Assembly: GCF_011405515.1 (NCBI RefSeq) | Contig: NZ_AP022671.1 | Span: forward strand, 3,968,001 to 4,032,000 | Reading direction: 5' to 3' | DNA from: Nitrospira sp. KM1 | GTDB lineage: Bacteria; Nitrospirota; Nitrospiria; Nitrospirales; Nitrospiraceae | Length of the DNA stretch: 64,000 bases | Shown here: positions 1 through 64,000 of the stretch, piece after piece | Position numbering within the stretch: position 1 is the first letter of the stretch | How the letters are laid out: the number at the start of each line of letters is the position of its first letter | Translations under genes and position numbers: made by a program | Notes under the pieces: model-generated | Seen by the model: only the letters and a program-made list of their open reading frames with translations | Told to the model about the DNA's origin: nothing | Databases searched by the model: none

Positions 1-2
1 CC

Positions 3-132
3 GTTTCGCAGCTGATTGATAGCGGCATTATCCGACCCATTGTAGATGCCGTTTTCTCGATGGAAAACTTTAGGGAAGCCTACAAACACAAAACCTGTGC
101 GCGGCAAGAATGTATTTCGTATCGCTGAGTAG
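3..132 (+). pseudogene. C-terminal remnant of an MDR-family dehydrogenase/quinone oxidoreductase
   Basis: The window opens inside a reading frame whose translation (LIDSGIIRPIVDAVFSMEN, then FREAYKH) matches the C-terminal end of zinc-type alcohol dehydrogenases and quinone oxidoreductases of the medium-chain family. That family usually ends in a segment like GKxVLRI. Here the frame is lost near position 90, and the expected ending (RGKNVFRIAE, stop at 130-132) is found one frame over. I therefore read it as a single-base frameshift in a gene that begins outside the window. It could instead be a sequencing error, but two further broken genes follow within 1.5 kb, which favours real decay. Confidence 0.5.
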
Positions 133-169
133 AAACTGACGCACAGATTTACCGGAAAGGAACACGTCA

Positions 170-615
170 ATGATGACGATCTCATCGTGTGGCTGCACAG
201 TCGCAAGACAGACTCTGTACTGGACAGTACTGGTCGGCATGACTCTGGTACTGAGACAGGTAGCGTTGGCAGAAGACGCCGTGTCGGAGCTGCTGAAGCG
301 GCAGTTGGCTGACATGAGCGGCAAAGAGGGTACCCTCATAACCGTGACTATGCCCCAGGCGCTGCATCCGACTCACACGTTCATCCGGGGTCGGTGTTCG
401 CCTACGTCTTAGAGGGAGCCGTAGTCTCGCAATTAGAGGGAGAGAAGCCGGTGATCTATTCAAAAGGTCAGAGTTGGTATGAATCTCCTAAAAAACCGCA
501 CGTCGTGTCCAAGAATGTAAGTAATACTGCACCGGCAAGGCTCTTGGTGTTTCTGCTTTCGCAGGAGGGCGAGGCGCTGGTACTGCCGATGAAATCCCCA
601 GACAGTACAAAGTGA
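170..615 (+). pseudogene. Exported cupin-domain protein, frameshifted
   Basis: The first frame (from 170) gives an N-terminal signal-peptide-like segment ending near VALAEDA, then SGKEGTLITVT. A one-base shift at about 347-349 then restores a typical single-domain cupin: YAPGAASDSHVHPGS, FAYVLEGAVVSQ, a GQSWYE turn and PHVVSKN, ending at 615. The HxH and glycine-rich turns are those of metal-binding cupins. Both halves are good matches but lie in different frames, so the gene appears inactivated by a 1-bp deletion. It would have encoded a small periplasmic cupin of about 148 residues, with unknown substrate. It sits 88 bp upstream of the DUF6130 gene and may once have shared its transcript. 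Confidence 0.65.
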
Positions 616-703
616 TGCTCCTGGAAAGATTCTTCGCAGGCAGTAACACGGCCTCTGCAGCAGGGTTTGCAACTCATGTGCAATCCATCAAGGAGGACGA
701 ACT

Positions 704-1126
704 ATGAAACGGACTGCTTTGTTGCTGTTCGCAGTTGCGATGGTTTTTGATGTTGCCCCCGTCCAGGCCGAAACTTCTACGCCAGCTAATGAACCTCCAC
801 CCAAACTGATTGTGGGGTCGCCAGCTCCTGACCTCTTGGCTCAGGGCGTCGTGTGGATTGAATGGCACGCTGAGAACGTGAACATCGTGCCTGTATTTGG
901 CAAGGAAGCCCTCGACGTATCTCCTCGAGTGGGCCATCTGCATGTACACGTGGACGACCTGCCGTGGCTGTGGGCGGACATGAGTACGAACCCGATCGAC
1001 GTGGCCCTACTGCCGCCCGGCCAGCACAAGATCAGAATCGAATTGGTTAACGCCATCCATCGACCCGTTCCCGGTCAGTCCAAGACAGTGACTTTCACCA
1101 TCCCTGAGGGAGCGTCTCCTCACTGA
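704..1126 (+). CDS. Exported DUF6130-family protein
   Basis: This is an intact 140-residue protein with a Sec signal peptide (positively charged start, hydrophobic core, cleavage near VQA-ET at residue 22-23). The mature part carries the block VGHLHVHVDDLPWLW and a closing beta-rich segment that I associate with DUF6130, a family of unknown function often found beside cupins and small exported proteins. A good ribosome-binding site (aggagg-like, about 694) precedes the ATG. The two histidines in HLHVHVDD could bind a metal, but that is inference. The gene lies between broken cupin and reductase genes and appears to be the only survivor of that cluster. Confidence 0.75.
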   Translation: MKRTALLLFAVAMVFDVAPVQAETSTPANEPPPKLIVGSPAPDLLAQGVVWIEWHAENVNIVPVFGKEALDVSPRVGHLHVHVDDLPWLWADMSTNPIDVALLPPGQHKIRIELVNAIHRPVPGQSKTVTFTIPEGASPH

Positions 1127-1186
1127 AGGTCGCGGAGGTTGGGACAAGGAGGATCTGAGGAGCGTCAGCACATATGTGGAAGGTTC

Positions 1187-1495
1187 ATGGTCGATAACGG
1201 ACCGATACTTGTAACCGGGGCAGCCGGTCAGCTCGGAGCCGTCGGCCGAAACGGTGACCAAGCTACTTCTCAACCGAGGTCTTCGGGTTCGCGCCATGGT
1301 CCGCCGTCAGGGACGACCGGGCTGCGGTCTTGCGAGTTGCTGGTGCCGAGGTGGCGGTTGGCGACCTACTCGAACCGGATGACGTCTATCGCACCGTAAC
1401 TCGGCGGCGTGCAGCGAGTGACTGGCCGGCCGGCAACGAGCATCCGGGAATTTGTCTCACTTTATCCAGAGCAATTTGACGATCGTAAAGCTTGA
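1187..1495 (+). pseudogene. NmrA-like NAD(P)-binding reductase, fragmented
   Basis: ATG at 1187 starts a Rossmann entry motif (GPILVTGAAGQLG). The frame then breaks; shifted frames read VTKLLLNRGLRVRAMVRR and afterwards AAVLRVAGAEVAVGDLLEP, both typical of NmrA/SDR atypical reductases. A last segment, SIREFVSLYPEQFD, looks like the extreme C-terminus of the same family and follows directly, so most of the middle of the protein (normally about 290 residues) is missing. At least two frameshifts and one large internal deletion are needed to explain this. It is a dead gene. Confidence 0.6.
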
Positions 1496-2050
1496 AAGTG
1501 AGCCCCGGGAAAAATGAAACGTGATCGGATATGGAAAGCGCATGTGAGCGGGATCATTCTCTAATGAAAACACGATTGCATCATTGTTTGGGTGCGCAAG
1601 ATGAACAGCAAAAGACTTCGCCTATTGCCTGCGTCTTTATTGAGGCAATCCAAAAAGCAGATTACAGGGCGGTAGAGTACGGTTGCCTTGGTGTCCTTAC
1701 TATCAAGTGGGTTAGCCAAGGGTTCTCAAACAAAGGAGAGGTGAGTTCAACAAGTCACGGCAACACCATTTGGTCGGCTGTTTATGCTGGCCCCTATCAA
1801 TATTTACGCGTGTCGGAGGCTTTTCTGGAGTGAACCCTTCTCTGTTAACTCTTCATCAAGTTTTGGCGAGAAGCATTGACGAACGCCTGCGTGTCTTCTA
1901 TCGTCCCTGGCATTGTTCGACGTAGATCACTTTCCTTCGGGTGTCTATCTGAAGCAGCGGGCGAGTCCGGTGGGAGGGATGGGCACTCTTCAGATGAGCG
2001 GGTTTCAGTGTCGGACGAACGATGCAAGACCGGCTCTGGCAGCGCTGGAG
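1496..2050 (+). other. Gene-poor stretch between reductase remnant and PEP-CTERM gene
   Basis: I see no convincing gene here. A 100-codon open frame at 1531-1833 has no family signature, and a competing frame over the same bases contains a signal-peptide-like hydrophobic run near 1680-1720 that ends at a stop. This suggests another decayed exported protein rather than an active gene. The last 100 bases hold the leader of the following PEP-CTERM gene, including a short inverted repeat at about 2035-2053. Confidence 0.4.
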
Positions 2051-2073
2051 CCGTCTCTCCTGAAAGGAGACGG
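2051..2073 (+). promoter_or_regulatory. Hairpin sequestering the ribosome-binding site of the PEP-CTERM gene
   Basis: CCGTCT (2051-2056) pairs with AGACGG (2068-2073), and CCT (2059-2061) pairs with AGG (2065-2067), around a GAA loop. The right arm is the ribosome-binding site (AAGGAGA) of the gene starting at 2076, so the fold would mask it until melted or unwound. This is seen directly in the bases; a role in translational control is inference. Confidence 0.45.
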
Positions 2074-2075
2074 AT

Positions 2076-2639
2076 ATGACAAAAACCGTTTCAACCGTGC
2101 TCATGTTGGGTGGGATGCTCGTCTGGTGGCTGTTTTGCACCGCGGCGGAGGCGTCGCTCGTGCAATTTCAGTTCAACGGGACTGGAGGCGGTGAAAATGT
2201 CCAGGCATTGCTGGGGATCGATTCGTCCCTAGTCATGCCCAATGGCACTTTCACGCAAGCCAATCTCTTGTCATTTTCTGTGCAAGTGACTGGAGCCGTC
2301 ACGGGATCGACGACGGCGATTCCAGTCAGTCTGTCGGGGCAATTCAACAATACGGCAAATGTCTTCTCCTCACTGTTCAGCAATAGCCCACTCACAATTC
2401 CGTCTTACACCGGGACCAATAACTTTCAGTTTTTTGGTGCCTACGGGGAGTCGTTCCAATTCGCCGGATCGGGATCGGCAACCCCTCCGGCACCCCCCTT
2501 CAACTTCGTGAGTACGGGCACTTGGTCACTCACGCCTGTGCCGGTTCCCGCCGCGTTCTGGCTCTTCGGGAGTGGTATTGCCGCCGCCGTTGGATTTTCA
2601 CGACGGGAGAGTGTGTCTAGCAGAGCGGTATCTCATTGA
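2076..2639 (+). CDS. PEP-CTERM/VPxPA-CTERM sorted exported protein
   Basis: A 187-residue protein with an N-terminal signal peptide (cleavage near AEA-SL, about residue 26), a low-complexity beta-rich middle rich in G, N, S, T and F, and a C-terminal tripartite sorting signal: VPVPAAFWLFGSG, a short hydrophobic helix and an Arg-Arg cluster (FSRR). This is the exosortase/archaeosortase recognition layout of the VPLPA variant of PEP-CTERM proteins. The protein should be exported, cleaved and attached to the surface or matrix. Twelve residues after the RR pair is a slightly long tail. No exosortase gene lies in this window. The start is fixed by the AAGGAGA site 6 bases upstream. Confidence 0.8.
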   Translation: MTKTVSTVLMLGGMLVWWLFCTAAEASLVQFQFNGTGGGENVQALLGIDSSLVMPNGTFTQANLLSFSVQVTGAVTGSTTAIPVSLSGQFNNTANVFSSLFSNSPLTIPSYTGTNNFQFFGAYGESFQFAGSGSATPPAPPFNFVSTGTWSLTPVPVPAAFWLFGSGIAAAVGFSRRESVSSRAVSH

Positions 2640-3021
2640 TTAGGTGCCAGGACATTACCCTGACATGCCCGCCCTCATAAATCTTAGAGCGTCATCCTGG
2701 CAACTCGCCCCACGAGGACATGCCATTAGGATTTTGGCTCGAATGACCGTCGCTCGCCAGCGATGGCCATTTGTGGTGGCACATCGTTCCAGTTTGAGAT
2801 TCATCAATTCGACACACGCCGCACCAGAATCATCGGATCCAGTATAAGTTTGTTCGGCAATGATATCCACGACGGCCAAAATCTTACAATGGCAATCATC
2901 GGCGGGCGAGGGTCTCATTAATAAATTGCATAATCCAACGCCTTATATTGCGGGCGTGCTGGAGACAGTTCCTGGTGGAGCGCTCGATGATTCCGCCAGT
3001 GCTCGCGTATCGGGCGGTGAT
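2640..3021 (+). other. Intergenic stretch without recognised genes
   Basis: Short open frames exist on both strands but none has coding character or a family signature. The only clear signals in the wider gap (2640-3237) are the promoter, operator and terminator of the candidate small RNA described separately. Confidence 0.4.
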
Positions 3022-3070
3022 TTGACAGACGCATTCAAAATACGATATTAGTAATCGTTCTCAATATTGC
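3022..3070 (+). promoter_or_regulatory. Sigma70-type promoter overlapped by a Fur-like operator
   Basis: A perfect -35 TTGACA (3022-3027) is followed by GATATT at 16 bp or TATTAG at 18 bp. Immediately downstream, 3051-3068 reads GTAATCGTTCTCAATATT, which matches the AATCATTCTCA portion of Fur boxes at 10 of 11 positions. An operator over the transcription start would repress it when iron-bound Fur is present. The element is seen in the sequence; its identity as a Fur site is inferred. Confidence 0.5.
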
Positions 3071-3169
3071 TTGCGGCGATGTTGAATCATCACATCGTCC
3101 ATAAGTAACAGGCTAGAGGTTCGAACCCAGAGCCCTGATCACGATGGTGATCCGGGCTTTTCTTTTTTC
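3058..3169 (+). ncRNA. Candidate small RNA (about 110 nt), possibly iron-regulated
   Basis: This interval lies between a strong promoter with a Fur-like operator and a textbook intrinsic terminator, and has no coding capacity. The predicted transcript contains a hairpin CGATGT(n9)ACATCG at about 3077-3097, a second stem GGCT...AGCC around 3111-3134 enclosing a self-complementary GGTTCGAACC, and the terminator. The layout resembles Fur-repressed regulatory RNAs such as RyhB in logic, not in sequence. GGTTCGAACC looks like a tRNA T-arm, but no acceptor or anticodon stem is present. The next genes are the AraC/exporter/TonB locus. Confidence 0.45.
3131..3169 (+). terminator. Intrinsic terminator
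   Basis: AGCCC-t-GATCAC pairs with GTGATC-c-GGGCT around a GATG loop (3131-3158), an 11-bp stem with one mismatch, followed by TTTTCTTTTTT. This is a strong Rho-independent terminator closing the candidate small RNA and insulating the downstream locus. Confidence 0.85.
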
Positions 3170-3237
3170 TGACATGCAAAGATGGCGAAACATCTTGAGC
3201 ACTCAGCCGCTTTGTTGTCACACACCGGAGGATCATT

Positions 3238-3408
3238 GTGGGAGTTCAAGATCAACTTAGCGTCGATGAGCGTGATATTCGCTGCATGTGCGGACAGTTA
3301 GTCGCACGATGGTCTCACAACGGTGTGGAAATCAAATGTAAACGTTGCCGACGTGTTGTCCATATCCCCTTCAAGCTGATCAGAGGGAAATCGCCAAACA
3401 TGTCCTGA
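3238..3408 (+). CDS. Com-like zinc-ribbon microprotein (56 aa)
   Basis: A GTG start at 3238 with a strong GGAGG site 6-10 bases upstream gives 56 residues. The core is IRCMCGQLVARW, then VEIKCKRCRRVVHIPF. Two CxC/CxxC-type cysteine pairs about 20 residues apart, and the wording around them, match the Com family (the small zinc-finger translational activator of phage Mu mom and its bacterial relatives). I infer a zinc-binding RNA- or DNA-binding regulator. It is 47 bp upstream of the AraC-type regulator and may be co-transcribed with it. It is too short for most gene callers and could be missed. Confidence 0.6.
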   Translation: MGVQDQLSVDERDIRCMCGQLVARWSHNGVEIKCKRCRRVVHIPFKLIRGKSPNMS

Positions 3409-3455
3409 GTAAATCAAATGGAAATTCGGACTGCTTCGAAAAGTCACCTAACTGT

Positions 3456-4001
3456 ATGACCAGATCGGCGCACTCCATACATCAACAGAATTGGCTTCAC
3501 GATATCGCCTCCGAACTGCGCCGGCGGGCTCCGCAATGGGCCATGCGCCTTTCGCAGGCGGAAACGCAACAGGAATTTCTGCAAACGATCTGCGAACTAT
3601 TTACCTTAACGAATGCCGTCCCCGCTGAGCGCGACATTCCAGTTGATCCTAAGAGCCTGCAGGCAAAAATCGATCTGTTCATCAACGACAATATACATCG
3701 CGGGGTGACGCTCAAGGTCCTATCTCAATTTCTAGGATATTCCGAAAAATACTGCTCAGATCTATTTCATAGCACCATGGGAGAATCTTTTACGGAATAT
3801 CTCAGGCAGCGTCGACTGGAGAAGGCTACCTTTCTCCTGTCAATGTCAGATAAGAGTGTCGTAGATATTTCACAAGCACTCGGTTTCAGCGATCAGTCGG
3901 CCTTCAGCCACTTCTTCAAGCGAGCGACAGGTCAGTCACCCGTCCGCTTTCGATCGCGTCGCGGCCGGCATCATCGTGACGCGCTTGAAAGGCATCGATG
4001 A
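3456..4001 (+). CDS. AraC-family transcriptional regulator
   Basis: About 181 residues. The C-terminal 100 form a two-helix-turn-helix AraC domain: RGVTLKVLSQFLGYSEKYCS is the first HTH, and the second runs through VVDISQALGFSDQSAFSHFF with the usual GxSPxxFR-like ending (GQSPVRFRSRRGR). The N-terminal 80 residues have no recognised ligand domain. An earlier in-frame start (3345) would overlap the Com-like gene in another frame, so 3456 is preferred, though no good ribosome-binding site is visible. Its stop overlaps the ATG of the exporter adaptor by 4 bases (ATGA), so it heads the exporter operon and probably controls it. Confidence 0.8.
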   Translation: MTRSAHSIHQQNWLHDIASELRRRAPQWAMRLSQAETQQEFLQTICELFTLTNAVPAERDIPVDPKSLQAKIDLFINDNIHRGVTLKVLSQFLGYSEKYCSDLFHSTMGESFTEYLRQRRLEKATFLLSMSDKSVVDISQALGFSDQSAFSHFFKRATGQSPVRFRSRRGRHHRDALERHR

Positions 4002-5239
4002 GCGGTTCGCCTGTGCGCGATGCCGATGTGTCCGTGCTGACCTTGCCGCGAGATGAGCCGCCGCGCAGTCATGATCCGCGACGTACTCGATTCACATGGG
4101 TGCTGGTAGTGCTAGTAGTCGGTGTCTGTGTGGCACTGGTCTACCTATCCGGCGTTCTTGTCCTTTTGCCACCGGAAGTCGACACCATGCTGGTTCGCGT
4201 CTCCGAAAACCAGGTTTCCTCTCCACTGTTGAGTGCGAGCGGGTATGTGGTGGCGCAGCGACAGGCATCGGTGGCATCGAAAGGAACGGGACGCTTGGAA
4301 TATTTAAGTGTGACCGTAGGTAGCCGTGTCAAGGCAGGAGATGTCATTGCCCGGATCCAACAGGATGATGTTCAGGCGATCCAGCACCAGGCACGGGCCC
4401 GGTTGGATGTCGCCAAAGCTGCGCTGGCCAATGCACGCGCCGAACTCCGGGACGCTGAATTGAGTCAGGAGCGGGCCGCAGCCTTGCTTCCACACCAATT
4501 CGTTTCCCAGGCTGAATTCGATACGGCCGTCAATCGTCTTCACCGAGCCCAGGCAGCGGTGCGTTCATCGTCGGCAGCCATTACAGCAGCCGAGGCCGAC
4601 GTGCAGACTGCCGATGTCATGCTGGATAGTACCCTGATTCGAACACCATTTGACGGCATCGTTCTGAAGAAATTTGCCGAGATCGGAGAGGTGGTTGCCC
4701 CCATGGCCAGTTCCGCGAGTTCGCGGGGCGCAGTCGTCCTGATCGCCGATATGAATTCTTTGGTCGTCGAGGCCGAGGTATCCGAATCGTCCCTGGCCGG
4801 AATCTCACACGGACAGCCTGCGGCTATCGTGGTGAACGCCGTTCCCGGCAAACGACATTCGGGAACCGTCGAACAGATCGTCCCGACTGCCGATCGATCC
4901 AAGGGAACGGTTCTCGTCAAAATCCGATTCAACGAACTTGACGATCGTGTGTTCCCGGAAATGAGTGCGAACGTCTCGTTTCTGTCGTCCGCGCAATTGC
5001 CCTCACAGATCTCGTCTCGGATGTTCGTTCCTGCCTCGTCATTGTCACGCGCCAACGGCCGTACCGTTGTGTTCGTGCTCGAGGATGAGGTTGCCAGAGA
5101 AATCCCCGTTGAAGAGCTGGGGCGTCGTGGTGGAGACAGTGAAATTCAAGGAGCGCTGCCTCCGTCGGTCAAAGTGATCCTTGCCCCGCCTGTTTCGCTC
5201 ACATCCGGCGCCAAGGTTCGAGCACGAGCCGGAAACTAG
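3998..5239 (+). CDS. Periplasmic adaptor (HlyD/MacA-type membrane fusion protein)
   Basis: 413 residues. A single N-terminal membrane helix (about residues 28-55) anchors it. It is followed by a biotinyl/lipoyl-like half motif (VASKGTGRLEYLSVTVGSRV), a long alpha-helical hairpin rich in Ala, Glu and Arg (about 125-200), the second lipoyl half (IRTPFDGIVLKKFAEIGEVV), and beta-barrel and membrane-proximal domains. This is the order of MacA/HlyD adaptors, which link an inner-membrane ABC pump to an outer-membrane channel. The following ATPase and two FtsX-type permeases complete a MacAB-like tripartite exporter; no TolC gene is adjacent. Substrate unknown; the metal/TonB context suggests export of a chelator or tetrapyrrole, which is inference. 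Confidence 0.85.
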   Translation: MSGSPVRDADVSVLTLPRDEPPRSHDPRRTRFTWVLVVLVVGVCVALVYLSGVLVLLPPEVDTMLVRVSENQVSSPLLSASGYVVAQRQASVASKGTGRLEYLSVTVGSRVKAGDVIARIQQDDVQAIQHQARARLDVAKAALANARAELRDAELSQERAAALLPHQFVSQAEFDTAVNRLHRAQAAVRSSSAAITAAEADVQTADVMLDSTLIRTPFDGIVLKKFAEIGEVVAPMASSASSRGAVVLIADMNSLVVEAEVSESSLAGISHGQPAAIVVNAVPGKRHSGTVEQIVPTADRSKGTVLVKIRFNELDDRVFPEMSANVSFLSSAQLPSQISSRMFVPASSLSRANGRTVVFVLEDEVAREIPVEELGRRGGDSEIQGALPPSVKVILAPPVSLTSGAKVRARAGN

Positions 5240-5253
5240 GAGGCCTGCCATCG

Positions 5254-5958
5254 ATGGATCAGCCTACGATTGAGTTCCGCGGTGTCACGAAATCGTATCT
5301 CCGTGGTGAACAAGAGGTGCCGGTCCTACGCGATTTCAGCCTGTCGGTCTCTCCGGGAACGTTTCTCGCCATCATGGGACCCTCTGGGTCGGGCAAAACC
5401 ACGATTTTGAATCTGATCGCCGGACTAGACCGTCCGGATCTGGGGTCGATCCATGCCGCCGGAGTCACGGTTTCGACGCAACGTGAAGCGGACCTCGCCC
5501 GATGGCGCGCCCGCCATATCGGATTCGTGTTCCAATTTTACAACCTCATCCCGGTCTTGACGGCCGCGGAAAATGTGGAGCTTCCGCTCCTGCTCAGCAA
5601 GCTTTCCACGCGGGACCGGATCACGCACGTGCAGGCCGCGCTGGGGCTCGTCGGGCTGGGTGACCGGATGCATCATTATCCTCGCCAGTTGTCCGGAGGG
5701 CAGGAACAGCGTGTGTGTATTGCACGAGCCATCGTGAGCGACCCCACCATCATTCTCGCGGATGAACCGACCGGCAATCTCGACCGCAATTCTGCCGAAA
5801 CCATCATGGGCCTGCTCACGCGCCTCCATCGAGAGCTGAAGAAAACAATCCTCATGGTCACGCACGATGCTCGCGCAGCCGGCTATGCGCAGGACATTCT
5901 CCATTTCGACAAAGGGAAGGAAGTCACGGATGACGCTCGGCACGTTGATCGCGCGTAA
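5254..5958 (+). CDS. ABC transporter ATP-binding protein (MacB/LolD type)
   Basis: 234 residues with all nucleotide-binding motifs: Walker A GPSGSGKT (42-49), Q-loop in [12 protein letters not shown], signature LSGGQEQR (about 146-153), Walker [13 protein letters not shown], and H-loop in MVTHD. The Q-loop and signature wording is that of the MacB/LolD/FtsE group that works with FtsX-type permeases. A good AGGAGG site ends 13 bases before the ATG. The glutamate in LSGGQEQR replaces the more usual glutamine. It energises the exporter formed with the adaptor upstream and the two permeases downstream. Confidence 0.9.
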
Positions 5959-7099
5959 TCTTCGAAGGCATCTCTCGCGCGTCTTGTTGACGGCTTTCGG
6001 CATTGCTACCGTTATTCTGGCGTTTAATCTCATCATCACGACCGTCCGAGCCTGGTATGGCGGCGTTGAAGCCTCTGCTCCCAATAGGTTGATCGTCCGC
6101 CATGCCGCGTCGCTCTCCATTCATCTTCCACTCGCCTATCGGGATCGTTTGGCATCAATGGAAGGAGTCACCGGTGTGGCATATGCCAATTGGTTCGGAG
6201 GTGTCTATCGGGAGGCCAGAGGATTCTTCCCCCAGTTCGCGATCGATCCGGTATCCTTCCTCGATCTCCATACGGAGATCTTGGTCACACCCGACGAGCA
6301 ACGGGCATTTTTGAGCGATCGGAGAGGTTGTCTCATCGGCAGTCGTCTGGCGGAACAATACGGATGGCACATCGGGGATGTCATTCCCCTCAAGGGGACC
6401 CTCTATCCTGGAGACTGGGAATTTATCGTCCGGGGAATATATCGAGGAAGCGAGCCCACCACCGATGAATCATGGATGTTGGTCCGTTGGGATTATATGA
6501 ACGAGCGGCGGCAGCAACAGGATCCGGATCGTGCCGGAACCGTAGGGTGGTACGTCATTCGCGTGGCGGATCCGGCGCGTGCCGGATCCATCGCAGGGGC
6601 GGTTGACGCCGCATTCGCCAACTCAATGGCCGAGACGAGGACGGAAACCGAGCAGGCCTTCCAGATGGGGTTTGTCGCGATGTCAGGAGCCATCATCAGC
6701 GCATTGAAGGTATTGGCGGTCGCGCTAAACGGCATCACGCTCCTGGTCCTGGCCAATACGCTTGTCATGACCGTACGAGAACGGACCAGAGAGCTGGCCG
6801 TGTTGCGAACGCTCGGGTTCCGTTCGTCTCATCTTGTGACCCTGGTCGTAGGGGAGGCGCTGTCCATCGCGGGGCTGGGATCAGTCCTTGGCATGGCGCT
6901 CACCATCCCGGCCAATCACCTCTATGCGAACTTTGTCGAAGCCAAACTGGGAAATTTGTTTCCACACCTGGACTGGCACCTCGGCGTCTTGATCTTGAGC
7001 GCTTCCGTCACATTGTTGGTTGCCGTGTGTGCCTCAACTATTCCCATCACCGCCGTGCTGCGGGCGAACGTGGCGCGAGATCTCCGCCATATCGGATAA
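5930..7099 (+). CDS. ABC transporter permease, FtsX/MacB-like
   Basis: 389 residues starting at ATG 5930 (GGAAGG site upstream), overlapping the ATPase end by 29 bases. The order is an N-terminal membrane helix (LLTAFGIATVILAFNLIIT), a large periplasmic MacB_PCD-like domain (about 45-260), then the FtsX domain with three helices and the coupling segment MTVRERTRELAVLRTLGF, which is diagnostic of this permease class. The overlap implies translational coupling with the ATPase. It pairs with the next gene to form a heterodimeric permease. Confidence 0.85.
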   Translation: MTLGTLIARNLRRHLSRVLLTAFGIATVILAFNLIITTVRAWYGGVEASAPNRLIVRHAASLSIHLPLAYRDRLASMEGVTGVAYANWFGGVYREARGFFPQFAIDPVSFLDLHTEILVTPDEQRAFLSDRRGCLIGSRLAEQYGWHIGDVIPLKGTLYPGDWEFIVRGIYRGSEPTTDESWMLVRWDYMNERRQQQDPDRAGTVGWYVIRVADPARAGSIAGAVDAAFANSMAETRTETEQAFQMGFVAMSGAIISALKVLAVALNGITLLVLANTLVMTVRERTRELAVLRTLGFRSSHLVTLVVGEALSIAGLGSVLGMALTIPANHLYANFVEAKLGNLFPHLDWHLGVLILSASVTLLVAVCASTIPITAVLRANVARDLRHIG

Positions 7100-7110
7100 G
7101 ACCCCGATCG

Positions 7111-8283
7111 ATGACTCTCTTATGGACATACAGCATCCGCAACGTGTGGGTTCGCAGCAGCACCACCGTCTTGGCCATCGCCGGATTGGCCCTGGTCAGT
7201 CTGGTCCTTCTGGCTGTCCTCATGATGGGAAATGGATTGGACCATGCGCTGATTGAAAGCGGTTCGGAGGACGATGTCCTGCTCATGCGAAAAGGCGCCA
7301 CGACGGAAATCGCGAGTGGGATCTACCGCGACCAGGCCCACATCGTGCGCACGCTTCCCGGCATCGCGAAGACTCCTGCTGGACAACCGCTTGCCATCCC
7401 CGAACTGGTCGTCCTGGTTAGTCTTGCCAAACACGGTGCGGATACTCCCGCGAACGTCACCGTCCGAGGAACCCAACCGGAAGCATTCACCCTACGCCCT
7501 CAAGTCAGGCTCACACAGGGGCGTCAATGGCAACCAGGGACGGTCGAGATCGTTGTCGGCGCCCACATTGCCACTCGATTCCTCCCGAACGGGATTGGGT
7601 CGCACCTACGAATCGGCAAACGGGAATGGCTCGTCGTCGGCATTCTCGACGCACAGGGTACCGCCTTCGATTCCGAAATTTGGGGGGATGTCGATCAATT
7701 GATGGCGGCCTATGGGCGTGACTCCTACTCTTCGCTCACGCTTCAACTGTCTGAACAAGCCGCGTTTCGGCAGATCGAGGAAGCTATAGCGGCCGACACG
7801 CGGCTGCTGCTGCAGGTGAAACGCGAACGCGATTACTATCGTGAAAAGTCGGTGACGATGGCCACGTTCATTCGCCTGATCGGCCTGACCGTCACCTTCG
7901 TCTTTTCGCTGGGGGCGATTTTGGGAGGTGCAATGACGATGTACGGCGCGGTCGCTTCCCGCATCGGAGAAATCGGCATGCTCCGCACCCTGGGATTTAC
8001 CCGCCGCACCATCCTCGCTGCGTTTCTTTTCGAATCCGTCCTTCTCGGCACCGTAGCCGGAGTGCTCGCCATCGGAAGCGGCACGGCATTGCAATTCATC
8101 ACGCTCTCCACCATGAACTGGAGTACGTTCTCCGAACTAGCCTTTCGGCTGACGTTGACGCCTGCCTCCGCCCTCCTCACCATGTGCTTTGCAATCGCCA
8201 TCAGCCTGCTGGGGGGACTGCCTCCGGCATGTCGGGCCGCCAAGATCACGATTACCTCCGCGCTGCGCGCTCAGGGCCGGTGA
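7111..8283 (+). CDS. Second ABC transporter permease, FtsX/MacB-like
   Basis: 390 residues. ATG at 7111 lies 11 bases after the previous stop. The layout matches its neighbour: first helix (VLAIAGLALVSLVLLAVLMM), periplasmic domain, then the FtsX block with the signature VASRIGEIGMLRTLGFTRRT followed by two more helices. Sequence similarity to the first permease is confined to these family features, so they are old paralogues rather than a recent duplication. Together with the ATPase this gives a 1:1 heterodimeric transporter. Confidence 0.85.
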   Translation: MTLLWTYSIRNVWVRSSTTVLAIAGLALVSLVLLAVLMMGNGLDHALIESGSEDDVLLMRKGATTEIASGIYRDQAHIVRTLPGIAKTPAGQPLAIPELVVLVSLAKHGADTPANVTVRGTQPEAFTLRPQVRLTQGRQWQPGTVEIVVGAHIATRFLPNGIGSHLRIGKREWLVVGILDAQGTAFDSEIWGDVDQLMAAYGRDSYSSLTLQLSEQAAFRQIEEAIAADTRLLLQVKRERDYYREKSVTMATFIRLIGLTVTFVFSLGAILGGAMTMYGAVASRIGEIGMLRTLGFTRRTILAAFLFESVLLGTVAGVLAIGSGTALQFITLSTMNWSTFSELAFRLTLTPASALLTMCFAIAISLLGGLPPACRAAKITITSALRAQGR

Positions 8284-8948
8284 GCGCCGACTCCTAAGAT
8301 CGTTCCCCTCGTCGGCCATCCGGAAACAAAACAAATCGATCGGGTGCACGAACATATACAGGATCGTTCAATGACAGGTATATGATTTTGAGAAGGCATA
8401 TCAATATAGATTCGGTCAAGCGCAGTCCCGTGATCCGGAACACACTTCGCGCTTTACCGCATGGCAAGTTCGACGGTGTATCGAACGAATGACCACACAA
8501 TTCATGATCAACGATGTGGCACATGAGGGGCGAGTCATGAACGCGGACAGGCGGTTGAACCTTCGAGTCGTTTCAGAGCTGATATTTATTTTGACGAAAT
8601 ATTTACCTTCCGAAGTCCGGATGCTGCCTGGTGCGTTGCGGCTGTGTTACTCGCTCCCGCGGCTCCGGAAGCGGTCCTCCGCCTTGAGGCCGAGAGGGTC
8701 CCGGTGAGAGGCGTCATGTGCGAAATACGCGCGGCTTTTACCATGTTATGGGCTGTCCGGTTTGACGCGCAGCGTATAGCCTCGCAGGCACCCAATGAAA
8801 CGTCACCTGTTGTCGCGCGCACCGGGCAAGTCGACTATCACAGATCACAGGCCGTAGATACCCTCTCCGGTATCGCCCACGATCTGCCGACGAAACATGC
8901 CGATCCGGTCAACTGGTCGTCGCAACAGGTCCAGCGACACGGATAAAG
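8284..8948 (+). other. Intergenic region upstream of tonB, with one Fur-like site
   Basis: I see no confident gene. One open frame (GTG at 8644 to 8946) ends just before the tonB start and has an Ala/Val-rich beginning, but no recognised domain; it may be a small unknown protein or leader. At 8377-8391 the sequence TATGATTTTGAGAAG resembles one half of a Fur operator. I looked for a cobalamin riboswitch, which would fit a TonB/CbiX locus, and did not find its conserved blocks. Confidence 0.35.
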
Positions 8949-10019
8949 GTGATCGTGAATATCGCGGGCGTACCATCACATCGTTTCCCTCTCAGAGCAT
9001 GGACCATTTCGTTCTGCATTCATGCTGTAGCCATGGTCTGCGCCATCGTGCTCCTCCGCGACTTACACGCGCATGTCAAACCTCCTCCGCTCCCCCTCGA
9101 CTTTCTCTTGGTCGAATCGGAGCCGTCTTCTCCCTCCACGTCGGGGCAGGCATCCGAAAACGAATCCCCTGACTCTGAACTGGCCGAACCGGAGTTTTCT
9201 TCTCAACTCGCACAGAACAATGCGGCTGAGCAGCCGCTAGACACTCTCATGCCGGCCGTCCAACCGCTCGACGCCAATCCGATAGCCGCGGACCCGCCAC
9301 AGGAGATCGCCCGGCCGATGACGAGATCCCGAACAGCTGAGATGCCTAAACCGGTGATGCCATCTCAGCCACGCACGGAACCAGATCGCGAAGGTATTTA
9401 CCCGACGGTCTCGACACCGATTGATACGCAGAGTCCGCCGCCTCCCTATCAAACCGTGCAAGAGCAGACCGTTACCGACACCACCGACGAGCTTACCGGC
9501 GATACGCCGGCGAATCCCTCGCCACCCACACTCGAAACTGCAAGCTCCGATCAGGCGGCGACAGAGCAACAGGCTTCTCCAATTCCTCCTCCGTCGACAC
9601 AATCCAGCGCCCATGCGTCCGATTCAAGCAGTCTTTCGCAAAACGAGGCAGCCGAATCCCTGAATGCACAGAGTGCTACCGCCGCCGGCAATCAACAGTC
9701 AGCTATGACACGAACCTCTTCGTCGCGATCGGACTATAGCTGGCTGACCGCTACGCTGCGACGGCGTGTCGAAAGTCTGAAAACCTATCCGCATCTAGCC
9801 CGCGTGCAGGGTTGGGGGGGGCGCGTGGTCGTCCGAGCCACGATCAAGGACGATGGCAGCTTGCTGGATGCACGGGTGGTCGAAAGTTCCGGATACGAAA
9901 TCCTCGATAACGAAGCGATCCAATTGATGCACCGAGCCTTCCCGATTCACCTGCAGCGCGACATCGGGAAGCCCCAAGTGGCGGTGATGGTGCCCATTCA
10001 GTATCGATCCGAACGCTGA
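8949..10019 (+). CDS. tonB: Energy transducer TonB
   Basis: 356 residues from a GTG start. A short cytoplasmic N-terminus precedes one membrane helix (TISFCIHAVAMVCAIVLL, about 19-36). Then follows a very long periplasmic linker (about 40-255) rich in Pro, Ser, Glu and Gln, and a C-terminal TonB domain containing YPHLARVQGWGGRVVVRATI and ARVVESSGYEILDNEAIQLM. TonB carries proton-motive energy from ExbB/ExbD to outer-membrane receptors. The linker is longer than usual (TonB is often 240-270 residues), which may suit a thick or crowded periplasm. No exbB/exbD gene is in the window. The dedicated receptor is probably the one at 14422-16866. Confidence 0.9.
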   Translation: MIVNIAGVPSHRFPLRAWTISFCIHAVAMVCAIVLLRDLHAHVKPPPLPLDFLLVESEPSSPSTSGQASENESPDSELAEPEFSSQLAQNNAAEQPLDTLMPAVQPLDANPIAADPPQEIARPMTRSRTAEMPKPVMPSQPRTEPDREGIYPTVSTPIDTQSPPPPYQTVQEQTVTDTTDELTGDTPANPSPPTLETASSDQAATEQQASPIPPPSTQSSAHASDSSSLSQNEAAESLNAQSATAAGNQQSAMTRTSSSRSDYSWLTATLRRRVESLKTYPHLARVQGWGGRVVVRATIKDDGSLLDARVVESSGYEILDNEAIQLMHRAFPIHLQRDIGKPQVAVMVPIQYRSER

Positions 10020-10036
10020 CGAAAGGAAGGTACCTC

Positions 10037-11719
10037 ATGATGCTTCTAGGCTTGCTGTTCACACCGCTGGTGTTCTTTGCCGGCTGGGTTCCAACTGCCG
10101 TTGCAGCGCCGGCAAAGGTCGGATTTATCGTGGTCGCGCCCGACCGCGGCTTTCTTGGAAATCAGGAAGTCCGATCGCTCGTGGAAGAATTCAAGCAATC
10201 ATATCCGGCTGCGCTCGGATTAGTCGGGCGAGAGTACACCGGAGTAGAGGGTGAATATGCCGTCTACCTGACCAGAGCGGTTCAGGAGCTGAAGCAGGCC
10301 GGCGCCACCGAGATCATAGCGATCCCTTTGTTTCTCTCCGAGGCCGATCCGCTCCTTAACCGTGTCAAGCCCTTGATGCCCGTCTATGCTGGTGGCCTTC
10401 CCATACGGTGGGCTCCGGCCATGGGGCAGGACTACCTCATCGGTCAGATTATCCTGGATCGAGTCGATGCCCTGAGCGAGCATCCCGAGTCGGAGCGGTT
10501 GATTCTCGTCGGAACCGGCGCGACAGATGACGCCAACGACAAAGCATTGAAAGCCGATTTGGACAAGCTCCTGGCATATGTCAAGCGCTATAAAAATTTT
10601 CGAGAGGCGGAAACGGTCGTGTATTACGACCGTGAAGCGCCGAACGCAGAACACAAAAACAAGGACATCAAAGATCATATGTTCGCCCAGATGGCCAAGC
10701 ACGGGCGGACCCTCCTTGTTCCTGCCTTTATCGGACCCAAATTCGATCATTCCATGTCGCTCACCACGTGGCTCGATGCCCAGTTCAAGAACACGCATGT
10801 CGTCTATAAGCCGGTTGAATTGCTGCCACATCCGAATGCGCTGTTGTGGCTGAAGAAAACTGCGAACAAGGAAACTCCGGCGGCGGCAAACAAGATCGGG
10901 GTCGTCATCATGCCGCACGGGTCCACGCAGCCATGGAATGACGCGGTCGAAGCAACGATCAAACCGCTCATGTCCAAATATCCCATCGAAATGGCGTATG
11001 GCATGGCCGACCCGCAGATTATTCAGGAAGCCGTCTCACGGCTGGAACAGCGCGGTATGACGCGCATCGTATTCGTCCGGATGTATGCCCTGGATCACCA
11101 CATGAAATCGCTCACGGACTACATTCTCGGCCTCAGCCACCATCCCCAGTCGGGCGGCCACGGCGGGCACGATCACCACGCCGCCCCTCCGCATCAAGTG
11201 AGAACCGCGGCGCTCTTCTCCACCTTCGGCGGATATGAGCAGAACCCGGACATCGCTCTCATCCTCCACAAACGAATCGCCGAGGTGAGCACAGACCCCG
11301 CTAAGGAAACCGTGTTGCTCGTGGCGCACGGCGAGGGCACCGACGAAGGTAACGACAAATGGCTCGCCGTGATGAATCAGAACATCGAACGCCTGCGACA
11401 GGATCCTCATTGCGCACAACTCAGGGCCGTCAAAGCATTGACCGTCCGTGAGGACTGGCCCAAACAACGGGAGAAAGCGGTCGCTGAAGTACGCGCAGTG
11501 ATCGAAGAAGCCGGCAAACAGGGGCGGGTCCTCGTCATTGCCAACCGGCTCTACGGATCCGGTCCCTATAAGAAGATGCTCAACGGGTTGACCTACGAAA
11601 TCAACGAGAAGGGACTAGTCGATCCCATCATGACCCGCTGGCTGGAGGACGGTCTGACACGCGTGACGGCTGAATTGACCCATTCCAAGAATGAACAATC
11701 CGCCTCTGCGCAGCCCTAG
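10037..11719 (+). CDS. Exported four-module CbiX-like chelatase protein
   Basis: 560 residues with a signal peptide (cleavage near AVA-AP, residue 24). Four CbiX-like modules can be traced: A (about 27-118), B (155-270), C (287-365) and D (424-535). C and D keep chelatase-type histidines (PHGS at 293-296, HH at 354-355, AHGEGTDEGND at 430-440). In A and B the same places read APDRG and VGTGATDDAND, with no histidine. A His-rich spacer (about 368-386, HHPQSGGHGGHDHH) separates C and D and should bind metal. CbiX enzymes insert cobalt into sirohydrochlorin in the cytoplasm; this protein should act in the periplasm, so its role is more likely metal or tetrapyrrole handling. The ribosome-binding site GGAAGG supports the start. 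It lies 17 bp after tonB. Confidence 0.8.
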   Translation: MMLLGLLFTPLVFFAGWVPTAVAAPAKVGFIVVAPDRGFLGNQEVRSLVEEFKQSYPAALGLVGREYTGVEGEYAVYLTRAVQELKQAGATEIIAIPLFLSEADPLLNRVKPLMPVYAGGLPIRWAPAMGQDYLIGQIILDRVDALSEHPESERLILVGTGATDDANDKALKADLDKLLAYVKRYKNFREAETVVYYDREAPNAEHKNKDIKDHMFAQMAKHGRTLLVPAFIGPKFDHSMSLTTWLDAQFKNTHVVYKPVELLPHPNALLWLKKTANKETPAAANKIGVVIMPHGSTQPWNDAVEATIKPLMSKYPIEMAYGMADPQIIQEAVSRLEQRGMTRIVFVRMYALDHHMKSLTDYILGLSHHPQSGGHGGHDHHAAPPHQVRTAALFSTFGGYEQNPDIALILHKRIAEVSTDPAKETVLLVAHGEGTDEGNDKWLAVMNQNIERLRQDPHCAQLRAVKALTVREDWPKQREKAVAEVRAVIEEAGKQGRVLVIANRLYGSGPYKKMLNGLTYEINEKGLVDPIMTRWLEDGLTRVTAELTHSKNEQSASAQP

Positions 11720-11786
11720 ACGTCATTACTCATGCCGTATCGAAGTTCGCAGGCATGACCGCTGTAAGCGAAGGAAGACACTTGTC

Positions 11787-12164
11787 ATGTTACCAGTAAG
11801 CGCAGTGCTGTTCGCGAAGGATCACCGTATTGTCGCCGAGTTCTACACTCGAGTCCTTGACGCGTCTGTAGCGAATCAAGATGCCTGCCACACACATCTG
11901 AACTGCGCGGGCTTCAGCGTGGTGATTCATCAGATACCCGCCGAGACGGCCACTTTGATGGCAATCGCCGCTCCTCCGCACCGGAGAGAGTCCGGTGCCA
12001 TACGTCTGAACTTCGCGGTTCGGAATATTGCAGAGCGTCGGAACGTCGCGAGGCAGCTCGGCGGACAGATCGATGAGCGTCCACCGTCGTGGGCTGGAGA
12101 GGATTCAACATTCTTCCTCGGTTATGACCCGGAAGGAAACGTCATTGGATGTAATGCCTGCTGA
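11787..12164 (+). CDS. VOC/glyoxalase-fold protein
   Basis: 125 residues starting MLPVSAVLFAKDHRIVAEFY, the first beta-alpha module of the vicinal-oxygen-chelate fold, and ending DSTFFLGYDPEGNVIGCN, the last strand pair with the typical DPEGN turn and a glutamate. Such proteins form dimers that hold a divalent metal; members include glyoxalase I, dioxygenases and antibiotic-binding proteins. Only part of the usual metal-ligand set is visible (H at HTHL, E in PEGN). The substrate cannot be assigned. An earlier in-frame start (11691) would overlap the chelatase gene; 11787 matches the domain boundary. Confidence 0.75.
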   Translation: MLPVSAVLFAKDHRIVAEFYTRVLDASVANQDACHTHLNCAGFSVVIHQIPAETATLMAIAAPPHRRESGAIRLNFAVRNIAERRNVARQLGGQIDERPPSWAGEDSTFFLGYDPEGNVIGCNAC

Positions 12165-12337
12165 CAGATGGCTCATAAGCCACCGTACACACGTGACTGA
12201 CCCTTCCTCGCTCAACTCTGCGGAATGAGCGGAGATATGTACGGATGTCGGCGAGGGCAAATGGGGGGCTGCCGGAATACGACTGGCCGTATTGGTCATC
12301 AATATTGTTCGAGGCACGCAAGGGATAAAAACAACAT

Positions 12338-12556
12338 ATGTCGGCACGCGTAGATAACACAGACGTCAAGGCGCGCCTCTTTGCGCTCTACGACGAGCTC
12401 ATTACACATGACGGGTACGCGGAGATGCGGGTGGAGATCCGTCTCCTCAAGCGCGGACAGAAGGAGATCATCATTCATTGTGGCAAACAGTATCGCTTCG
12501 TGGTCGACTGCCCTGGCGTTCCGGAGGCAGCAATAAATGAGGAAACGATGGTCTAG
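12338..12556 (+). CDS. Small hypothetical protein (72 aa)
   Basis: A 72-residue cytoplasmic protein with no signal peptide or membrane segment. It begins MSARVDNTDVKARLFALYDE, and the middle (MRVEIRLLKRGQKEIIIHCG, then KQYRFVVDC) predicts a mixed alpha/beta fold with several strands. I do not recognise the family. Codon use resembles neighbouring genes and the frame is the only plausible one here. The ribosome-binding site is weak. It stands alone between the VOC gene and the duplicated PEP-CTERM genes. Confidence 0.5.
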   Translation: MSARVDNTDVKARLFALYDELITHDGYAEMRVEIRLLKRGQKEIIIHCGKQYRFVVDCPGVPEAAINEETMV

Positions 12557-12581
12557 CAAGCCCGCATGTTCGTGACGTACA

Positions 12582-12852
12582 GGCAGGCGGTGCGGGACCG
12601 CTGCTTGATGCATTGAATAGATACCGGCTTTCTCCGGCCTCTTTGGGTGAGGCGGTGCGGGCTAACCCAGTGAAAGGGGTATTTGCAATGAATCGTATGA
12701 AGTCAACATTTACAGGCTGCATGCTCGGCCTGGGGCTCGTGCTGACCGCCGGCCAATCGGCGTATGCCGCGGCGGGCGTGTGGGACAATACCTTCACACC
12801 ATCGAGCTGGACGCGGCAAAGTACGCCCGGCAGTCTGTACGCCGAGTGGAAC
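12582..12852 (+). repeat. Direct repeat, copy 1 (271 bp; leader and start of PEP-CTERM gene)
   Basis: These 271 bp match 13545-13815 with only two differences (at 12637 and 12843), at a fixed offset of 963 bp. The repeat covers the whole 5' leader and the first 55 codons of the PEP-CTERM gene, then identity drops abruptly. The leader contains small stems such as CCGGctttctCCGG and GCCTCtttgggtGAGGC. Confidence 0.95.
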
Positions 12853-13407
12853 ACATTTGGTCCGCAGACACCTGCTCCTCTTCCGGCCCTCACCAATCCT
12901 GATGTCGCCAATTTCGGCGGCGGCTCCTACAGCCTGCTGGAAACAACCGGTGCCGGGAGCATCTTCAGCAGCGGCAACATCAGCAGGAGTGGGGCTTCCG
13001 GCCCCGGGACGGCGTTCGAATGGACCGTCGGCAATGTGGCCGGTGGACCGCGTGACGTCTATATGCGCATCGGATCGCTGGGCGCCTTCGACACCACGCT
13101 CAATCAAAGTTTTACCAACTTCACACTGAATGGCGTAACCGGCACCTATCAGGAGCTGTTCAACGGACCCGCCACGGGCGGCGCGGGTAGCAGGGAAGTG
13201 GAAGCGCTTATTTCCTGGCTGAACGTCCCGGACGCCTCCTCGTTTCTGTTGACGTGGAATGCCATCGGCGTCAATGCGAGCTTGGACCAACTCTCTCTCG
13301 ACGTGGGTCCATTGGCTCCAGTGCCATTGCCCGCAGCAGTCTACTTGATGGCATCGGGACTTATGGGGATCGCAGCGATGGCTCGGCGTCAACAGCGAGC
13401 CGTCTGA
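12688..13407 (+). CDS. VPLPA-CTERM sorted exported protein, copy 1
   Basis: 239 residues from ATG 12688. Signal peptide (cleavage near AYA-AA), a beta-rich mature domain starting GVWDNTFTPSSWTRQSTPGS, and a C-terminal sorting signal VPLPAAVYLMASGLMGIAAM followed by ARRQQR. This is the VPLPA type of exosortase substrate, to be cleaved and fixed to the outer surface or exopolysaccharide. The first 55 codons and the leader are almost identical to the next gene, while the rest is clearly related but diverged. It lies directly upstream of the TonB-dependent receptor in the same direction. Function unknown; a surface protein that helps capture the receptor's substrate is possible. Confidence 0.85.
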   Translation: MNRMKSTFTGCMLGLGLVLTAGQSAYAAAGVWDNTFTPSSWTRQSTPGSLYAEWNTFGPQTPAPLPALTNPDVANFGGGSYSLLETTGAGSIFSSGNISRSGASGPGTAFEWTVGNVAGGPRDVYMRIGSLGAFDTTLNQSFTNFTLNGVTGTYQELFNGPATGGAGSREVEALISWLNVPDASSFLLTWNAIGVNASLDQLSLDVGPLAPVPLPAAVYLMASGLMGIAAMARRQQRAV

Positions 13408-13544
13408 AGTTCCAGGGACGAGCCTGCATCGGCGGCCTCCTCGCCACGAGGGACCATGCCGGAGTGCATATCTATCGGCTGCCCCGGCGTCCGGGGGGCA
13501 ATAGAGAAAGGAGGAACAGAAGGACTTGTTCACGAGAAACACAT

Positions 13545-13815
13545 GGCAGGCGGTGCGGGACCGCTGCTTGATGCATTGAATAGATACCGGCTTTCTCCGA
13601 CCTCTTTGGGTGAGGCGGTGCGGGCTAACCCAGTGAAAGGGGTATTTGCAATGAATCGTATGAAGTCAACATTTACAGGCTGCATGCTCGGCCTGGGGCT
13701 CGTGCTGACCGCCGGCCAATCGGCGTATGCCGCGGCGGGCGTGTGGGACAATACCTTCACACCATCGAGCTGGACGCGGCAAAGTACGCCCGGCAGTCTG
13801 TACGCTGAGTGGAAC
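13545..13815 (+). repeat. Direct repeat, copy 2 (271 bp)
   Basis: Second copy of the 12582-12852 repeat, 963 bp downstream, with two base differences. Unlike copy 1 it is preceded by a GAAAGGAGG-like sequence at 13505-13513, about 130 bp upstream of the start codon. Confidence 0.95.
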
Positions 13816-14373
13816 TCGTTCAGCAACGACGCGGGGACCGCGGCTAACATTGTCGCTACCAATCCTGACGTCGCCAACTTCGGCGGCGGCACCTACAACC
13901 TGTCGGAAAATGGTTCAGGTGGCACCGCGTTCATCGTCGGCGGCACGGCGGGCAATATCTACAGCTTTGCCGCGCCGACGGCGTTCGATTTCACCGTCGG
14001 TAATGTGGCCGGTGGACCGCGTGACGTCTATATGCGCATTGGATCGGTGGGCAACTTCGACACCACGCTCAATCGCAGTTTCACCAACTTCACACTGAAC
14101 GGCGTAGCCGGCACCTATCAGGAGCTGTTCAACCAGGCAGCCGGTGGTGCCATGGGTGGAAACGAGGTGGAGGCCGTGGTGTCCTGGCTGAACGTGGCTC
14201 CAGCATCATCGTTCCTGCTGAACTGGAACGCCATCGGTTCCAGTGTGAGCCTGGACCAGCTGTCCCTTGATGTGGGTCCGACTCCCGTGCCATTGCCCGC
14301 AGCAATCTACCTGATGGGTTCAGGACTGGTGGGAATAGCAGCGATGGCCCGGCGCAGGCTGCAAGGCGCCTAA
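13651..14373 (+). CDS. VPLPA-CTERM sorted exported protein, copy 2
   Basis: 240 residues from ATG 13651, a tandem paralogue of the gene before it. The signal peptide and first 30 mature residues are identical; the middle differs (for example an extra Gly-rich insert, FIVGGTAGNIYSF), and shared blocks return around VGNVAGGPRDVYMRIGS and FTNFTLNGV. It ends VPLPAAIYLMGSGLVGIAAM plus ARRR, the VPLPA sorting signal. The pattern of identical 5' end and diverged centre suggests duplication followed by gene conversion of the start region. Same inferred fate as copy 1: exported and surface-attached. Confidence 0.85.
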   Translation: MNRMKSTFTGCMLGLGLVLTAGQSAYAAAGVWDNTFTPSSWTRQSTPGSLYAEWNSFSNDAGTAANIVATNPDVANFGGGTYNLSENGSGGTAFIVGGTAGNIYSFAAPTAFDFTVGNVAGGPRDVYMRIGSVGNFDTTLNRSFTNFTLNGVAGTYQELFNQAAGGAMGGNEVEAVVSWLNVAPASSFLLNWNAIGSSVSLDQLSLDVGPTPVPLPAAIYLMGSGLVGIAAMARRRLQGA

Positions 14374-14396
14374 GATTCAAAGCGCAGTCCGCATTG

Positions 14397-14425
14397 GCAT
14401 GGCCCCCTGAAAAGGGCGGCCATGC
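14397..14425 (+). promoter_or_regulatory. Stable hairpin at the start of the TonB-dependent receptor gene
   Basis: GCATGGCC-CCCT pairs with AGGG-c-GGCCATGC around a GAAA loop, giving 12 bp with one bulge. It encloses the AAGGG ribosome-binding site and the first possible ATG (14422). No T-run follows, so it is not a standard terminator. It may limit translation of the receptor or act as an mRNA processing or stability element between the PEP-CTERM and receptor genes. Confidence 0.5.
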
Positions 14426-16866
14426 GCATGCGTGTATGCGGAATGAGCTACAAATCATGGGGACGTGCGATGGTATTCATCGCACTGCTGCCCGTATGGC
14501 TGATTCATGAAGGAGCGGGCTGGACGGCGGACCTACGTCCGCTGCCCTCGCCGCAACTTTCGGCTTCACAGAGGCAAGGCATGAACATCGCGGCAAACAG
14601 CAGTAGGGCAGACGTTCTGGGAGGATCCGTGACCGGAGAGCAGAATATTGGAGAGCGGCAACCACGCACCGTGGAGGCTCCCGGAACAGGCACGAGGAAT
14701 CAACCCAGCGATGCACCGGACATGGATCCAGGGGACACGCTGGTGATGGCAGATGTCGAAGTGACGGGAAGATATGAGGGCTTCGAGGTCGATCCAACGC
14801 GGTCGCGCACCACGGTGACGGCTAAGGAGCTGGAGCGCCGGCAAGCGGACAACGTCTTCACTGTGTTGCAGGACGTTCCCGGTGTCGCCGTCGATGGCGG
14901 GCCGCTCGCCAGCGGCATGAAATTCAACATCCGCGGCTTCAGCGACAATGAAGACGTGCTGATGAAGATCGACGGGGCCATGCGCAATTTCGAGAAGTAC
15001 CGCTTCGGCAGCGGCGTGTTCGTCGAGCCTGAATTGTTGAAAGCCGTCGAGGTGACGCGCGGGCCGGCGGGTGCGCTGCAAGGCTCCGGCGCCATCGGCG
15101 GCGTGGTGGAGATGCGGACCAAGGACGCCGCCGACTTCCTGCGGCCCGGAGAGCGCGTAGGCGCGCGCCTCAAGTCAGGGTGGTCCACCAACAATGAGGA
15201 ACTCATGGGATCGGCGAGCGCCTATGGTGTGGCGTTCGACTCGATCGACCTGCTCGCCAGCGGCACGTGGCGTGACTCCGGCGACATCACGACAGCGAGT
15301 GGCACGAAGTTGCAGAACACCAGAGCCAACCGCCTGAGCGGATTGGGCAAGGTCTCGTACCGCCCGCGGCCCGGCGCCGGCATCACCTTCGGGCATACGT
15401 ATTTCCAGGAAGACGTCTTGCAGCCCTTCGACGCCACGATCGGTGTACCGGGCGTGTTCGGCTTCGTGCGGCGCGACATGACAGACAGCACCTCTACCAG
15501 TAATTTCGAATACGCGCCGACTTCGCAATCCCTCACGCCTTGGATCGCTCTGAAAGGGGCGTTCGGCTACACCGACACCAGCGTCACCGATTCCGACCGG
15601 CAGAGTGCGAACGGCGTGCTCGTCCCGAACGCCCCCACGAATTTCTTCGACTACAAGATCGCGACGTTCGATCTGACGAACACCACCGCGCTGCGCTTCG
15701 GCCCCGTGCGCAATGCGCTCACGTACGGCGTCCAGTACAACCACAATGACCGCACGTCCACGATCAATCAGTTCAATCCCAGGACAGCCGCGTGGAGTAC
15801 GGTGGACAACCTCAGTCAGCCGTCAGGTACCAAATCCTTTTTTGCGTACATGCTCGAGGATCGTATCAACATCGGCCATGTGAGTCTCACCGGCAGCCTC
15901 CGTCACGACACCTACAAGGTCGAAGTCACCGCGCAAGAGACACGCGATGCATTGCAGGCCGAAGGCAGAAGCCCAATCATCGAGTTCTCGAAAACCATGC
16001 CCAGCGCCGGCATCGCCTGGAACGTGATGGGCGGTCCGGTAACCCTCTTCTACAACTACGCCAAAGCATTCCGGCCGCCGCTCGTCGATGAATACTTCAC
16101 GCAGGGCGCGTTCAGCCGCTGCTCCCTTTTGTTCTTCGGCGCGCTCACCCCCCCATCCGGCGTCTGCGGCAATCTCTACGTGCCGGAGTCCTCGACCAAC
16201 CATGAGATCGGCGTGTCGTTGAACTACCCCGGACTGTTCAAGGGCATCGATATGTTCACGGCCAAGCTGGTGTTGTACCGCAACGACGTGACACACACCC
16301 TCGAGTCGCTTTCGGCGCGCACGGCAAGCGGAGCGCTCTGCCGGCCGCTCCGCCCGCCCACGGGGAACAACGACCTATGCACGAACGTGACGCAAGACGG
16401 CAAGGAGCATCGGGAAGGCGTGGAGTTCGAGGTGGGGCTCCGGACTGAACACTGGTTCAGCAACCTGAACATCTCCGCCATACGCGGCAAGCAGGTGTGC
16501 GACGGCGAGCGTCCTTTGTTCGACATTCCCGGCAATTCGCTGGTGTTCTCATTGGGCCATAACGTTCTCAACAATCGGCTCGAGTACGGGTATCGCTTTC
16601 GAGCCGTGGACCACCGCCTGGTGATCACCGGCACTGCCGAGCAAGTCGTCACACCCTGCAACACCGGCCTCGGCGTCGGCACGCAGGCGGGGTACGTCTT
16701 GCACAACCTGTTCGCGTCATACCAGCCGATTCCCATGCTCAGCTTCAATCTGGCCGTCGACAATTTGACCAACACCAAATACTTCCTCAACAACGGCTTT
16801 GGCGGCGGTATCGGCCAAGAAGGAATGGGGTACAACGTGCGATTTTTCATGTCGATGTCGTTCTAA
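14422..16866 (+). CDS. TonB-dependent outer-membrane receptor, heme-receptor type
   Basis: 814 residues. Signal peptide (hydrophobic run about 17-28), an unusual 70-residue polar stretch, a TonB box near DTLVMADVEVTG (105-116), a plug domain (about 120-260, with FNIRGFSDNEDVLMKIDGA), and a 22-strand barrel ending in phenylalanine (FFMSMSF). The plug wording NFEKYRFGSGVFVEPELLK, the FRPP motif near 549 and the NLYVPESS motif near 585 resemble the FRAP/NPNL loop region of heme/hemoglobin receptors, without the standard spelling. So a tetrapyrrole or metal chelate is the best guess for the ligand. Later in-frame starts at 14443 and 14470 are possible. TonB and two exported CbiX proteins in the locus support the same substrate class. 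Confidence 0.85.
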   Translation: MRMRVCGMSYKSWGRAMVFIALLPVWLIHEGAGWTADLRPLPSPQLSASQRQGMNIAANSSRADVLGGSVTGEQNIGERQPRTVEAPGTGTRNQPSDAPDMDPGDTLVMADVEVTGRYEGFEVDPTRSRTTVTAKELERRQADNVFTVLQDVPGVAVDGGPLASGMKFNIRGFSDNEDVLMKIDGAMRNFEKYRFGSGVFVEPELLKAVEVTRGPAGALQGSGAIGGVVEMRTKDAADFLRPGERVGARLKSGWSTNNEELMGSASAYGVAFDSIDLLASGTWRDSGDITTASGTKLQNTRANRLSGLGKVSYRPRPGAGITFGHTYFQEDVLQPFDATIGVPGVFGFVRRDMTDSTSTSNFEYAPTSQSLTPWIALKGAFGYTDTSVTDSDRQSANGVLVPNAPTNFFDYKIATFDLTNTTALRFGPVRNALTYGVQYNHNDRTSTINQFNPRTAAWSTVDNLSQPSGTKSFFAYMLEDRINIGHVSLTGSLRHDTYKVEVTAQETRDALQAEGRSPIIEFSKTMPSAGIAWNVMGGPVTLFYNYAKAFRPPLVDEYFTQGAFSRCSLLFFGALTPPSGVCGNLYVPESSTNHEIGVSLNYPGLFKGIDMFTAKLVLYRNDVTHTLESLSARTASGALCRPLRPPTGNNDLCTNVTQDGKEHREGVEFEVGLRTEHWFSNLNISAIRGKQVCDGERPLFDIPGNSLVFSLGHNVLNNRLEYGYRFRAVDHRLVITGTAEQVVTPCNTGLGVGTQAGYVLHNLFASYQPIPMLSFNLAVDNLTNTKYFLNNGFGGGIGQEGMGYNVRFFMSMSF

Positions 16867-16870
16867 TTGT

Positions 16871-18199
16871 ATGTGGCAACAGACAGCCAATCATCTCTCA
16901 GTGGCATGCATGCTCGTCCTGTTCGGCATAACGAGCAGCGAGGCGAACACGTCCAGGATGCCCTTGGCTGGAGACGAAAATAGATCGGCGATCATCGCCT
17001 CTCCCGAGATCGGGACGTGGAATATCGGTCATTGCGCGTACGAAGCCATCGGGAAGCCCCATATCAACCTCTCGCGTCCTGAATGTCCTGACCGAATCAG
17101 GCGCGTCATGGCGGCCTTGCCCGCTGCCCCTTTCGAGGCCACCCTGTCGCCAGATTCGTTGCATTTCAGTCCGTCGCAGTGGCACGACGATGGCGCCGAT
17201 CTGGAAAGCCGGCCTCAAGTGGTCCCGATTCCTTCTCCTCCAGCGTCGGGGCCCCTCTTCATGACCGCGTTGGTTGGGATGTTGGTAACCCCTCTGCTGA
17301 AAGATTCACGTCGCAAGCAATCCTGTGATCCGAACGGGTGCCAAGCGCATCGGCCAGGGTCCGCACGTTTGGTGGTTTTGCTGTCAGCCGACGCGACTTT
17401 TGCCGAAACGCTTGAAAAGCATTTGCATCGTGCGGGCTATGCCATCCGAACAGTAAGCACCACGAGTGAGATATTCGCCATCATGGACCCGGCGTCGCTC
17501 GTATTGATCCTGGTGGATCACCGTATTCACGATTGGGATATGCTTCGGACAGATCCCTCGCTTCGGCATGTACTGCTGATGGGAGTGGTCCCGTTCGGCT
17601 CTCTCTATACCGAGAACCACTGTGTGGCGGACCTGGAACGTGGCTTGGACGGGATCCACGACTTGCGGGACGGACATCGTCTTTTGGTTACCAAAGTCCG
17701 TGCGTATCTTCGGCGTGACGGGTGCGGGCACGTACGTCGAGGGATTTACCAGGTGGGGGCGATCGAACTGGATGACGATGCTCATGAGGTGACAATTGCC
17801 GGACGACAGGTAAAGCTCTCCACCAAACCCTTCACAATCCTTCGACTCCTCATGAGCAAACCTTCCGAGGTATGCAGCCGAAGCGAACTGGTCCATTTTA
17901 TCTGGGGACCCAATTTTGCGATCGGTGAACATGCCTTGGACGTTCACGTCTACGCCCTTCGACAGCAGCTTGATCGCGCGCCCAACTCTCTATGCAAACT
18001 CATTACCATCAAGGGTGTCGGCTTCAAACTGAAGCCCCTCTCCTCAACCGGAACGATTCAAACAAGAACGCGCTCATCCAAAATCCAACTCGATCTCCGG
18101 ATTGCACAGAAGCTCAAGGACGATGCGGAGGTCTGCATCGGCTCAGATCCGCAGCTCAAGTCGCCGGCGCACCTGTGCAGTACGCCGGCATGCGGATGA
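16871..18199 (+). CDS. Membrane-tethered OmpR-type regulator with periplasmic N-terminus
   Basis: 442 residues. An N-terminal hydrophobic segment (about 8-20) is followed by a polar, Pro-rich region of about 100 residues, a second hydrophobic helix (about 126-144, ending with a KDSRRK stop), a degenerate receiver-like domain (165-282, possible phosphoacceptor Asp216 but no acidic pair at the first strand), and a C-terminal winged helix (293-390: RQVKLSTKPFTILRLLMSKP, then LDVHVYALRQQLD and GVGFKLKP). A sensor with the DNA-binding domain at the C-terminal, cytoplasmic side of a second helix is the reverse of ToxR/CadC. It lies 4 bp after the receptor gene and 37 bp before the second CbiX gene, so it probably senses the envelope and regulates this locus. 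Confidence 0.7.
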   Translation: MWQQTANHLSVACMLVLFGITSSEANTSRMPLAGDENRSAIIASPEIGTWNIGHCAYEAIGKPHINLSRPECPDRIRRVMAALPAAPFEATLSPDSLHFSPSQWHDDGADLESRPQVVPIPSPPASGPLFMTALVGMLVTPLLKDSRRKQSCDPNGCQAHRPGSARLVVLLSADATFAETLEKHLHRAGYAIRTVSTTSEIFAIMDPASLVLILVDHRIHDWDMLRTDPSLRHVLLMGVVPFGSLYTENHCVADLERGLDGIHDLRDGHRLLVTKVRAYLRRDGCGHVRRGIYQVGAIELDDDAHEVTIAGRQVKLSTKPFTILRLLMSKPSEVCSRSELVHFIWGPNFAIGEHALDVHVYALRQQLDRAPNSLCKLITIKGVGFKLKPLSSTGTIQTRTRSSKIQLDLRIAQKLKDDAEVCIGSDPQLKSPAHLCSTPACG

Positions 18200-18236
18200 C
18201 GATTTATGCGCTCATCATTCATACAGGAGGTGGCAT

Positions 18237-19175
18237 ATGGCAGTTGCGATGATTGTTTTATTATCCGCGCTTTTTACGGCCGTCATTCCGTATCCAGCTC
18301 ATGCGACCAACGATTCCTTGCCTCCTACCGATACGGGAAAGATCGGGATCCTTCTCGTCAATCACGGATCTCGATCCGCCACGTGGCGTCAATCGCTTTT
18401 GGACCTCGAAACCCAGGTCGCCGGGCCGATACTTGCTCATTCGACCGTCAAGAGCATCAGGACGGCGTTCATGGAGTACACGGAACCCTCGATCGCCACG
18501 CGCATGAAGGAATTTGACCGAGAAGGATTTACGGACGTCATCATCGTGCCGGTGTTTCTGACGGTCAGCCCCCACACGTTCGACGACATCCCGACGATCG
18601 TGGGGTTGAAAGAAGATCCGCACTCCATGCAGCAGCTGAAGATCGAGAAGATCGAGCGTTACACGCCGAACGCGAAACCCCACATCACCCCGCCACTCGA
18701 TTTCACCGATATTCTTCAGAAGAATCTGCTCAGGCGAGTGAGCGCACTTTCGCGGGATCCGGCTCATGAGGGTCTGGTGCTCATCGGTTACGGCGACGAA
18801 ACGTACGACAAGGAGTGGGTCGAGCTGTTCGACAAAGTCGCGGGGTTCGTCAGAATGCAGACAGGGATCGCAGGGTATTCCTATGGTTGGTGCGGCCACA
18901 TCGCGAACTACAAGCCGGAGGAAACGACCGCCGCGATCAATACGGTACTCAAGAGCGCGCGGACGGCCCTCGTCATCCCCGTGTTGGTCGCCCACGATGA
19001 GATGTTCCAAATCAAAATCATCGGCGACGGCATCGCCAAAGTGCCCGACAACAAGCAGCGCGTCATTTATAAGCCGGATTCCATCCTGCCGGACGTGAAC
19101 GTCGAGCGATGGGTCATCAGCGTCACCGAAGAATACGTCAACAAGATTCAGATCAAAGTCTCACAAGCACACTGA
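18237..19175 (+). CDS. Exported CbiX-like chelatase protein (312 aa)
   Basis: ATG at 18237 with a strong AGGAGG site 5 bases upstream; longer in-frame starts lack one. A signal peptide (cleavage near AHA-TN) leads to two CbiX-like halves. The first keeps both chelatase histidines: NHGSRSATW (strand 1) and VFLTVSPHTFDD. The second (VLIGYGDETYDKEWVELFDK, then VIPVLVAHDEMF) keeps only one. Canonical short CbiX is about 120-140 residues per half and cytoplasmic; this one should be periplasmic. Its stop overlaps the next ATG (TGATG), so it is translationally coupled to the PepSY-like membrane protein. Paralogue of the 560-residue protein upstream; both probably act on the receptor's ligand. Confidence 0.85.
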   Translation: MAVAMIVLLSALFTAVIPYPAHATNDSLPPTDTGKIGILLVNHGSRSATWRQSLLDLETQVAGPILAHSTVKSIRTAFMEYTEPSIATRMKEFDREGFTDVIIVPVFLTVSPHTFDDIPTIVGLKEDPHSMQQLKIEKIERYTPNAKPHITPPLDFTDILQKNLLRRVSALSRDPAHEGLVLIGYGDETYDKEWVELFDKVAGFVRMQTGIAGYSYGWCGHIANYKPEETTAAINTVLKSARTALVIPVLVAHDEMFQIKIIGDGIAKVPDNKQRVIYKPDSILPDVNVERWVISVTEEYVNKIQIKVSQAH

Positions 19176-19771
19176 TGTGGGCTCGGGTGAGACACCGGCT
19201 TCGGTGGCCGGAACGCGAGACACTCGCGCGGCTCAACCTGGCTGTCCATCGAGACATCGGGTACGCCTGCGCCTCCCTGATTCTCGCCTATTGCCTGTCC
19301 GGCATCGCGCTCAACCATATCGGTGATTGGAATCCCGACTTCGTCATTTCAAGACAGACCGTGTCGCTCCCTCACGCGTACGACAGAAAAGAGATTACGA
19401 AAGAACGGATCGCGCAGTTTGGACGACTGGTGCAGGAGGAGAGCTATAAAATATATGATTTCCCGACATCCGATCAGGTGAAGATTTACTATGACAACGC
19501 CTCCCTGCACCTCAATTTTTCCACTGGCCACGGTACCTACGAAAAAGTTTCAAGGAGGCCCCTTCTATACCAGGCGAATGCGTTGCACCTCAATCGCCTG
19601 CAAGGATGGAAGTGGGCTTCCGATGTCTTCGCGCTCATCCTCATTCTCCTCAGTCTGACCGGACTGTTCGTTCTACGGGGTAGATATGGACTTGCTCGGC
19701 GGGGGAAATGGCTGATTCTCGTCGGCCTACTTCCCCCTGTACTCGCCCTGCTCATCTTCGAACTGAAATAG
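19175..19771 (+). CDS. PepSY-type transmembrane protein
   Basis: 198 residues. One N-terminal membrane helix (YACASLILAYCLSGIALNHI) preceded by LNLAVHRDIGY, a central extracytoplasmic region (about 50-135), then two C-terminal helices (FALILILLSLTGLFVLRG and LILVGLLPPVLALLIF). The His-Arg-Asp start, the LHLNRLQGWKWASDVFA block and the helix wording are those of PepSY-associated membrane proteins, which often accompany TonB-dependent siderophore or heme receptors and include ferric reductases. I infer an inner-membrane step after periplasmic chelatase action, perhaps reduction. It is the last gene of the locus and is followed by stable hairpins. Confidence 0.75.
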   Translation: MWARVRHRLRWPERETLARLNLAVHRDIGYACASLILAYCLSGIALNHIGDWNPDFVISRQTVSLPHAYDRKEITKERIAQFGRLVQEESYKIYDFPTSDQVKIYYDNASLHLNFSTGHGTYEKVSRRPLLYQANALHLNRLQGWKWASDVFALILILLSLTGLFVLRGRYGLARRGKWLILVGLLPPVLALLIFELK

Positions 19772-19818
19772 ACAGGGACCACTGTATGTATTTATCGTGT
19801 CATGGTAGCTGCGGAATG

Positions 19819-20110
19819 CCACAAAGTCGAAAACTTTGTGGTGATGCCTTGTCAGGACTGAAATGTTTTCAGTTCGAAACGCCTGCTCCATGCGTTCAAG
19901 TGCACTAGGACACAGCTCGATTGAACTCACTGTATCGACCCATGAAAAGTGGCTGAGGAAGACAGCCCATGGTGGTTTGATCGACTCGATGGAATGACGA
20001 TGTCTAACCAGCGGGAGTTACCGTCTGTGAAGACAGGGTGAGAGCAAGGTCCTGCGAAGCAGGACGAGCCCCGCTCGTAAGCATTAAGGACCCCGCCTGT
20101 AAAGGCGGGG
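19819..20110. repeat. Hairpin-rich gene-less segment; possible IS200/IS605-derived remnant
   Basis: Several strong inverted repeats lie in this gap of about 470 bp: CCACAAAGT/ACTTTGTGG (19819-19841), ACTGAAA/TTTCAGT (19857-19873), GTCCTGC/GCAGGAC (20049-20065), ACGAGC/GCTCGT (20064-20078, overlapping) and CCCCGCCT/AGGCGGGG (20091-20110). Paired sub-terminal hairpins with a GC-rich one near the right end, followed by GGAGTC, are typical of IS200/IS605 ends and of omega-RNA scaffolds. No transposase or TnpB gene is present. The hairpins may also simply terminate the upstream operon. The rest of 19772-20240 shows no gene. Confidence 0.35.
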
Positions 20111-20240
20111 GAGTCTATCGAAAATATGCAGCCTCTGTGCGTGTAGTCTCTGGCGGTAGCAAATGGTAACAGAGCATATTACGAACAGTCTCACCAAGCA
20201 GGCAAGGACATGCAAGCTCGCGAATTAGTTCATGAGATTT

Positions 20241-20317
20241 TGGTGCCCCCGACACGAATTGAACGTGCGACCCGCGGTTTAGGAAACCGCTGCTCTATCC
20301 AACTGAGCTACGGGGGC
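20241..20317 (-). tRNA. tRNA-Arg (anticodon CCT)
   Basis: A 77-nt cloverleaf on the minus strand: acceptor GCCCCCG/CGGGGGC, D-arm with AGCTCAGTTGGATAGAGC, anticodon stem GCGGT/ACCGC around loop TTCCTAA (anticodon CCT), T-arm with GTTCAATTC, and an encoded CCA. It decodes AGG. Its 5' half (20276-20317) belongs to the 44-bp repeat that also occurs at 35670-35713, so it was rebuilt by integration of the element: the 3' half is chromosomal and the upstream side is now the integrase gene. Confidence 0.95.
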
Positions 20318-20319
20318 AT
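20276..20319 (+). repeat. Attachment site, left copy (44 bp, inside tRNA-Arg)
   Basis: Identical over 44 bp to 35670-35713. It spans the tRNA from two bases upstream of its 5' end into the anticodon loop and stem. Flanking bases differ on both sides, so the identity block has exact edges. Confidence 0.95.
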
Positions 20320-21427
20320 GGCTGGAATTTAGCGTACTTACGCGAGGCGTGTCTACCTGAGATGAGGGGACTGTGCCCAAATTGTGCCCGTGAAGCTTTT
20401 TCGCAGCTTCGCGAAGGTCTCCGTCATTCACAATGTTATAGCGATCGAAGACCGAGCGCGTCTTGTGCCCGGTGATTTTCATCGCCACGGTTTCCGGTAC
20501 TCCACTGCGGACAAGGTTCCTCACCGCGCTACGTCTGAAATCGTGCCGGATCATGCCTATCAAGCCGACCTTTGCACAGGCGGTCGTCCAGGCCTTTCGA
20601 AAGTCTCGAAGCCGGTTCCCTTGCCAGCGTCCTTGACGAGGGTTTGGAAAGAGGGGAATGATGACACGATCGAGCTTACGAGACAGAGCCTTGACCCGCT
20701 CAACCTGCTCGGCAAGTACTCCCGCGACGGCCGGGGTGAGATACACAACTCTTCCTTCACCGTTCTTCGTCATGCCCGGATCTAGCCGCAGGGTGCCGGC
20801 GTTGAGGTCCACATGCCCGAGGTCCAGCTGCAGCACTTCGCTTTGCATCCGCCAGCCATAGGTATAGGCAATCGTCACTGCCGCCTGAAGATCGGGCCGC
20901 TTCTTCAATGCTCTGCAGACTCGCTCAAAATCCGCCCGCTCAAAGAATCCCGAACGGGGAGCGGATTCTTGCAAGAGGTGAATGCGTGGCATTCTCAACA
21001 GTTGCCCGCGTTCATGCGCGAGTCGAAGCGCTTTCCCAAGCACACTGAGTTCTCGGTTAATTGTGGCGTTTGAAACCTCTTCCGTCTGACGCTGATGAAC
21101 ATATCGCGTGATGTTCGCTTGATCGACGGCTTGTAGGCGATACTGCCCAAAGAAGGCTTTGACAGGTTTCATTTTGCTGGCTGCATCCTTGAGCTGCCGT
21201 GAGCCCGTCACTTGATAGTGTTCGGTGAGGGCATCGGCGGCCTCACGAAATAGAATTCTCTCATTTCGGGGCAGGGCAGGGGCACCCATGACAGCCCGCC
21301 CTTCTCGGTCCTTCAAGAACCGTTCGGCTGCCTTGAGCATATCGGTCCTGGTACTCTCTCGCACCGGTCGGCCGTTTACATAGTATTTGATCCAAAACAC
21401 GTTACCTCGCTTATAAATCATTCCCAT
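20279..21427 (-). CDS. int: Tyrosine recombinase (integrase) of the element
   Basis: 382 residues. A short N-terminal arm-binding region (YKRGNVFWIKYYVNGRPVRE) and a core-binding domain (about 65-165) precede the catalytic domain. Visible catalytic residues: Arg in TYGWRMQSEV, HDFRR, His in ITGHKT and Tyr in FDRYNIVND. The last 13 residues (HAPVAQLDRAAVS) are encoded by the tRNA 5' half and the stop codon lies in the tRNA anticodon loop. RNase P cutting at the tRNA 5' end would remove that stop from the mRNA in the integrated state. It overlaps att, as expected for the enzyme that uses this site. The XRE gene ends 2 bp upstream of its ATG. Confidence 0.95.
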   Translation of the reverse strand: MGMIYKRGNVFWIKYYVNGRPVRESTRTDMLKAAERFLKDREGRAVMGAPALPRNERILFREAADALTEHYQVTGSRQLKDAASKMKPVKAFFGQYRLQAVDQANITRYVHQRQTEEVSNATINRELSVLGKALRLAHERGQLLRMPRIHLLQESAPRSGFFERADFERVCRALKKRPDLQAAVTIAYTYGWRMQSEVLQLDLGHVDLNAGTLRLDPGMTKNGEGRVVYLTPAVAGVLAEQVERVKALSRKLDRVIIPLFPNPRQGRWQGNRLRDFRKAWTTACAKVGLIGMIRHDFRRSAVRNLVRSGVPETVAMKITGHKTRSVFDRYNIVNDGDLREAAKKLHGHNLGTVPSSQVDTPRVSTLNSSHAPVAQLDRAAVS

Positions 21428-21429
21428 CT

Positions 21430-21717
21430 TTATACCCCCTTTGTTAGGTTTTTTATCTTTGTATTTAATGCTTGAGATATGGGCGTGAGTTCATCTGCAG
21501 TGGGGTGGCTAAGACCATTTAGAATGTCTTCAATCCGATCGAGACTAAGTTTCGCCCTGCGCGCAAAAACCTCCTTAGTCATCCCTTGATCTCTCATGAG
21601 CTTGGCGACGTTCGCTAAAAACGGATGGCGATTGCAGGCTATTACAAACGCTGCATGGTTAGCCGGCGAAACTTGTTTCTTGCCCCTCATTGCACTTTCC
21701 TTCCTCAGTGCGGGCAT
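21430..21717 (-). CDS. XRE-like helix-turn-helix regulator
   Basis: 95 residues, basic N-terminus, then VAKLMRDQGMTKEVFARRAK followed by LSLDRIEDILNGLSHPTADEL, a lambda-Cro/XRE type HTH with the usual helix 2-turn-helix 3 pattern. An alternative start is the internal Met10 (AMRGKK). It sits immediately upstream of int with a 2-bp gap and overlaps the small exported protein by 13 bases, so it is likely co-transcribed and could act as a repressor or excision control gene. No cleavable (LexA/S24-like) domain is present. Confidence 0.75.
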   Translation of the reverse strand: MPALRKESAMRGKKQVSPANHAAFVIACNRHPFLANVAKLMRDQGMTKEVFARRAKLSLDRIEDILNGLSHPTADELTPISQALNTKIKNLTKGV

Positions 21718-21971
21718 GGCCTCACATTCGAATCTCGCAATTGCTGCTCTAAATTGTTCAGGTGGTTGAAATAGTGCTGGCTGCTGTTGCCATCGCTATA
21801 GATCCATCCTGACTGCCCGGTGTTCGGGTTGTTGTAGAACGTCGGCCCGAGACTATTGCCTTCATACAGCCACGTCGCCCCGTGCTGGTTATCCAGAATC
21901 ATGTCGAGTGAATAGGTGTTCGAGGCCGTGGCGAGGAGCACGCCGAGAAGAAAACCAAGCAAGAGTTTCAT
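21705..21971 (-). CDS. Small exported protein (88 aa)
   Basis: 88 residues with a clear signal peptide or membrane anchor (MKLLLGFLLGVLLATASNTY). The mature part is polar and aromatic (GATWLYEGNSLGPTFYNNP, then GQSGWIYSDGNSSQHYF), reminiscent of small beta-rich periplasmic proteins annotated only as hypothetical. It is wedged between the Xis-like and XRE genes with short overlaps on both sides, so it is part of the regulatory/integration operon. Function unknown; a membrane or superinfection-related role is possible but unsupported. Confidence 0.65.
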   Translation of the reverse strand: MKLLLGFLLGVLLATASNTYSLDMILDNQHGATWLYEGNSLGPTFYNNPNTGQSGWIYSDGNSSQHYFNHLNNLEQQLRDSNVRPCPH

Positions 21972-22177
21972 GGGAGCCTCCGTTTGTTCATCTTCTTGAG
22001 GATCGATTGACGGCAGATACGAAAGAAATAGCGCGGGCCCAATCCATGAAGTTCTCCTGTTTCCAGATATCGATAGACCGTTGCCTTATTGACGCCGAGA
22101 ATCTCTGCTGCTTCACGCACAGTGAAAGAGGGTTCATCGGGAATGCCTGCCATCGGGGGGTTGGATGCTTCGGGCAT
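21968..22177 (-). CDS. Excisionase-type helix-turn-helix protein
   Basis: 69 residues. The core FTVREAAEILGVNKATVYRY matches the MerR/excisionase HTH_17 family, followed by LETGELHGLG and a conserved RICRQSILKKM ending. Such proteins bend att-site DNA and direct the integrase to excision, or act as small regulators. The position three genes upstream of int on the same strand fits an Xis. The stop overlaps the next ATG by 4 bases. Met9 (MAGIPDE) is an alternative start. Confidence 0.75.
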   Translation of the reverse strand: MPEASNPPMAGIPDEPSFTVREAAEILGVNKATVYRYLETGELHGLGPRYFFRICRQSILKKMNKRRLP

Positions 22178-22325
22178 CGGCTAACAACTTCTCCAGCCGG
22201 TCTAGGCTAATGGCTCTGCCGAGCTTCGACTGTAACCGGAAACCTCTGCCTCCGACAATCCGCCCGTTCACGATCGCGGTTCGAGCATGCCCGTTCGCTG
22301 GCCTGCGGAATTGCTTGAAGTTCAT
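22134..22325 (-). CDS. Small basic hypothetical protein (63 aa)
   Basis: 63 residues, strongly basic (FKQFRRPANGHARTAIVNGR, then IVGGRGFRLQSKLGRAIS). No recognised domain. It overlaps the Xis-like gene by 44 bases in another frame and starts 9 bp after the second recombinase stops. The composition suggests nucleic-acid binding. The long overlap makes it less certain than its neighbours, but no other frame fits this interval. Confidence 0.45.
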   Translation of the reverse strand: MNFKQFRRPANGHARTAIVNGRIVGGRGFRLQSKLGRAISLDRLEKLLADARSIQPPDGRHSR

Positions 22326-22334
22326 GATGTCATC

Positions 22335-23789
22335 TCAGCCTGGAAAGTCCTGCCAGCAGTCCTCGTGCGACGTGGATGGTACGGGCGCAACCGCGACTGG
22401 GTCCGGGGTCGGCATGCGTGATACGTCAACGGATGAATGCACTGCGGAAGAGATAGGAGAGCCGAGTGCACGAGGAGGCGTCTTAAACGGCGGCTTCATC
22501 ACGGCCTGTCTCGGCTCTGCCACATTCAACAGTCTGGCTTCGTGTTGCCGATACATTGAGGCCGTCGAACTATCCATGGCCTGCACGTAAATACTCGTGG
22601 TTTTAAAGTTGGTGTGCCCGAGCCCCTTCTTCGAGACGGTCACGAGATCCTTTGAGGTGTCAACCGCCCAGGTCGAGCCGGTCCGACGCAGGTCATGACG
22701 GGTGATACGATCCACGCCAGCCCGTTTTCGGATGTCATGCCAGAGCTGCGTCCACCGCGAGACGCTGAGCGGCTTATTTCCACGGCCGGGGAAGAGAAAA
22801 GTGGAGGGCTTCGGTCTCGATCGGATGTAGGTGACGAGGAGACTTGCCAGGACGGGTGGCAGGTCGATCGGGTCAATCTTCTGCGTCTTGCTATCGACCT
22901 TGTGCCACATGCCGACCGTTTCTCCGTGCTCATCGGTCCAGAATTGCAGATGGCTCACCAACAGCTCCGCCGCTTCTCCTGGTCTCGGGAACAACGTCAG
23001 CATGAACATGAAGAAGCACCGTTCCCGAAGTGGCTGACGTTTGAGGATGTCCAGCAAGGTCGGCATTTCATGCTCACGAACAAATTCCTTCCGCTTGCCC
23101 GCCGTCCCAATGGGCACCTTCATCGCTCGGTTCTTCCCGTCGTAGCATTCCAGTTGCTCGGCCCAGTTATAGAGATGACGGAGTTTCTTCACCAGGAAGA
23201 TCGCCATGCTGGGAATGTTCGCACGAATCGGATTGATCCATTCGGTAATCTGCGCCACGGTCAAGGATTCCAGCGTGTACGGCTTCAGCGGGCCAAAATG
23301 TTTTTCCATATTCGTCATGATCCCGCGTCCACCGCCCTTGAGCGTGGAGATATGCAACCGATAGTACTGCTCCAATAATTCCCCAATGGTCATGCCAGGC
23401 CGGAGGGATGTCGAGGGTGCGGGGAGGGGGGCAACGGTGACGCGGGTCAGCGCGGTCGCGGTCCCCTCACGGTAGGCCGGGTTCAGACCATGATATCGCC
23501 CCCATTCCAGACACTTGTTGTAGAGCAAATGTAAGTGTTTGAGACAGGCACAGGCTTGTGACGAGGAATGCGCATTGATCTGATCGAACCACTGCTTGAT
23601 GAGTGGCCGCGTGAGGGTGTCGAGCGTATAGGGGTGTAAGGGCGGAAAGTACATGGCGATCCGGCTGCGCGTCGAGTGTGGATACTTCAACGTGGCGAGG
23701 TGTCGCCGGTCGAACTCGAGCAGAAGCTCGCCGATCGTCTGAGGACTAGGGGGCGTTCCAGTGGGAAACACGGTGAAGTTGGGAGCCAT
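22335..23789 (-). CDS. Second tyrosine recombinase with duplicated core-binding domain
   Basis: 484 residues. The catalytic domain is complete (FPRPGEAAELLVSHL with Arg, RHDLRRTGSTW, GLGHTN, and Tyr in TSIYVQ). The N-terminal part is odd: two consecutive core-binding modules, about 16-105 and 132-225, share the wording TIGELL, H(L/I)(A/S)TLK, PLxPYTL(D/E)(S/T)LT and a following LYN helix. Most integrases have one. The C-terminus adds 60 residues rich in Pro, Ser and Val. It may recognise two different DNA arms, resolve multimers of the replicating element or control cargo. It lies apart from att, so the other enzyme is the likely integrase. Confidence 0.9.
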   Translation of the reverse strand: MAPNFTVFPTGTPPSPQTIGELLLEFDRRHLATLKYPHSTRSRIAMYFPPLHPYTLDTLTRPLIKQWFDQINAHSSSQACACLKHLHLLYNKCLEWGRYHGLNPAYREGTATALTRVTVAPLPAPSTSLRPGMTIGELLEQYYRLHISTLKGGGRGIMTNMEKHFGPLKPYTLESLTVAQITEWINPIRANIPSMAIFLVKKLRHLYNWAEQLECYDGKNRAMKVPIGTAGKRKEFVREHEMPTLLDILKRQPLRERCFFMFMLTLFPRPGEAAELLVSHLQFWTDEHGETVGMWHKVDSKTQKIDPIDLPPVLASLLVTYIRSRPKPSTFLFPGRGNKPLSVSRWTQLWHDIRKRAGVDRITRHDLRRTGSTWAVDTSKDLVTVSKKGLGHTNFKTTSIYVQAMDSSTASMYRQHEARLLNVAEPRQAVMKPPFKTPPRALGSPISSAVHSSVDVSRMPTPDPVAVAPVPSTSHEDCWQDFPG

Positions 23790-23798
23790 ACGAACCTC

Positions 23799-24116
23799 CT
23801 AGTGCGTGGAGCGGCCATTCCTCAGATGGGGCTGAAGGGGAAAGTGTGGGCTGTACGAGCCTTGATCGATCCAGTTCACTACCCGTGCAAGATCCTCCGA
23901 GAGGGCGAGCAGTTCATTACGGAACGGGAGAGGGTGAGCGGCTCGGAATCGTTCGATCGCGTGCGCGAGCATATGGAGGGAGCCGAGCTCATAGGCAGGC
24001 ATCGTTCCCTCCCACGCGCACCATTGATTGACTTTCGCTTCTCGTCGCTGCTCGTCGTTCTCAAAACAATCCGGCCCGGTGGCATACGGCGGAATGCAAT
24101 CGTCCTCCATGGTCAC
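23799..24116 (-). CDS. Hypothetical protein (105 aa)
   Basis: 105 residues, acidic, starting MTMEDDCIPPYATGPDCFEN and containing LGSLHMLAHAIERFRAAHPL and LLALSEDLARVVNWIDQGSY. Mainly alpha-helical by composition; no signal peptide, membrane helix or known motif. Its ATG overlaps the stop of the next gene upstream by 4 bases, so the two are probably translated together. Function unknown. Confidence 0.6.
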   Translation of the reverse strand: MTMEDDCIPPYATGPDCFENDEQRREAKVNQWCAWEGTMPAYELGSLHMLAHAIERFRAAHPLPFRNELLALSEDLARVVNWIDQGSYSPHFPLQPHLRNGRSTH

Positions 24117-24373
24117 CGTCCTTTCTCAAGGAGTGGATCGCGACCGAAGGGAGCTTCATCGCGGTCGCACTTCGCAATGAGGGCTTGTAGCTCCTTTGGG
24201 TCCTCCATCTTGGCTAAGAAGATATCGAGCGCCTCTATGAGCAGATCCCAGATGGGAATGCCGGTGTGTTCTGAAAGCTCTTCATACTGCGCTTTCAACG
24301 CTGGATTCATGCGGTGCCACACACGCACGATTTTCTCCTCCAGAGTCAACCCAGCGTCAGGATCAAAGAGCAT
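24113..24373 (-). CDS. Hypothetical protein (86 aa)
   Basis: 86 residues, helical and acidic. LTLEEKIVRVWHRMNPALKA, then YEELSEHTGIPIWDLLIEAL. The second block could be a helix-turn-helix (SEHTGIPIWDLL), but the match is weak. It overlaps the 105-residue gene by 4 bases and starts 16 bp after the RHH gene stops, so the three form one minus-strand transcription unit reading toward the second recombinase. Function unknown. Confidence 0.6.
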   Translation of the reverse strand: MLFDPDAGLTLEEKIVRVWHRMNPALKAQYEELSEHTGIPIWDLLIEALDIFLAKMEDPKELQALIAKCDRDEAPFGRDPLLEKGR

Positions 24374-24389
24374 TGCCGCCTCCTTTTGG

Positions 24390-24530
24390 TTACGCCGCCT
24401 TCTTGCCTCTGAAATGCTGTTCGAGTAAGTGGCGAATGAATCCGCTTGCCGTATAGCCCTTCGTTTTCATCGCGTCGAGTTGTGTTTTGAGCTTCGGTGG
24501 GAGCTGGATATTAAGACGTTGCATTCTCAT
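24390..24530 (-). CDS. Ribbon-helix-helix (CopG-like) protein (46 aa)
   Basis: 46 residues: a beta strand QRLNIQLPPKL, then helix KTQLDAMKTKG, a turn, and YTASGFIRHLLEQHF. This is the Arc/MetJ/CopG ribbon-helix-helix layout. It begins 23 bp from a perfect 12-bp palindrome, the expected type of operator for such dimers, and is divergent from a second RHH gene. Probable autoregulator of the two diverging operons. It is too short for many gene finders. Confidence 0.75.
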   Translation of the reverse strand: MRMQRLNIQLPPKLKTQLDAMKTKGYTASGFIRHLLEQHFRGKKAA

Positions 24531-24552
24531 CTCGTCCTCCAGTGTTTAAACG

Positions 24553-24564
24553 TTAACATGTTAA
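24553..24564. promoter_or_regulatory. Palindromic operator between divergent RHH genes
   Basis: TTAACATGTTAA is a perfect 12-bp palindrome centred in the 95-bp divergent region, with a second palindrome GTTTAAAC at 24544-24551. RHH dimers bind such short inverted repeats. Binding is inferred from position and symmetry. Confidence 0.55.
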
Positions 24565-24589
24565 GTTGTGTGGTGTCAACCGATGGTCC

Positions 24590-24618
24590 TTGACACCAAT
24601 TCACCCTTTGGCTAGGTT
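24590..24618 (+). promoter_or_regulatory. Promoter of the plus-strand RHH gene
   Basis: TTGACA (24590-24595), 17-bp spacer, TAGGTT (24613-24618). Transcription would begin at about 24625-24626, exactly at the GTG start of the gene, which implies a leaderless mRNA. Confidence 0.6.
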
Positions 24619-24625
24619 CTCTCCC

Positions 24626-24799
24626 GTGACTGATAGCGAAGATTCGGAAAAGGTCCAAATAGGTCCACGAATTAAGAAGCATCTCATTGATGAGATTCGC
24701 ATTCTTGCCATTCGTCAGAACCGCCGCTTTACCGAGATGATCGAAGAAGGGCTCGCGGACTTGTTGAAGAAGTACAGGGACAAAGGGAAAGGTAAATGA
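24626..24799 (+). CDS. Ribbon-helix-helix-like regulator (57 aa), probably leaderless
   Basis: 57 residues from GTG 24626: VQIGPRIKKHLIDEIRILAI is the strand and first helix, and RRFTEMIEEGLADLLKKY the second helix of an Arc-like RHH fold, with a lysine-rich tail. Start choice: a longer frame exists, but the promoter's -10 box ends 7 bases before this GTG, so the longer forms could not be transcribed from it. The divergent position opposite another RHH gene suggests a two-regulator switch. The 91-residue gene starts 2 bp after its stop. Confidence 0.65.
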   Translation: MTDSEDSEKVQIGPRIKKHLIDEIRILAIRQNRRFTEMIEEGLADLLKKYRDKGKGK

Positions 24800-24800
24800 C

Positions 24801-25076
24801 ATGATCTCCAAGCCCAGCAATCCCCGCTTTACCATCCAGACCGGCTATCGCGGCACAGGCAAACCCCTCTATTCCTACATGGAGGGGTTTCGCGAGATCA
24901 TTACGCCGCGCCTGAATCCTGGGCTCGGCGTTACCCACTCCAACTGCATTAGCGAGACGTACCTGCATGCCCTCGCGTACTGTATGGATATGGCCGATGA
25001 ATATTACAGCCGGGGCTACGGCATCTCGGATATTAGGATCGAGCCATTCAAAGGGATGGTCGGCGAGTTGACCTGA
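24801..25076 (+). CDS. Hypothetical protein (91 aa) paired with an RHH regulator
   Basis: 91 residues: RFTIQTGYRGTGKPLYSYME, GFREIITPRLNPGLGVTHSN, then YLHALAYCMDMADEYYSRGY. No known domain. The placement directly behind a small RHH DNA-binding protein in a two-gene unit resembles toxin-antitoxin organisation (RHH antitoxin first), but no toxin motif is visible, so that remains a possibility only. It is the only plus-strand unit in the left half of the element. Confidence 0.6.
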   Translation: MISKPSNPRFTIQTGYRGTGKPLYSYMEGFREIITPRLNPGLGVTHSNCISETYLHALAYCMDMADEYYSRGYGISDIRIEPFKGMVGELT

Positions 25077-25113
25077 CCCCACTCGCGCCGACGCTACAGC
25101 GCGAATTCCTTCG

Positions 25114-25680
25114 CTATACCTCAAACGCCGTCTCCACCTTGAGCGGTTCCGCGTCCTGCTGGAACGGGGCTGCCGGAACCGTCGGCGCCGGTTGATGGCC
25201 GCTCGGCCAATTGCATTCTTCGAGAATCCGCTCGACGGAGCCGCGATTCATTGCGATCGTGCCCGCCATGCCGTCCCAACTCTGCAACGACGCCGAGATG
25301 GTATGGATGAGAGAGGCGCGGGCCTCGAGGTAGATCGATCGGCCGTCTTTCCACACGATCTGCTGGAACTTCAGACCCTCATAGGCCGCGATCCCTTCGC
25401 GCACCTGGCGAGGGCAGTTCTCGCATACGGTTGCGATCTCTTTGAGGTGGGGTTCCACCATGCGTGGCAATGGGACACGAGACTTTGACGCGAGCGTCAG
25501 GAGTTCGTGCATCCAGGCTTGCGTCCCTTTCACCAACTTGAGGATCTCGGGAAGTTTGCGTTGCGCCGTGTCGTACTTCCCCCGCATTTCGCTTTTCATC
25601 GCGTCCACGGCCTGGGCCTGTTCGTTCAGAATGCCTGCGTTGGCGTGCTCGATTCGTTCCGACATCGCTGTGAAATCCAT
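25114..25680 (-). CDS. Unknown element protein (188 aa) sharing a C-terminal peptide with the terminase
   Basis: 188 residues, largely alpha-helical. Helix-rich N-terminus (FTAMSERIEHANAGILNEQA), a pair of cysteines (VCENCPRQ), VWKDGRSIYLEARASLIHTI, a Pro-rich linker, and the end EPLKVETAFEV. The last residues PLKVETxFxV/F are shared with the large terminase subunit encoded 1.4 kb upstream, with different synonymous codons. It is the last gene of the packaging-side operon. A role with the terminase (adaptor, scaffold or capsid-docking) is inference; I find no known family. Confidence 0.7.
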   Translation of the reverse strand: MDFTAMSERIEHANAGILNEQAQAVDAMKSEMRGKYDTAQRKLPEILKLVKGTQAWMHELLTLASKSRVPLPRMVEPHLKEIATVCENCPRQVREGIAAYEGLKFQQIVWKDGRSIYLEARASLIHTISASLQSWDGMAGTIAMNRGSVERILEECNWPSGHQPAPTVPAAPFQQDAEPLKVETAFEV

Positions 25681-25702
25681 GAGGTGCCTCCTTTATAGGT
25701 GG

Positions 25703-26209
25703 TTACAGATTGATTCGACTCTTGATGATCCGCAGCACGCGCAACGCCACGCCATCGCCGAGGCGACGGGAGATGAGTCCATACAACTCAGGATCAGCGC
25801 TTGCGATGAGTTCGGCTAATGGCCGGACTTCTTCAATGCCCTGCTCCAAGGTAATGCCGTCATTGGCCCAGTGTTGTTTCGTGTCGTCCATCTCCATCCG
25901 CTCCTGTTCATCGAGCTGCGCTTGCTCGGATTGCGGATCGGTGGACGTGGGTACCGGGTCGCCGAGCTGCTCTGACGGAGGGGAGGAGGCAATCAGTCCG
26001 CCCCCGATCTCGATCATCCGGTTACCCGGATAGGCTTTTCGGTACAAGCTATCGACATAATCGAGGGCGGCTTTCTCGCCGCGTTGATACCCGGCATAGT
26101 GCTGATGGGTTTTATCCATCATCACCTTCGCGTGCTCTTCTCGGCATGCAATTGCGGCCGGTGTTTCGGCTGCCGCCTGGTCAAACTCCGATAACGATGA
26201 TTCGATCAT
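25703..26209 (-). CDS. Hypothetical acidic protein (168 aa)
   Basis: 168 residues from ATG 26209, strongly acidic and Gln-rich: SLSEFDQAAAETPAAIACRE, then ALDYVDSLYRKAYPGNRMIE and a central Asp/Glu/Pro/Ser-rich linker. The C-terminus (LISRRLGDGVALRVLRIIKS) is basic. No known domain; no membrane or signal segment. Highly charged helical proteins in this position after terL can be scaffold- or head-related, but nothing here proves it. A longer frame to 26347 overlaps the next gene and is unlikely. Confidence 0.6.
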   Translation of the reverse strand: MIESSLSEFDQAAAETPAAIACREEHAKVMMDKTHQHYAGYQRGEKAALDYVDSLYRKAYPGNRMIEIGGGLIASSPPSEQLGDPVPTSTDPQSEQAQLDEQERMEMDDTKQHWANDGITLEQGIEEVRPLAELIASADPELYGLISRRLGDGVALRVLRIIKSRINL

Positions 26210-26220
26210 GGGGTCTCCTC

Positions 26221-26412
26221 CTAGGTCGTGGCGTTGTCTGTCGTTTCGACCCATGCGCCTTCGCCTGGCGCGGATGGGCTCATGAACCGTTGAAACCGCG
26301 CCACGATGTGCCCGGTGACATTGCGGGCCACATGGGCATTGACCCATGTCCCTGCCGCGACCATCTGCCGGCAGCGGCTTTCGGCTTCCGTCGTGGTTGA
26401 AAAGGCTGCCAT
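26221..26412 (-). CDS. Small hypothetical protein (63 aa)
   Basis: 63 residues: MAAFSTTTEAESRCRQMVAA, GTWVNAHVARNVTGHIVARF, ending VETTDNATT. Mixed composition, no recognised domain. It fits tightly between its neighbours on the same strand, with a ribosome-binding-like GGAGA a few bases before the ATG, which supports a real gene. Confidence 0.55.
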   Translation of the reverse strand: MAAFSTTTEAESRCRQMVAAGTWVNAHVARNVTGHIVARFQRFMSPSAPGEGAWVETTDNATT

Positions 26413-26442
26413 GACCGTCTCCTTTCTCTTTCCAACGTGCGT

Positions 26443-26832
26443 TTACAGTTCCAATGCCGCGAACTTATCCCGGAGCGCGCGCAACCGGGCCTCTTCCTTG
26501 TCGGCCGCTTCTTTTGCCGTCTCGGCGCGTGCCTCATCGGCTTCAATCTGCAGCCGGAGTGTGTCGAGCCGGCCTTCGAGCTCGGCCCGCTGCCGGGCTT
26601 CCTCGCTTGCCAGCCGTTCGCCGACGTTGAAGGACACGCGAGACAGCTCGGCGTTCTTGAGTTCTACCGCCCGATCGACGGCAACCGCCGCTTGCTCTCG
26701 AATCGTGACCAGTTCCTCTCGCCGTTCAACGTCCCTCACCCGTTGGGGATGATCCTTGAGGTAGGGAAAGAGCCCGAAGAACGTGTTTTGCAAATTGGTG
26801 ATGTCTTGTTCCGCTTGGCCGCTCGTCGTCAT
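26443..26832 (-). CDS. Coiled-coil protein (129 aa)
   Basis: 129 residues. After a short N-terminus (EQDITNLQNTFFGLFPYLKD) the rest is a continuous heptad-like helix rich in Glu, Arg and Ala (VRDVERREELVTIREQAAVA through RLDTLRLQIEADEARAETAK). The long coiled coil, small size and place after the terminase genes would suit a scaffold-like or tape-like protein or a structural adaptor, but this is inference. It overlaps the next upstream gene by 4 bases (coupled). Confidence 0.65.
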   Translation of the reverse strand: MTTSGQAEQDITNLQNTFFGLFPYLKDHPQRVRDVERREELVTIREQAAVAVDRAVELKNAELSRVSFNVGERLASEEARQRAELEGRLDTLRLQIEADEARAETAKEAADKEEARLRALRDKFAALEL

Positions 26833-27038
26833 GGTTGCGTCTCCTTGGTGGGTGAATGTTCGGCCGCATGCTCGTCCGCTCGCCAGGCTGCGGCCTGAAG
26901 TATTAGAAACCTGGCGAGCGATTCCAACTCGTCGACTGTCACCTGTGCAAAGACTCCAATGATTTGGCTTTGCGCCGTCAGGGTGCCCGTCTTACTGCAG
27001 ACTGTGATTTCGAGTCCATTGCCGACATTCATGTGCAC
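26829..27038 (-). CDS. Small hypothetical protein (69 aa)
   Basis: 69 residues beginning MHMNVGNGLEITVCSKTGTL and continuing TAQSQIIGVFAQVTVDELES; two or three strands then a helix (LARFLILQAAAWRADEH). No recognised family. It starts 6 bp after the terminase stop and overlaps the coiled-coil gene by 4 bases, so it is in the same operon. Function unknown. Confidence 0.6.
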   Translation of the reverse strand: MHMNVGNGLEITVCSKTGTLTAQSQIIGVFAQVTVDELESLARFLILQAAAWRADEHAAEHSPTKETQP

Positions 27039-27044
27039 CTCCGG

Positions 27045-28664
27045 TTAGAACGTGAAATGCGTTTCGACCTTCAGCGGACCAGTCGGGATGGTCATGAGAT
27101 CATCACCATGCAGCCAGCTCAGCAGATACGCGGCTGCATCAGACACATCTGCCCATGGACTGTTTGGCTTTTTTGGCCCAGTGCGATCGACTTGACCGTT
27201 AGGCAGGACTGGATAGAACCAGCGGCCAGAAAAGGCTTCGACCAGTAAGCGCGTATCATCGCCGGGCGCGATCAACAACGGAGTCCGCCCCTGTTCATGC
27301 CGGGCGCCCAAGCCTCGTAGGATGGCTTCGCGCCGTGGGGCCCATCGGACTGGCCCGTGTACGATCCGCCCGCCCAGCTTTTCACGGATCACCTTTTCAG
27401 CCGTCTCGGTAATCGTGGCCTGTCCGGGCGTGGCCATGTTCGGGTCGATGATATGCACGAGCTGCGCGCCGTAGTGGGTGAGTGCCCAGGGGGCATGCGC
27501 CTGCAGCCAGGGCAACACCTGACGCTCGATCAGTTCCAGCACCCCGACTTTCATATCATTCAATGACGCGTAGATCCTGGCTTGTCCGCTGAGGTTCTGG
27601 CCCATGACTGCGCTTGGACTGTGTCCTCCGTCCCAGCCGATCGCAAACAACAGCATGGGAGAGGGGACGAGTGGATACGGTGAGACATGCACGTCCGGGT
27701 TAAACCCCTCGGCGACCGCCGCCCCTTGTTCCGCCATGACCCATTCACCTTTGGCCAAGCGCTTCTGGAGGGTCGGACTATTCGCAAAGGTCTGCTCCAG
27801 CGCCTGCCGCTCTTCCTGAGTTAGGCGATCATCCACCGAGATTTGAATCGGAAGGGATTTTGTTGACCCGTGAAAGAATCGTCTGTGTGGCCAGGTGTCG
27901 GGACTTCCGGGATTGGTCGCGAGCATGGATACGCGCCGGCGAGTGGGCAAACGGAGTGTCGAGGATCGAGCCAGATCGTATTGCTGTTCTGTAATGCCAA
28001 GTCCGTCCGTCAGGGAGGCGATCGGTTCCTCCCCTATGACCGTGTTAGCACTCATCCGGAGCCGTTCGGCTGAGCTTTGATCCTGGCAGCCTACGAAATC
28101 ACCGACGACCATCTGTTTGCCGCCGACGGAGAACACGGCTAGCTTTCGGTCATCCTTCAGACTCCACGTGTTCCCCCACATGGGAAGCTCGAGGGATCGC
28201 GCTGTTTTCGCCGAGGCGGATAGTAGGGTGTCATGCAACCACAACACTCGATACGGTCCCGGATAGCCAGCCCGCAGATCCAGTTCCGCATTGATCACGG
28301 CTGCCGCGGCGAGGGCGTGCGTTTTTCCTGTCCCGCGCGGGCCATGAACCAGAATTTCCTCTGCCGAGCCGTCAACCGCTTCAGCAATCGCCCGGCTGGC
28401 CGATGGGGCGAAGGCAATCGGGTGTACCAGATCGGGACAGCCGCCCACCGCGAGATAGTCGAGGACCAGCTTTGAAACTTCTTCCGCCTCCGGTCCGGAT
28501 CCCAAGAGGTGACGTCCGATGAGGACGATTGTCCGCCCTTCAATGTCTGTCCCGTCGGCCCAGCTTGGGGTGATATCCAGGCGTAGCAGGATGGCCGCGA
28601 GTGGCGTGCCCAAGCCGGCAAACTTCTCAAGCAGGAACTTATTGATCTTGTCCTCACTGGCCAC
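27045..28664 (-). CDS. Terminase large subunit-like protein
   Basis: 539 residues. The ATPase half has Walker A GPRGTGKT (108-115), Walker B VIGEE (209-213) and the coupling motif LATNPGS (248-254). The second half resembles the RNase-H-like nuclease of phage terminases: Asp345 in GWDGGHSPSAV, Asp407 in HIIDPNMA, and Asp506/Asp509 in SPWADVSDAA. The terminase motor packages DNA into a procapsid and cuts it. Size and motif spacing fit TerL. The C-terminal peptide GPLKVETHFTF is shared with the 188-residue protein. The upstream gene overlaps it by 11 bases and is the likely small subunit. No portal gene follows, which is unusual. Confidence 0.8.
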   Translation of the reverse strand: MASEDKINKFLLEKFAGLGTPLAAILLRLDITPSWADGTDIEGRTIVLIGRHLLGSGPEAEEVSKLVLDYLAVGGCPDLVHPIAFAPSASRAIAEAVDGSAEEILVHGPRGTGKTHALAAAAVINAELDLRAGYPGPYRVLWLHDTLLSASAKTARSLELPMWGNTWSLKDDRKLAVFSVGGKQMVVGDFVGCQDQSSAERLRMSANTVIGEEPIASLTDGLGITEQQYDLARSSTLRLPTRRRVSMLATNPGSPDTWPHRRFFHGSTKSLPIQISVDDRLTQEERQALEQTFANSPTLQKRLAKGEWVMAEQGAAVAEGFNPDVHVSPYPLVPSPMLLFAIGWDGGHSPSAVMGQNLSGQARIYASLNDMKVGVLELIERQVLPWLQAHAPWALTHYGAQLVHIIDPNMATPGQATITETAEKVIREKLGGRIVHGPVRWAPRREAILRGLGARHEQGRTPLLIAPGDDTRLLVEAFSGRWFYPVLPNGQVDRTGPKKPNSPWADVSDAAAYLLSWLHGDDLMTIPTGPLKVETHFTF

Positions 28665-29124
28665 GGGTCCCTCCGGGTTTCATGTCGACCACTTCCGCCA
28701 GTGGCCGGATGTTGCGATTGTTGCGGAGCTGCTCCAGGATCTGGACTGCTTTGCCGCCATGCTCCAGGCGTAAAAGCGTGTTATTCAGTTCCCGAGTCGC
28801 CGACGCCTGCCGAAGCCCGACCGCCACGTTGCAGCATTGCCGGACTTCCGCCAGCCGCTTCAGGTTCGCATTGCGGATTTTGGCCGCCGACTCGCTGATG
28901 CCCTGCAGGGTCTTGGCAATGCCTTCCTCCGTCGTGAGATCGCCGATCTGCAGATCCGGAATCGTCGTTGCCTCCTGGCTGGCTATGGCGCCTTTCAGCT
29001 GAAACCGCCGGGCCACCGAGGGGTCTGACCCGTGATGGGGGCACTCCGCCCCCTCACCAAGCCGATACGCACAAGGGGAACCGTCTTTTCGAGGCTGTCC
29101 GCAGAGTCTCAAGGGCACCTCCAT
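28654..29124 (-). CDS. Terminase small subunit-like protein
   Basis: About 156 residues from ATG 29124. An N-terminal zinc-ribbon-like patch (RLCGQPRKDGSPCAYRLGEG, then ECPHHG) is followed by helices (GIAKTLQGISESAAKIRNAN, LRLEHGGKAVQILEQL). Immediately upstream of TerL with an 11-base overlap, it occupies the standard small-subunit position. The Cys4-like patch (C, C, C, H, H) could bind zinc and recognise the packaging site. Sequence identity to known TerS families is not evident, so the call rests largely on position. A longer start at 29265 is possible. Confidence 0.55.
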   Translation of the reverse strand: MEVPLRLCGQPRKDGSPCAYRLGEGAECPHHGSDPSVARRFQLKGAIASQEATTIPDLQIGDLTTEEGIAKTLQGISESAAKIRNANLKRLAEVRQCCNVAVGLRQASATRELNNTLLRLEHGGKAVQILEQLRNNRNIRPLAEVVDMKPGGTRGQ

Positions 29125-29242
29125 CGCCAAACCATGAGCCTTGTTGATGTGTGGGGATCTGAAAAAATGCAGAGGAATACCCACGCGGGCTGCCGCTGGG
29201 GAGCAAAAAGCCTCTGCCGGGGGGTGGTTTTTTCCAACCGGC

Positions 29243-29656
29243 TCATGCTTTCTCCTTCCATGCATCGATCAGCCGATCCAGGTCTGACCGGTCGAACAAG
29301 AGCTTCCGCACTTCGCCAGCATTGGGGCCTGGAATGCGTAACCGGGGCAATGTGCCCGCCGCTTCCAGCTCTCTAACCGTCCATTCTGAAAGGCCGAGAT
29401 AGGCAGCGGTGCTGTGGAGGTCGAGGACGCGAGGACCGATAGGAACGACGGTTAGTGTAACCAGCGCTCTCTTAGGATCTCCGCTGCTAGACGCTGTTTC
29501 CATCGTCGCTGTGCCCGCAGTGTGCCCAGAACGGAAGATGCCCGGATCGCCAGATTTCGGCCGGCCGGGCTTCCCGCGGCGTGAACCAGGCACGGGCAAG
29601 GCTTCTTGAACCATTGGTGAGGAATTTCCCGCGTCCTGGTGAATGCCCTTTCTCAT
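29243..29656 (-). CDS. Helix-turn-helix (HTH_17/MerR-type) DNA-binding protein
   Basis: About 137 residues. The N-terminal 70 are low-complexity (Gly, Pro, Ser, Lys). The C-terminal domain is a winged HTH of the excisionase/MerR type: DLHSTAAYLGLSEWTVRELE, AAGTLPRLRIPG, then VRKLLFDRSDLDRLIDAWKE. It starts about 25 bp from the iteron array and lies between the terminase and replication modules, so it may act on the origin or as a regulator of the packaging operon. Confidence 0.7.
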   Translation of the reverse strand: MRKGIHQDAGNSSPMVQEALPVPGSRRGKPGRPKSGDPGIFRSGHTAGTATMETASSSGDPKRALVTLTVVPIGPRVLDLHSTAAYLGLSEWTVRELEAAGTLPRLRIPGPNAGEVRKLLFDRSDLDRLIDAWKEKA

Positions 29657-29680
29657 CACTTCTTTCTCTTCTCCCGCCAG

Positions 29681-29855
29681 AAATAGGACGGCAAATAGGA
29701 TAGCCCTCCTCTTATAGAGGAGGGGGCATCCGTCCTATTTGGGTTTCCTATTTGAATAGGATGACTATTTCTTAATGTTTCCATGACTTAGATATCCTGG
29801 CCTATTTGTCCTATTTAGCCGTGTCAAAAGGGCGTCCTATTTCAGTTTCCTATTT
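29681..29855. repeat. Iteron array, candidate replication origin
   Basis: The 8-mer TCCTATTT, or its complement AAATAGGA, occurs at 29681, 29693, 29733, 29746, 29809, 29835 and 29848, with one-mismatch copies at 29754, 29763 and 29800. Pairs are spaced 9 or 13 bp apart. A 9-bp hairpin CCCTCCTCT/AGAGGAGGG (29704-29724) and an AT-rich patch (about 29763-29795) lie within. Iterons beside a Rep helicase gene are the classic layout of a plasmid-type or satellite origin. The last two copies lie in the end of the helicase gene. Confidence 0.75.
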
Positions 29856-31161
29856 CATTTCTGGCGTTCAGCACGGTCCATTTCGTCGTCATACCGGGCC
29901 CGCCGATCATCTGCCACTTATGGCCTTTGTGCTTTCTGAGGGTCCGCTGAATGGTCGATAAGGCAACGTCCAACTCATAGGCGATGTCCTGAGGGGTGCG
30001 CATGATCCCGTCCTCAAGGAGGTTTCGAATACGAGAGGCGACCGGGAGTGCGTTCGCTAATTCGGCCGTCTCGCGGAGGTCGCAGGCTTCGAAGCGGATG
30101 ACCGAGCACGCCTCGTCCTGCGTCATGGTGAGCCCAATTGGATGATGACGCCGGGTATGGTTCGACTTGCGATGAAAGAGGCCGATGACGGCGGTATCTG
30201 CGCCGAGTTCCTGTTCACGCTTGAATTCCCACGTACTGCGCGCCCGGTTCTTGTTGAACACGCTGCCGTACACGCTCTGGGCCTCCTGGCCTTCCGCGAG
30301 GGTCTTCGGCACATGACCAAGTAAGAGGGTTTCGGTTTTGAGCAGCCGCACGGCATCGAAGAATTTCGAGACGGTCTCGGAGGAGGCATCCCCGCCACTG
30401 GCGGCCATCAATGAATCGATGACCACGAACGTGATGCCATCGGCCTGGATCCGCCTCACCAGCGGATAGATCATCCGGACGAGCGGTTCCTCGCAGGGCA
30501 GATAATCAATCTCCGCATCCGATAGTTCGGGATGGCCGGCAATGAGGGCCTGCAGGCGCCTCGCGTGCACTTCCTCGTCATCTTCCCAATCGAGAAAGAG
30601 CGAACGGCCTTGTAGCGCCCGGATGCCCGCGATGGTTTGCCCGGTTGAGACCATGGCGGCGAGAAGAAGAGCAAACGAGCTTTTGCCCTGGCCGCCGTCC
30701 CCGTAGATGATCACGGGCTTGCGTCTGACGATCAGGGGATTAACGGAGTAGGTGAACGGCTCAACTTGCGTGAAGCGGGTCAGTTTGACGGCCGGTCGAC
30801 CGGTGCGCTTGCTCTGCAGAACCATGGCGCAGGCATTCTGCAGCAGGTCTTTCCATGGTACGGACGGGATGGACTCGGTGAGGGCCTTGGCGATTTGCTT
30901 CTGCGTCCCTTCAGAGGTGAGGCCGATCGCCTTGCAGGGCATGACGGGCTCGCCGAGGAGGAACACTGAGAGTTCTGCCTTCTCAGATCCATACTTCTCA
31001 GACAGCCGATCGAACGTGAAGCGCGCGCCCCATTTGAACGAGGACACGTTATAGAGACCAGCCGCTTCAGAGAGGGTCAAGTCTGGCCGCTCATGGCCGT
31101 TCACCTGTGAGGAGACTAAGGGTTGTCGGGCAAGGGCTTCGGCTTCCTCGATCACCTTCAT
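29842..31161 (-). CDS. RepA-type replicative helicase/AAA ATPase
   Basis: 439 residues. Walker A GDGGQGKSS (154-162), a LFLDWEDDEEVHARR motif, Walker B TFVVIDSLMAA (Asp249), and a GHVPKT sensor-like loop; this is the AAA_25/RepA hexameric helicase pattern. The C-terminus (about 380-435) has an HTH-like segment (MRTPQDIAYELDVALSTIQR). It opens the origin and loads replication. It overlaps the primase-like gene by 4 bases and its own end abuts the iteron array, so helicase, primase and origin form a compact replication module. Confidence 0.8.
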   Translation of the reverse strand: MKVIEEAEALARQPLVSSQVNGHERPDLTLSEAAGLYNVSSFKWGARFTFDRLSEKYGSEKAELSVFLLGEPVMPCKAIGLTSEGTQKQIAKALTESIPSVPWKDLLQNACAMVLQSKRTGRPAVKLTRFTQVEPFTYSVNPLIVRRKPVIIYGDGGQGKSSFALLLAAMVSTGQTIAGIRALQGRSLFLDWEDDEEVHARRLQALIAGHPELSDAEIDYLPCEEPLVRMIYPLVRRIQADGITFVVIDSLMAASGGDASSETVSKFFDAVRLLKTETLLLGHVPKTLAEGQEAQSVYGSVFNKNRARSTWEFKREQELGADTAVIGLFHRKSNHTRRHHPIGLTMTQDEACSVIRFEACDLRETAELANALPVASRIRNLLEDGIMRTPQDIAYELDVALSTIQRTLRKHKGHKWQMIGGPGMTTKWTVLNARNEIGN

Positions 31162-31640
31162 GCGCGGCCTCGCAGTTCATCGGCCAGTTGCTCATGGAGG
31201 TGTGCCAGGTCGAGGTCTTCATAGGCCGAGGCCGCGGTACTCAACAACCGGTCAAGGTCGTCGTCTGAGACCGGGGCAAGATCGAGGTCGGAAAGCCTGT
31301 TGAGCACGGCGCCCGCACGAGTGCGGCGATCAAACGCGCTGAGTTCAAATTGAAAGGCCAGAGCCGCATGATTGACCCTCGGCACGGGTCTGATAGGTCG
31401 GATGTCTCGGGGAAGTCCCGCATCATAGAAAAGGTCCGCCAGGCGTAGGCCCAGGCTGCCGCAGACTTCCGCCGTGGTACAGCCGGCCCAGCATTTCACC
31501 AGGAGGCCAGAATCGCCTGGACTCACCTGTAAACTCGGGGAGCGATCGGCGTGAGCAGGGCAGAGCGCCACATGGCGAGATCCACGAAGGATGACCCCTT
31601 CGAGCCGTCCTAGGAAGGCTTCGAGTGTCATTCGCAACAC
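31158..31640 (-). CDS. Primase-like zinc-finger protein (CHC2 type)
   Basis: 160 residues. HVALCPAHADRSPSLQVSPG, then LLVKCWAGCTTAEVCGSLGL gives a CxxH...CxxC zinc-binding module as in DnaG-type primases and phage primase/helicase N-termini. No TOPRIM catalytic core is present, so it is not a full primase; it may be the DNA-recognition subunit for the RepA-type helicase or for host primase. The C-terminal half is acidic and helical. The ATG at 31631 or 31640 could start it. Overlap with the helicase gene (4 bases) supports a functional pair. Confidence 0.75.
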   Translation of the reverse strand: MLRMTLEAFLGRLEGVILRGSRHVALCPAHADRSPSLQVSPGDSGLLVKCWAGCTTAEVCGSLGLRLADLFYDAGLPRDIRPIRPVPRVNHAALAFQFELSAFDRRTRAGAVLNRLSDLDLAPVSDDDLDRLLSTAASAYEDLDLAHLHEQLADELRGRA

Positions 31641-31837
31641 TCCGCGAGTCGTGCAAAATCAATGTGTGCCATGCGCAAGTGCTGCACGATGCTGACGTCG
31701 ACATCATCGCCGGCTGCCTTCCGTTTCTGCAGGGTCGCATATTCATGTTCGATCAAGCTGATGATCGGCCTTACATTCGCGGTGAATCGTTCCGAAAGGG
31801 GATTGCAGTGTTGGGAGGGACTCGGTATTCTATTCAT
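31628..31837 (-). CDS. Small hypothetical protein (69 aa)
   Basis: 69 residues: FTANVRPIISLIEHEYATLQ, then VDVSIVQHLRMAHIDFARLA. Helical, no known motif. It overlaps the start of the primase-like gene by 13 bases and so heads the replication operon. Function unknown. Confidence 0.5.
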   Translation of the reverse strand: MNRIPSPSQHCNPLSERFTANVRPIISLIEHEYATLQKRKAAGDDVDVSIVQHLRMAHIDFARLAECCE

Positions 31838-31905
31838 CGCTGTCTCCTTCGTGTCTTTGCCGCTGCGCCTGCATCCCGTCGAAAGGGCAGGCCAGCGGCT
31901 TTTAA

Positions 31906-32124
31906 CTACACTCCTATCACCGCTTCTAGTCCCTTCGATCCGTCGAGTTCCTTTTTCAGTTTCATGACGTCCTCCTCTTTGAACAGTCTGGTCCCATCCG
32001 CCGTTCTCTGTGCAGGAAGGCGGCCGATTCGTTCGTAATATCTGACGGTCGGTCCAGCCCTTTCCAAGAGCCGTGCGGCATCATTGGTCATCAGCAACCG
32101 GTCGCTCATAAATGCCTCCTCCAA
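31906..32124 (-). CDS. MerR-like helix-turn-helix regulator
   Basis: 72 residues, or 67 from Met6. LMTNDAARLLERAGPTVRYY, ERIGRLPAQRTADGTRLF and KEEDVMKLKKEL form a winged HTH of the MerR superfamily without a ligand domain. It is divergent from the zinc-ribbon gene at 32259 across a 134-bp region containing a plausible promoter (TTGTAA 32169, TAATAT 32191). Candidate master regulator for the replication operon. Confidence 0.75.
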   Translation of the reverse strand: MEEAFMSDRLLMTNDAARLLERAGPTVRYYERIGRLPAQRTADGTRLFKEEDVMKLKKELDGSKGLEAVIGV

Positions 32125-32258
32125 GCCTAGAACGCGTTTGCAGCTTGTTTTCGCCGACAGCCTACAGCTTGTAATTGTACCCGTCTATGGTAATATTCAT
32201 AGGGTCAGTTAATTGTCATGGTTAGGTTTGTTGTTGAGAGATAATTTAGAGGGTACAA

Positions 32259-32957
32259 ATGGAAGAAACTTTCTACTTCGATATTTTGAAAAGGATCGGC
32301 AGTACCTCAAGAGACCAACTTGCGTGGTTGATAGGAGTACTTGAGGGTCCAGTACTTCAGACCCCGGAAGATTGGGTAAGCTTGCGTCGAGGTCTCCTCG
32401 TCTTTGCCATGCATGCAGCCGGCGCACCATCGTACGGCCTTACTGCTTCCGATATTGACTTCAAGCCGCTGACGATTCCGATCGTGACAAGTAGTAAAAC
32501 TATGAGGGAAGCTCTCAAGAAGGCTCAGTGGGGTGTCATGTGGGCTGTACTGGATATGCTAGAAAGAGTAGCGAGCCGCCAGACGTTTGTATCTCCGCAG
32601 CAAGAAACGCGAGTTCAGTGGAGTGAAGGGAAGCGACGATATGTTTCTGTCATTGATCCCGCGAGAGACAGCTTTCGTAAAGCGATTATTCGGGGTCTAA
32701 CAAAATGTGTTTTCGACAATGGCCGGCTAGTAAAGGAATGCCAGGCACCGGGCAAAGTCAAAACAGGAAGAAAGCGAAAAGGGGAATCAGAGCCTATGCC
32801 CTCAGTTTGTGGAAAGTTGTTCGTTGGTAGAAAGGAAAATCAGCTATATTGTTCAGGAGCCTGCCTTAGCCGGACGTTGACGAGAAAAAAACGAGCTAGC
32901 AAAAAGACGCGAGGTCGGAAAATAGGAGGAAGAAAACAGGCCAGGCCCATAATTTAA
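32259..32957 (+). CDS. Zinc-ribbon protein of unknown function (CGNR-like end)
   Basis: 232 residues. The N-terminal 150 are helical with no known family (FDILKRIGSTSRDQLAWLIG). The C-terminus has MPSVCGKLFVGRKENQLYCS followed by GACLSRTLTRKKR, a C...CxxxC treble-clef like that of CGNR zinc fingers, then a very basic tail (RGRKIGGRKQAR). Likely DNA- or RNA-binding. It is one of the few plus-strand genes of the element and lower in GC than the packaging genes, like the two genes that follow, so this right-hand cargo may have a separate origin. Confidence 0.6.
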   Translation: MEETFYFDILKRIGSTSRDQLAWLIGVLEGPVLQTPEDWVSLRRGLLVFAMHAAGAPSYGLTASDIDFKPLTIPIVTSSKTMREALKKAQWGVMWAVLDMLERVASRQTFVSPQQETRVQWSEGKRRYVSVIDPARDSFRKAIIRGLTKCVFDNGRLVKECQAPGKVKTGRKRKGESEPMPSVCGKLFVGRKENQLYCSGACLSRTLTRKKRASKKTRGRKIGGRKQARPII

Positions 32958-33042
32958 CGAAGTCGAGATCAGTCGATACATAGCCAGCGATGTTGTGTTC
33001 GAGTTTTTTCTCGGCGAGAATAGAGTGCAAGGCGAAATTCGT

Positions 33043-33783
33043 CTATGAATCTTTGCCCCACAGTCGTTCAGAAACATCTCCTTCGAGTTTCTTGATCAAA
33101 GCTCCCCCCTGCTCGTCAAATAGCTTTTGTTTATCACGCGCCTCTGGTTTGATATCGTATGTTTTGTTAGACCTACTCTCACTAACTGCGAACCAGATCA
33201 AATCAGACAGACTCGAGAACTGCGTTCGTATATCCTTTGGCAGAAAAATTCCATTTTTGAGTATAAAAATATGAGCATCCCTGATTTTCTTTACCGCGTC
33301 ATCAAGCCTAAACCAGAATATATGCTGCACATAAAATGTATTACGTTCCTGCCCTGCTTTTTCCTTCAAGTCATCCTTCATCCATGGATCCAGACGACAT
33401 GATTCTACAAATTCGACAAAATGCTGGGGAGACATTCGAGCGAGATCTGGATACGTTTGGAATGGCGAGAGAAATGCCACGGCTTCCCAATATGCATCAC
33501 TAAGCTTTGACCAAGCTTCCGGCAGTACCTCAAATTCGCGTTGATGAAGCTTTGTAGTTCTGTCTAAAAGGGCGTTGATCTTAAACCGGAGATGTTCTAT
33601 TTCCTTATGCTGTTCGTGCCTCGCTATTTCTAGCTGCGATTCAAATTTGTTTTCGATCCATTTTTCTCCGAATCGTTTGAATAGTATATATGCACCGGCC
33701 ACGCTTGCGCCGACGATGATTCCAAGTAGTCCTAGCAGATTTCCAAGATGGGCTAACCATGTCATAAATGTTTCGAAGGTCAT
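33043..33783 (-). CDS. Membrane-anchored coiled-coil protein, partner of OLD nuclease
   Basis: 246 residues. One N-terminal membrane helix (about 12-35, LGLLGIIVGASVAGAYILF) is followed by a helical charged segment (IENKFESQLEIARHEQHKEI, about 40-80) and a cytoplasmic domain with no known family. The OLD gene lies upstream and overlaps it by 4 bases (ATGA), so the two are made together. Paired membrane proteins in defence operons often act as effectors that damage the membrane, but that is inference. Base composition is AT-rich compared with the rest of the element. Confidence 0.65.
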   Translation of the reverse strand: MTFETFMTWLAHLGNLLGLLGIIVGASVAGAYILFKRFGEKWIENKFESQLEIARHEQHKEIEHLRFKINALLDRTTKLHQREFEVLPEAWSKLSDAYWEAVAFLSPFQTYPDLARMSPQHFVEFVESCRLDPWMKDDLKEKAGQERNTFYVQHIFWFRLDDAVKKIRDAHIFILKNGIFLPKDIRTQFSSLSDLIWFAVSESRSNKTYDIKPEARDKQKLFDEQGGALIKKLEGDVSERLWGKDS

Positions 33784-35540
33784 GTTTTGTCGTTCAGCTC
33801 TGTTTGCAGTACGTTAGCTACAGAAAGATCGTTCGCAGCACAGATAAACTTTACGAGCGATTGTATTTTCTCTTCGAGGTCCAGCATCAATAGATCAGCC
33901 GATTTCTGCGCAATGGCATGAGCTACTTTTACTTTGTCATAGTGTTCGCAAAGTCGATGAGAGTATTTATTCCTCCCGCGTAGTATCGCCTTAGACCCAT
34001 ATAACCCCTTAACAGCATCCTCTAAGGTCGTAGCTTTAATGTAGTTCTCTATCTCTCTGCCGGCTGTTATCCAGGAAAACCCGGGCCCACTATCAAATTC
34101 TGCCTGCACACGACGTTTTGTAGCATTTATGGCGGCCTTGGAATTCTTCTTATCACTATCAATGACGATTGATAGCCAACGATTTAACCTTCGTAGAGAA
34201 ATAAAATCCTCTATCTCTTTGTCGTCAGCAGAGAGATGACTTAATAAGCGACCTCCGTAAAACATTATTGAGTAATGCAATCCTTCAAGCAGTGTTGGTG
34301 CGATCGAGTTAATCCAGTGTTGTAGATAGATGCGATCGGAGGGACCTTCCACCCAGATAACAGAGTTTGCCTGCATCAGATCTGATGCGCGATGTCCTAA
34401 ATCCCCACAGATCATCGACTTACTGCAATCGGTCTCAGCGAGTTCACCTTTGGAAAATCCATTTTCTTGTCGTATATGGAATATCGAAGCATTGGGAGCA
34501 TCGAGAAAATGCGGCGAGTGTGTAGTTATAAAATATTGGTTGGACGTGTTTTCAAGCAAGTATCTAATTAGGAGCTTTTGCAATGATGGATGCAGGTGTA
34601 ATTCTGGTTCTTCTATGCATACAATCTGGTTTTGAAGAATAGTGGCTGCTGCTGCCAGAATAATAACTTCGTGGATGCCGGTCCCTAAAGAGATCAGTGG
34701 CAAAGTTTTCCCATTCATCTCGACGAGAATCGTATCTCTTTCATAAGGGATCGTGATTCTTGCTTGATCATTTTTTGTCACTGTACGGAAGAAGCGTACG
34801 ATCTCATCAAACAACGCGCGCTTGTTCTGATGCATTAGGCCAGGACTTTCAAGCCGAGCAAGCCTGTCGATTATCCCATGACCACTAAAATTATTAGCTT
34901 GTTCAGTGTTGGCCTCGCCAATACTTCGAATGGCAGATATCAATTCAATGGGGGGATGTGGATTCTGTATCGGGCTCAATTCGTGGAGAACTTGCGGAAT
35001 GCATATCGTCCGAATGTCGCCAGGAGTTCCTCCGCTGTGAAATAAAGACCAGAGAGCGGCCCATTCATGGTGATTAACATCAGTAGCGGCGCGAGCAGCC
35101 TCAATCAGTTGAGGGGATATTTGCGGTGTATAACTGCTCTCCGCATACCAGAACCACGCAGTTTTTTGATCGCGGCAAAGGCAACTCGATCGGAGAATCT
35201 TATCGATCAATACCGCCGCTCGTTCAGGCTGAACAGGACGACTTCTTTTGATGATCTTTTCGGGGGTATCTGCACCGAGTGTGATAGCAAACCCAACACG
35301 TAGGGGACCTTTCCCATTTGCGGGAAAATCTAGAACGGGGTCCCTCTGAAACCTAAGGCTATGATTGCTCTGTAAATGTTTTGCGCTCTCCTTATAGAAC
35401 CTTGTTAAGAAGGTGAGGATGTTGGACTTGCCTGCGTTGTTCTGGCCAATGAAGACATTTAACTTTCTGAGTGGAGAGAACTGCTGCGGCGCTTCTTCAA
35501 AACTTTTGTAATTGCAGAAGCCGAATCCGTCAATAAACAT
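33780..35540 (-). CDS. OLD-family ATP-dependent endonuclease
   Basis: 586 residues. ABC/SMC-type ATPase: Walker A IGQNNAGKSN (31-40), signature-like ISLGTGIHEV (283-292), Walker B IVCIEEPELHLHP (306-318), and H-loop TTHSPHF (339-345). C-terminal TOPRIM nuclease: VEGPSD (397-402), DSD (461-463) and GREIENY (494-500). All catalytic residues are present. OLD proteins include P2 Old and GajA and mostly act in phage defence. Class 2 OLD genes sit beside a UvrD-type helicase; here the partner is a membrane protein instead. It is the first gene inside the right att site, a usual cargo position. Confidence 0.9.
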   Translation of the reverse strand: MFIDGFGFCNYKSFEEAPQQFSPLRKLNVFIGQNNAGKSNILTFLTRFYKESAKHLQSNHSLRFQRDPVLDFPANGKGPLRVGFAITLGADTPEKIIKRSRPVQPERAAVLIDKILRSSCLCRDQKTAWFWYAESSYTPQISPQLIEAARAATDVNHHEWAALWSLFHSGGTPGDIRTICIPQVLHELSPIQNPHPPIELISAIRSIGEANTEQANNFSGHGIIDRLARLESPGLMHQNKRALFDEIVRFFRTVTKNDQARITIPYERDTILVEMNGKTLPLISLGTGIHEVIILAAAATILQNQIVCIEEPELHLHPSLQKLLIRYLLENTSNQYFITTHSPHFLDAPNASIFHIRQENGFSKGELAETDCSKSMICGDLGHRASDLMQANSVIWVEGPSDRIYLQHWINSIAPTLLEGLHYSIMFYGGRLLSHLSADDKEIEDFISLRRLNRWLSIVIDSDKKNSKAAINATKRRVQAEFDSGPGFSWITAGREIENYIKATTLEDAVKGLYGSKAILRGRNKYSHRLCEHYDKVKVAHAIAQKSADLLMLDLEEKIQSLVKFICAANDLSVANVLQTELNDKT

Positions 35541-35621
35541 ATTAGCTGTGCCCGTAACTGTGCCCGCGAGCGCCCATATAGCACCCTTCGGGACCCTCCG
35601 GCAACCAATGAGACAAAGAAA

Positions 35622-35655
35622 AACCCCTTGTAATCCGCGAGAATCACAAGGGGTT
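35622..35655 (-). terminator. Intrinsic terminator just inside the right end of the element
   Basis: AACCCCTTGT (35622-35631) pairs with ACAAGGGGTT (35646-35655); read on the minus strand it is followed by TTTCTTTG. It faces transcription that enters from the orphaned tRNA promoter to the right, and so insulates the element's OLD operon. Confidence 0.75.
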
Positions 35656-35669
35656 CAACTACTTAGGAA

Positions 35670-35713
35670 GGTTTAGGAAACCGCTGCTCTATCCAACTGA
35701 GCTACGGGGGCAT
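35670..35713 (+). repeat. Attachment site, right copy (44 bp, orphan tRNA-Arg 5' half)
   Basis: Exact copy of 20276-20319: the 5' half of tRNA-Arg(CCT) up to the anticodon loop, with no 3' half following, hence not a functional tRNA. It marks the right border of the element and the original position of the tRNA 5' end. Confidence 0.95.
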
Positions 35714-35726
35714 TCAATAGAGCCGT

Positions 35727-35755
35727 ACCTTACACGACCTCAATGGTAGGCTCAA
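35727..35755 (-). promoter_or_regulatory. Orphaned promoter of tRNA-Arg
   Basis: On the minus strand: TTGAGC (35755-35750), 17-bp spacer, TAAGGT (35732-35727), reading into the orphan 5' half at 35713. This was presumably the native tRNA promoter before integration. Confidence 0.5.
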
Positions 35756-35800
35756 GTACAGCGGTCAAAGGATGGCTGGCTGATGTGGGTAGAACTGCTT

Positions 35801-37174
35801 TTAAGGAGCAGAACCCGACGAATTTTGGCTAGGCAGGACCAGTTCCTTCTTTGGGGGAATCTGCTGGAGCAGATCGGCACGGATTTGATAGAGCCCTTGA
35901 AGTCGCTGTCCCGTCGCGTATACCAATCCGCCCGATTGGCTTCCGAGGGAAAGCTTGCCTGCGATTTTGCCATCCCGCCCTGTGGCGACGAACTGCGCGC
36001 TCGGCGCAACCAGACCATAGGGCGCCAGAGGGCCTGATTGTTTCATGACCCGCTGTTCAGCCGGAACATTGGCGACCCGGCTCACAAATAATTCAGCCAC
36101 CTGCTGATCCACTTTCTCTGTCGGGCGATCCTCCAAAACCCATTCCCCATTTTGATTGATCAGTGTGAAGTGTTCAGCTGGGGTTGTGACGCTCAGCATG
36201 GCGATCTCTGCCGAGTCGACACCGAGCAATCGCTTGTCCTGCAGAACGAACAGTTCTTTGGTCAGGTCCCGAATCGCCGTAGGGGCGACTTTGTATAATG
36301 GTGAATCGGGAGCCGTCTCAGCGATCGCTTCGCCGCTCGCAGGATCCGGCTGGTACAGCTTGACGACTTGATCTCCATCAGTCGAATGCACGGTCACTTT
36401 GACTTTGGGAGCGCCGAGGGTCCTGGCTAGCTGATCTCTCTCTGGTCCCGGATCGATGATGCGGAGGGCCTTTAAGTCTTCAAGCCGGAACAGAATCATA
36501 CGTACTTCGGTCGCATCGGCTTCAGCTTCGATCGGGTAGCGAATCTTCCACTTGCCTTTCGGCTTTTCGTTGACGTGGTACAGCACAATCTCGGTAGTGG
36601 GATAGGTAAGCCGTAAGCGCTCGACCTCTCCCTGCGCAACATGAAGGATATCTTTTCGGCGGAAGGTCATCAGGGTTTTGTTCACAAAATCTTTCGGTGC
36701 CATGTCGGTCAGCAGCAGCTTGTGATCCGATGCTCGCAGGACATAGAGCGTCGATGAAAGCGGTCCGGTGTCGCCGATGGAGAATGTTTCTTCGGACGTC
36801 GTGGATTTGACCGTGACGGTTGCCACCGGATGATCGAGACCGAACGGCCCCAGGGCGGTAGGGGTGTCCTCTACGACACGATGGATGGATCCTGTGACGA
36901 GGGATCGGATCAATGCTTGAACCTCGCGTTGGTCCGCCTCGGTTTGAATCGGGGAGGAGAGCATCCACCCTTTGTCCGTTCGGTCGATCTGCACCTCGTC
37001 CCTTTCTGTCTTGAATCGCACCGTTTCGATATGTTGCTGTTCAATAGATAAAACTTTCTTCTCCGTGATTTCGGCACGTTCTTGAGATTCTTTGGCGGGA
37101 AACTCGATGAAGTATACATACAGGCCGAGTCCCGTCAGAACGAGAGCCATAAGGACGGTGGGCCAATATCGCAT
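35801..37174 (-). CDS. DUF4340 domain-containing membrane-anchored protein
   Basis: 457 residues. One N-terminal membrane helix (WPTVLMALVLTGLGLYVYFI) followed by a long extracytoplasmic part with repeated DUF4340 units (for example DKGWMLSSPIQTEADQREVQ and NGEWVLEDRPTEKVDQQVAE). DUF4340 proteins occur beside GldG-type ABC auxiliary proteins; function unknown. It is the last gene of a four-gene minus-strand operon (ATPase, permease, GldG-like, DUF4340) with a 3-bp gap to the gene before it. It probably works with that transporter at the outer face of the inner membrane. Confidence 0.85.
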   Translation of the reverse strand: MRYWPTVLMALVLTGLGLYVYFIEFPAKESQERAEITEKKVLSIEQQHIETVRFKTERDEVQIDRTDKGWMLSSPIQTEADQREVQALIRSLVTGSIHRVVEDTPTALGPFGLDHPVATVTVKSTTSEETFSIGDTGPLSSTLYVLRASDHKLLLTDMAPKDFVNKTLMTFRRKDILHVAQGEVERLRLTYPTTEIVLYHVNEKPKGKWKIRYPIEAEADATEVRMILFRLEDLKALRIIDPGPERDQLARTLGAPKVKVTVHSTDGDQVVKLYQPDPASGEAIAETAPDSPLYKVAPTAIRDLTKELFVLQDKRLLGVDSAEIAMLSVTTPAEHFTLINQNGEWVLEDRPTEKVDQQVAELFVSRVANVPAEQRVMKQSGPLAPYGLVAPSAQFVATGRDGKIAGKLSLGSQSGGLVYATGQRLQGLYQIRADLLQQIPPKKELVLPSQNSSGSAP

Positions 37175-37177
37175 GAG

Positions 37178-38701
37178 CTATAACCGGCGGCGCTTGCGCC
37201 AGACGACGACGCCTACGATACACATGGCGGCGGGTAACAAGACGACTTGGATGTAGAGAAGCGCCCGTTCTTGCAGAGGGTTGGGGATGAACGGTCGTAA
37301 AACCTGATCACGCGGGCCGATTGCAATCATATCTCTGTCCTCGGCCAGCCACGCGGCCGTATGTAGAAAGAAATCCGTATTGCCAGGAAAGTTAATGAAA
37401 GCATTGGTGGCGAAGACCGAATTGCCGATCAGAACCATGGCCGGCCTTGGTTTGCCCTCGGCTGGAGGTGTCTTCGGCGCCAAGGCTGCGGCGATGGGCA
37501 ACGGACCTTTGATATCTTCCTTTTCATTCAGACTGACGACTCGTCCTTTCAGATCGGTTTCTGCCCAACTGTTCGGCGATGTACGCGCCAGCGGTACATA
37601 GTCCCATTCCTTCCCTGCTTGTTCGTCAAAGGTGATATGTCGGGCAAGCGGAAATAAAACTGCTGCGGTGAGATCCTGTGTGATTTCGTGCTCTGTGAAG
37701 GTGCGAATCAGCAGGGCCGTGAGATCTCCTTGTGCCAACCGGTCTTGTAGATCGACGAGCACACCCGGCCCCATGCCAACCCCCCATTTTGAGAGCAGCG
37801 AAGCGACATCTGCCTGCGTATCGGGATCGAGCATGAGGAGCAGGTGACCGCCCTTCTCAACATATGCATGGATCCGAGTCAATTCGTCGTTGGTGATGGG
37901 TTTGCGAGGGCCTGCGACAACCAGGATCGACGCATTGTCTGGTACGGCCGGCTGAGCGAGCAAACTGACTCGGTCGACCTCATAGCCTTGTTTGATCAGA
38001 ATCTCTTTGGCGTTGGAAAATCCCGTGCGCTCGCGATCGTCGAGGCTGTGTTCACCATGACCTTCGAGAAACAAAATGCGCTTCTTGTCATCTTTGGAGA
38101 CGCGCATCAATGCGCCCGTCAGTTCGGCTTCGGAGGGGTTGGTGATCCGAATCGTTTGTGTCCCACTCTCGAAAATCGCCGTGTCGCTCCTGGTAATACC
38201 GTAAGCTTGCGCGAGTTTCGGCTGACGCTCGGGATCGATGAATTCCACGGCGATCTTTGAACTCGCTTGCCGGTAGCTGTCCAGTCGTTCCTTATACGAC
38301 TGATAGCCGGGATCTTTCTCTCGAGTAAACACGGTGATCTTGACCTCGCGTGGCAAGGTGCGGAGTACCCGGTGGGTCTGTGGAGCGAGAGAGAAGTTCT
38401 GATTTTCAGAAAGGTCCCAGCGAAGAGAGTGCCGCGCACCCAGGAAATTGATGATGCTCACGATGCCTATGAACATCACAACCATCAGGAGGCTATTCGC
38501 CCCCATTCTGGTTGTCCGGCGCGACGAGAACGATTTGAGCGAATCGAAGCGGAGTGCGAGCGTGGCAATGAAACAGGCCAGTGCAAGGCCTTCTACGGGC
38601 GTCACCAGCCACATTGAGTCTGGCACCAGGCTATAGGCGACGAGGCCCGAAATAGCCAGTGCAATGCCGATGAGTCCAAAAGGAAGACGGGTCAAGATCA
38701 T
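37178..38701 (-). CDS. GldG-family ABC auxiliary protein
   Basis: 507 residues from ATG 38701; this start overlaps the permease stop by 4 bases. Three N-terminal membrane helices (about 6-25, 32-50 and 72-92), then a large extracytoplasmic ABC_transp_aux domain (VKITVFTREKDPGYQSYKER, FLEGHGEHSLDDRERTGFSN, LLLMLDPDTQADVASLLSKW), and a C-terminal helix with an RKRRRL stop. In Bacteroidetes GldG acts with GldF and GldA; elsewhere the module is of unknown substrate. Downstream DUF4340 gene and upstream permease belong to the same complex. Confidence 0.85.
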   Translation of the reverse strand: MILTRLPFGLIGIALAISGLVAYSLVPDSMWLVTPVEGLALACFIATLALRFDSLKSFSSRRTTRMGANSLLMVVMFIGIVSIINFLGARHSLRWDLSENQNFSLAPQTHRVLRTLPREVKITVFTREKDPGYQSYKERLDSYRQASSKIAVEFIDPERQPKLAQAYGITRSDTAIFESGTQTIRITNPSEAELTGALMRVSKDDKKRILFLEGHGEHSLDDRERTGFSNAKEILIKQGYEVDRVSLLAQPAVPDNASILVVAGPRKPITNDELTRIHAYVEKGGHLLLMLDPDTQADVASLLSKWGVGMGPGVLVDLQDRLAQGDLTALLIRTFTEHEITQDLTAAVLFPLARHITFDEQAGKEWDYVPLARTSPNSWAETDLKGRVVSLNEKEDIKGPLPIAAALAPKTPPAEGKPRPAMVLIGNSVFATNAFINFPGNTDFFLHTAAWLAEDRDMIAIGPRDQVLRPFIPNPLQERALLYIQVVLLPAAMCIVGVVVWRKRRRL

Positions 38702-39468
38702 TGCCAGCGCGATGAATGGACGACTCGGTGAGTCAAAAAAAGCATCAAGCCTGAGGCGGTGATGAAATAGATCAAATCTTTGGTATCGATCAGGCCGCGC
38801 ACGAGGTGATCGTAATGTTCCATGAATGAGGCGTACGAGATGATGTATCCGGGGAGAGTGTCTCCGAGCAACGATCCGAGTCCGGCAAGCAACCAGACCA
38901 AAAGCAAGAAACCGAAGCTTACGAAGGCGGCCACGATCTGATTTTCCGTCAAGGCAGAGGCCAGCAGTCCCACGGATAGAAACAGACTTCCAAGGAGTGC
39001 GAGCCCAAGATAGCCAGTAAGTATCGGGTACCAATCGAAATCGCTGAAGAGTGACAGCGTGACAGGAATGAAGCCGGTCAGTCCGAGCAGGCCTAGAAAA
39101 ATTACAAGGACGCTCACGAATTTTCCTGTCACGATTTCATTGAGGCCGATCGGGGAGGTCAAAAGGAATTCAAAGGTGCGAAGTTTCCTTTCTTCCGAAA
39201 AGAGCCGCATGGTGAGAATAGGGAGAATGATCAACAGGACGAAGCGCACGCTGGTGAACAGATTTCTGAATACCAAATCGTTCAAGTTGATCTGTGCCTG
39301 GCCGCCCTGCATCTGCATCAATTGAATCGCCTGAGCGCCCGCAAAAACGATGTACAGGTATGCGAGCAGACCGACGATCAATAAGAAGACAGCGCCGACC
39401 ACATACACGACCGGTGAGACAAAATACGAGCGAAGCTCCTTCCTCACCAAGGCTCCGACCGGTGTCAT
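38698..39468 (-). CDS. ABC-2 type permease (GldF-like)
   Basis: 256 residues with six membrane segments and the typical opening VRKELRSYFVSPVVYVVGAV, the loop MRLFSEERKLRTFEFLLTSP before helix 2-3, and a terminal LFLTHRVV. This is the ABC-2/GldF-like permease subfamily, often encoded with GldG. It overlaps the ATPase end by 4 bases and the GldG gene by 4 bases, showing tight coupling. Confidence 0.85.
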   Translation of the reverse strand: MTPVGALVRKELRSYFVSPVVYVVGAVFLLIVGLLAYLYIVFAGAQAIQLMQMQGGQAQINLNDLVFRNLFTSVRFVLLIILPILTMRLFSEERKLRTFEFLLTSPIGLNEIVTGKFVSVLVIFLGLLGLTGFIPVTLSLFSDFDWYPILTGYLGLALLGSLFLSVGLLASALTENQIVAAFVSFGFLLLVWLLAGLGSLLGDTLPGYIISYASFMEHYDHLVRGLIDTKDLIYFITASGLMLFLTHRVVHSSRWQ

Positions 39469-40466
39469 GGACGGCCCTCCGATGACATCGCAGTCACGGT
39501 CAAGGCCGGATTTGCCTGAATGTTCTCACCGTGGCCGACTCCTTCTTCATGCCGTGTGAGTTGGAGGAAGACATCTTCGAGCGTCATCGAGACAGTATTC
39601 AATTCGAGCAACCCCCATCCTTTTTCGACGACGAAGCGAGCGGCGTCTTCCCGGACGTCATGACCCAACGCGCATTCGAGCAGGAACCCGTTGTCTCGTC
39701 CGCTGGGAAAGACGTGCTGGACCCCATCGATATGACGAAGCTTCTCCTGTGCATCAGCGGGCGGCCGTTTCAACAGTAGCGAGATTTTTTCGGAATGCCG
39801 AAGCCTCGCGGACAATTGGTCAGGTGTGTCTTCGGCCATGATACGGCCGGAGCTGATAATCACCACTCGCTGGCAGACGGCCGTCGCCTCTGGCAGGATG
39901 TGCGTACTCAAAATGACTGAGTGCGAACCGGCCAAACTTTTAATCAGTTCCCGAATTTCTATGATCTGTTTCGGGTCGAGGCCGACGGTGGGTTCATCGA
40001 GAATCAAAACAGGCGGATCGTGAAGCAATGCTTGAGCAAGTCCCACGCGTTGCCGATATCCGCGGGATAAATTCCCAATCACGCGATGCCGAACCGCGCC
40101 CAAACCCAGCCGGTCGACTTCACGGCCGATGGCAGACGTCATGACCTGTCCCGAGAGGCCGCGTAGGCGGCCGACGAACTGAAGATATTCCGCTACCGTC
40201 AACTCCTGATAGACAGGTGGAGTTTCAGGAAGATATCCGATTCGCCGTTTGACCTCCATGGGATGATCCAGGCAATCGAAGCCTGCGACAGTCGCCGTGC
40301 CTTCGCTTGCGGGCATGAAACACGTCAAAATGCGCATGGTCGTTGTCTTGCCGGCGCCATTGGGACCGAGAAAGGCCAATATCTCTCCTTTGGCTACCGA
40401 AAACGTCACGCGGTCGATCGCGGTGTGGTGGCCGTATCGCTTCGTAACCTGATGGACGTCAATCAT
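39465..40466 (-). CDS. ABC transporter ATP-binding protein (GldA/CcmA-like)
   Basis: 333 residues from ATG 40466 (MIDVHQVTKRYG). Walker A GPNGAGKTT, Q-loop YLPETPPVYQELT, signature LSRGYRQRVG, Walker B PVLILDEPTVGLDPKQ, H-loop STHILPE, plus a C-terminal regulatory extension. The LSRGYRQR signature is the variant of the ABC-2/DrrA-like group. First gene of the operon that also encodes the permease, GldG-like and DUF4340 proteins. A longer frame (to 40538) lacks support. The 230-bp gap upstream shows no gene. Confidence 0.9.
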   Translation of the reverse strand: MIDVHQVTKRYGHHTAIDRVTFSVAKGEILAFLGPNGAGKTTTMRILTCFMPASEGTATVAGFDCLDHPMEVKRRIGYLPETPPVYQELTVAEYLQFVGRLRGLSGQVMTSAIGREVDRLGLGAVRHRVIGNLSRGYRQRVGLAQALLHDPPVLILDEPTVGLDPKQIIEIRELIKSLAGSHSVILSTHILPEATAVCQRVVIISSGRIMAEDTPDQLSARLRHSEKISLLLKRPPADAQEKLRHIDGVQHVFPSGRDNGFLLECALGHDVREDAARFVVEKGWGLLELNTVSMTLEDVFLQLTRHEEGVGHGENIQANPALTVTAMSSEGRP

Positions 40467-40696
40467 ATGCGGTAGCGTGCACGATTCTCGAATGGTAGCG
40501 TTGGAATTTAGGCGGGCCGACAGGTCATGGCTCAGCAATCCATAAGACGATGCATCTTACTCATACGACTCAGGTCAGTCAATATCGAGGGCGACTCATG
40601 AGATCGACAAGCTCGGAGCGATACTTCGGAGACGGCCGCAACTTTACACCCATGTCACGTCCTGCTACAGTCCGTTCACTTTTCAGAGTCGGCTGA

Positions 40697-41056
40697 ATGG
40701 AACGCGAGATTGTCACAGGTGCTCGGAGTTGGTGTCGGGCGGCGTGTGTGACGGTTCTGATCGGATTCGTGCTCTCCGGCGTTGATGTTCTTGAGGCCAC
40801 TGAAGGGCATACATATAAAGTGAAGGGGATCGTCGTTGCGGTTACTGTCAATCAAACGCCTCCTCTCATCGTGGTCAATACTCCGATTAGTCCGAAAAAC
40901 CATATGACAGTAGGAGCCACTGTTACGTCGCAAACCAAAATCGTCCGCGGAGAAAAACGTATCACGCTTCACGCGATCAAGGTTGGTGACACGGTCTGGC
41001 TGACTTACATGAAGACGACCAATGGCTTATACGCCAGAACCATTAAAGTAAAGTGA
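40697..41056 (+). CDS. Exported beta-rich hypothetical protein (119 aa)
   Basis: 119 residues with a signal peptide (WCRAACVTVLIGFVLSGVDV, cleavage near LEA-TE). The mature 85 residues alternate strands (TYKVKGIVVAVTVNQTPPLI, VGDTVWLTYMKTTNGLYART), an OB-like or DUF5666-like small beta-barrel. Function unknown. Single-gene unit. Confidence 0.65.
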   Translation: MEREIVTGARSWCRAACVTVLIGFVLSGVDVLEATEGHTYKVKGIVVAVTVNQTPPLIVVNTPISPKNHMTVGATVTSQTKIVRGEKRITLHAIKVGDTVWLTYMKTTNGLYARTIKVK

Positions 41057-41225
41057 AAGGCGGATACACCTGTCTGGGGGAGGTCCTTTCCTTTATGCAA
41101 AGGTAGGGGGGGAAGGGGCTACTTGTGTTGGTATTGATGGACTGTCACACTGCCGTTAGTCTGGTCTCAATGAACGAACGGTTTCGGATCACTCAAAGTG
41201 TCGAGATGTATTGGCAGGTGAACCG

Positions 41226-41858
41226 ATGAGCGCAAAAGGTTTCAGAACTATTAGTTCCATCATCTGGGTCATGGCAGTGAGTCCAGGCATCCTTGGTGGG
41301 TGCTCTTGGATCCCCAAGGGTGAGACACAGTTTGATGTCGGCATTAAGGATCGTGGAGTCGCATCATGGTACGGAAGTCAGTTCCACGGTCGCCAAGCAG
41401 CCAATGGCGCCATGTACGACATGGAAGGCTTGACTGCCGCTCATCGCACGATTCCTCTCGGAAGTATCCTACGAGTTGTCAACCTCACAAACGGCAAGTA
41501 CCTCCATGTACAGGTTACTGATCGAGGTCCTTATGCCCAGGGACGCATTCTTGACTTGTCTCATGCCGCTGCCGTCCGTTTGGAAATGGAGACATCCGGG
41601 ATCACCATCGTCCAGATTGAGGTGGTAGGTGAACGGCGTCCTGACCTCTTGATCTCGTCGGATAGCCTGCCACATGCGTATCCGCTGCACGTATTGGGGA
41701 ATATCTTGCCGGAGCTATCGCCTACGGCTGTTTTGAGATACCCGTCAAGGACGCTTCACAGCGATCTTTGGATTCGCCGCGGCATGCGTCGGGTGCCGGC
41801 ATTGTTGGAGACGGGCTATACCGCTCACACCGGGGCGGCAACGCTGGTCCTCAGCTAG
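41226..41858 (+). CDS. rlpA: RlpA-like septal lipoprotein (lytic transglycosylase family)
   Basis: 210 residues from ATG 41226. The lipobox LGGC (cysteine near residue 26) marks a lipoprotein. The RlpA double-psi beta-barrel is clear: GVASWYGSQFHGRQAANGAM, RTIPLGSILRVVNLTNGK, VTDRGPYAQGRILDLSHAAA; the catalytic Asp in TDRGPY is present. No C-terminal SPOR domain, which is common outside Gammaproteobacteria. RlpA cleaves glycan strands lacking stem peptides or supports cell separation. A TTG start at 41211 is possible but less likely. Confidence 0.9.
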   Translation: MSAKGFRTISSIIWVMAVSPGILGGCSWIPKGETQFDVGIKDRGVASWYGSQFHGRQAANGAMYDMEGLTAAHRTIPLGSILRVVNLTNGKYLHVQVTDRGPYAQGRILDLSHAAAVRLEMETSGITIVQIEVVGERRPDLLISSDSLPHAYPLHVLGNILPELSPTAVLRYPSRTLHSDLWIRRGMRRVPALLETGYTAHTGAATLVLS

Positions 41859-41957
41859 CTCTCCTTCTGGTTGACACTGTCCGAAGCTCTCCACTAGACT
41901 GTTGAGTTATTCACGTCCAACGTCATGTGTGGTGAGACCATGGGAGGTTAGGTTTCG

Positions 41958-42173
41958 ATGGGTAAAAAGAAAGCTGAAGATTCCGAGGAGACAACGCTGA
42001 AGAAGAAGGTCGCGTCAAAACTGACTGGACACGAGAATCCCGAAGGAGACCCGGCGCTCCGCTCTCTCCGTAAGCGGTTGAAACGTGAACAACGAAGACG
42101 GCGCTCGCTGGCCCTGCGGAAGAAGAATGCGGCCGGAAGCAAGCCCGCGGAAGCCGCAAGCCTCGCCTCGTGA
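41958..42173 (+). CDS. Small lysine/arginine-rich protein (71 aa)
   Basis: 71 residues, about 35 percent Lys/Arg: MGKKKAEDSEETTLKKKVAS, then LRKRLKREQRRRRSLALRKK. An AGGTT-type site precedes the ATG. No fold is recognised; such proteins may bind RNA or the ribosome, or be disordered. It lies 47 bp before the HEAT-repeat gene in the same direction. Confidence 0.6.
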   Translation: MGKKKAEDSEETTLKKKVASKLTGHENPEGDPALRSLRKRLKREQRRRRSLALRKKNAAGSKPAEAASLAS

Positions 42174-42220
42174 AACTGTAGGGTCGCATCGGCGGCCACG
42201 CTGGCCAAAAGGAATACGAT

Positions 42221-43060
42221 ATGGAACAGCACAAGAACGAATCGGACGAGTTTTTCCCAGCCGATCCCGAATCGGCAAGTGACGAATTGACGGATCGCGT
42301 CGCCGCCGAGTTGACCGGAGAACAGCCGGTTGCAGCTGAAGGTGGGGGCGGTCCGACGGAACAGAGCGCACTGGAAGAAGAAAAAGTTAAGGATGAAATC
42401 GATATCCAAATTGACCTTCTTAAAGATCCGGATTGGGTCGTCCGGCGTGAAGCCGCAATCACGTTGGGGGAAATGGGAGATGAGCGTTGCGTCGAGCCCT
42501 TATGCGCCGCTCTGCACGATGGTGATTGGCAGGTACGTGAGGTGGCGATCGATTCGCTTGGGCAGATCGGGTCTCCTGCCGTGGAACAATTGCTCAAACT
42601 GTTACGAGTCTGGGATGTCCGCAAGTATGTACTCTCGGCCTTAGGCCGAATCCGAGATGAACGCGTGCTCGATCCGCTGATGCAGCAGTTGCATAACGAT
42701 GAGTTCAAAGACGATGCGACGAACGCGTTGGTCCAACTGGGTGAACCTGCTCTTCCTCGATTGGTCGGTGCCCTCAAGCACAAAGACGAAATGGTTCGCA
42801 AACAAGCGGTCTTGGCGCTCGGGCGCATCAAGCACACCGACGCGATTGATCCATTGATCGAGATGTTGGCCGATAAGGACTGGTTTACGCGCTTAACCGC
42901 AGCCGCAGCGCTCGAGGCCATTGGCGATGAAAGGGGGCGTGCCGCGATTAAACCGTTGACGAAAGATCCCGATCAAGTGGTGCGCATGCGGGTGGAGAGG
43001 ATTTTGGTCAAATGGAAGAAGCAGTCCCAGGACTCACCTGCGACCGCGACAACTCATTGA
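42221..43060 (+). CDS. HEAT-repeat protein (279 aa)
   Basis: 279 residues. An acidic 60-residue start, then six to seven HEAT/PBS-lyase-type repeats of about 31 residues (DWVVRREAAITLGEMGDERC, DWQVREVAIDSLGQIGSPAV, DEMVRKQAVLALGRIKHTDA, DWFTRLTAAAALEAIGDERG). A scaffold for protein-protein contacts; partner unknown. It ends 2 bp from the convergent gene at 43063, leaving no room for a separate terminator. Confidence 0.9.
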   Translation: MEQHKNESDEFFPADPESASDELTDRVAAELTGEQPVAAEGGGGPTEQSALEEEKVKDEIDIQIDLLKDPDWVVRREAAITLGEMGDERCVEPLCAALHDGDWQVREVAIDSLGQIGSPAVEQLLKLLRVWDVRKYVLSALGRIRDERVLDPLMQQLHNDEFKDDATNALVQLGEPALPRLVGALKHKDEMVRKQAVLALGRIKHTDAIDPLIEMLADKDWFTRLTAAAALEAIGDERGRAAIKPLTKDPDQVVRMRVERILVKWKKQSQDSPATATTH

Positions 43061-43062
43061 CG

Positions 43063-43518
43063 TCATTTATTTAATTGACGGTCGATGTCCTGCTGAATTT
43101 CACCGAGCTTTTTTGCGGCGATGGGTTTCCCCATCGACAACTCCAATCTGATCTCCTGTAGCTTGCCGACGAGGGCACGCACATCCTGAGTGGCGTGGTC
43201 GGATTTTGCTCCTTTAATCGCGCCTTCCAGTCCAGCGACGCCGTCGGCGAGCTGCTTTGCCGCCTCCCCAAAATTCTTATCAAGTAATTCTGATTTTGCC
43301 TGGACCACCTTGGATTTTGTCTCCAACAACGCCTGCCTTCTGCGAAGATCCTGTTCGATGCCCATTGTGGTGTCAATCACGTTACGGGACATCTCCTTGA
43401 CTGATTGACGAAGGTCGGAGACCGTGTCTTGCAGGGTCCCGACAGGGCGCTGACCAAAATAGAATCCCAGCGCGAATGACGTCATGATCAGGACAAAGAC
43501 ACCTATGAATTTCCACAT
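43063..43518 (-). CDS. Membrane-anchored coiled-coil protein (151 aa)
   Basis: 151 residues. N-terminal helix (FIGVFVLIMTSFALGFYFGQ), then an entirely helical cytoplasmic or periplasmic part (LQDTVSDLRQSVKEMSRNVI, LLETKSKVVQAKSELLDKNF) ending in a short basic tail. No known family. Its stop is 2 bp from the convergent HEAT gene, and its ATG is 2 bp after the stop of the upstream HEAT-repeat protein, with which it is probably co-transcribed. Confidence 0.7.
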   Translation of the reverse strand: MWKFIGVFVLIMTSFALGFYFGQRPVGTLQDTVSDLRQSVKEMSRNVIDTTMGIEQDLRRRQALLETKSKVVQAKSELLDKNFGEAAKQLADGVAGLEGAIKGAKSDHATQDVRALVGKLQEIRLELSMGKPIAAKKLGEIQQDIDRQLNK

Positions 43519-43520
43519 GG

Positions 43521-44882
43521 TTACCCTTTCCGTCTACGCGGTGGTGCAGACTTCGTCAGGCGGTCGGCCTGATGCAAAAGGCTTCCGGCGGCAGTAATGC
43601 GGACAGCGACATCAGTATCGTGCAGTCCTTTCTTCAACAGCGGTGTGACAGGGACGGAAGTTTTTCCCAGCGCTTTGGCGGCGTACAAACGAGGCTGGGG
43701 CTGTTGATCTTGCAAGAGCGCCTGCAGAATGCTGGTCGCCTGTTTGTCGCTTGAGGCTCCGAGTGCCTGGGCCGTGGCAGCCCGGATGGAAGGGTCCGGA
43801 TGACGGGCCAGATCCGTCGCGGCTAAAACCGCCGAAGCATCTCCCAACCGGAGGAGCCCTTCGACTGCACTCGCACGGACCTGCATAGAAGCGTCTCGGG
43901 TGAGAGCCTGCAGCAGCGGACGATTTTCTGCAATGCCCAGTTTTCCAAGACTGACCGCTGCGATGCCTCGTACTCGAGCATGTTCGTCTCCCAGTGCGTG
44001 AGTGAGCGGCGCTACGCCTCCGGGTTGCCCAAATTCTCCGAGGGCGCCGGCGGCAAACGCCCGCACGGGCGCTTCCGGATCGTAGACACCCTGACTCAAG
44101 ACCGCGAGGCTTGACGGTTGCCTCAGCCTGCCCAATGCCCCGAATGCGGCCATGCGGGATTCCGGATCGGGGAGCGTGGCGGCGTTCTGAATATCCACGA
44201 GCATGTCGCGCTTACCCAGTTTGAACAGCGCGGCATAGGCAAAGACGGCCTCTGGTCCGTCTTCCGTTCTGGCAACTTCAATCAGTCCGGGTATGACGTC
44301 TCGAACATCTGCTTCACCGAGGGCGTTCATCGCCGCGATTCTTACGGCCGGCATGTCATCCCGCAAGGCCCGGCGCACGGCTCCCGACTGTGCCGCCAGA
44401 CGCGCATGACCAAGCCCTTCGATTGCCCGCGCTCGTACCAATGGTGACGCATCCAGTAATCCGTCCTCCAAGAGCGATCGAGTCTCGGGAAGCCCCAGTT
44501 CTGCGAGAGAGCTATAGGCCGCGATCCGTATATGCTCCTTTGAGTCCCGCACATGTGAGGAGATCATTCCGAGGGCAATCTTACGGAGCAAAGGTAGATC
44601 ATCCCGCTGATCTGCGGGGACCAGCCGATCATACAGACCGAGTGCGTCATCGGGCCGTCCTAGCTTAAGGGCACTTTCGAGAGCGGCTCGAATGAACGAT
44701 TTCGAGGGCGTCGTGTCCGTCGGAAATGACTGCCAAAGACGAAAGACTCGGTCGTATTCCAATTTCTGAAATGCATCGGCCGCTTCGCGTTCATGCTCTT
44801 TCGCGGTGGAGGCGCTCGCGTAGGACAGGCCGTTGTCCAATTGAATGACGCAACAGAAAATAACCAGGACGGCCTTGAGCAT
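43521..44882 (-). CDS. Exported HEAT-repeat protein (453 aa)
   Basis: 453 residues from ATG 44882 (a longer frame to 45071 overlaps the next gene). Signal peptide (LKAVLVIFCCVIQL, cleavage near ASA-ST), a TPR-like first helix pair (KEHEREAADAFQKLEYDRVF), then about ten HEAT repeats (HIRIAAYSSLAELGLPETRS, PLVRARAIEGLGHARLAAQS, PDPSIRAATAQALGASSDKQ). A periplasmic scaffold of unknown partner; the 151-residue membrane protein downstream is a candidate. Confidence 0.85.
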   Translation of the reverse strand: MLKAVLVIFCCVIQLDNGLSYASASTAKEHEREAADAFQKLEYDRVFRLWQSFPTDTTPSKSFIRAALESALKLGRPDDALGLYDRLVPADQRDDLPLLRKIALGMISSHVRDSKEHIRIAAYSSLAELGLPETRSLLEDGLLDASPLVRARAIEGLGHARLAAQSGAVRRALRDDMPAVRIAAMNALGEADVRDVIPGLIEVARTEDGPEAVFAYAALFKLGKRDMLVDIQNAATLPDPESRMAAFGALGRLRQPSSLAVLSQGVYDPEAPVRAFAAGALGEFGQPGGVAPLTHALGDEHARVRGIAAVSLGKLGIAENRPLLQALTRDASMQVRASAVEGLLRLGDASAVLAATDLARHPDPSIRAATAQALGASSDKQATSILQALLQDQQPQPRLYAAKALGKTSVPVTPLLKKGLHDTDVAVRITAAGSLLHQADRLTKSAPPRRRKG

Positions 44883-44944
44883 CTGGCCCGATATGAATCG
44901 ATGGTGGGGCTGTGGAGCAGGAGTCGATTGGAAGTCCAAGCCGC

Positions 44945-47095
44945 TCACCAGGAAGACGGAGCATGGACCATGGCCGGCGTATAAAGGATCTCCACATAAT
45001 CTTTGACCATGCGTTTGGTGCAAAACGTTGGAGCCACCGTGCGGATACTTTCTTTCACAAGCTGGAGCCATCCGCGGGGTATGCCGTCGAGGTCTCGCTG
45101 ATAGAAGAGTGGTACGACTTCGTGTTCTAGGATGCGATACAACTGCTCGGCATCATGTTGATCTTGGGCCTGCACATCCGGATTATCGATCAAAGGTTGG
45201 ATACCCCACCCATTGGCACCGTTATAGCCTTCCTGCCACCAGCCATCCAGGATGCTGAGATTGACGGCTCCATTGAGCGCGGCCTTCATCCCGCTTGTTC
45301 CGCTGGCCTCCATCGGATACCGTGGCGTGTTCAACCAGACGTCTACTCCTTGAACCAGATACTTCGCCATGTGCATTTCATAGTCTTCGAGAAAAGCGAT
45401 TTGTCCGCCCAGCTTGTGATCGTGGCAGAAATTGAGCACTTCATGGATAAAGAAACGGCCCGGTTCGTCGGCCGGATGAGCTTTGCCGGCAAAAATCAGC
45501 TGAACGGGTCTCCAGGTATCTTGCAGCAGTCTTTTTAATCGCTCAAGGTCTCGAAACAACAACGTCGCCCGTTTGTACGTGGCAAAGCGTCTGGCAAACC
45601 CTATGGTGAGTGCTTCCGGATCGAGAAGAGTACCGCGAGTCAGCACTTGTGAGGGTTGAAGGGCACCGCTGATCCAACCGCTCCGCGCGCGTTCTCTGAC
45701 GAACCCCATGAGTTTTCGCTTCATCGTTTGACGCATCGCCCAAAGTTCGTCGTCTGGAATGTCCATGACCCGCTGCCACAGGGCAGGGTCATCGCAGCTC
45801 TCGCTCCACGTGGGACTGAGCGATTTACAATACAAGCGGTTAAGCTCTGGTGAAATCCACGTCGGGGCGTGGACACCGTTCGTAATACTTCGAATGGGTA
45901 CTTCTTCTGTCGGTAGACCTGGCCAGAAGTGCTCCCACATGGAGCGGCTGACACGGCCATGTTCACGACTCACTCCGTTGATGTGGGCGGAGAGGCGGAT
46001 CACAAGTGCCGTCATGTTGAAGCCGTTCCCGCTGGATTCCGGTGTCTCGCCGAGGCGAAGGAATTCTTCCCTTGACAAACCGATCAGATCCCAAAATCCG
46101 TCAAAATACCGATCCATCAGATGGTGAGGGAATACGTCGTGGCCTGCGGGTACCGGTGTGTGCGTAGTAAATACAGTGCTCATGCGCACCTGTTCGCTTG
46201 CTTCCGCGTGCGAACAGCCCTTCTCAACGAATTCACGAAGCCGTTCCAGGGTGAGGAAGGCTGAATGGCCTTCATTGGCGTGCCAGACCGACGGATCAAT
46301 TCCAAGTGCTCGGAGAACACGGACTCCACCGATCCCCAACAATATTTCCTGACACAGCCGCATTTCCTGATCTCCGCCGTATAAGCGAGCAGAGAGTGCC
46401 CGGTTTTCCGGGCTGTTTTCCGGAACATCCGTGTCGATGAGGTAGAGCGGGACTCGGCCGACTTGAACCTTCCACACGACTGCTGCGACGATCCTCCCTC
46501 CCATTTCCACTGTAATCCGGCAAGGCTCTCCCGACGGAGTCAGCGCGGGATGGATGGGAGAATCTTCACGATTGAAAGCAGAATAGGCCGCTTCCTGCCA
46601 TCCTTCCGCCGTGATACGCTGCCTGAAATAACCCTGTGGATACATGAACCCAATGCCGACCAGAGGGATGCCCAGATCACTGGCTTCTTTGCAGTGGTCA
46701 CCCGCAAGGATGCCCAATCCGCCGCTGTAAATCGGAATTGAGGTATGGAGGCCGAACTCCGCTGAAAAGTATGCAATCGTGTTGTGAAGCGATGGCTTGT
46801 GCTGTGTGCCGAACCAGCTCCTGCCGTTTGCGCGGTATTCATCGAACAATTTAATCACCGCAGAGTACTGTCGGAGGTATGAAGGGTCGTCTCCTAGTTT
46901 GATCAAACGTTCCGGCTTGACATCCGACAGCATCTTTACTGGATTGTGCTGAGTGAGGTACCAAAGAGTCGGATCAATCGCTTCAAACAGCTGCCGGGCT
47001 TCTACCGTCCAACTCCACCACAGATTTTGTGAAAGTTCCGTTAACCGGGCGAGGCTGCGCGGAATCATCGGCGGAGAACCCTGTGAGGCGTTCAT
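44945..47095 (-). CDS. glgP: Alpha-glucan (glycogen) phosphorylase
   Basis: 716 residues from ATG 47095. Family GT35, the shorter alpha-glucan phosphorylase type (TIGR02094): LARLTELSQNLWWSW near the N-terminus, AYFSAEFGLHTSIPIYSGGL, WHANEGHSAFLTLERL, and the pyridoxal-phosphate lysine motif EASGTSGMKAALNG. It releases glucose-1-phosphate from storage glucans. It is cytoplasmic. The next gene downstream begins 63 bp after its stop. Confidence 0.95.
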   Translation of the reverse strand: MNASQGSPPMIPRSLARLTELSQNLWWSWTVEARQLFEAIDPTLWYLTQHNPVKMLSDVKPERLIKLGDDPSYLRQYSAVIKLFDEYRANGRSWFGTQHKPSLHNTIAYFSAEFGLHTSIPIYSGGLGILAGDHCKEASDLGIPLVGIGFMYPQGYFRQRITAEGWQEAAYSAFNREDSPIHPALTPSGEPCRITVEMGGRIVAAVVWKVQVGRVPLYLIDTDVPENSPENRALSARLYGGDQEMRLCQEILLGIGGVRVLRALGIDPSVWHANEGHSAFLTLERLREFVEKGCSHAEASEQVRMSTVFTTHTPVPAGHDVFPHHLMDRYFDGFWDLIGLSREEFLRLGETPESSGNGFNMTALVIRLSAHINGVSREHGRVSRSMWEHFWPGLPTEEVPIRSITNGVHAPTWISPELNRLYCKSLSPTWSESCDDPALWQRVMDIPDDELWAMRQTMKRKLMGFVRERARSGWISGALQPSQVLTRGTLLDPEALTIGFARRFATYKRATLLFRDLERLKRLLQDTWRPVQLIFAGKAHPADEPGRFFIHEVLNFCHDHKLGGQIAFLEDYEMHMAKYLVQGVDVWLNTPRYPMEASGTSGMKAALNGAVNLSILDGWWQEGYNGANGWGIQPLIDNPDVQAQDQHDAEQLYRILEHEVVPLFYQRDLDGIPRGWLQLVKESIRTVAPTFCTKRMVKDYVEILYTPAMVHAPSSW

Positions 47096-47162
47096 TGCGT
47101 CTCCTTCGTCAGTGGGAGCCGAGAAATCGTGAGGGGACAAATGTACCCCGAGACGAGATCAA

Positions 47163-48011
47163 TCAGGCGTGGCCGGCCTTATGCCAGGAGGTCCATTCGT
47201 TCGAGAATGCCACGGTTGCGTAGCGTTCGCCAAGGATTTTTGCAACTCGGTTCATCAGCTTGGTGAGTTGCTGGAGTTCGTCTGAGGTCAAGTCTTGACG
47301 GAACCGAGGATGAAGGCCCCAGCGAGTTTCGACTTCTTCTCCGCTGACATTCGACATGACACTGATCAACTTGATTTCATTGCCAGTCTGCGTCTTTGTC
47401 ATCGAGGCGCTGTCGCCGGTCACTGTGGCTATCTCGCCAGGCGAGGACTTCGATGGTGAATCGGGAGGGGTCTGACCTTGAAGAATTGCACTGATAGCCG
47501 GCACGACTGCCGTCGCACAGAGCGTTGCGGCGGAAGTGATTTCCCGATTCCCCGACACACCGAGCGTGTCTGCTATCCGTCCGCCGAATGCGTCGAACAT
47601 GGCATTCTTAGACTTGCTGTCTTCATTGATCGAAAACCGATATTGCTCGTACAGCTCACGGCTTTCGGCGACCGCACCTCCGACCGTCATCATGATCTCC
47701 GTTTGATCGAGACTGGAGCCGAACGCCGGTTCGAGGGCCGTTTTCAAATGCGAGGTGACGGCATCTTCCAATCCGTTCATGAATTCGGGTTGATCTTTGA
47801 TCGGAATGTGAAAGGCCGAGAGGCGGTCGGTCAAATTGAACATGACCTTGATAAACTCCAGGTACAGGCCCCATTCGTCCTGGCGTTTAAGCTTCATCGC
47901 CTGCTGCGGCGCATTTTTCTTCATGACGGTCACCGACTCGCCAGCCACCGCCAGCATCAATTCGGCGAGGGTGCGGAGTTGCTGATGGTATGAACCCTTG
48001 AACGTGGTCAT
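47163..48011 (-). CDS. Conserved hypothetical protein (282 aa)
   Basis: About 282 residues from ATG 48011, chosen because GAGG lies 4 bases upstream; earlier in-frame Met at 48047 has no ribosome-binding site. Helical: YHQQLRTLAELMLAVAGESV, DEWGLYLEFIKVMFNLTDRL, and a C-terminal region with a Ser/Pro-rich linker and VETRWGLHPRFRQDLTSDEL. No signal peptide, although one stretch (AATLCATAVVPAISAILQG) is hydrophobic. I recognise no family or motif. Neighbours (glgP, helicase) give no clue. Confidence 0.65.
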   Translation of the reverse strand: MTTFKGSYHQQLRTLAELMLAVAGESVTVMKKNAPQQAMKLKRQDEWGLYLEFIKVMFNLTDRLSAFHIPIKDQPEFMNGLEDAVTSHLKTALEPAFGSSLDQTEIMMTVGGAVAESRELYEQYRFSINEDSKSKNAMFDAFGGRIADTLGVSGNREITSAATLCATAVVPAISAILQGQTPPDSPSKSSPGEIATVTGDSASMTKTQTGNEIKLISVMSNVSGEEVETRWGLHPRFRQDLTSDELQQLTKLMNRVAKILGERYATVAFSNEWTSWHKAGHA

Positions 48012-48159
48012 GTGCCTCGATGATTCGAAGTAGATATGTGGCGCCATTATAACTGACCGTTCGTCACGCTCCAAGGGGGCGGACGTCGATCGTACCAAGC
48101 ATCGTTGAAACCCGTGCGCTGCTAATGCTATACACCCATTTACACGTCTTCACTCCTCC

Positions 48160-50184
48160 ATGAATCGGGACGTCACGCCGTATATTTTAAAGCGGTCGGC
48201 CGACGACGCGACTCCGCGTCGGCTATCAATTGACTACGCGCGTCTTCTGAACGCACAGCAACTGGCAGCTGTCACCGCGGGAGATGGGCCTTCTCTGGTT
48301 ATCGCGGGGGCGGGAAGCGGAAAGACCCGCACGCTGGTGTATCGTGTCGCATATCTCATCGATTCGGGAGTCGATCCATCCAATATTCTTCTATTGACCT
48401 TTACGAGAAAATCGGCTCAAGAGATGTTGGATCGGGCAGGAGAATTGATTGGAGGCAGGAGCGCGAACGTGTGTGGCGGAACATTTCATTCCGTCGCAAA
48501 TATGTTATTGCGTCGATATGGCCGCGCCATAGGGTTGGTGCCGGGATTTACCATATTGGATCGTGGCGATGCCGAGGATTTGATCGCCATGGTCAGATCT
48601 CAATTGGGGCTGAACGAAAAGGACAAGCGCTTTCCCCGTAAGGGCACCATTGCGGAAATGTTCAGTAAAAGCGAAAACACGCTGCGCACGCTTGATGACA
48701 TCGTCATTGAAGAGTTCAGTCATTTCGCCGACCATCTGGATGCGTTGGCTCAATTGCAGCAAGGGTATCGACTTGCGAAACAGCAACGGCAGTTGGTGGA
48801 TTATGACGATCTCTTAGTCGCATTGCGCCGGTTATTGACGGAAGACCAGGCGTCGCGCCAATCGATCTCCCGACTGTTTCGATATATTCTCGTCGACGAA
48901 TATCAGGATACGAATCGTTTGCAGGCCGACGTGATCAGGAATCTGGCGGCGACTCACCAGAATGTCATGGTTGTGGGCGATGACAGCCAGTCGATCTATG
49001 CATTCCGCGGCGCCACCTTCAAGAATATTATGGAGTTCCCGAACCTGTTTCCCGGCACGACTATTTATAAGCTGGAAGAGAATTATCGAAGCACGCAACC
49101 GATTCTAAACTTGGCGAACTGTATCATTGAGCAAGCGGTCGAGAAATACACTAAACAGTTGTTTACCAGGAAGCTCGACGGTCCTCTTCCCACCTTGGCA
49201 GAAGCGGCCGGAGAAAATGCGCAATCACGATTCATTGCACAGAAAATCCTGGAACTGCGGGACGAAGGCGTGCCGCTCAGCGAGGTCGCGGTGCTCTTCC
49301 GGTCGAGCTTCCATTCATTTGACCTGGAAATCCAATTGTCACGTCAGGGATTGCCGTTCACGAAACGGGGCGGGGTCAAGTTCATTGAAACGGCGCACGT
49401 GAAGGATGTGCTTGCCCATTTACGGGTTGCGGCAAACTCCCTCGATTCGGTGAGTTGGCATCGGGTTTTGATGCTGGTCGAGGGTATCGGACCCAAGAAG
49501 GCCCAGGATCTGCTGGGAGCCGTCCTGAACTCGAACCGGGGGTATCAGATACTGCGTGAGGTGAGCGGTCGATCAGCGGTCGGCTTGAAAAATCTGGCCA
49601 CCATGCTCGAAGGTCTTTCCGGGTCGAACCTGGAGACGGCCGAGCAAGTCAGTCATGCGTATGAATATTACCTTCCCATTCTCAAAGAGCAATACGACGA
49701 CTATCCAAAGCGGATCCGAGACCTGGATCATCTTCACACGATCGCCGAGGGGTATCCGGATGTTACCCGATTTCTAGCCGATCTCGCGCTTGAGCCGCCG
49801 GATGGAAGCGAAATTGGAGTGGACGCCACGGATCGTGATGACGAACGGATGGTGCTGTCGACAATTCATTCGGCTAAAGGGCTGGAATGGCAGTGTGTGT
49901 TTGTCATTTGGGTCGTTGACGGAAGGTTCCCCTCGGTGTACTCCTTTGTGACTGATGAGGAACTGGAAGAGGAACGCAGATTATTTTATGTCGCGGTGAC
50001 TCGCGCAAAGCGATATTTATATCTCACGTATCCCATCAATATATTCGACAAAAACAGCGGCATGCTCCTTTCAAAGCCCACGCGTTTTCTCGACCATGTC
50101 TCTCCCGCCCTCTTCGATCAACTGGCGTTGATTGAAGAGGGAAGTCATGGCGACTGGTCAGGATATCAAGAAGATCACTTCTAA
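48160..50184 (+). CDS. UvrD/Rep-family DNA helicase
   Basis: 674 residues, the usual length of Rep/PcrA. Motifs in order: Q-motif LNAQQLAAV, Walker A AGAGSGKTRTLVYR (motif I), Ia LLLTFTRKSAQEML, II VDEYQDTNRLQ, III VVGDDSQSIYAFRGA, IV-V STIHSAKGLEWQCVFV, VI VAVTRAKRYLYLTYP. A superfamily 1A helicase with 3'-5' polarity, involved in replication restart or repair. The C-terminal Tudor-like tail typical of PcrA/UvrD is absent, so Rep-like is the closer label. Confidence 0.95.
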   Translation: MNRDVTPYILKRSADDATPRRLSIDYARLLNAQQLAAVTAGDGPSLVIAGAGSGKTRTLVYRVAYLIDSGVDPSNILLLTFTRKSAQEMLDRAGELIGGRSANVCGGTFHSVANMLLRRYGRAIGLVPGFTILDRGDAEDLIAMVRSQLGLNEKDKRFPRKGTIAEMFSKSENTLRTLDDIVIEEFSHFADHLDALAQLQQGYRLAKQQRQLVDYDDLLVALRRLLTEDQASRQSISRLFRYILVDEYQDTNRLQADVIRNLAATHQNVMVVGDDSQSIYAFRGATFKNIMEFPNLFPGTTIYKLEENYRSTQPILNLANCIIEQAVEKYTKQLFTRKLDGPLPTLAEAAGENAQSRFIAQKILELRDEGVPLSEVAVLFRSSFHSFDLEIQLSRQGLPFTKRGGVKFIETAHVKDVLAHLRVAANSLDSVSWHRVLMLVEGIGPKKAQDLLGAVLNSNRGYQILREVSGRSAVGLKNLATMLEGLSGSNLETAEQVSHAYEYYLPILKEQYDDYPKRIRDLDHLHTIAEGYPDVTRFLADLALEPPDGSEIGVDATDRDDERMVLSTIHSAKGLEWQCVFVIWVVDGRFPSVYSFVTDEELEEERRLFYVAVTRAKRYLYLTYPINIFDKNSGMLLSKPTRFLDHVSPALFDQLALIEEGSHGDWSGYQEDHF

Positions 50185-50202
50185 TTCATCACGGCACAAG
50201 AC

Positions 50203-51081
50203 ATGACGTTGAGCTTTCGCCTCATGGTTGTTGCCGCGTGTGCGCCGACGGCTCTTACATTGTGCCTCTGGGATATTGCCTTACCGGCGGAGGAATCTTC
50301 GGTATCTGGTCATATCTGGACGCAGCTTGTGAAGGAATCCGCATCTCTGGGGCTGCCGACCAGATTCCTCCGCGAGGTTCCATCGCAATTCGTAAAATTC
50401 GAGTTCGATGATCTTCAGGCATTTGCTGCTGAATATCATCCTGGTGAGCATCGAATGGTCCTCAACCGTTCGCTCTCATTTAATGCGGCGGGAGGGACGT
50501 TGCGACCACTTAATCGGCTCACCCATACCGAAATTGAAACGCTGTACCATGAACTGTTTCATGCATTCATGGACTATGCGGCGACTAGACAAGAAGGAGC
50601 AGGAACCTCGCTCGAAGTTTTTGCGCGGAAACAACAACGATGCCGTTATAGTGTGGTCCTCATCACACCTGTGGTTCAGCGCCCGGCTGAAACGGAAGAG
50701 CGATTCTTAAGCGATCAAGAGTCTTGGGAAGCATTAAACGAAGCTTGGGCTGTATTCATTGGATGGGCGGTATGGAGTCAATTGGAGTCTGGTCATGGAT
50801 CGGGACGGGCTATTGGGAAGCCGGGAAAAAGTCGCGAGGCCTGGCTGCAGCGTCTTTCTACTGCTGATCAAGAGGGCAAGATCCGCGGCTATTACGAGCC
50901 TTCGAACCCCGAGGAACGGTTAATAGCCAGGAAACGGTATCTTGCCGGCGCTTCTCGGGTATCTTCAGAAGAAATCTCCTATTTAATGCAAAATGCTCTA
51001 GGTTATCCTCTAGATCTCGTTCATCAGGCGCAAAAGGCATTGCACCCGACAGTGCCGGCCTCAGATCTGTCCTGCGGATAG
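50203..51081 (+). CDS. Exported HExxH-containing protein (putative metallopeptidase)
   Basis: 292 residues. Signal peptide (LMVVAACAPTALTLCLW, cleavage near ALP-AE). Residues around 115-125 read TLYHELFHAFMDY: the zinc-peptidase HExxH motif (HELFH). A candidate third ligand is the Glu in SWEALNEAWAVF about 60 residues later, which would fit a gluzincin-type arrangement. No known family matches otherwise. It follows the helicase gene by 18 bp. Enzyme activity is inferred from the motif only. Confidence 0.65.
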   Translation: MTLSFRLMVVAACAPTALTLCLWDIALPAEESSVSGHIWTQLVKESASLGLPTRFLREVPSQFVKFEFDDLQAFAAEYHPGEHRMVLNRSLSFNAAGGTLRPLNRLTHTEIETLYHELFHAFMDYAATRQEGAGTSLEVFARKQQRCRYSVVLITPVVQRPAETEERFLSDQESWEALNEAWAVFIGWAVWSQLESGHGSGRAIGKPGKSREAWLQRLSTADQEGKIRGYYEPSNPEERLIARKRYLAGASRVSSEEISYLMQNALGYPLDLVHQAQKALHPTVPASDLSCG

Positions 51082-51430
51082 TAAGAATGTAGCCCCAAAC
51101 CTTTCGTATCGTAAGTTTCTTCTGTAACGTATCGGTCATTTGTCGGTTCAAGCGCGATGTTTTGTCTGGAGAAGTATGAATATCTCTCACCGAAGCTCAT
51201 CCTCAGCGCAAGTTTTTTTCAGATTCACGACTATAGGGCTTGACTTCGCAGTACTTCATCAATAGAATCGAGCGTTTCTTGAACAAGGCTGTGTCCGTTG
51301 CGCATCTCTTCATCCTTAATAGGCTAAGGACGAGGGAGCTGTGCGTGGACTAGCCTACTCTTGTTTCTCGTGGATGAAACGTCAAAAACAACGATGACTT
51401 TTCAATGCAGTAATTGGAGTTTGCTAGATC
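51082..51430 (+). other. Intergenic stretch with promoter for the tRNA/tuf cluster
   Basis: No gene is apparent. It contains the candidate promoter at 51240-51268. The rest looks like an ordinary leader of about 160 bases before tRNA-Tyr. Confidence 0.4.
51240..51268 (+). promoter_or_regulatory. Candidate promoter of the tRNA-tuf operon
   Basis: TTGACT (51240-51245), 17-bp spacer, TAGAAT (51263-51268). It would drive tRNA-Tyr, -Gly and -Thr and perhaps tuf, although the 160-base leader is long for tRNAs. Confidence 0.4.
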
Positions 51431-51515
51431 GGGCAGGTACCCAAGTGGCCAAAGGGGGCAGACTGTAAATCTGTTGCCATCGGCTTCCAAGGTTCGAATC
51501 CTTGCCTGCCCACCA
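51431..51515 (+). tRNA. tRNA-Tyr (anticodon GTA)
   Basis: 85 nt with a long variable arm: acceptor GGGCAGG/CCTGCCC, anticodon loop CTGTAAA (GTA), T-arm GGTTCGAATCC and encoded CCA. A class II tRNA as expected for bacterial Tyr. Confidence 0.95.
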
Positions 51516-51639
51516 TAGCAGAGCTCGTCGACCGGAAGCCGTCTCACGAATTATGGTGGGCTGCGGCGCCTTTTGCATTATGGCAGTTATGATCGAAACA
51601 ACTCCTCTCTGGATTCAGTGACCATATTCATGATTTCAG

Positions 51640-51714
51640 GCGGGCGTAGCTCAGCGGTAGAGTCCCAGCCTTCCAAGCTGGCTGTCGTGGGTTCAACTCC
51701 CACCGCCCGCTCCA
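51640..51714 (+). tRNA. tRNA-Gly (anticodon TCC)
   Basis: 75 nt: acceptor GCGGGCG/CGCCCGC, anticodon stem CCAGC/GCTGG with loop CTTCCAA (TCC), T-arm GGGTTCAACTCCC, encoded CCA. Reads GGA/GGG. Its 3' 25 bases are repeated downstream at 51855. Confidence 0.95.
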
Positions 51715-51854
51715 AAATGGCTTGGCAATCTGAACCCACGACAGTGGGGATTTCGAAAGGGGTGGACCTCTTTCGTGGGGAGGGCGCGAGGGGGCTGGCC
51801 TCCTCAGCGGGAGTCGGCGAAGCAAGTTTCAGGGCTGAGCTGACGACGGAGTGC

Positions 51855-51879
51855 GGTTCAACTCCCACCGCCCGCTCCA
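51855..51879 (+). repeat. Duplicated 3' end of tRNA-Gly
   Basis: 25 bp identical to 51690-51714 (T-arm, acceptor strand and CCA of tRNA-Gly), 165 bp downstream, without the rest of the tRNA. It could be an integration scar or a partial duplication. The 140 bp between the copies shows no gene. Confidence 0.8.
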
Positions 51880-51974
51880 TAAGGAGCGATGCATCGTCGC
51901 CTGTGTCGGTATGCTCATTCGCGCATAGTGACGGTCAGTACAAAATCATCGGTGAGAGATCATGCGCGATAAAG

Positions 51975-52050
51975 GCCCACGTAGCTCAGTTGGTAGAGCA
52001 CGTCCTTGGTAAGGACGAGGTCACGCGTTCGATCCGCGTCGTGGGCTCCA
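51975..52050 (+). tRNA. tRNA-Thr (anticodon GGT)
   Basis: 76 nt: acceptor GCCCACG/CGTGGGC, D-arm AGCTCAGTTGGTAGAGC, anticodon loop TTGGTAA (GGT), T-arm CGTTCGATCCG, encoded CCA. The tRNA-Thr-tuf order is common in bacteria. Confidence 0.95.
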
Positions 52051-52186
52051 CCGCCACATGCGACCTGACTGAGAGACGACGGACATTCGTCAACGGTTCG
52101 ACTGAACGGACGTCCAGCATGGCGGATGTTTGGCCCCGATAAGAGAACCATGACACCTTCAAAGGTTTTCAGAAAAGGAGTGATGT

Positions 52187-53392
<1,206 letters not shown>

Positions 53393-53465
53393 ACCACAAC
53401 GAGACCCGCTCCGAATGCGCAATCGAGAATGTGAGCGCGGAGATTGACGAAGAACGGGGGTTGCG

Positions 53466-53615
53466 ATGCGAGAAATTATCGACTTAGCCTGTACGGCCTG
53501 CAAGCAGCGGAATTATTCGACCAATAAGAACAAGAAGAACGATCCCGATCGGTTGGAGCGAAATAAGTTCTGCAAGTTTTGCCGAAAGCACACGGCTCAC
53601 AAAGAAGTGAAATAA
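53466..53615 (+). CDS. rpmG: 50S ribosomal protein L33
   Basis: 49 residues: [20 protein letters not shown] then [20 protein letters not shown]. Both CxxC pairs are present (Cys9/12, Cys36/39), the zinc-binding C+ form. A GGGG-rich site precedes the ATG. Standard position between tuf and secE. Confidence 0.95.
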
Positions 53616-53651
53616 CTCGATGGCGTGCACGGGAAGGGTTGAGCTGTCGTT

Positions 53652-53726
53652 AGGGGCATGGTGTTAATGGCAGCACATCGGTCTCCAAAACCGAGAGTCT
53701 GGGTTCAAATCCTAGTGCCCCTGCCA
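53652..53726 (+). tRNA. tRNA-Trp (anticodon CCA)
   Basis: 75 nt: acceptor AGGGGCA/TGCCCCT, anticodon loop CTCCAAA (CCA), T-arm GGGTTCAAATCCT, encoded CCA. Placed between rpmG and secE as in many bacteria. Confidence 0.95.
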
Positions 53727-53810
53727 CGATATGTTCAATCGTGCCGGCCGCCGTGCGATGGTTCCAAGTGCCGTGCAGCGGGTTCACATAGTTCAGTGTA
53801 AGGACACATG

Positions 53811-54005
53811 ATGTTTAAGCGGATGATTGATTCAGTAAAGGGATTTCTTTCCGATGTACGAACGGAGTTGAAGAAAGTTTCGTTTCCGACAAAGGCTGAG
53901 ACCATTGGGTCCACGACAGTCGTCATCGTGTTTTGTGTGCTGATGTCGGTCTATTTATCGGTCATTGATTCATTTCTGGTGTGGCTGGTCGGAAAGATTC
54001 TCTAG
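53811..54005 (+). CDS. secE: Preprotein translocase subunit SecE
   Basis: 64 residues (or 65 from ATG 53808). SecE signature DVRTELKKVSFPTKAETIGS followed by a single membrane helix (TVVIVFCVLMSVYLSVIDSF). The single-helix form is usual outside enterobacteria. Part of SecYEG. Confidence 0.95.
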   Translation: MFKRMIDSVKGFLSDVRTELKKVSFPTKAETIGSTTVVIVFCVLMSVYLSVIDSFLVWLVGKIL

Positions 54006-54040
54006 CAATCGTGCTTCAACCAAACGATCGAGGGCAGGGC

Positions 54041-54577
54041 ATGGACAAGAACTGGTATGTGATTCACACCTACGCGGGTTTTGAAGGACGAGTCAAAACC
54101 AGTTTACTCGAGCGAGCCAATCAAATGAATTTATCTGAAAAGCTCGGGCAGGTCCTTGTCCCCACTGAAGATGTGATTGAAATCAAGGACGGGAAAAGGC
54201 GGACATCGCGGAGGAAGTTCTTCCCCGGATATGTCCTCGTCGAACTTGAAACGCCTCTGACGAATGAAACGCTGCAGATGATCAAGGAAACACCGAAAGT
54301 GACGGGATTCGTTGGCGGTGGGGCGCAACCCACGCCCTTAACGAACGATGAGGTCGCGGAACTTCTCAAGCAAGTCGACGCCGGCAGTGCCGGTCCTCGT
54401 GAACAGGTAAAGTTCATCAAGAGCGACAATGTGCGAATCGTCGACGGTCCGTTCCTCGGTTTCAACGGCATGGTGGATGAGGTGGATCAAGACCACAGCC
54501 GGCTCAAGGTCATGGTCAGCATTTTTGGTCGCTCAACGCCCGTTGAGCTTGGATTTTTACAGGTGGAACGCATTTAG
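54041..54577 (+). CDS. nusG: Transcription termination/antitermination protein NusG
   Basis: 178 residues: [23 protein letters not shown] domain, KKFFPGYV-like segment ([14 protein letters not shown]), and C-terminal KOW domain ([20 protein letters not shown]). It links RNA polymerase to Rho or the ribosome. GGGCAGGGC precedes the ATG. Confidence 0.97.
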
Positions 54578-54611
54578 CGCGTTTGTTGTTCGAACCAGCA
54601 GGAGTGAGGCT

Positions 54612-55037
54612 ATGGCGAAGGAAGTGTCAGCGCAGATTAAGTTGCAGATTCCGGCCGGTAAAGCGAATCCCGCTCCTCCGGTGGGACCGTCCTTGGGTCA
54701 GCACGGCGTGAATATCATGGAGTTTTGCAAGCAGTTCAACGCCAAAACCCAGAAAGAGGGTGACAGTATCATTCCGGTGATCATCACCGTCTATAAGGAC
54801 CGGACGTTCACATTTGTGATGAAGACACCCCCGGCCTCCGATTTGCTGAAAAAGGCGGCCGGAATCATCAAAGGGTCCGGAGTTCCTCAAAAGGACAAAG
54901 TCGGGAAGATTACGCGCAAGCAGCTGGACGAGATCGCGCAAAAGAAAATGGCCGATCTCAATGCGGCCGACTTGGAAGGCGCAGTGAAGATTATCGAAGG
55001 AACCGCACGGAGCATGGGTGTCGTGATTCAAGGGTAA
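54612..55037 (+). CDS. rplK: 50S ribosomal protein L11
   Basis: 141 residues: [40 protein letters not shown], and the C-terminal RNA-binding [10 protein letters not shown]. Complete, with an AGGAG site. It forms the stalk base with L10/L12 next to EF-G. Confidence 0.97.
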
Positions 55038-55056
55038 TGTCGAGGCAGAAGGAGCG

Positions 55057-55755
55057 ATGGGTATGGGAAAGAAAATGAAAAGTGCGATGGAAAAGGTCGA
55101 GGAACGCCAGTACCCGCTGCGCGAAGCGGTTGACCTGGTCAAATCGTCGGCTTATGCCAAATTCGATGAATCGGTTGATTTGGCGATCCGCCTCGGAGTG
55201 GATCCGAAACGCTCGGATCAGATGGTGCGCGGGACGACCTCTTTGCCTCACGGAACGGGGAAAAAACTTCGTGTCCTGGTGTTCGCCAAGGGAGAGAAGG
55301 AACAGGAAGCACGCCAGGCCGGCGCTGATTATGTAGGTTCTGATGACCTGATGGAGAAAATCAAAGGCGGGTGGATGGATTTCGATTGTGCCATCTCGAC
55401 TCCGGATCTTATGGCCGCCGTGGGCAAGCTCGGGAAGGTTCTGGGGCCTCGCGGCCTGATGCCCAATCCGAAAACGGGTACCGTCACGTTCGAAGTGGGA
55501 AAGGCCGTGGGCGAGATCCGAAAGGGCCGTGTCGAGTACAAGGTCGAAAAGGCCGGTATCGTTCAGGTTCCGGTGGGAAAAGTGTCTTTCAAGGCGGAGC
55601 AGCTGTTCGACAATGCCTCGGCTATTCTCGAGGCGGTCGTCAAAGCAAAACCGTCTTCTTGTAAGGGCCGGTATCTCAAGAGCGTGACTCTTTCAAGCAC
55701 GATGGGGCCTGGAGTGAGATTGGATGCCGTTGCGCTGACGAAGCAGTGGAGTTAA
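55057..55755 (+). CDS. rplA: 50S ribosomal protein L1
   Basis: 232 residues (or 230 from ATG 55063). [47 protein letters not shown] and [11 protein letters not shown] are all L1 hallmarks. Also autoregulates the rplKA transcript in many bacteria. Confidence 0.97.
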
Positions 55756-55796
55756 TCGACCGGACAGGTATCTAGGGGGAAGGGGAAGGTTCCATC

Positions 55797-56732
55797 ATGA
55801 AGAAGGATGAGAAAGCCACAGCGGTAGCGGAGTTGACGGAGAAGTTCGGCCGCGCACGATTGGCGATTCTGACAGAATGCGCAGGGCTTCCTGTCAACCA
55901 AGTGACGGAGCTTCGCAAGCAACTGCGTGGTGCCAAAGCCGAATACAAGGTGGTCAAGAATACACTGGCGTCGCGGGCTGCGGAGGGAACAGTCCTTTCC
56001 GGATTAAGGACCCATCTGAAGGGACCGACCGGCGTCGTCATCGGATACGACGATCCGGTATTGCCCACCAAAATCCTTCGCGATTTTATCGCAGCAGAAA
56101 AGCGTGAAGAGAAGATCCGCATTACCCTCGGTGTGTTGGAAGGAAAAGTCGTTCAGCCTGCAGAACTCGCCGCCGTGGCGAAGTTGCCTAAGAAGGAAGT
56201 ACTCATCGCCATGTTGCTATCGGCCATGCAAGGCCCGATTCGCGGGGTGGTGTACACCCTCAACGCGGTGTTGTCGAAATTCGTAAGAGTCATTGTTGCC
56301 ATTCAGGATAAACGGAAAGGAGAAGGGGACATGCCAGCTACAGAGGGAAAGTTGTCGCAAGAGGAATTGATCAAGGCGATTGAGAGCATGAGCGTGCTCG
56401 ATCTCGCAGAATTGGTCAAAGGTCTGGAAGATCGCTTTGGAGTCACGGCCGCGGCTCCAATGGCCATGGCCGCAGCGCCTGCCGCCGGTGGTGCCGCTGC
56501 CGCTCCCGCAGAAGAAAAGACGGCGTTCGACGTCATTCTGGCTTCCGCTCCGGCCGATAAGAAAATCCAAGTCATCAAGGTTGTTCGTGAGCTGACCAGC
56601 CTGGGATTGAAGGAGGCCAAAGATCTGGTCGAAGGCGCTCCGAAGCCTGTCAAGACCGGTGTGGCGAAGGAAGAAGCCGATACGATGAAGAAGAAGCTTG
56701 AGGAGAGCGGCGCGAAAGTCGAGATCAAGTAG
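55797..56732 (+). CDS. rplJ-rplL: Ribosomal proteins L10 and L7/L12 in one continuous frame
   Basis: 311 codons without a stop. Residues 1-178 are L10 ([61 protein letters not shown]). From Met179 (position 56331) the sequence is L7/L12 ([20 protein letters not shown], the Ala/Pro hinge, [40 protein letters not shown]). A strong ribosome-binding site (AAAGGAGAAGG, 56316-56326) lies 5-6 bases before Met179, so free L7/L12 can be made by internal initiation, as is needed because the stalk uses several L12 per L10. Termination of L10 alone is not possible in this frame. A base error that removes the L10 stop is the simplest alternative. Confidence 0.85.
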
Positions 56733-56806
56733 TCTCGGTCGCATGCATCTCGCGGGCGCTCGTATCTGCGGGCGCCCAACCCAACTATTGGAGTGGAGGA
56801 CTGGGA

Positions 56807-59800
56807 ATGCCCGAAACGACTCTACAAGAGTTCGTCGAGCGGAAAGACTTTTCTCGCATTCGTACGAGCATCGATATCCCTGACTTGATCGAGATTCAAA
56901 AGCGGTCGTACGAGGAGTTCCTTCAATTCGAAGCGGAGTCCGAGCGGCGCAAAGATCATGGTTTGCAGGCCGCGCTGGCGAGTGTCTTTCCGATTCCTGA
57001 CTATAACAACACGGCCGTCCTGGAGTTCACGAGTTATACCCTTGGGACGCCCAAATATGACGAGCGGGAATGCCTTGAGCAGGGTATGACGTTTGCGGTG
57101 CCGTTGAAACTGCGGGTTCGCCTTGTGGTGTTCGACAAGGAAGACAAAGGACCAAAGAAGAATGTTCTGGATGTCCGTGAACAGGAGGTCTACGTCGGAG
57201 AATTGCCGCTGATGACCGAACGCGGAACGTTCATCGTCAATGGCACTGAACGAGTGGTGGTCAGCCAGTTACATCGGTCTCCCGGTGCTTCGTTCACGCA
57301 TGATAAGGGTCGCACGCATGCAAGCGGGAAGGTTTTATATTCGGCTCGGATCATCCCATACCGCGGGTCCTGGTTGGATTTTGAATTTGACGCCCGCGAT
57401 ATCCTGTATGTGAGGATCGACCGACGGCGCAAGATGCCGGCCACGATATTGCTCAAAGCGTTCGGCTATTCGGGCGACGATTTGCTGAAAATGTATTACC
57501 CCGTCGAGGAAATTCGGGTGGTCAAGGGCAAGTTGATGCGCAAGCTCGATCCCGAGATTCACCAGGGACTCCGCTGTTCTATGGAACTGACGGAAAAGGG
57601 CAGCAAAGAACCGTTGGTGCGGGAAGGGGCGAAGCTGACGAAGGGCGTGATTGCGAAACTTAAGGCCGCTGGCGTGAAGGAAATCCCGCTTTCGCCGACA
57701 GAATTGGTCGGACGCGCGGTCCTGACCGAATTAGTAGACAGTAAGAAAAACAAGTTGGCGGAGAAGAATCAGCGGCTCACCGCAGAAATCGTGGAACGTC
57801 TCCTCGAGACCGATATCGAGGAATTCAAGGTCATCTATTTTGACACGGCCACGGCAACGCCGGTGATCCTCGACACGTTGGAAATGGAGCGGACGGGGTC
57901 GAAGGAAGAGGCGATGGTTGAAATCTATCGCCGTCTTCGTCCCGGAGAAACGCCGTCCGTCGAAACGGCACGCGCCCTGTTCGACAATCTCTTTTTGAAC
58001 TCCAAGCGGTATGATCTTTCTCCCGTCGGTCGATTGAAGTTGAACAAGAAACTTGGGCTGGATTTGCAGTTGGAGCAGCGAACGCTGACATCCCAAGACA
58101 TCGTCGAAGTCATTCGTTATCTGGTCAATCTCAAGATGGGGAAGGGCGAGATCGATGACATCGACCATTTGGGAAATCGTCGGGTCCGCTCGGTAGGAGA
58201 ATTACTGGAAAATCAATTCCGTCTCGGGCTGGTCCGTATGGAGCGGAGCATCAAGGAGCGGATGAATCTCCTGGATATGGAGACCGTGCTGCCGCATGAC
58301 TTGATCAATGCGAAGCCGGTTGTCGCCGCAGTGAAGGAATTCTTCAGCAGCAGCCAGCTCTCGCAGTTCATGGATCAAACAAACCCTCTGGCCGAGATCA
58401 CCCATAAACGGAGGCTGTCTGCCCTGGGTCCCGGCGGGTTGACTCGTGAACGAGCGGGATTTGAAGTGCGCGACGTGCATCCATCCCATTACAGCCGTAT
58501 CTGTCCGATCGAAACGCCGGAAGGTCCGAACATCGGGTTGATCACGTCACTGGCCACCTATGCGCGGATTAACCAATTCGGCTTCATCGAAGCGCCGTAT
58601 CGTCGGGTGGAGAAGGGGCGGGTGACGGACCAGATCGAGTTTCTTTCCGCCATCGAAGGCGACAAATATATGATCGCCCAGGCCAACTCTAAAGTGGATG
58701 GAGGCGGACGGTTGGTTTCTGAAACCGTCTCGGCGCGGTCTGGAGGCGATTTCGTGACTGCCACCCCTGACAAGATTGAATATATGGACGTATCGCCGAA
58801 ACAGGTCGTCAGCGTAGCAACCGCATTGGTTCCGTTCCTAGAGCACGACGATGCCAATCGCGCTCTGATGGGGTCGAACATGCAGCGGCAGGCAGTGCCA
58901 CTGCTCAAGGCGGAATCTCCGCTCGTTGGCACCGGCATGGAGGCGGTTGTCGCACGTGATTCCGGATACGTGGTCCAGGCGAAGCGCCCCGGTGTGGTTG
59001 AAAGCGTGGACGCCACCCGCATCGTCGTTCGATCGGACTCGAAAGAGGGTCGAAAGCGCAATGATACGGGATTGGACGTGTATGAATTGATCAAGTTCCA
59101 GCGATCAAATCAGAATACATGCATCACGCAGACACCGGTCGTTCGTATCGGGCAGCCCGTCAAAAAAGGACAGGTATTGGCGGATGGTCCGGCCATCGAT
59201 CAAGGTGAGCTTGCTCTGGGGAAAAATGTGCTGGTGGCGTTCATGCCTTGGGGTGGATACAACTTCGAGGACGCGATTCTGCTCAGTGAAAAGCTCGTGC
59301 GCGAGGATGCGTTCACGTCCATTCATATCGAGGAGTTCGAGGTAGAAGCCCGCGATACGAAGTTGGGCAAGGAAGACATTACGCGCGACATTCCCAATGT
59401 TGGGGAAGAAGCGTTGCGCAATCTCGATGAAAGCGGAATCATCCGCATAGGTGCCGAAGTGAAGCCCGGGGACATTCTGGTGGGCAAGGTGACGCCGAAA
59501 GGCGAGACTCAGTTGACGCCGGAAGAAAAGCTCTTGCGTGCGATTTTCGGTGAAAAGGCAGGAGACGTCAAGGATACATCCCTGACGGTTCCACCGGGTG
59601 TGGAAGGAATCATCGTCGACGTCAAGATTTTTTCCCGCAAGGGTCTCGACAAGGACGAACGTTCCAAGAGCATTGAAAGCGAAGATGCGATGAAGCTGCA
59701 GCGCGACCATCATGAAGAGCTGCGAATCATCGAGGAAGAAAAAAACAAGAAAATCAGGAAGTTGCTCTTAGGCAAAGTCGTGGGCCGTGATCTGATGGAC

Positions 59801-60763
59801 CCCGAGAGCGGCGATGTCATTCTGAAAAAGAAGGGCAAGCTGACGGCCGAAATCCTCAAACGGCTTCCGGATGAGACGGTTCGCTACATCATTCTCAGCG
59901 ATCCCGATGAGCAAAAAGAGTTGGAGGATGTGGATCGGAGAGCGAAGGAACAGATCGAAATTCTACAGACGCTGTACGATGAGAAAGTCGGAAGGCTGAA
60001 GCGGGGCGACGAACTGCCTCCTGGGGTCATCAAGCTCGTCAAAGTCTACATCTCGATGAAGCGCAAGATTCAGGTTGGCGACAAGATGGCCGGCCGACAT
60101 GGAAATAAGGGTGTGGTTTCGCGTGTCTTGCCGGAAGAGGACATGCCATACCTTCCTGACGGAACTCCGGTCGAAATCGTTTTGAATCCGCTCGGCGTTC
60201 CATCGCGTATGAATGTCGGGCAGATTCTCGAAACCCACCTCGGCTGGGCCGCGAGAGCCTTGGGGATCAAGGTCGCAAGTCCGGTCTTCGACGGGGCGTC
60301 TGAAAAGGAAATCAAGGATTTGCTGAAGCGCGCCAAACTGCCGTCCAGCGGGCAAACGGTGTTAATGGATGGCCGGACCGGGGAAGCGTTCGGCAGTCCC
60401 GTGACCGTGGGCTATATGTATGTGTTGAAGCTCCACCATTTGGTCGATGACAAGATTCACGCGCGATCGATCGGGCCATACTCGCTCGTGACGCAACAAC
60501 CATTGGGCGGTAAGGCTCAATTCGGCGGTCAGCGGTTGGGAGAAATGGAAGTCTGGGCCTTACAGGCTTACGGAGCGGCGTCCACGCTGCAGGAGTTTCT
60601 GACCGTGAAGTCCGACGACGTTCCGGGCCGATCTCGAATGTATGAAGCCGTCGTGAAAGGCGAACCGTTCCTAGAGCCGGGGTTGCCCGAGTCGTTCAAC
60701 GTCCTGGTCAAGGAACTGCAAAGCCTAGGACTCGACGTGGAATTGGTCAAAACGCAAGACTAA
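56807..60763 (+). CDS. rpoB: DNA-directed RNA polymerase subunit beta
   Basis: 1318 residues, complete. Landmarks: [20 protein letters not shown], the rifampicin region [20 protein letters not shown] followed by [33 protein letters not shown], and [20 protein letters not shown] near the end. The rifampicin-region residues (Gln, Asp, His, Arg, Ser) are wild type. It starts 74 bp after rplL with GGAGTGGAGG upstream. Confidence 0.98.
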
Positions 60764-60807
60764 CTACTTTGTGCCGGCTGATGCCGGCATCGGAGGAGGT
60801 CACTACC

Positions 60808-64000
<3,193 letters not shown>

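Follow-up and report, generated by a model that had tools for sequence, protein, structure and literature searches.

Exported class II chelatases tied to TonB-dependent uptake are already known. In P. gingivalis, the exported class II chelatase-like protein IhtB/FetB (PDB 9b86) is encoded with the TonB receptor IhtA and is thought to strip iron from heme (PMC10913741, PMC13402209); a role in metal insertion or exchange has also been proposed for FetB (PMC13402209). The structure of the periplasmic CbiK of D. vulgaris, likewise an exported class II chelatase, has been solved (PDB 2xvx, 2xvz). In gut Bacteroides, the hmu operons encode HmuS, a CobN-like envelope protein of about 1,450 residues, as well as HmuY and a heme receptor of the TonB type. 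HmuS is the demonstrated de-chelatase of these operons; it strips the iron from heme and requires a reductant (PMC12583661). A locus of Nitrospira sp. KM1 also codes for chelatase-type proteins with putative leaders beside a TonB-dependent receptor. These proteins, P2 (560 aa) and P7 (312 aa), are CbiX-type class II chelatases and belong to another family than HmuS, and neither has a CobN-family match in Pfam or NCBIfam.

The window, i.e. the whole stretch of 64,000 nucleotides that was analysed (G000:C1:3968001-4032000), is part of a 4.5 Mb genome on one contig, and all protein-coding parts of the locus lie on its forward strand. The locus begins with an AraC-type regulator (3345-4001; Pfam HTH_18, 79 bits) and a MacB-type exporter (3998-8283). 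The latter consists of an HlyD-type membrane fusion protein (3998-5239; HlyD_D23, 74 bits) in a position conserved among relatives, an ABC ATPase (5254-5958; ABC_tran, 121 bits) and two FtsX/MacB_PCD permeases with approximate starts (5930-7099 and 7108-8283). TonB follows (8949-10019; Pfam TonB_C 54 bits, cut-off 24.6), its end separated by 17 bases from the gene of P2 (10037-11719; CbiX 30.4 bits, cut-off 22). Downstream of P2 are a glyoxalase-like ORF of uncertain start (11691-12164; Glyoxalase_6, 29 bits), present in the window only and unconserved among related loci, and a small conserved protein (12338-12556; cluster c14, 9 loci). The small protein sits between P2 and PEP-CTERM genes in several Nitrospira loci, and its relative in locus L053 gave no Pfam match. 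Two paralogous PEP-CTERM (VPLPA-CTERM) proteins (12688-13407 and 13651-14373; TIGR03370 27.7 and 26.3 bits, cut-off 25.35) precede the heme-receptor-like TonB-dependent receptor (14422-16866; Pfam barrel 133 bits, plug 81 bits). The receptor end is overlapped by a protein with a winged-helix (OmpR-type) DNA-binding domain (16799-18199, start uncertain; Trans_reg_C, 60.8 bits), whose cluster c12 is present in 10 loci. P7 (18237-19175; CbiX 52.7 bits, cut-off 22) has its preferred start at 18237, with a GGAGG ribosome site upstream. A PepSY_TM_like_2 inner-membrane protein (19175-19771, likely start 19175; 56.8 bits) closes the series; its start and the P7 stop share a TGATG overlap, which suggests translational coupling of the two genes. 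No E. coli-type Fur box occurs within the window with up to three mismatches allowed.

The original prediction had named two different CbiX proteins with signal peptides in one locus, accompanied by TonB, a heme-type receptor, a PepSY protein, PEP-CTERM proteins and a MacAB-like exporter. Each of these parts was recovered by family scans and translations of the window, the exporter lying to the left of the interval 8949-19771 to which the prediction referred. The winged-helix protein at the receptor end, the upstream AraC regulator and the downstream tRNA-Arg and integrases had been overlooked.

P2 consists of an N-terminal leader and four alpha/beta chelatase-like domains. The single-sequence PDB search gave no match, and FetB was not among the sequence matches of the PDB profile search. 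The predicted structure (pLDDT 87.6, pTM 0.85) has the fold of a bilobal class II chelatase. In the fold search it resembles SirB (Z 20.9), coproporphyrin ferrochelatase (Z 18.7), the D. vulgaris periplasmic CbiK (Z 16.9) and FetB (9b86; Z 16.3, rmsd 4.0, 226 aligned residues, 9% identity); profile and fold matches alike are class II chelatases, periplasmic binding-protein folds ranking lower in the fold search. P2 thus shares with FetB the 9b86-like fold, a leader and a nearby TonB receptor gene. FetB, in contrast, is a single bilobal lipoprotein that works with an ABC importer, whereas the four-domain P2 is encoded with a second CbiX protein, a PepSY protein and an exporter. The D. vulgaris CbiK is likewise a single bilobal subunit, unlike the P2 chain with its two bilobal units, and its subunits form a heme-binding tetramer. 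In the alignment of 27 P2 sequences, H294 (HGS/HGA, domain 3) and H431 (HG, domain 4) are invariant (27/27) and the linker is His-rich. Domain 3 keeps its second His in only part of the sequences, and the catalytic His of domains 1 and 2 is gone; P2 may therefore bind rather than catalyse, catalysis residing in P7. In L032 (8363-9331), the second half of P2 has a stand-alone relative (34% identical) with a lipoprotein-like leader, HG in both lobes and a His-rich linker; the locus also carries a cluster of RND-type efflux genes (c37).

P7 is two-lobed and retains the two His motifs of CbiX/CfbA, NHGSR and PHTFDDIP, without variation in nine of nine aligned copies. Its closest likeness is the nickel/cobalt chelatase CfbA. 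The P7 structure model is poor (pLDDT 56) and its fold matches were set aside. P7 is related to the N-terminal half of P2, the two aligning at 98.5% probability (E 2.3e-15), and P2 therefore resembles a tandem of two units, each the size of P7. Like the sirohydrochlorin chelatases CbiX, CfbA and SirB, P2 and P7 score above the CbiX cut-off of Pfam, and P7 has both His motifs; unlike them, the two proteins appear to be exported, are TonB-linked, and score far under the NCBIfam cut-off of 120 bits for nickelo/cobaltochelatases (NF033198/NF002090; P7 67.6 and 74 bits, P2 about 30 bits).

Ahead of the first strand, nearly all relatives of P2 and P7 carry a hydrophobic N-terminal stretch and, behind it, an Ala-rich end. 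This heuristic leader call (not SignalP) supports the export of P2 and P7 by Sec-type leaders. A separate CbiX without leader is encoded elsewhere in the same genome (L033 7577-8104). The premise that CbiX proteins normally work in the cytoplasm, from which the original prediction started, passes over D. vulgaris CbiK and P. gingivalis IhtB/FetB, class II chelatases that are known to be exported.

The best NCBIfam model of the window receptor is the heme/hemoglobin receptor TIGR01785 (305.4 bits), just under its cut-off of 316.85. The nearest solved structures are the heme/hemoglobin receptors PhuR, ShuA and HasR (E 1e-20 to 5e-24), compared with E 4e-8 for BtuB. The loop between the FRPP (FRAP-like) and NPNL-like boxes holds no His and two Cys, so that the classical His heme motif is absent from the window receptor sequence. 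Receptors paired with P2 elsewhere are only 24-28% identical to it (BLAST). Those adjoining P2 in L055, L058 and L048 exceed the curated heme/hemoglobin cut-offs. HmuY is encoded near P2 in Gammaproteobacteria and Manganitrophaceae (58-71 bits, cut-off 27), and five gammaproteobacterial loci (L060, L061, L063, L064 and L068) have the order receptor-HmuY-P2. Bacteroides hmu operons are laid out in the same way, with HmuS in the slot that P2 takes in these loci. The Pfam HmuY search of the KM1 genome gave no match, and the control genomes gave none either.

P2 relatives were detected in 25 of the 396 Nitrospirota genomes searched and in 30 contigs of the named collection, mostly Nitrospira; carriers in this collection are Nitrospira, other Nitrospirales, Manganitrophaceae and Gammaproteobacteria, including Tenderia. 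P7 is found in eight other Nitrospira-type genomes among 296 searched, all eight of which possess P2. The usual order in Nitrospira is HlyD, ATPase, permease 1, permease 2, TonB, P2, receptor, P7 and PepSY; the opposite strand often carries ferritin-like genes (Ferritin 113.6 bits in L025). A same-strand TonB receptor lies within 8 kb of P2 in 29 of 40 loci, though many contigs are short, while 6.9% of positions in the KM1 genome are within 8 kb of a TonB receptor; a binomial figure on this proximity assumes independence, and the 40 loci are not independent. The linkage of CbiX and TonB receptor is not due to chance, because the gene order repeats across many genomes. An unusual array of 22 TonB-dependent receptor genes occupies about 135 kb just left of the window (G000:C1:3818603-3953913). 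This array was considered as the source of the receptor-chelatase pairing and rejected, since the pairing recurs in other genomes and lineages. Multicopper oxidase and cupredoxin-like genes adjoin P2 relatives (L061 8039-9637 and L045 6831-7334), and another P2 locus holds FecI/FecR genes. In a plasmid record of Manganitrophus (L067 10004-11210), the P2 relative is split over three ORFs and is either broken or affected by a sequencing error. One genome of the same class (G186; C75, C55) has three P2 copies, one of them with an internal stop.

The KM1 genome possesses a second P2 copy (L025 8160-9887), 61% identical to that of the window. Its neighbours are the conserved block c16-c19-c18-c22 and a ferritin gene, no receptor is nearby, and directly upstream of this copy is an AraC gene (L025 9906-10484) related to the AraC regulator of the window. 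In several relatives (L079-L082) the full locus adjoins this same block, whereas the window locus adjoins tRNA-Arg(cct) (20241-20317), which is overlapped by a tyrosine integrase (20279-21427). This difference in surroundings suggests that the window locus is a second or relocated copy. A further integrase is located at 22335-23789, and the tRNA-Arg/integrase region forms the edge of an integrative element beside the locus.

On balance, we read the locus as probably encoding an envelope module for the de-chelation of heme or another metallo-porphyrin. Heme would be imported through the TonB receptor, energised by the dedicated TonB of the locus. The PepSY protein, likely a heme-bearing membrane reductase, would supply electrons in the periplasm. 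P7 with its intact motif and P2 with its two tandem bilobal units would bind the heme and release Fe(II), the chelatase step being the ferrochelatase reaction run backwards. Protoporphyrin might be discharged by the MacB-type exporter, and the iron might be stored by ferritin-type proteins like those encoded next to relatives. Proteins of the PepSY_TM type carry heme and reduce metal chelates in the periplasm (PMC13038864). Three His of the PepSY protein are invariant in 17 relatives; a PepSY neighbour makes sense given the reductant need of HmuS. In E. coli, protoporphyrin IX is exported by MacAB-TolC (PMC4263509). In favour of the model, the KM1 genome has no PF01126 heme oxygenase. Against it speak the lack of an apparent full-length FeoB, FeoB_N matches reaching at most 49 bits, the His-free loop of the receptor, the incomplete set of catalytic His in P2, the missing Fur box and the copper-protein genes beside P2 in some relatives.

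The original prediction proposed an envelope pathway that inserts, removes or exchanges a metal in a tetrapyrrole or chelate during uptake. The recurrence of the locus, the fold and the leaders give good support to an exported chelatase coupled to TonB uptake; the computation also shows the CbiX family, the repeated association with genes for the receptor, TonB, PepSY and the exporter, and the HmuY linkage in relatives. Metal, tetrapyrrole and direction had been left open there. HmuY and the heme receptors of relatives now point to heme or another porphyrin, and analogy with HmuS points to iron removal. What we infer is heme as the ligand, iron removal as the direction, the electron supply and the export of porphyrin. 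CbiX family membership and domain organisation are compatible with metal insertion and with removal and cannot tell the two apart; the direction proposed here would follow from the likeness to HmuS.

Insertion is the normal reaction of class II chelatases, and the exported proteins might instead load a scavenged porphyrin or other tetrapyrrole with Mn, Co, Zn or Ni in the envelope. The resemblance of P7 to a nickel/cobalt chelatase fits such loading, as do the PDB titles that describe the D. vulgaris periplasmic CbiK as a cobaltochelatase, and a review has P. gingivalis FetB making Mn-protoporphyrin, with iron removal left open (PMC13402209). HmuY and the heme-receptor partners, however, indicate heme intake, and a PepSY reductase with an exporter fits iron removal more readily; we regard metal insertion or exchange as unlikely. 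We give a little less credit still to the reading of P2 and P7 as periplasmic chaperones that have lost chelatase activity and shuttle intact heme or siderophore complexes. The loss of the first-domain His of P2, the incomplete second His of its domain 3 and the several periplasmic binding-protein folds lower in the fold search would agree with it, but not the full CbiX motif kept in every aligned P7 copy, nor the two invariant His of P2.

Uptake of a copper or ferric chelate appears improbable; in this reading the receptor would import the chelate, and the metal would be reduced by PepSY and taken from a non-tetrapyrrole ligand by the CbiX proteins. Copper operons of B. pertussis do pair a TonB receptor with PepSY (PMC12914433), and in some loci P2 is flanked by genes for cupredoxin-like proteins and multicopper oxidases; FecI/FecR genes accompany it in another locus. 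The same B. pertussis paper, however, names no CbiX or chelatase (PMC12914433), the copper-receptor model TIGR01778 gives the window receptor 16 bits versus 305 for heme, and HmuY recurs in P2 loci.

Beyond heme de-chelation as such, a more specific claim is put forward tentatively, at somewhat less than even confidence: that these loci encode a complete module for heme de-chelation outside the cytoplasm, in which class II chelatases of the CbiX type are a non-homologous replacement of HmuS in HmuY/HmuR-type loci, and that this module has a PepSY reductase and a MacB-type protoporphyrin exporter of its own and occurs in nitrite oxidisers, Manganitrophaceae and Gammaproteobacteria outside a host setting. 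A limited literature search yielded no description of the four-domain P2 family, of its pairing with P7 or of its placement in HmuY loci, and no publication linking CbiX with PepSY and TonB was found. If heme de-chelation by these proteins holds true, the ability to take iron out of heme in the envelope would have evolved on two or more occasions from unrelated chelatase scaffolds, and envelope de-chelation would not be limited to host-associated Bacteroidota. Proteins now annotated as sirohydrochlorin cobaltochelatases would gain a testable function, and a MacB-type pump and a PepSY protein would be tied to porphyrin handling. For KM1, the module would explain a possible use of heme iron by an organism without a recognisable heme oxygenase.

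What the first reader, a model, noticed from the sequence alone, without database searches (positions are those of the whole stretch)
24113..32124. Satellite-like element: terminase and replication modules but no capsid, portal or tail genes
The element has TerS-like and TerL, primase-like zinc finger, RepA helicase, iteron origin, Xis, HTH regulators and integrase. None of the remaining small proteins looks like a portal, protease, major capsid or tail protein. This combination is what one expects of a phage satellite that borrows particles, or of a phage-plasmid that has shed structural genes. I know of no described satellite family with this gene set in this lineage.
Basis: partly seen in the sequence, partly recalled or inferred. 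Interest (0 to 1): 0.7.

Follow-up and report, generated by a model that had tools for sequence, protein, structure and literature searches.

The report
Phage satellite with own packaging motor
A 15-kb element sitting in a tRNA gene of a Nitrospira-type bacterium, with close kin in four related genomes, carries its own DNA-packaging motor and a protein that copies the end of a phage scaffold protein, so it probably travels in coats stolen from a short-tailed phage.

Summary
The element is larger than stated: 20276-35713, 15.4 kb, bounded by 44-bp repeats, one inside tRNA-Arg. It encodes TerS, TerL, replication genes with iteron-like repeats, regulators, two tyrosine recombinases and OLD-type cargo, and no portal, major capsid or tail gene. 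Four more Nitrospiraceae genomes hold elements with the same core, HTH-TerS-TerL-orf25.7-orf25.1, so this is a recurrent satellite family, not one decayed prophage. The same phages carry the closest TerL (about 60% identity), a related TerS and a homologue of the 63-aa orf26.2. I propose that orf25.7 competes with helper scaffold for capsid protein, as CpmB does in SaPI1, while the element's TerS/TerL load its DNA. Packaging, capsid resizing and helper identity are inferred, not shown.

The parts
20276..20319 (.). att repeat (44 bp), covering the 5' half of tRNA-Arg(CCT)
   Evidence: 44/44 direct repeat with 35670-35713; tRNA 20241-20317
35670..35713 (.). att repeat, distal copy
   Evidence: in relatives the adjacent flank sits next to an intact tRNA-Arg
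20279..21427 (-). Int1, tyrosine recombinase; its 3' end runs into the tRNA
   Evidence: PF00589 3.3e-15; 54-66% identical to the integrases of the RSF3, RSF11 and G120 elements
21430..21717 (-). Cro/CI-type HTH regulator
   Evidence: HTH_3 1.7e-6
21968..22177 (-). Excisionase-like HTH
   Evidence: HTH_17 3e-10; phrog_2907 excisionase 1.4e-6
22335..23789 (-). Int2, second tyrosine recombinase
   Evidence: PF00589 1.6e-19
24113..24373 (-). Ribbon-helix-helix-like protein
   Evidence: RHH_3 4.5e-4, below cut-off
25114..25680 (-). orf25.1, core satellite protein, all-helical, function unknown
   Evidence: homologues in 5 of 5 elements; AF2 pLDDT 82, no fold match
25703..26209 (-). orf25.7, scaffold-tail protein: N-terminal module equals the phage scaffold C-terminus, then a disordered linker and a new helical domain
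   Evidence: hhalign E 1.5e-17; in 5 of 5 elements; AF2
26221..26412 (-). orf26.2, 63 aa, homologue of a phage protein encoded just after MCP and a decoration-like gene
   Evidence: 57% over 51 aa to the L010 phage; in 2 of 5 elements
26443..26832 (-). coiled-coil protein
   Evidence: similar-sized coiled coils at the same place in RSF3 and RSF11; weak alignment
26829..27038 (-). small protein; homologue joined to a J-domain in RSF3 and RSF11
   Evidence: DnaJ 6.8e-20 in RSF11
27045..28664 (-). TerL, large terminase
   Evidence: phrog_2; 56-62% identity to phage TerLs; ATP-loop residues G108, G113, K114, T115 and acidic D345, D407, D506, D509 invariant in A1
28654..29265 (-). TerS (true start probably inside this ORF)
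   Evidence: tblastn 1e-18 to the gene upstream of phage terL; 60% to the G120 element
29243..29659 (-). HTH29.2, conserved HTH protein immediately upstream of terS
   Evidence: 53-72% identical in the four other elements
29681..29855 (.). iteron-like array (7 x TCCTATTT, both orientations), probable origin
   Evidence: direct and inverted repeats
29842..31161 (-). RepA-like AAA ATPase/helicase
   Evidence: AAA_25 5.8e-18
31158..31640 (-). CHC2-type primase zinc finger
   Evidence: phrog_6088 9.2e-12
31906..32124 (-). MerR-like regulator
   Evidence: MerR_1 8e-6
32259..32957 (+). divergent zinc-finger-like protein
   Evidence: no Pfam family; label from reading the sequence
33043..33783 (-). 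partner of the OLD-like gene, N-terminal hydrophobic stretch
   Evidence: no family
33780..35540 (-). OLD-family ATPase-TOPRIM nuclease, defence cargo
   Evidence: AAA_15 2.2e-27; AriA 6.2e-28, GajA 7.2e-23

Best explanation
A phage satellite that steals coats, portal and tails from HTVC010P-like podoviruses. Shown from sequence: it is integrated in the 5' half of tRNA-Arg between 44-bp repeats; its core gene set recurs; its TerS, TerL, the scaffold-tail module of orf25.7 and orf26.2 all have relatives in one podovirus group. Inferred: on helper infection it excises (Int1 with the excisionase-like protein) and replicates from the iteron region with RepA and the primase. orf25.7 binds helper major capsid protein through the borrowed scaffold tail, competes with helper scaffold and favours a small shell. 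The element's own TerS/TerL dock on the helper portal and load the 15-kb genome, and helper tail parts complete the particle. OLD-type cargo protects the host against other phages.
For: att repeats and flanking-site comparison. The same core in five Nitrospiraceae genomes, at tRNA-Arg, tRNA-Met (twice) and tRNA-Thr where the end is held, with att-to-att spacings 15394, 14764, 15573 and 15328; the fifth is cut by its contig. orf25.7 against the phage scaffold C-terminus: probability 98.9, E 1.5e-17. Only that end of the scaffold matches significantly, in 5 of 5 elements (E 5e-11 to 2.5e-5), while MCP, portal and tail genes do not match. The phage gene lies between portal and MCP, and its homologue in Pelagibacter phage EXVC032P is annotated capsid assembly protein. 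TerL dN/dS 0.12. Helper-type genome about 41.9 kb (42,171-nt contig whose ends overlap by 250 nt), so the element is about 0.37 of that length. Precedent: CpmB and the 80alpha scaffold share a C-terminal motif and compete for one site on the capsid protein (PMC5644958, passages read).
Against: No packaging, excision or particle data. No evidence that these phages infect Nitrospira: three loci with short phage-like matches showed no repeat array, and no such prophage was found (0 of 175). The module is N-terminal in orf25.7 but C-terminal in the phage scaffold and in CpmB, and the rest of orf25.7 matches no known fold. The scaffold role of the phage gene rests on position and one annotation; PHROGs lists its family as unknown and no solved structure matched. 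The five satellite TerLs are not one clade (AU p 0.0009), so packaging genes were exchanged or acquired more than once.
Confidence: 0.7

Rival explanations
1. Satellite that does not resize capsids: it packs concatemers into full-size helper heads by headful packaging with its own terminase, and orf25.7 only interferes with helper assembly or takes another part in it.
For: A precedent exists: AH14b (16.8 kb) appears to be packed as trimers in helper-size capsids (PMC4936722, passages read). TerS plus TerL would suffice for selective packaging.
Against: A scaffold-tail module kept in 5 of 5 elements is hard to explain without capsid binding; 3 x 15.4 kb exceeds the roughly 41.9 kb helper-type genome, though 2.7 copies by headful would fit.
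Confidence: 0.19
2. Remnant of a decayed prophage that kept packaging genes by chance.
For: TerS-TerL order and virion-module pieces recall a deleted phage; one decayed remnant exists in G059.
Against: The same compact core, tight size, intact frames and different att sites in independent genomes, with terL under purifying selection.
Confidence: 0.04
3. An integrative defence island in which TerS, TerL and orf25.7 only sabotage podovirus assembly, without the element being packaged.
For: OLD-type cargo; pieces of helper assembly proteins could act as decoys.
Against: It would need no replication module or excisionase; catalytic residues of TerL are kept.
Confidence: 0.07

Closest known systems
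SaPI1 (PICI) with the CpmB scaffold mimic
   Same: About 15 kb, int at one end, regulators, replication module, own TerS in pac-type SaPIs, no portal or major capsid; a small protein shares the capsid-binding end of the helper scaffold (PMC5644958 passages; PMC6092414 passages).
   Different: Carries TerL too; the scaffold module is at the N-terminus and joined to a new domain; host phylum and helper type differ; homology to SaPI proteins was not sought directly.
Capsid-forming PICIs (cf-PICI)
   Same: Encode both TerS and TerL.
   Different: cf-PICIs also encode capsid, protease, portal and connectors (PMC10690885, passages); capsid and portal are not found here.
AH14b satellite of Pseudomonas
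   Same: 16.8-kb satellite without a structural gene set.
   Different: No terminase genes were identified there (PMC4936722, passages).
HTVC010P-like podoviruses (helper-type lineage)
   Same: MCP PF19821, portal PF12236 and gene order TerL-portal-assembly protein-MCP.
   Different: Full phages with portal, capsid and tail genes; the satellite keeps only packaging genes, a scaffold piece and a 63-aa protein.

Membership tests
Phage satellite (general) | Mobile element without a full virion gene set | tested here: met
Phage satellite (general) | Packaged in particles supplied by a helper | not testable with these tools
   needs infection or virome data
PICI (criteria in PMC6092414, passages) | Integrase, replication module and master regulator in conserved order | tested here: met
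   which regulator is the master is unknown
[quoted passage not shown]
   no capsid, portal or lysis family in 20 window proteins, but orf26.2 and the orf25.7 module derive from a virion module
PICI | Size about 12-15 kb | tested here: met
   15.4 kb
PICI | att sites never used by prophages | not tested
   not surveyed
PICI | Genes orthologous to PICI gene sets | not tested
   no direct comparison run
cf-PICI | Own capsid, portal, protease and connector genes | tested here: not met
P4-like | P4 psu/delta/sid/alpha gene set (recalled) | not tested
   none appeared in Pfam/PHROG scans; no direct search
Full temperate phage | Portal, MCP, tail | tested here: not met
   MCP 0 of 175 family genomes including the window's own

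The most novel reading that the evidence does not exclude
A new satellite family of nitrifying bacteria that convergently reinvented the CpmB trick: it grafted the capsid-binding tail of a lytic podovirus scaffold onto its own protein to make small shells, and it brings its own complete packaging motor, repeatedly exchanged with helper-type phages, instead of borrowing the helper TerL.
Probability: 0.5. Interest if true: 0.78.

Novelty: new variant of a known kind. Interest (0 to 1): 0.63.

Why it matters
Satellites known to resize capsids mostly borrow the helper's large terminase, and those with their own TerL normally also bring a capsid (papers seen; partly recalled). This family sits between the two and would be a further, independent case of capsid-size piracy by copying a scaffold's capsid-binding end. 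It would also give nitrifiers, for which no phage satellite turned up in the papers searched, a route for moving defence genes, and it predicts a concrete helper lineage.

Tried and rejected
A CRISPR link between helper-type phages and Nitrospira: short matches (26-44 bp and one of 55) appeared in several genomes, but L073, L074 and L075 hold no repeat array; the other short-match places were not fetched. Fold searches of orf25.1 and orf25.7 gave no match with E <= 0.001. The scaffold alignment gave no PDB sequence match. HTH29.2 relatives L063 and L064 proved to sit upstream of unrelated terminases, not in further satellites of this type; L065 and L066 gave only a weak HTH match. Homology of the coiled coil orf26.4 to the phage coiled coil is too weak to claim. 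A single-clade origin of the satellite TerLs was rejected (long branches noted). The phylum search for TerL at E <= 1e-20 found 4 of 395 genomes, all in the window's family; RSF11's genome was not among the matches listed, and the sample is drawn evenly, so it may not have been included. The GTDB scan found 3 of 27 pattern matches to be relatives.
Full report
What was checked. The finding gives 24113-32124. The real unit is 20276-35713: a 44-bp perfect direct repeat at 20276-20319 and 35670-35713, the left copy covering the 5' half of tRNA-Arg(CCT) 20241-20317. The window is from an unnamed 4.5-Mb genome whose relatives in the same family bear the name Nitrospira sp.. In five of the six other genomes of its genus the repeat recurs over 42-44 nt (98-100%) near the chromosomal gene that lies right of the element: about 115-120 nt away in G002, G003 and G006, about 640 nt in G004 and about 1 kb in G001; G005 shows only one short match. 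In G006, G003 and G001 an intact tRNA-Arg(CCT) was found at that place. The left flank did not align beyond the tRNA, so the empty site is shown from one side only.

Gene content. Twenty window proteins were scanned against Pfam and PHROGs. TerL, the primase zinc finger, RepA-like ATPase, excisionase-like HTH, two tyrosine recombinases, Cro/CI and MerR-type regulators and an OLD-family nuclease are supported by family matches. TerS is supported by homology to the gene upstream of terL in related phages. Seven copies of TCCTATTT lie within 175 nt between repA and HTH29.2, against 9 in the whole 64-kb window. RSF3 has a different repeated motif (ATCGTTGC/GTTGCAAC) in the same place, as expected for origin repeats that follow their Rep protein; the palsa, RSF11 and G120 stretches shown there had no comparable array.

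A family, not a single remnant. TerL searches found the same element type in Nitrospira sp. RSF3 (G044, L018), RSF11 (L017) and palsa_1310 (L016), and a DNA search found G120. A profile of orf25.1 found 6 of 175 family genomes: the window's, four more whose coordinates agree with these elements, and a short remnant in G059. HTH29.2, TerS, TerL, orf25.7 and orf25.1 are in 5 of 5 elements. Int1 is in the four whose integrase end is held; the palsa contig ends first. Spacings between att copies are 15394 (window), 14764 (RSF3), 15573 (RSF11) and 15328 (G120, which includes a transposase-like gene). Targets are tRNA-Arg, tRNA-Met (twice) and tRNA-Thr, with the repeat on the 5' half of the tRNA and the integrase next to it in all four. 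Replication genes and cargo vary: a D5_N/DUF5906 protein and a Schlafen/AlbA protein in palsa, a DUF3631 protein and a second OLD-like protein in RSF11. TerL of RSF3 against RSF11 gives dN/dS 0.12; most other pairs are near or past saturation.

The phage relatives. Ten IMG/VR contigs (L003-L012) carry TerL at 56-63% identity (an eleventh hit, L013, is a 31% partial match). A wider scan gave 47 loci, the additional ones at 23-33% over parts of the protein. Where the ten contigs reach, they run TerS-TerL-small-portal-94 aa-assembly protein-MCP-decoration-like-63 aa-tail. Portal matches PF12236 (6e-93) and MCP PF19821 (1.3e-38). The MCP finds 30 of 50,697 phage records, 23 of them Pelagibacter phages including HTVC010P. 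The L010 contig (42,171 nt) has ends overlapping by 250 nt at 99.6%, so the genome is about 41.9 kb. Its best Int1 match is E 0.84, and the 8 of its proteins that I scanned gave no integrase. MCP is absent from 175 family genomes, though that search had no positive control. A lytic helper is therefore plausible, not shown.

The key new fact. The satellite protein orf25.7 (168 aa from its probable start at 26209) carries, at residues 18-67, the last about 49 residues of the phage assembly protein: hhalign probability 98.9, E 1.5e-17. Searching the phage protein against five elements gives significant matches only for its C-terminal part, in all five (E 5e-11, 3e-10, 2e-9, 5e-9, 2.5e-5). A related C-terminus ends most of the phage homologues: of 76 loci found I read 37, of which 34 also matched portal and 25 matched MCP; L127 and L142 matched neither, and the most divergent C-termini resemble the module only loosely or not at all. 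The homologue in Pelagibacter phage EXVC032P is annotated capsid assembly protein; PHROGs calls the family unknown. AlphaFold2 gives orf25.7 a confident helical module at 17-59, a disordered linker at 64-89 and helices from 92 (mean pLDDT 74, pTM 0.38). The 63-aa orf26.2 is 46% identical to the phage protein encoded after MCP and its neighbour, and is in 2 of 5 elements.

Mechanism. In SaPI1, CpmB shares a C-terminal motif with the helper scaffold and competes with it for one site on the capsid protein, giving small shells (PMC5644958, passages read). By anatomy orf25.7 would act alike, with the difference that the module is N-terminal and the partner domain is new. Element length over helper-type length is 15.4/41.9 = 0.37. 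P2 has a 33-kb genome in a T=7 shell (PMC6893505, passages); P4 at about 11.6 kb (recalled) gives a similar ratio. The element's own TerS and TerL would load its DNA through the helper portal. Excision, replication, packaging and resizing are inferred.

History. The five satellite TerLs do not form one clade against nine phage TerLs (AU p 0.0009). Window and G120 group apart from palsa, RSF3 and RSF11, the latter three with phage L010. RSF3 and RSF11 share TerL at 93% but integrases at 56%. So packaging genes seem to move between satellites and phages, a mosaic expected of elements that live with such phages; long branches limit this.

Placement. It works like a PICI and meets the size and organisation criteria of PMC6092414 (passages), but orthology with PICIs and att exclusivity were not tested, so I do not file it as a PICI. 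It fails the capsid criterion of cf-PICIs. A search for 'phage satellite' with Nitrospira gave 0 papers. Searches for satellites with both terminase subunits, of which I saw the listings and passages of some papers, showed no described family with TerS+TerL, no capsid and a scaffold-tail mimic. The library is open-access only, and the original VEIME and tycheposon papers did not appear in it.

Noticed in passing
window 12582-14378: Tandem paralogous stretches spaced about 965 nt; one 276-nt block is 99% identical while the neighbouring blocks are 77-88%, suggesting recent local gene conversion.
   Followed up: no
window 20241-20319: The integrase reading frame ends inside the tRNA 5' half, so the rebuilt tRNA-Arg must be transcribed from inside the element; the repeat covers the tRNA 5' half in RSF3, RSF11 and G120 too.
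   Followed up: partly
window 33043-35540: OLD-type nuclease gene with an overlapping 246-aa partner of no known family that has an N-terminal hydrophobic stretch; G+C about 43% against 58% around it.
   Followed up: no
L063 1702-2016 and L064 7390-7689: HTH29.2 homologues sit directly upstream of terS-terL-like pairs of other types (types judged by eye), suggesting a portable packaging-associated HTH protein.
   Followed up: partly
L154/L155, joined coordinates 21955-28462: A second tyrosine-recombinase element in tandem on the same tRNA-Thr in G120, with a 45-bp repeat of the tRNA 3' half.
   Followed up: no
L014 18284-18664 and L017 11681-12076: A J-domain (DnaJ) is joined to the small protein after terL in two satellites, perhaps to recruit host Hsp70 to assembly.
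   Followed up: no
L164 (G059): Decayed remnant of such an element with a 38-residue piece of orf25.1.
   Followed up: partly
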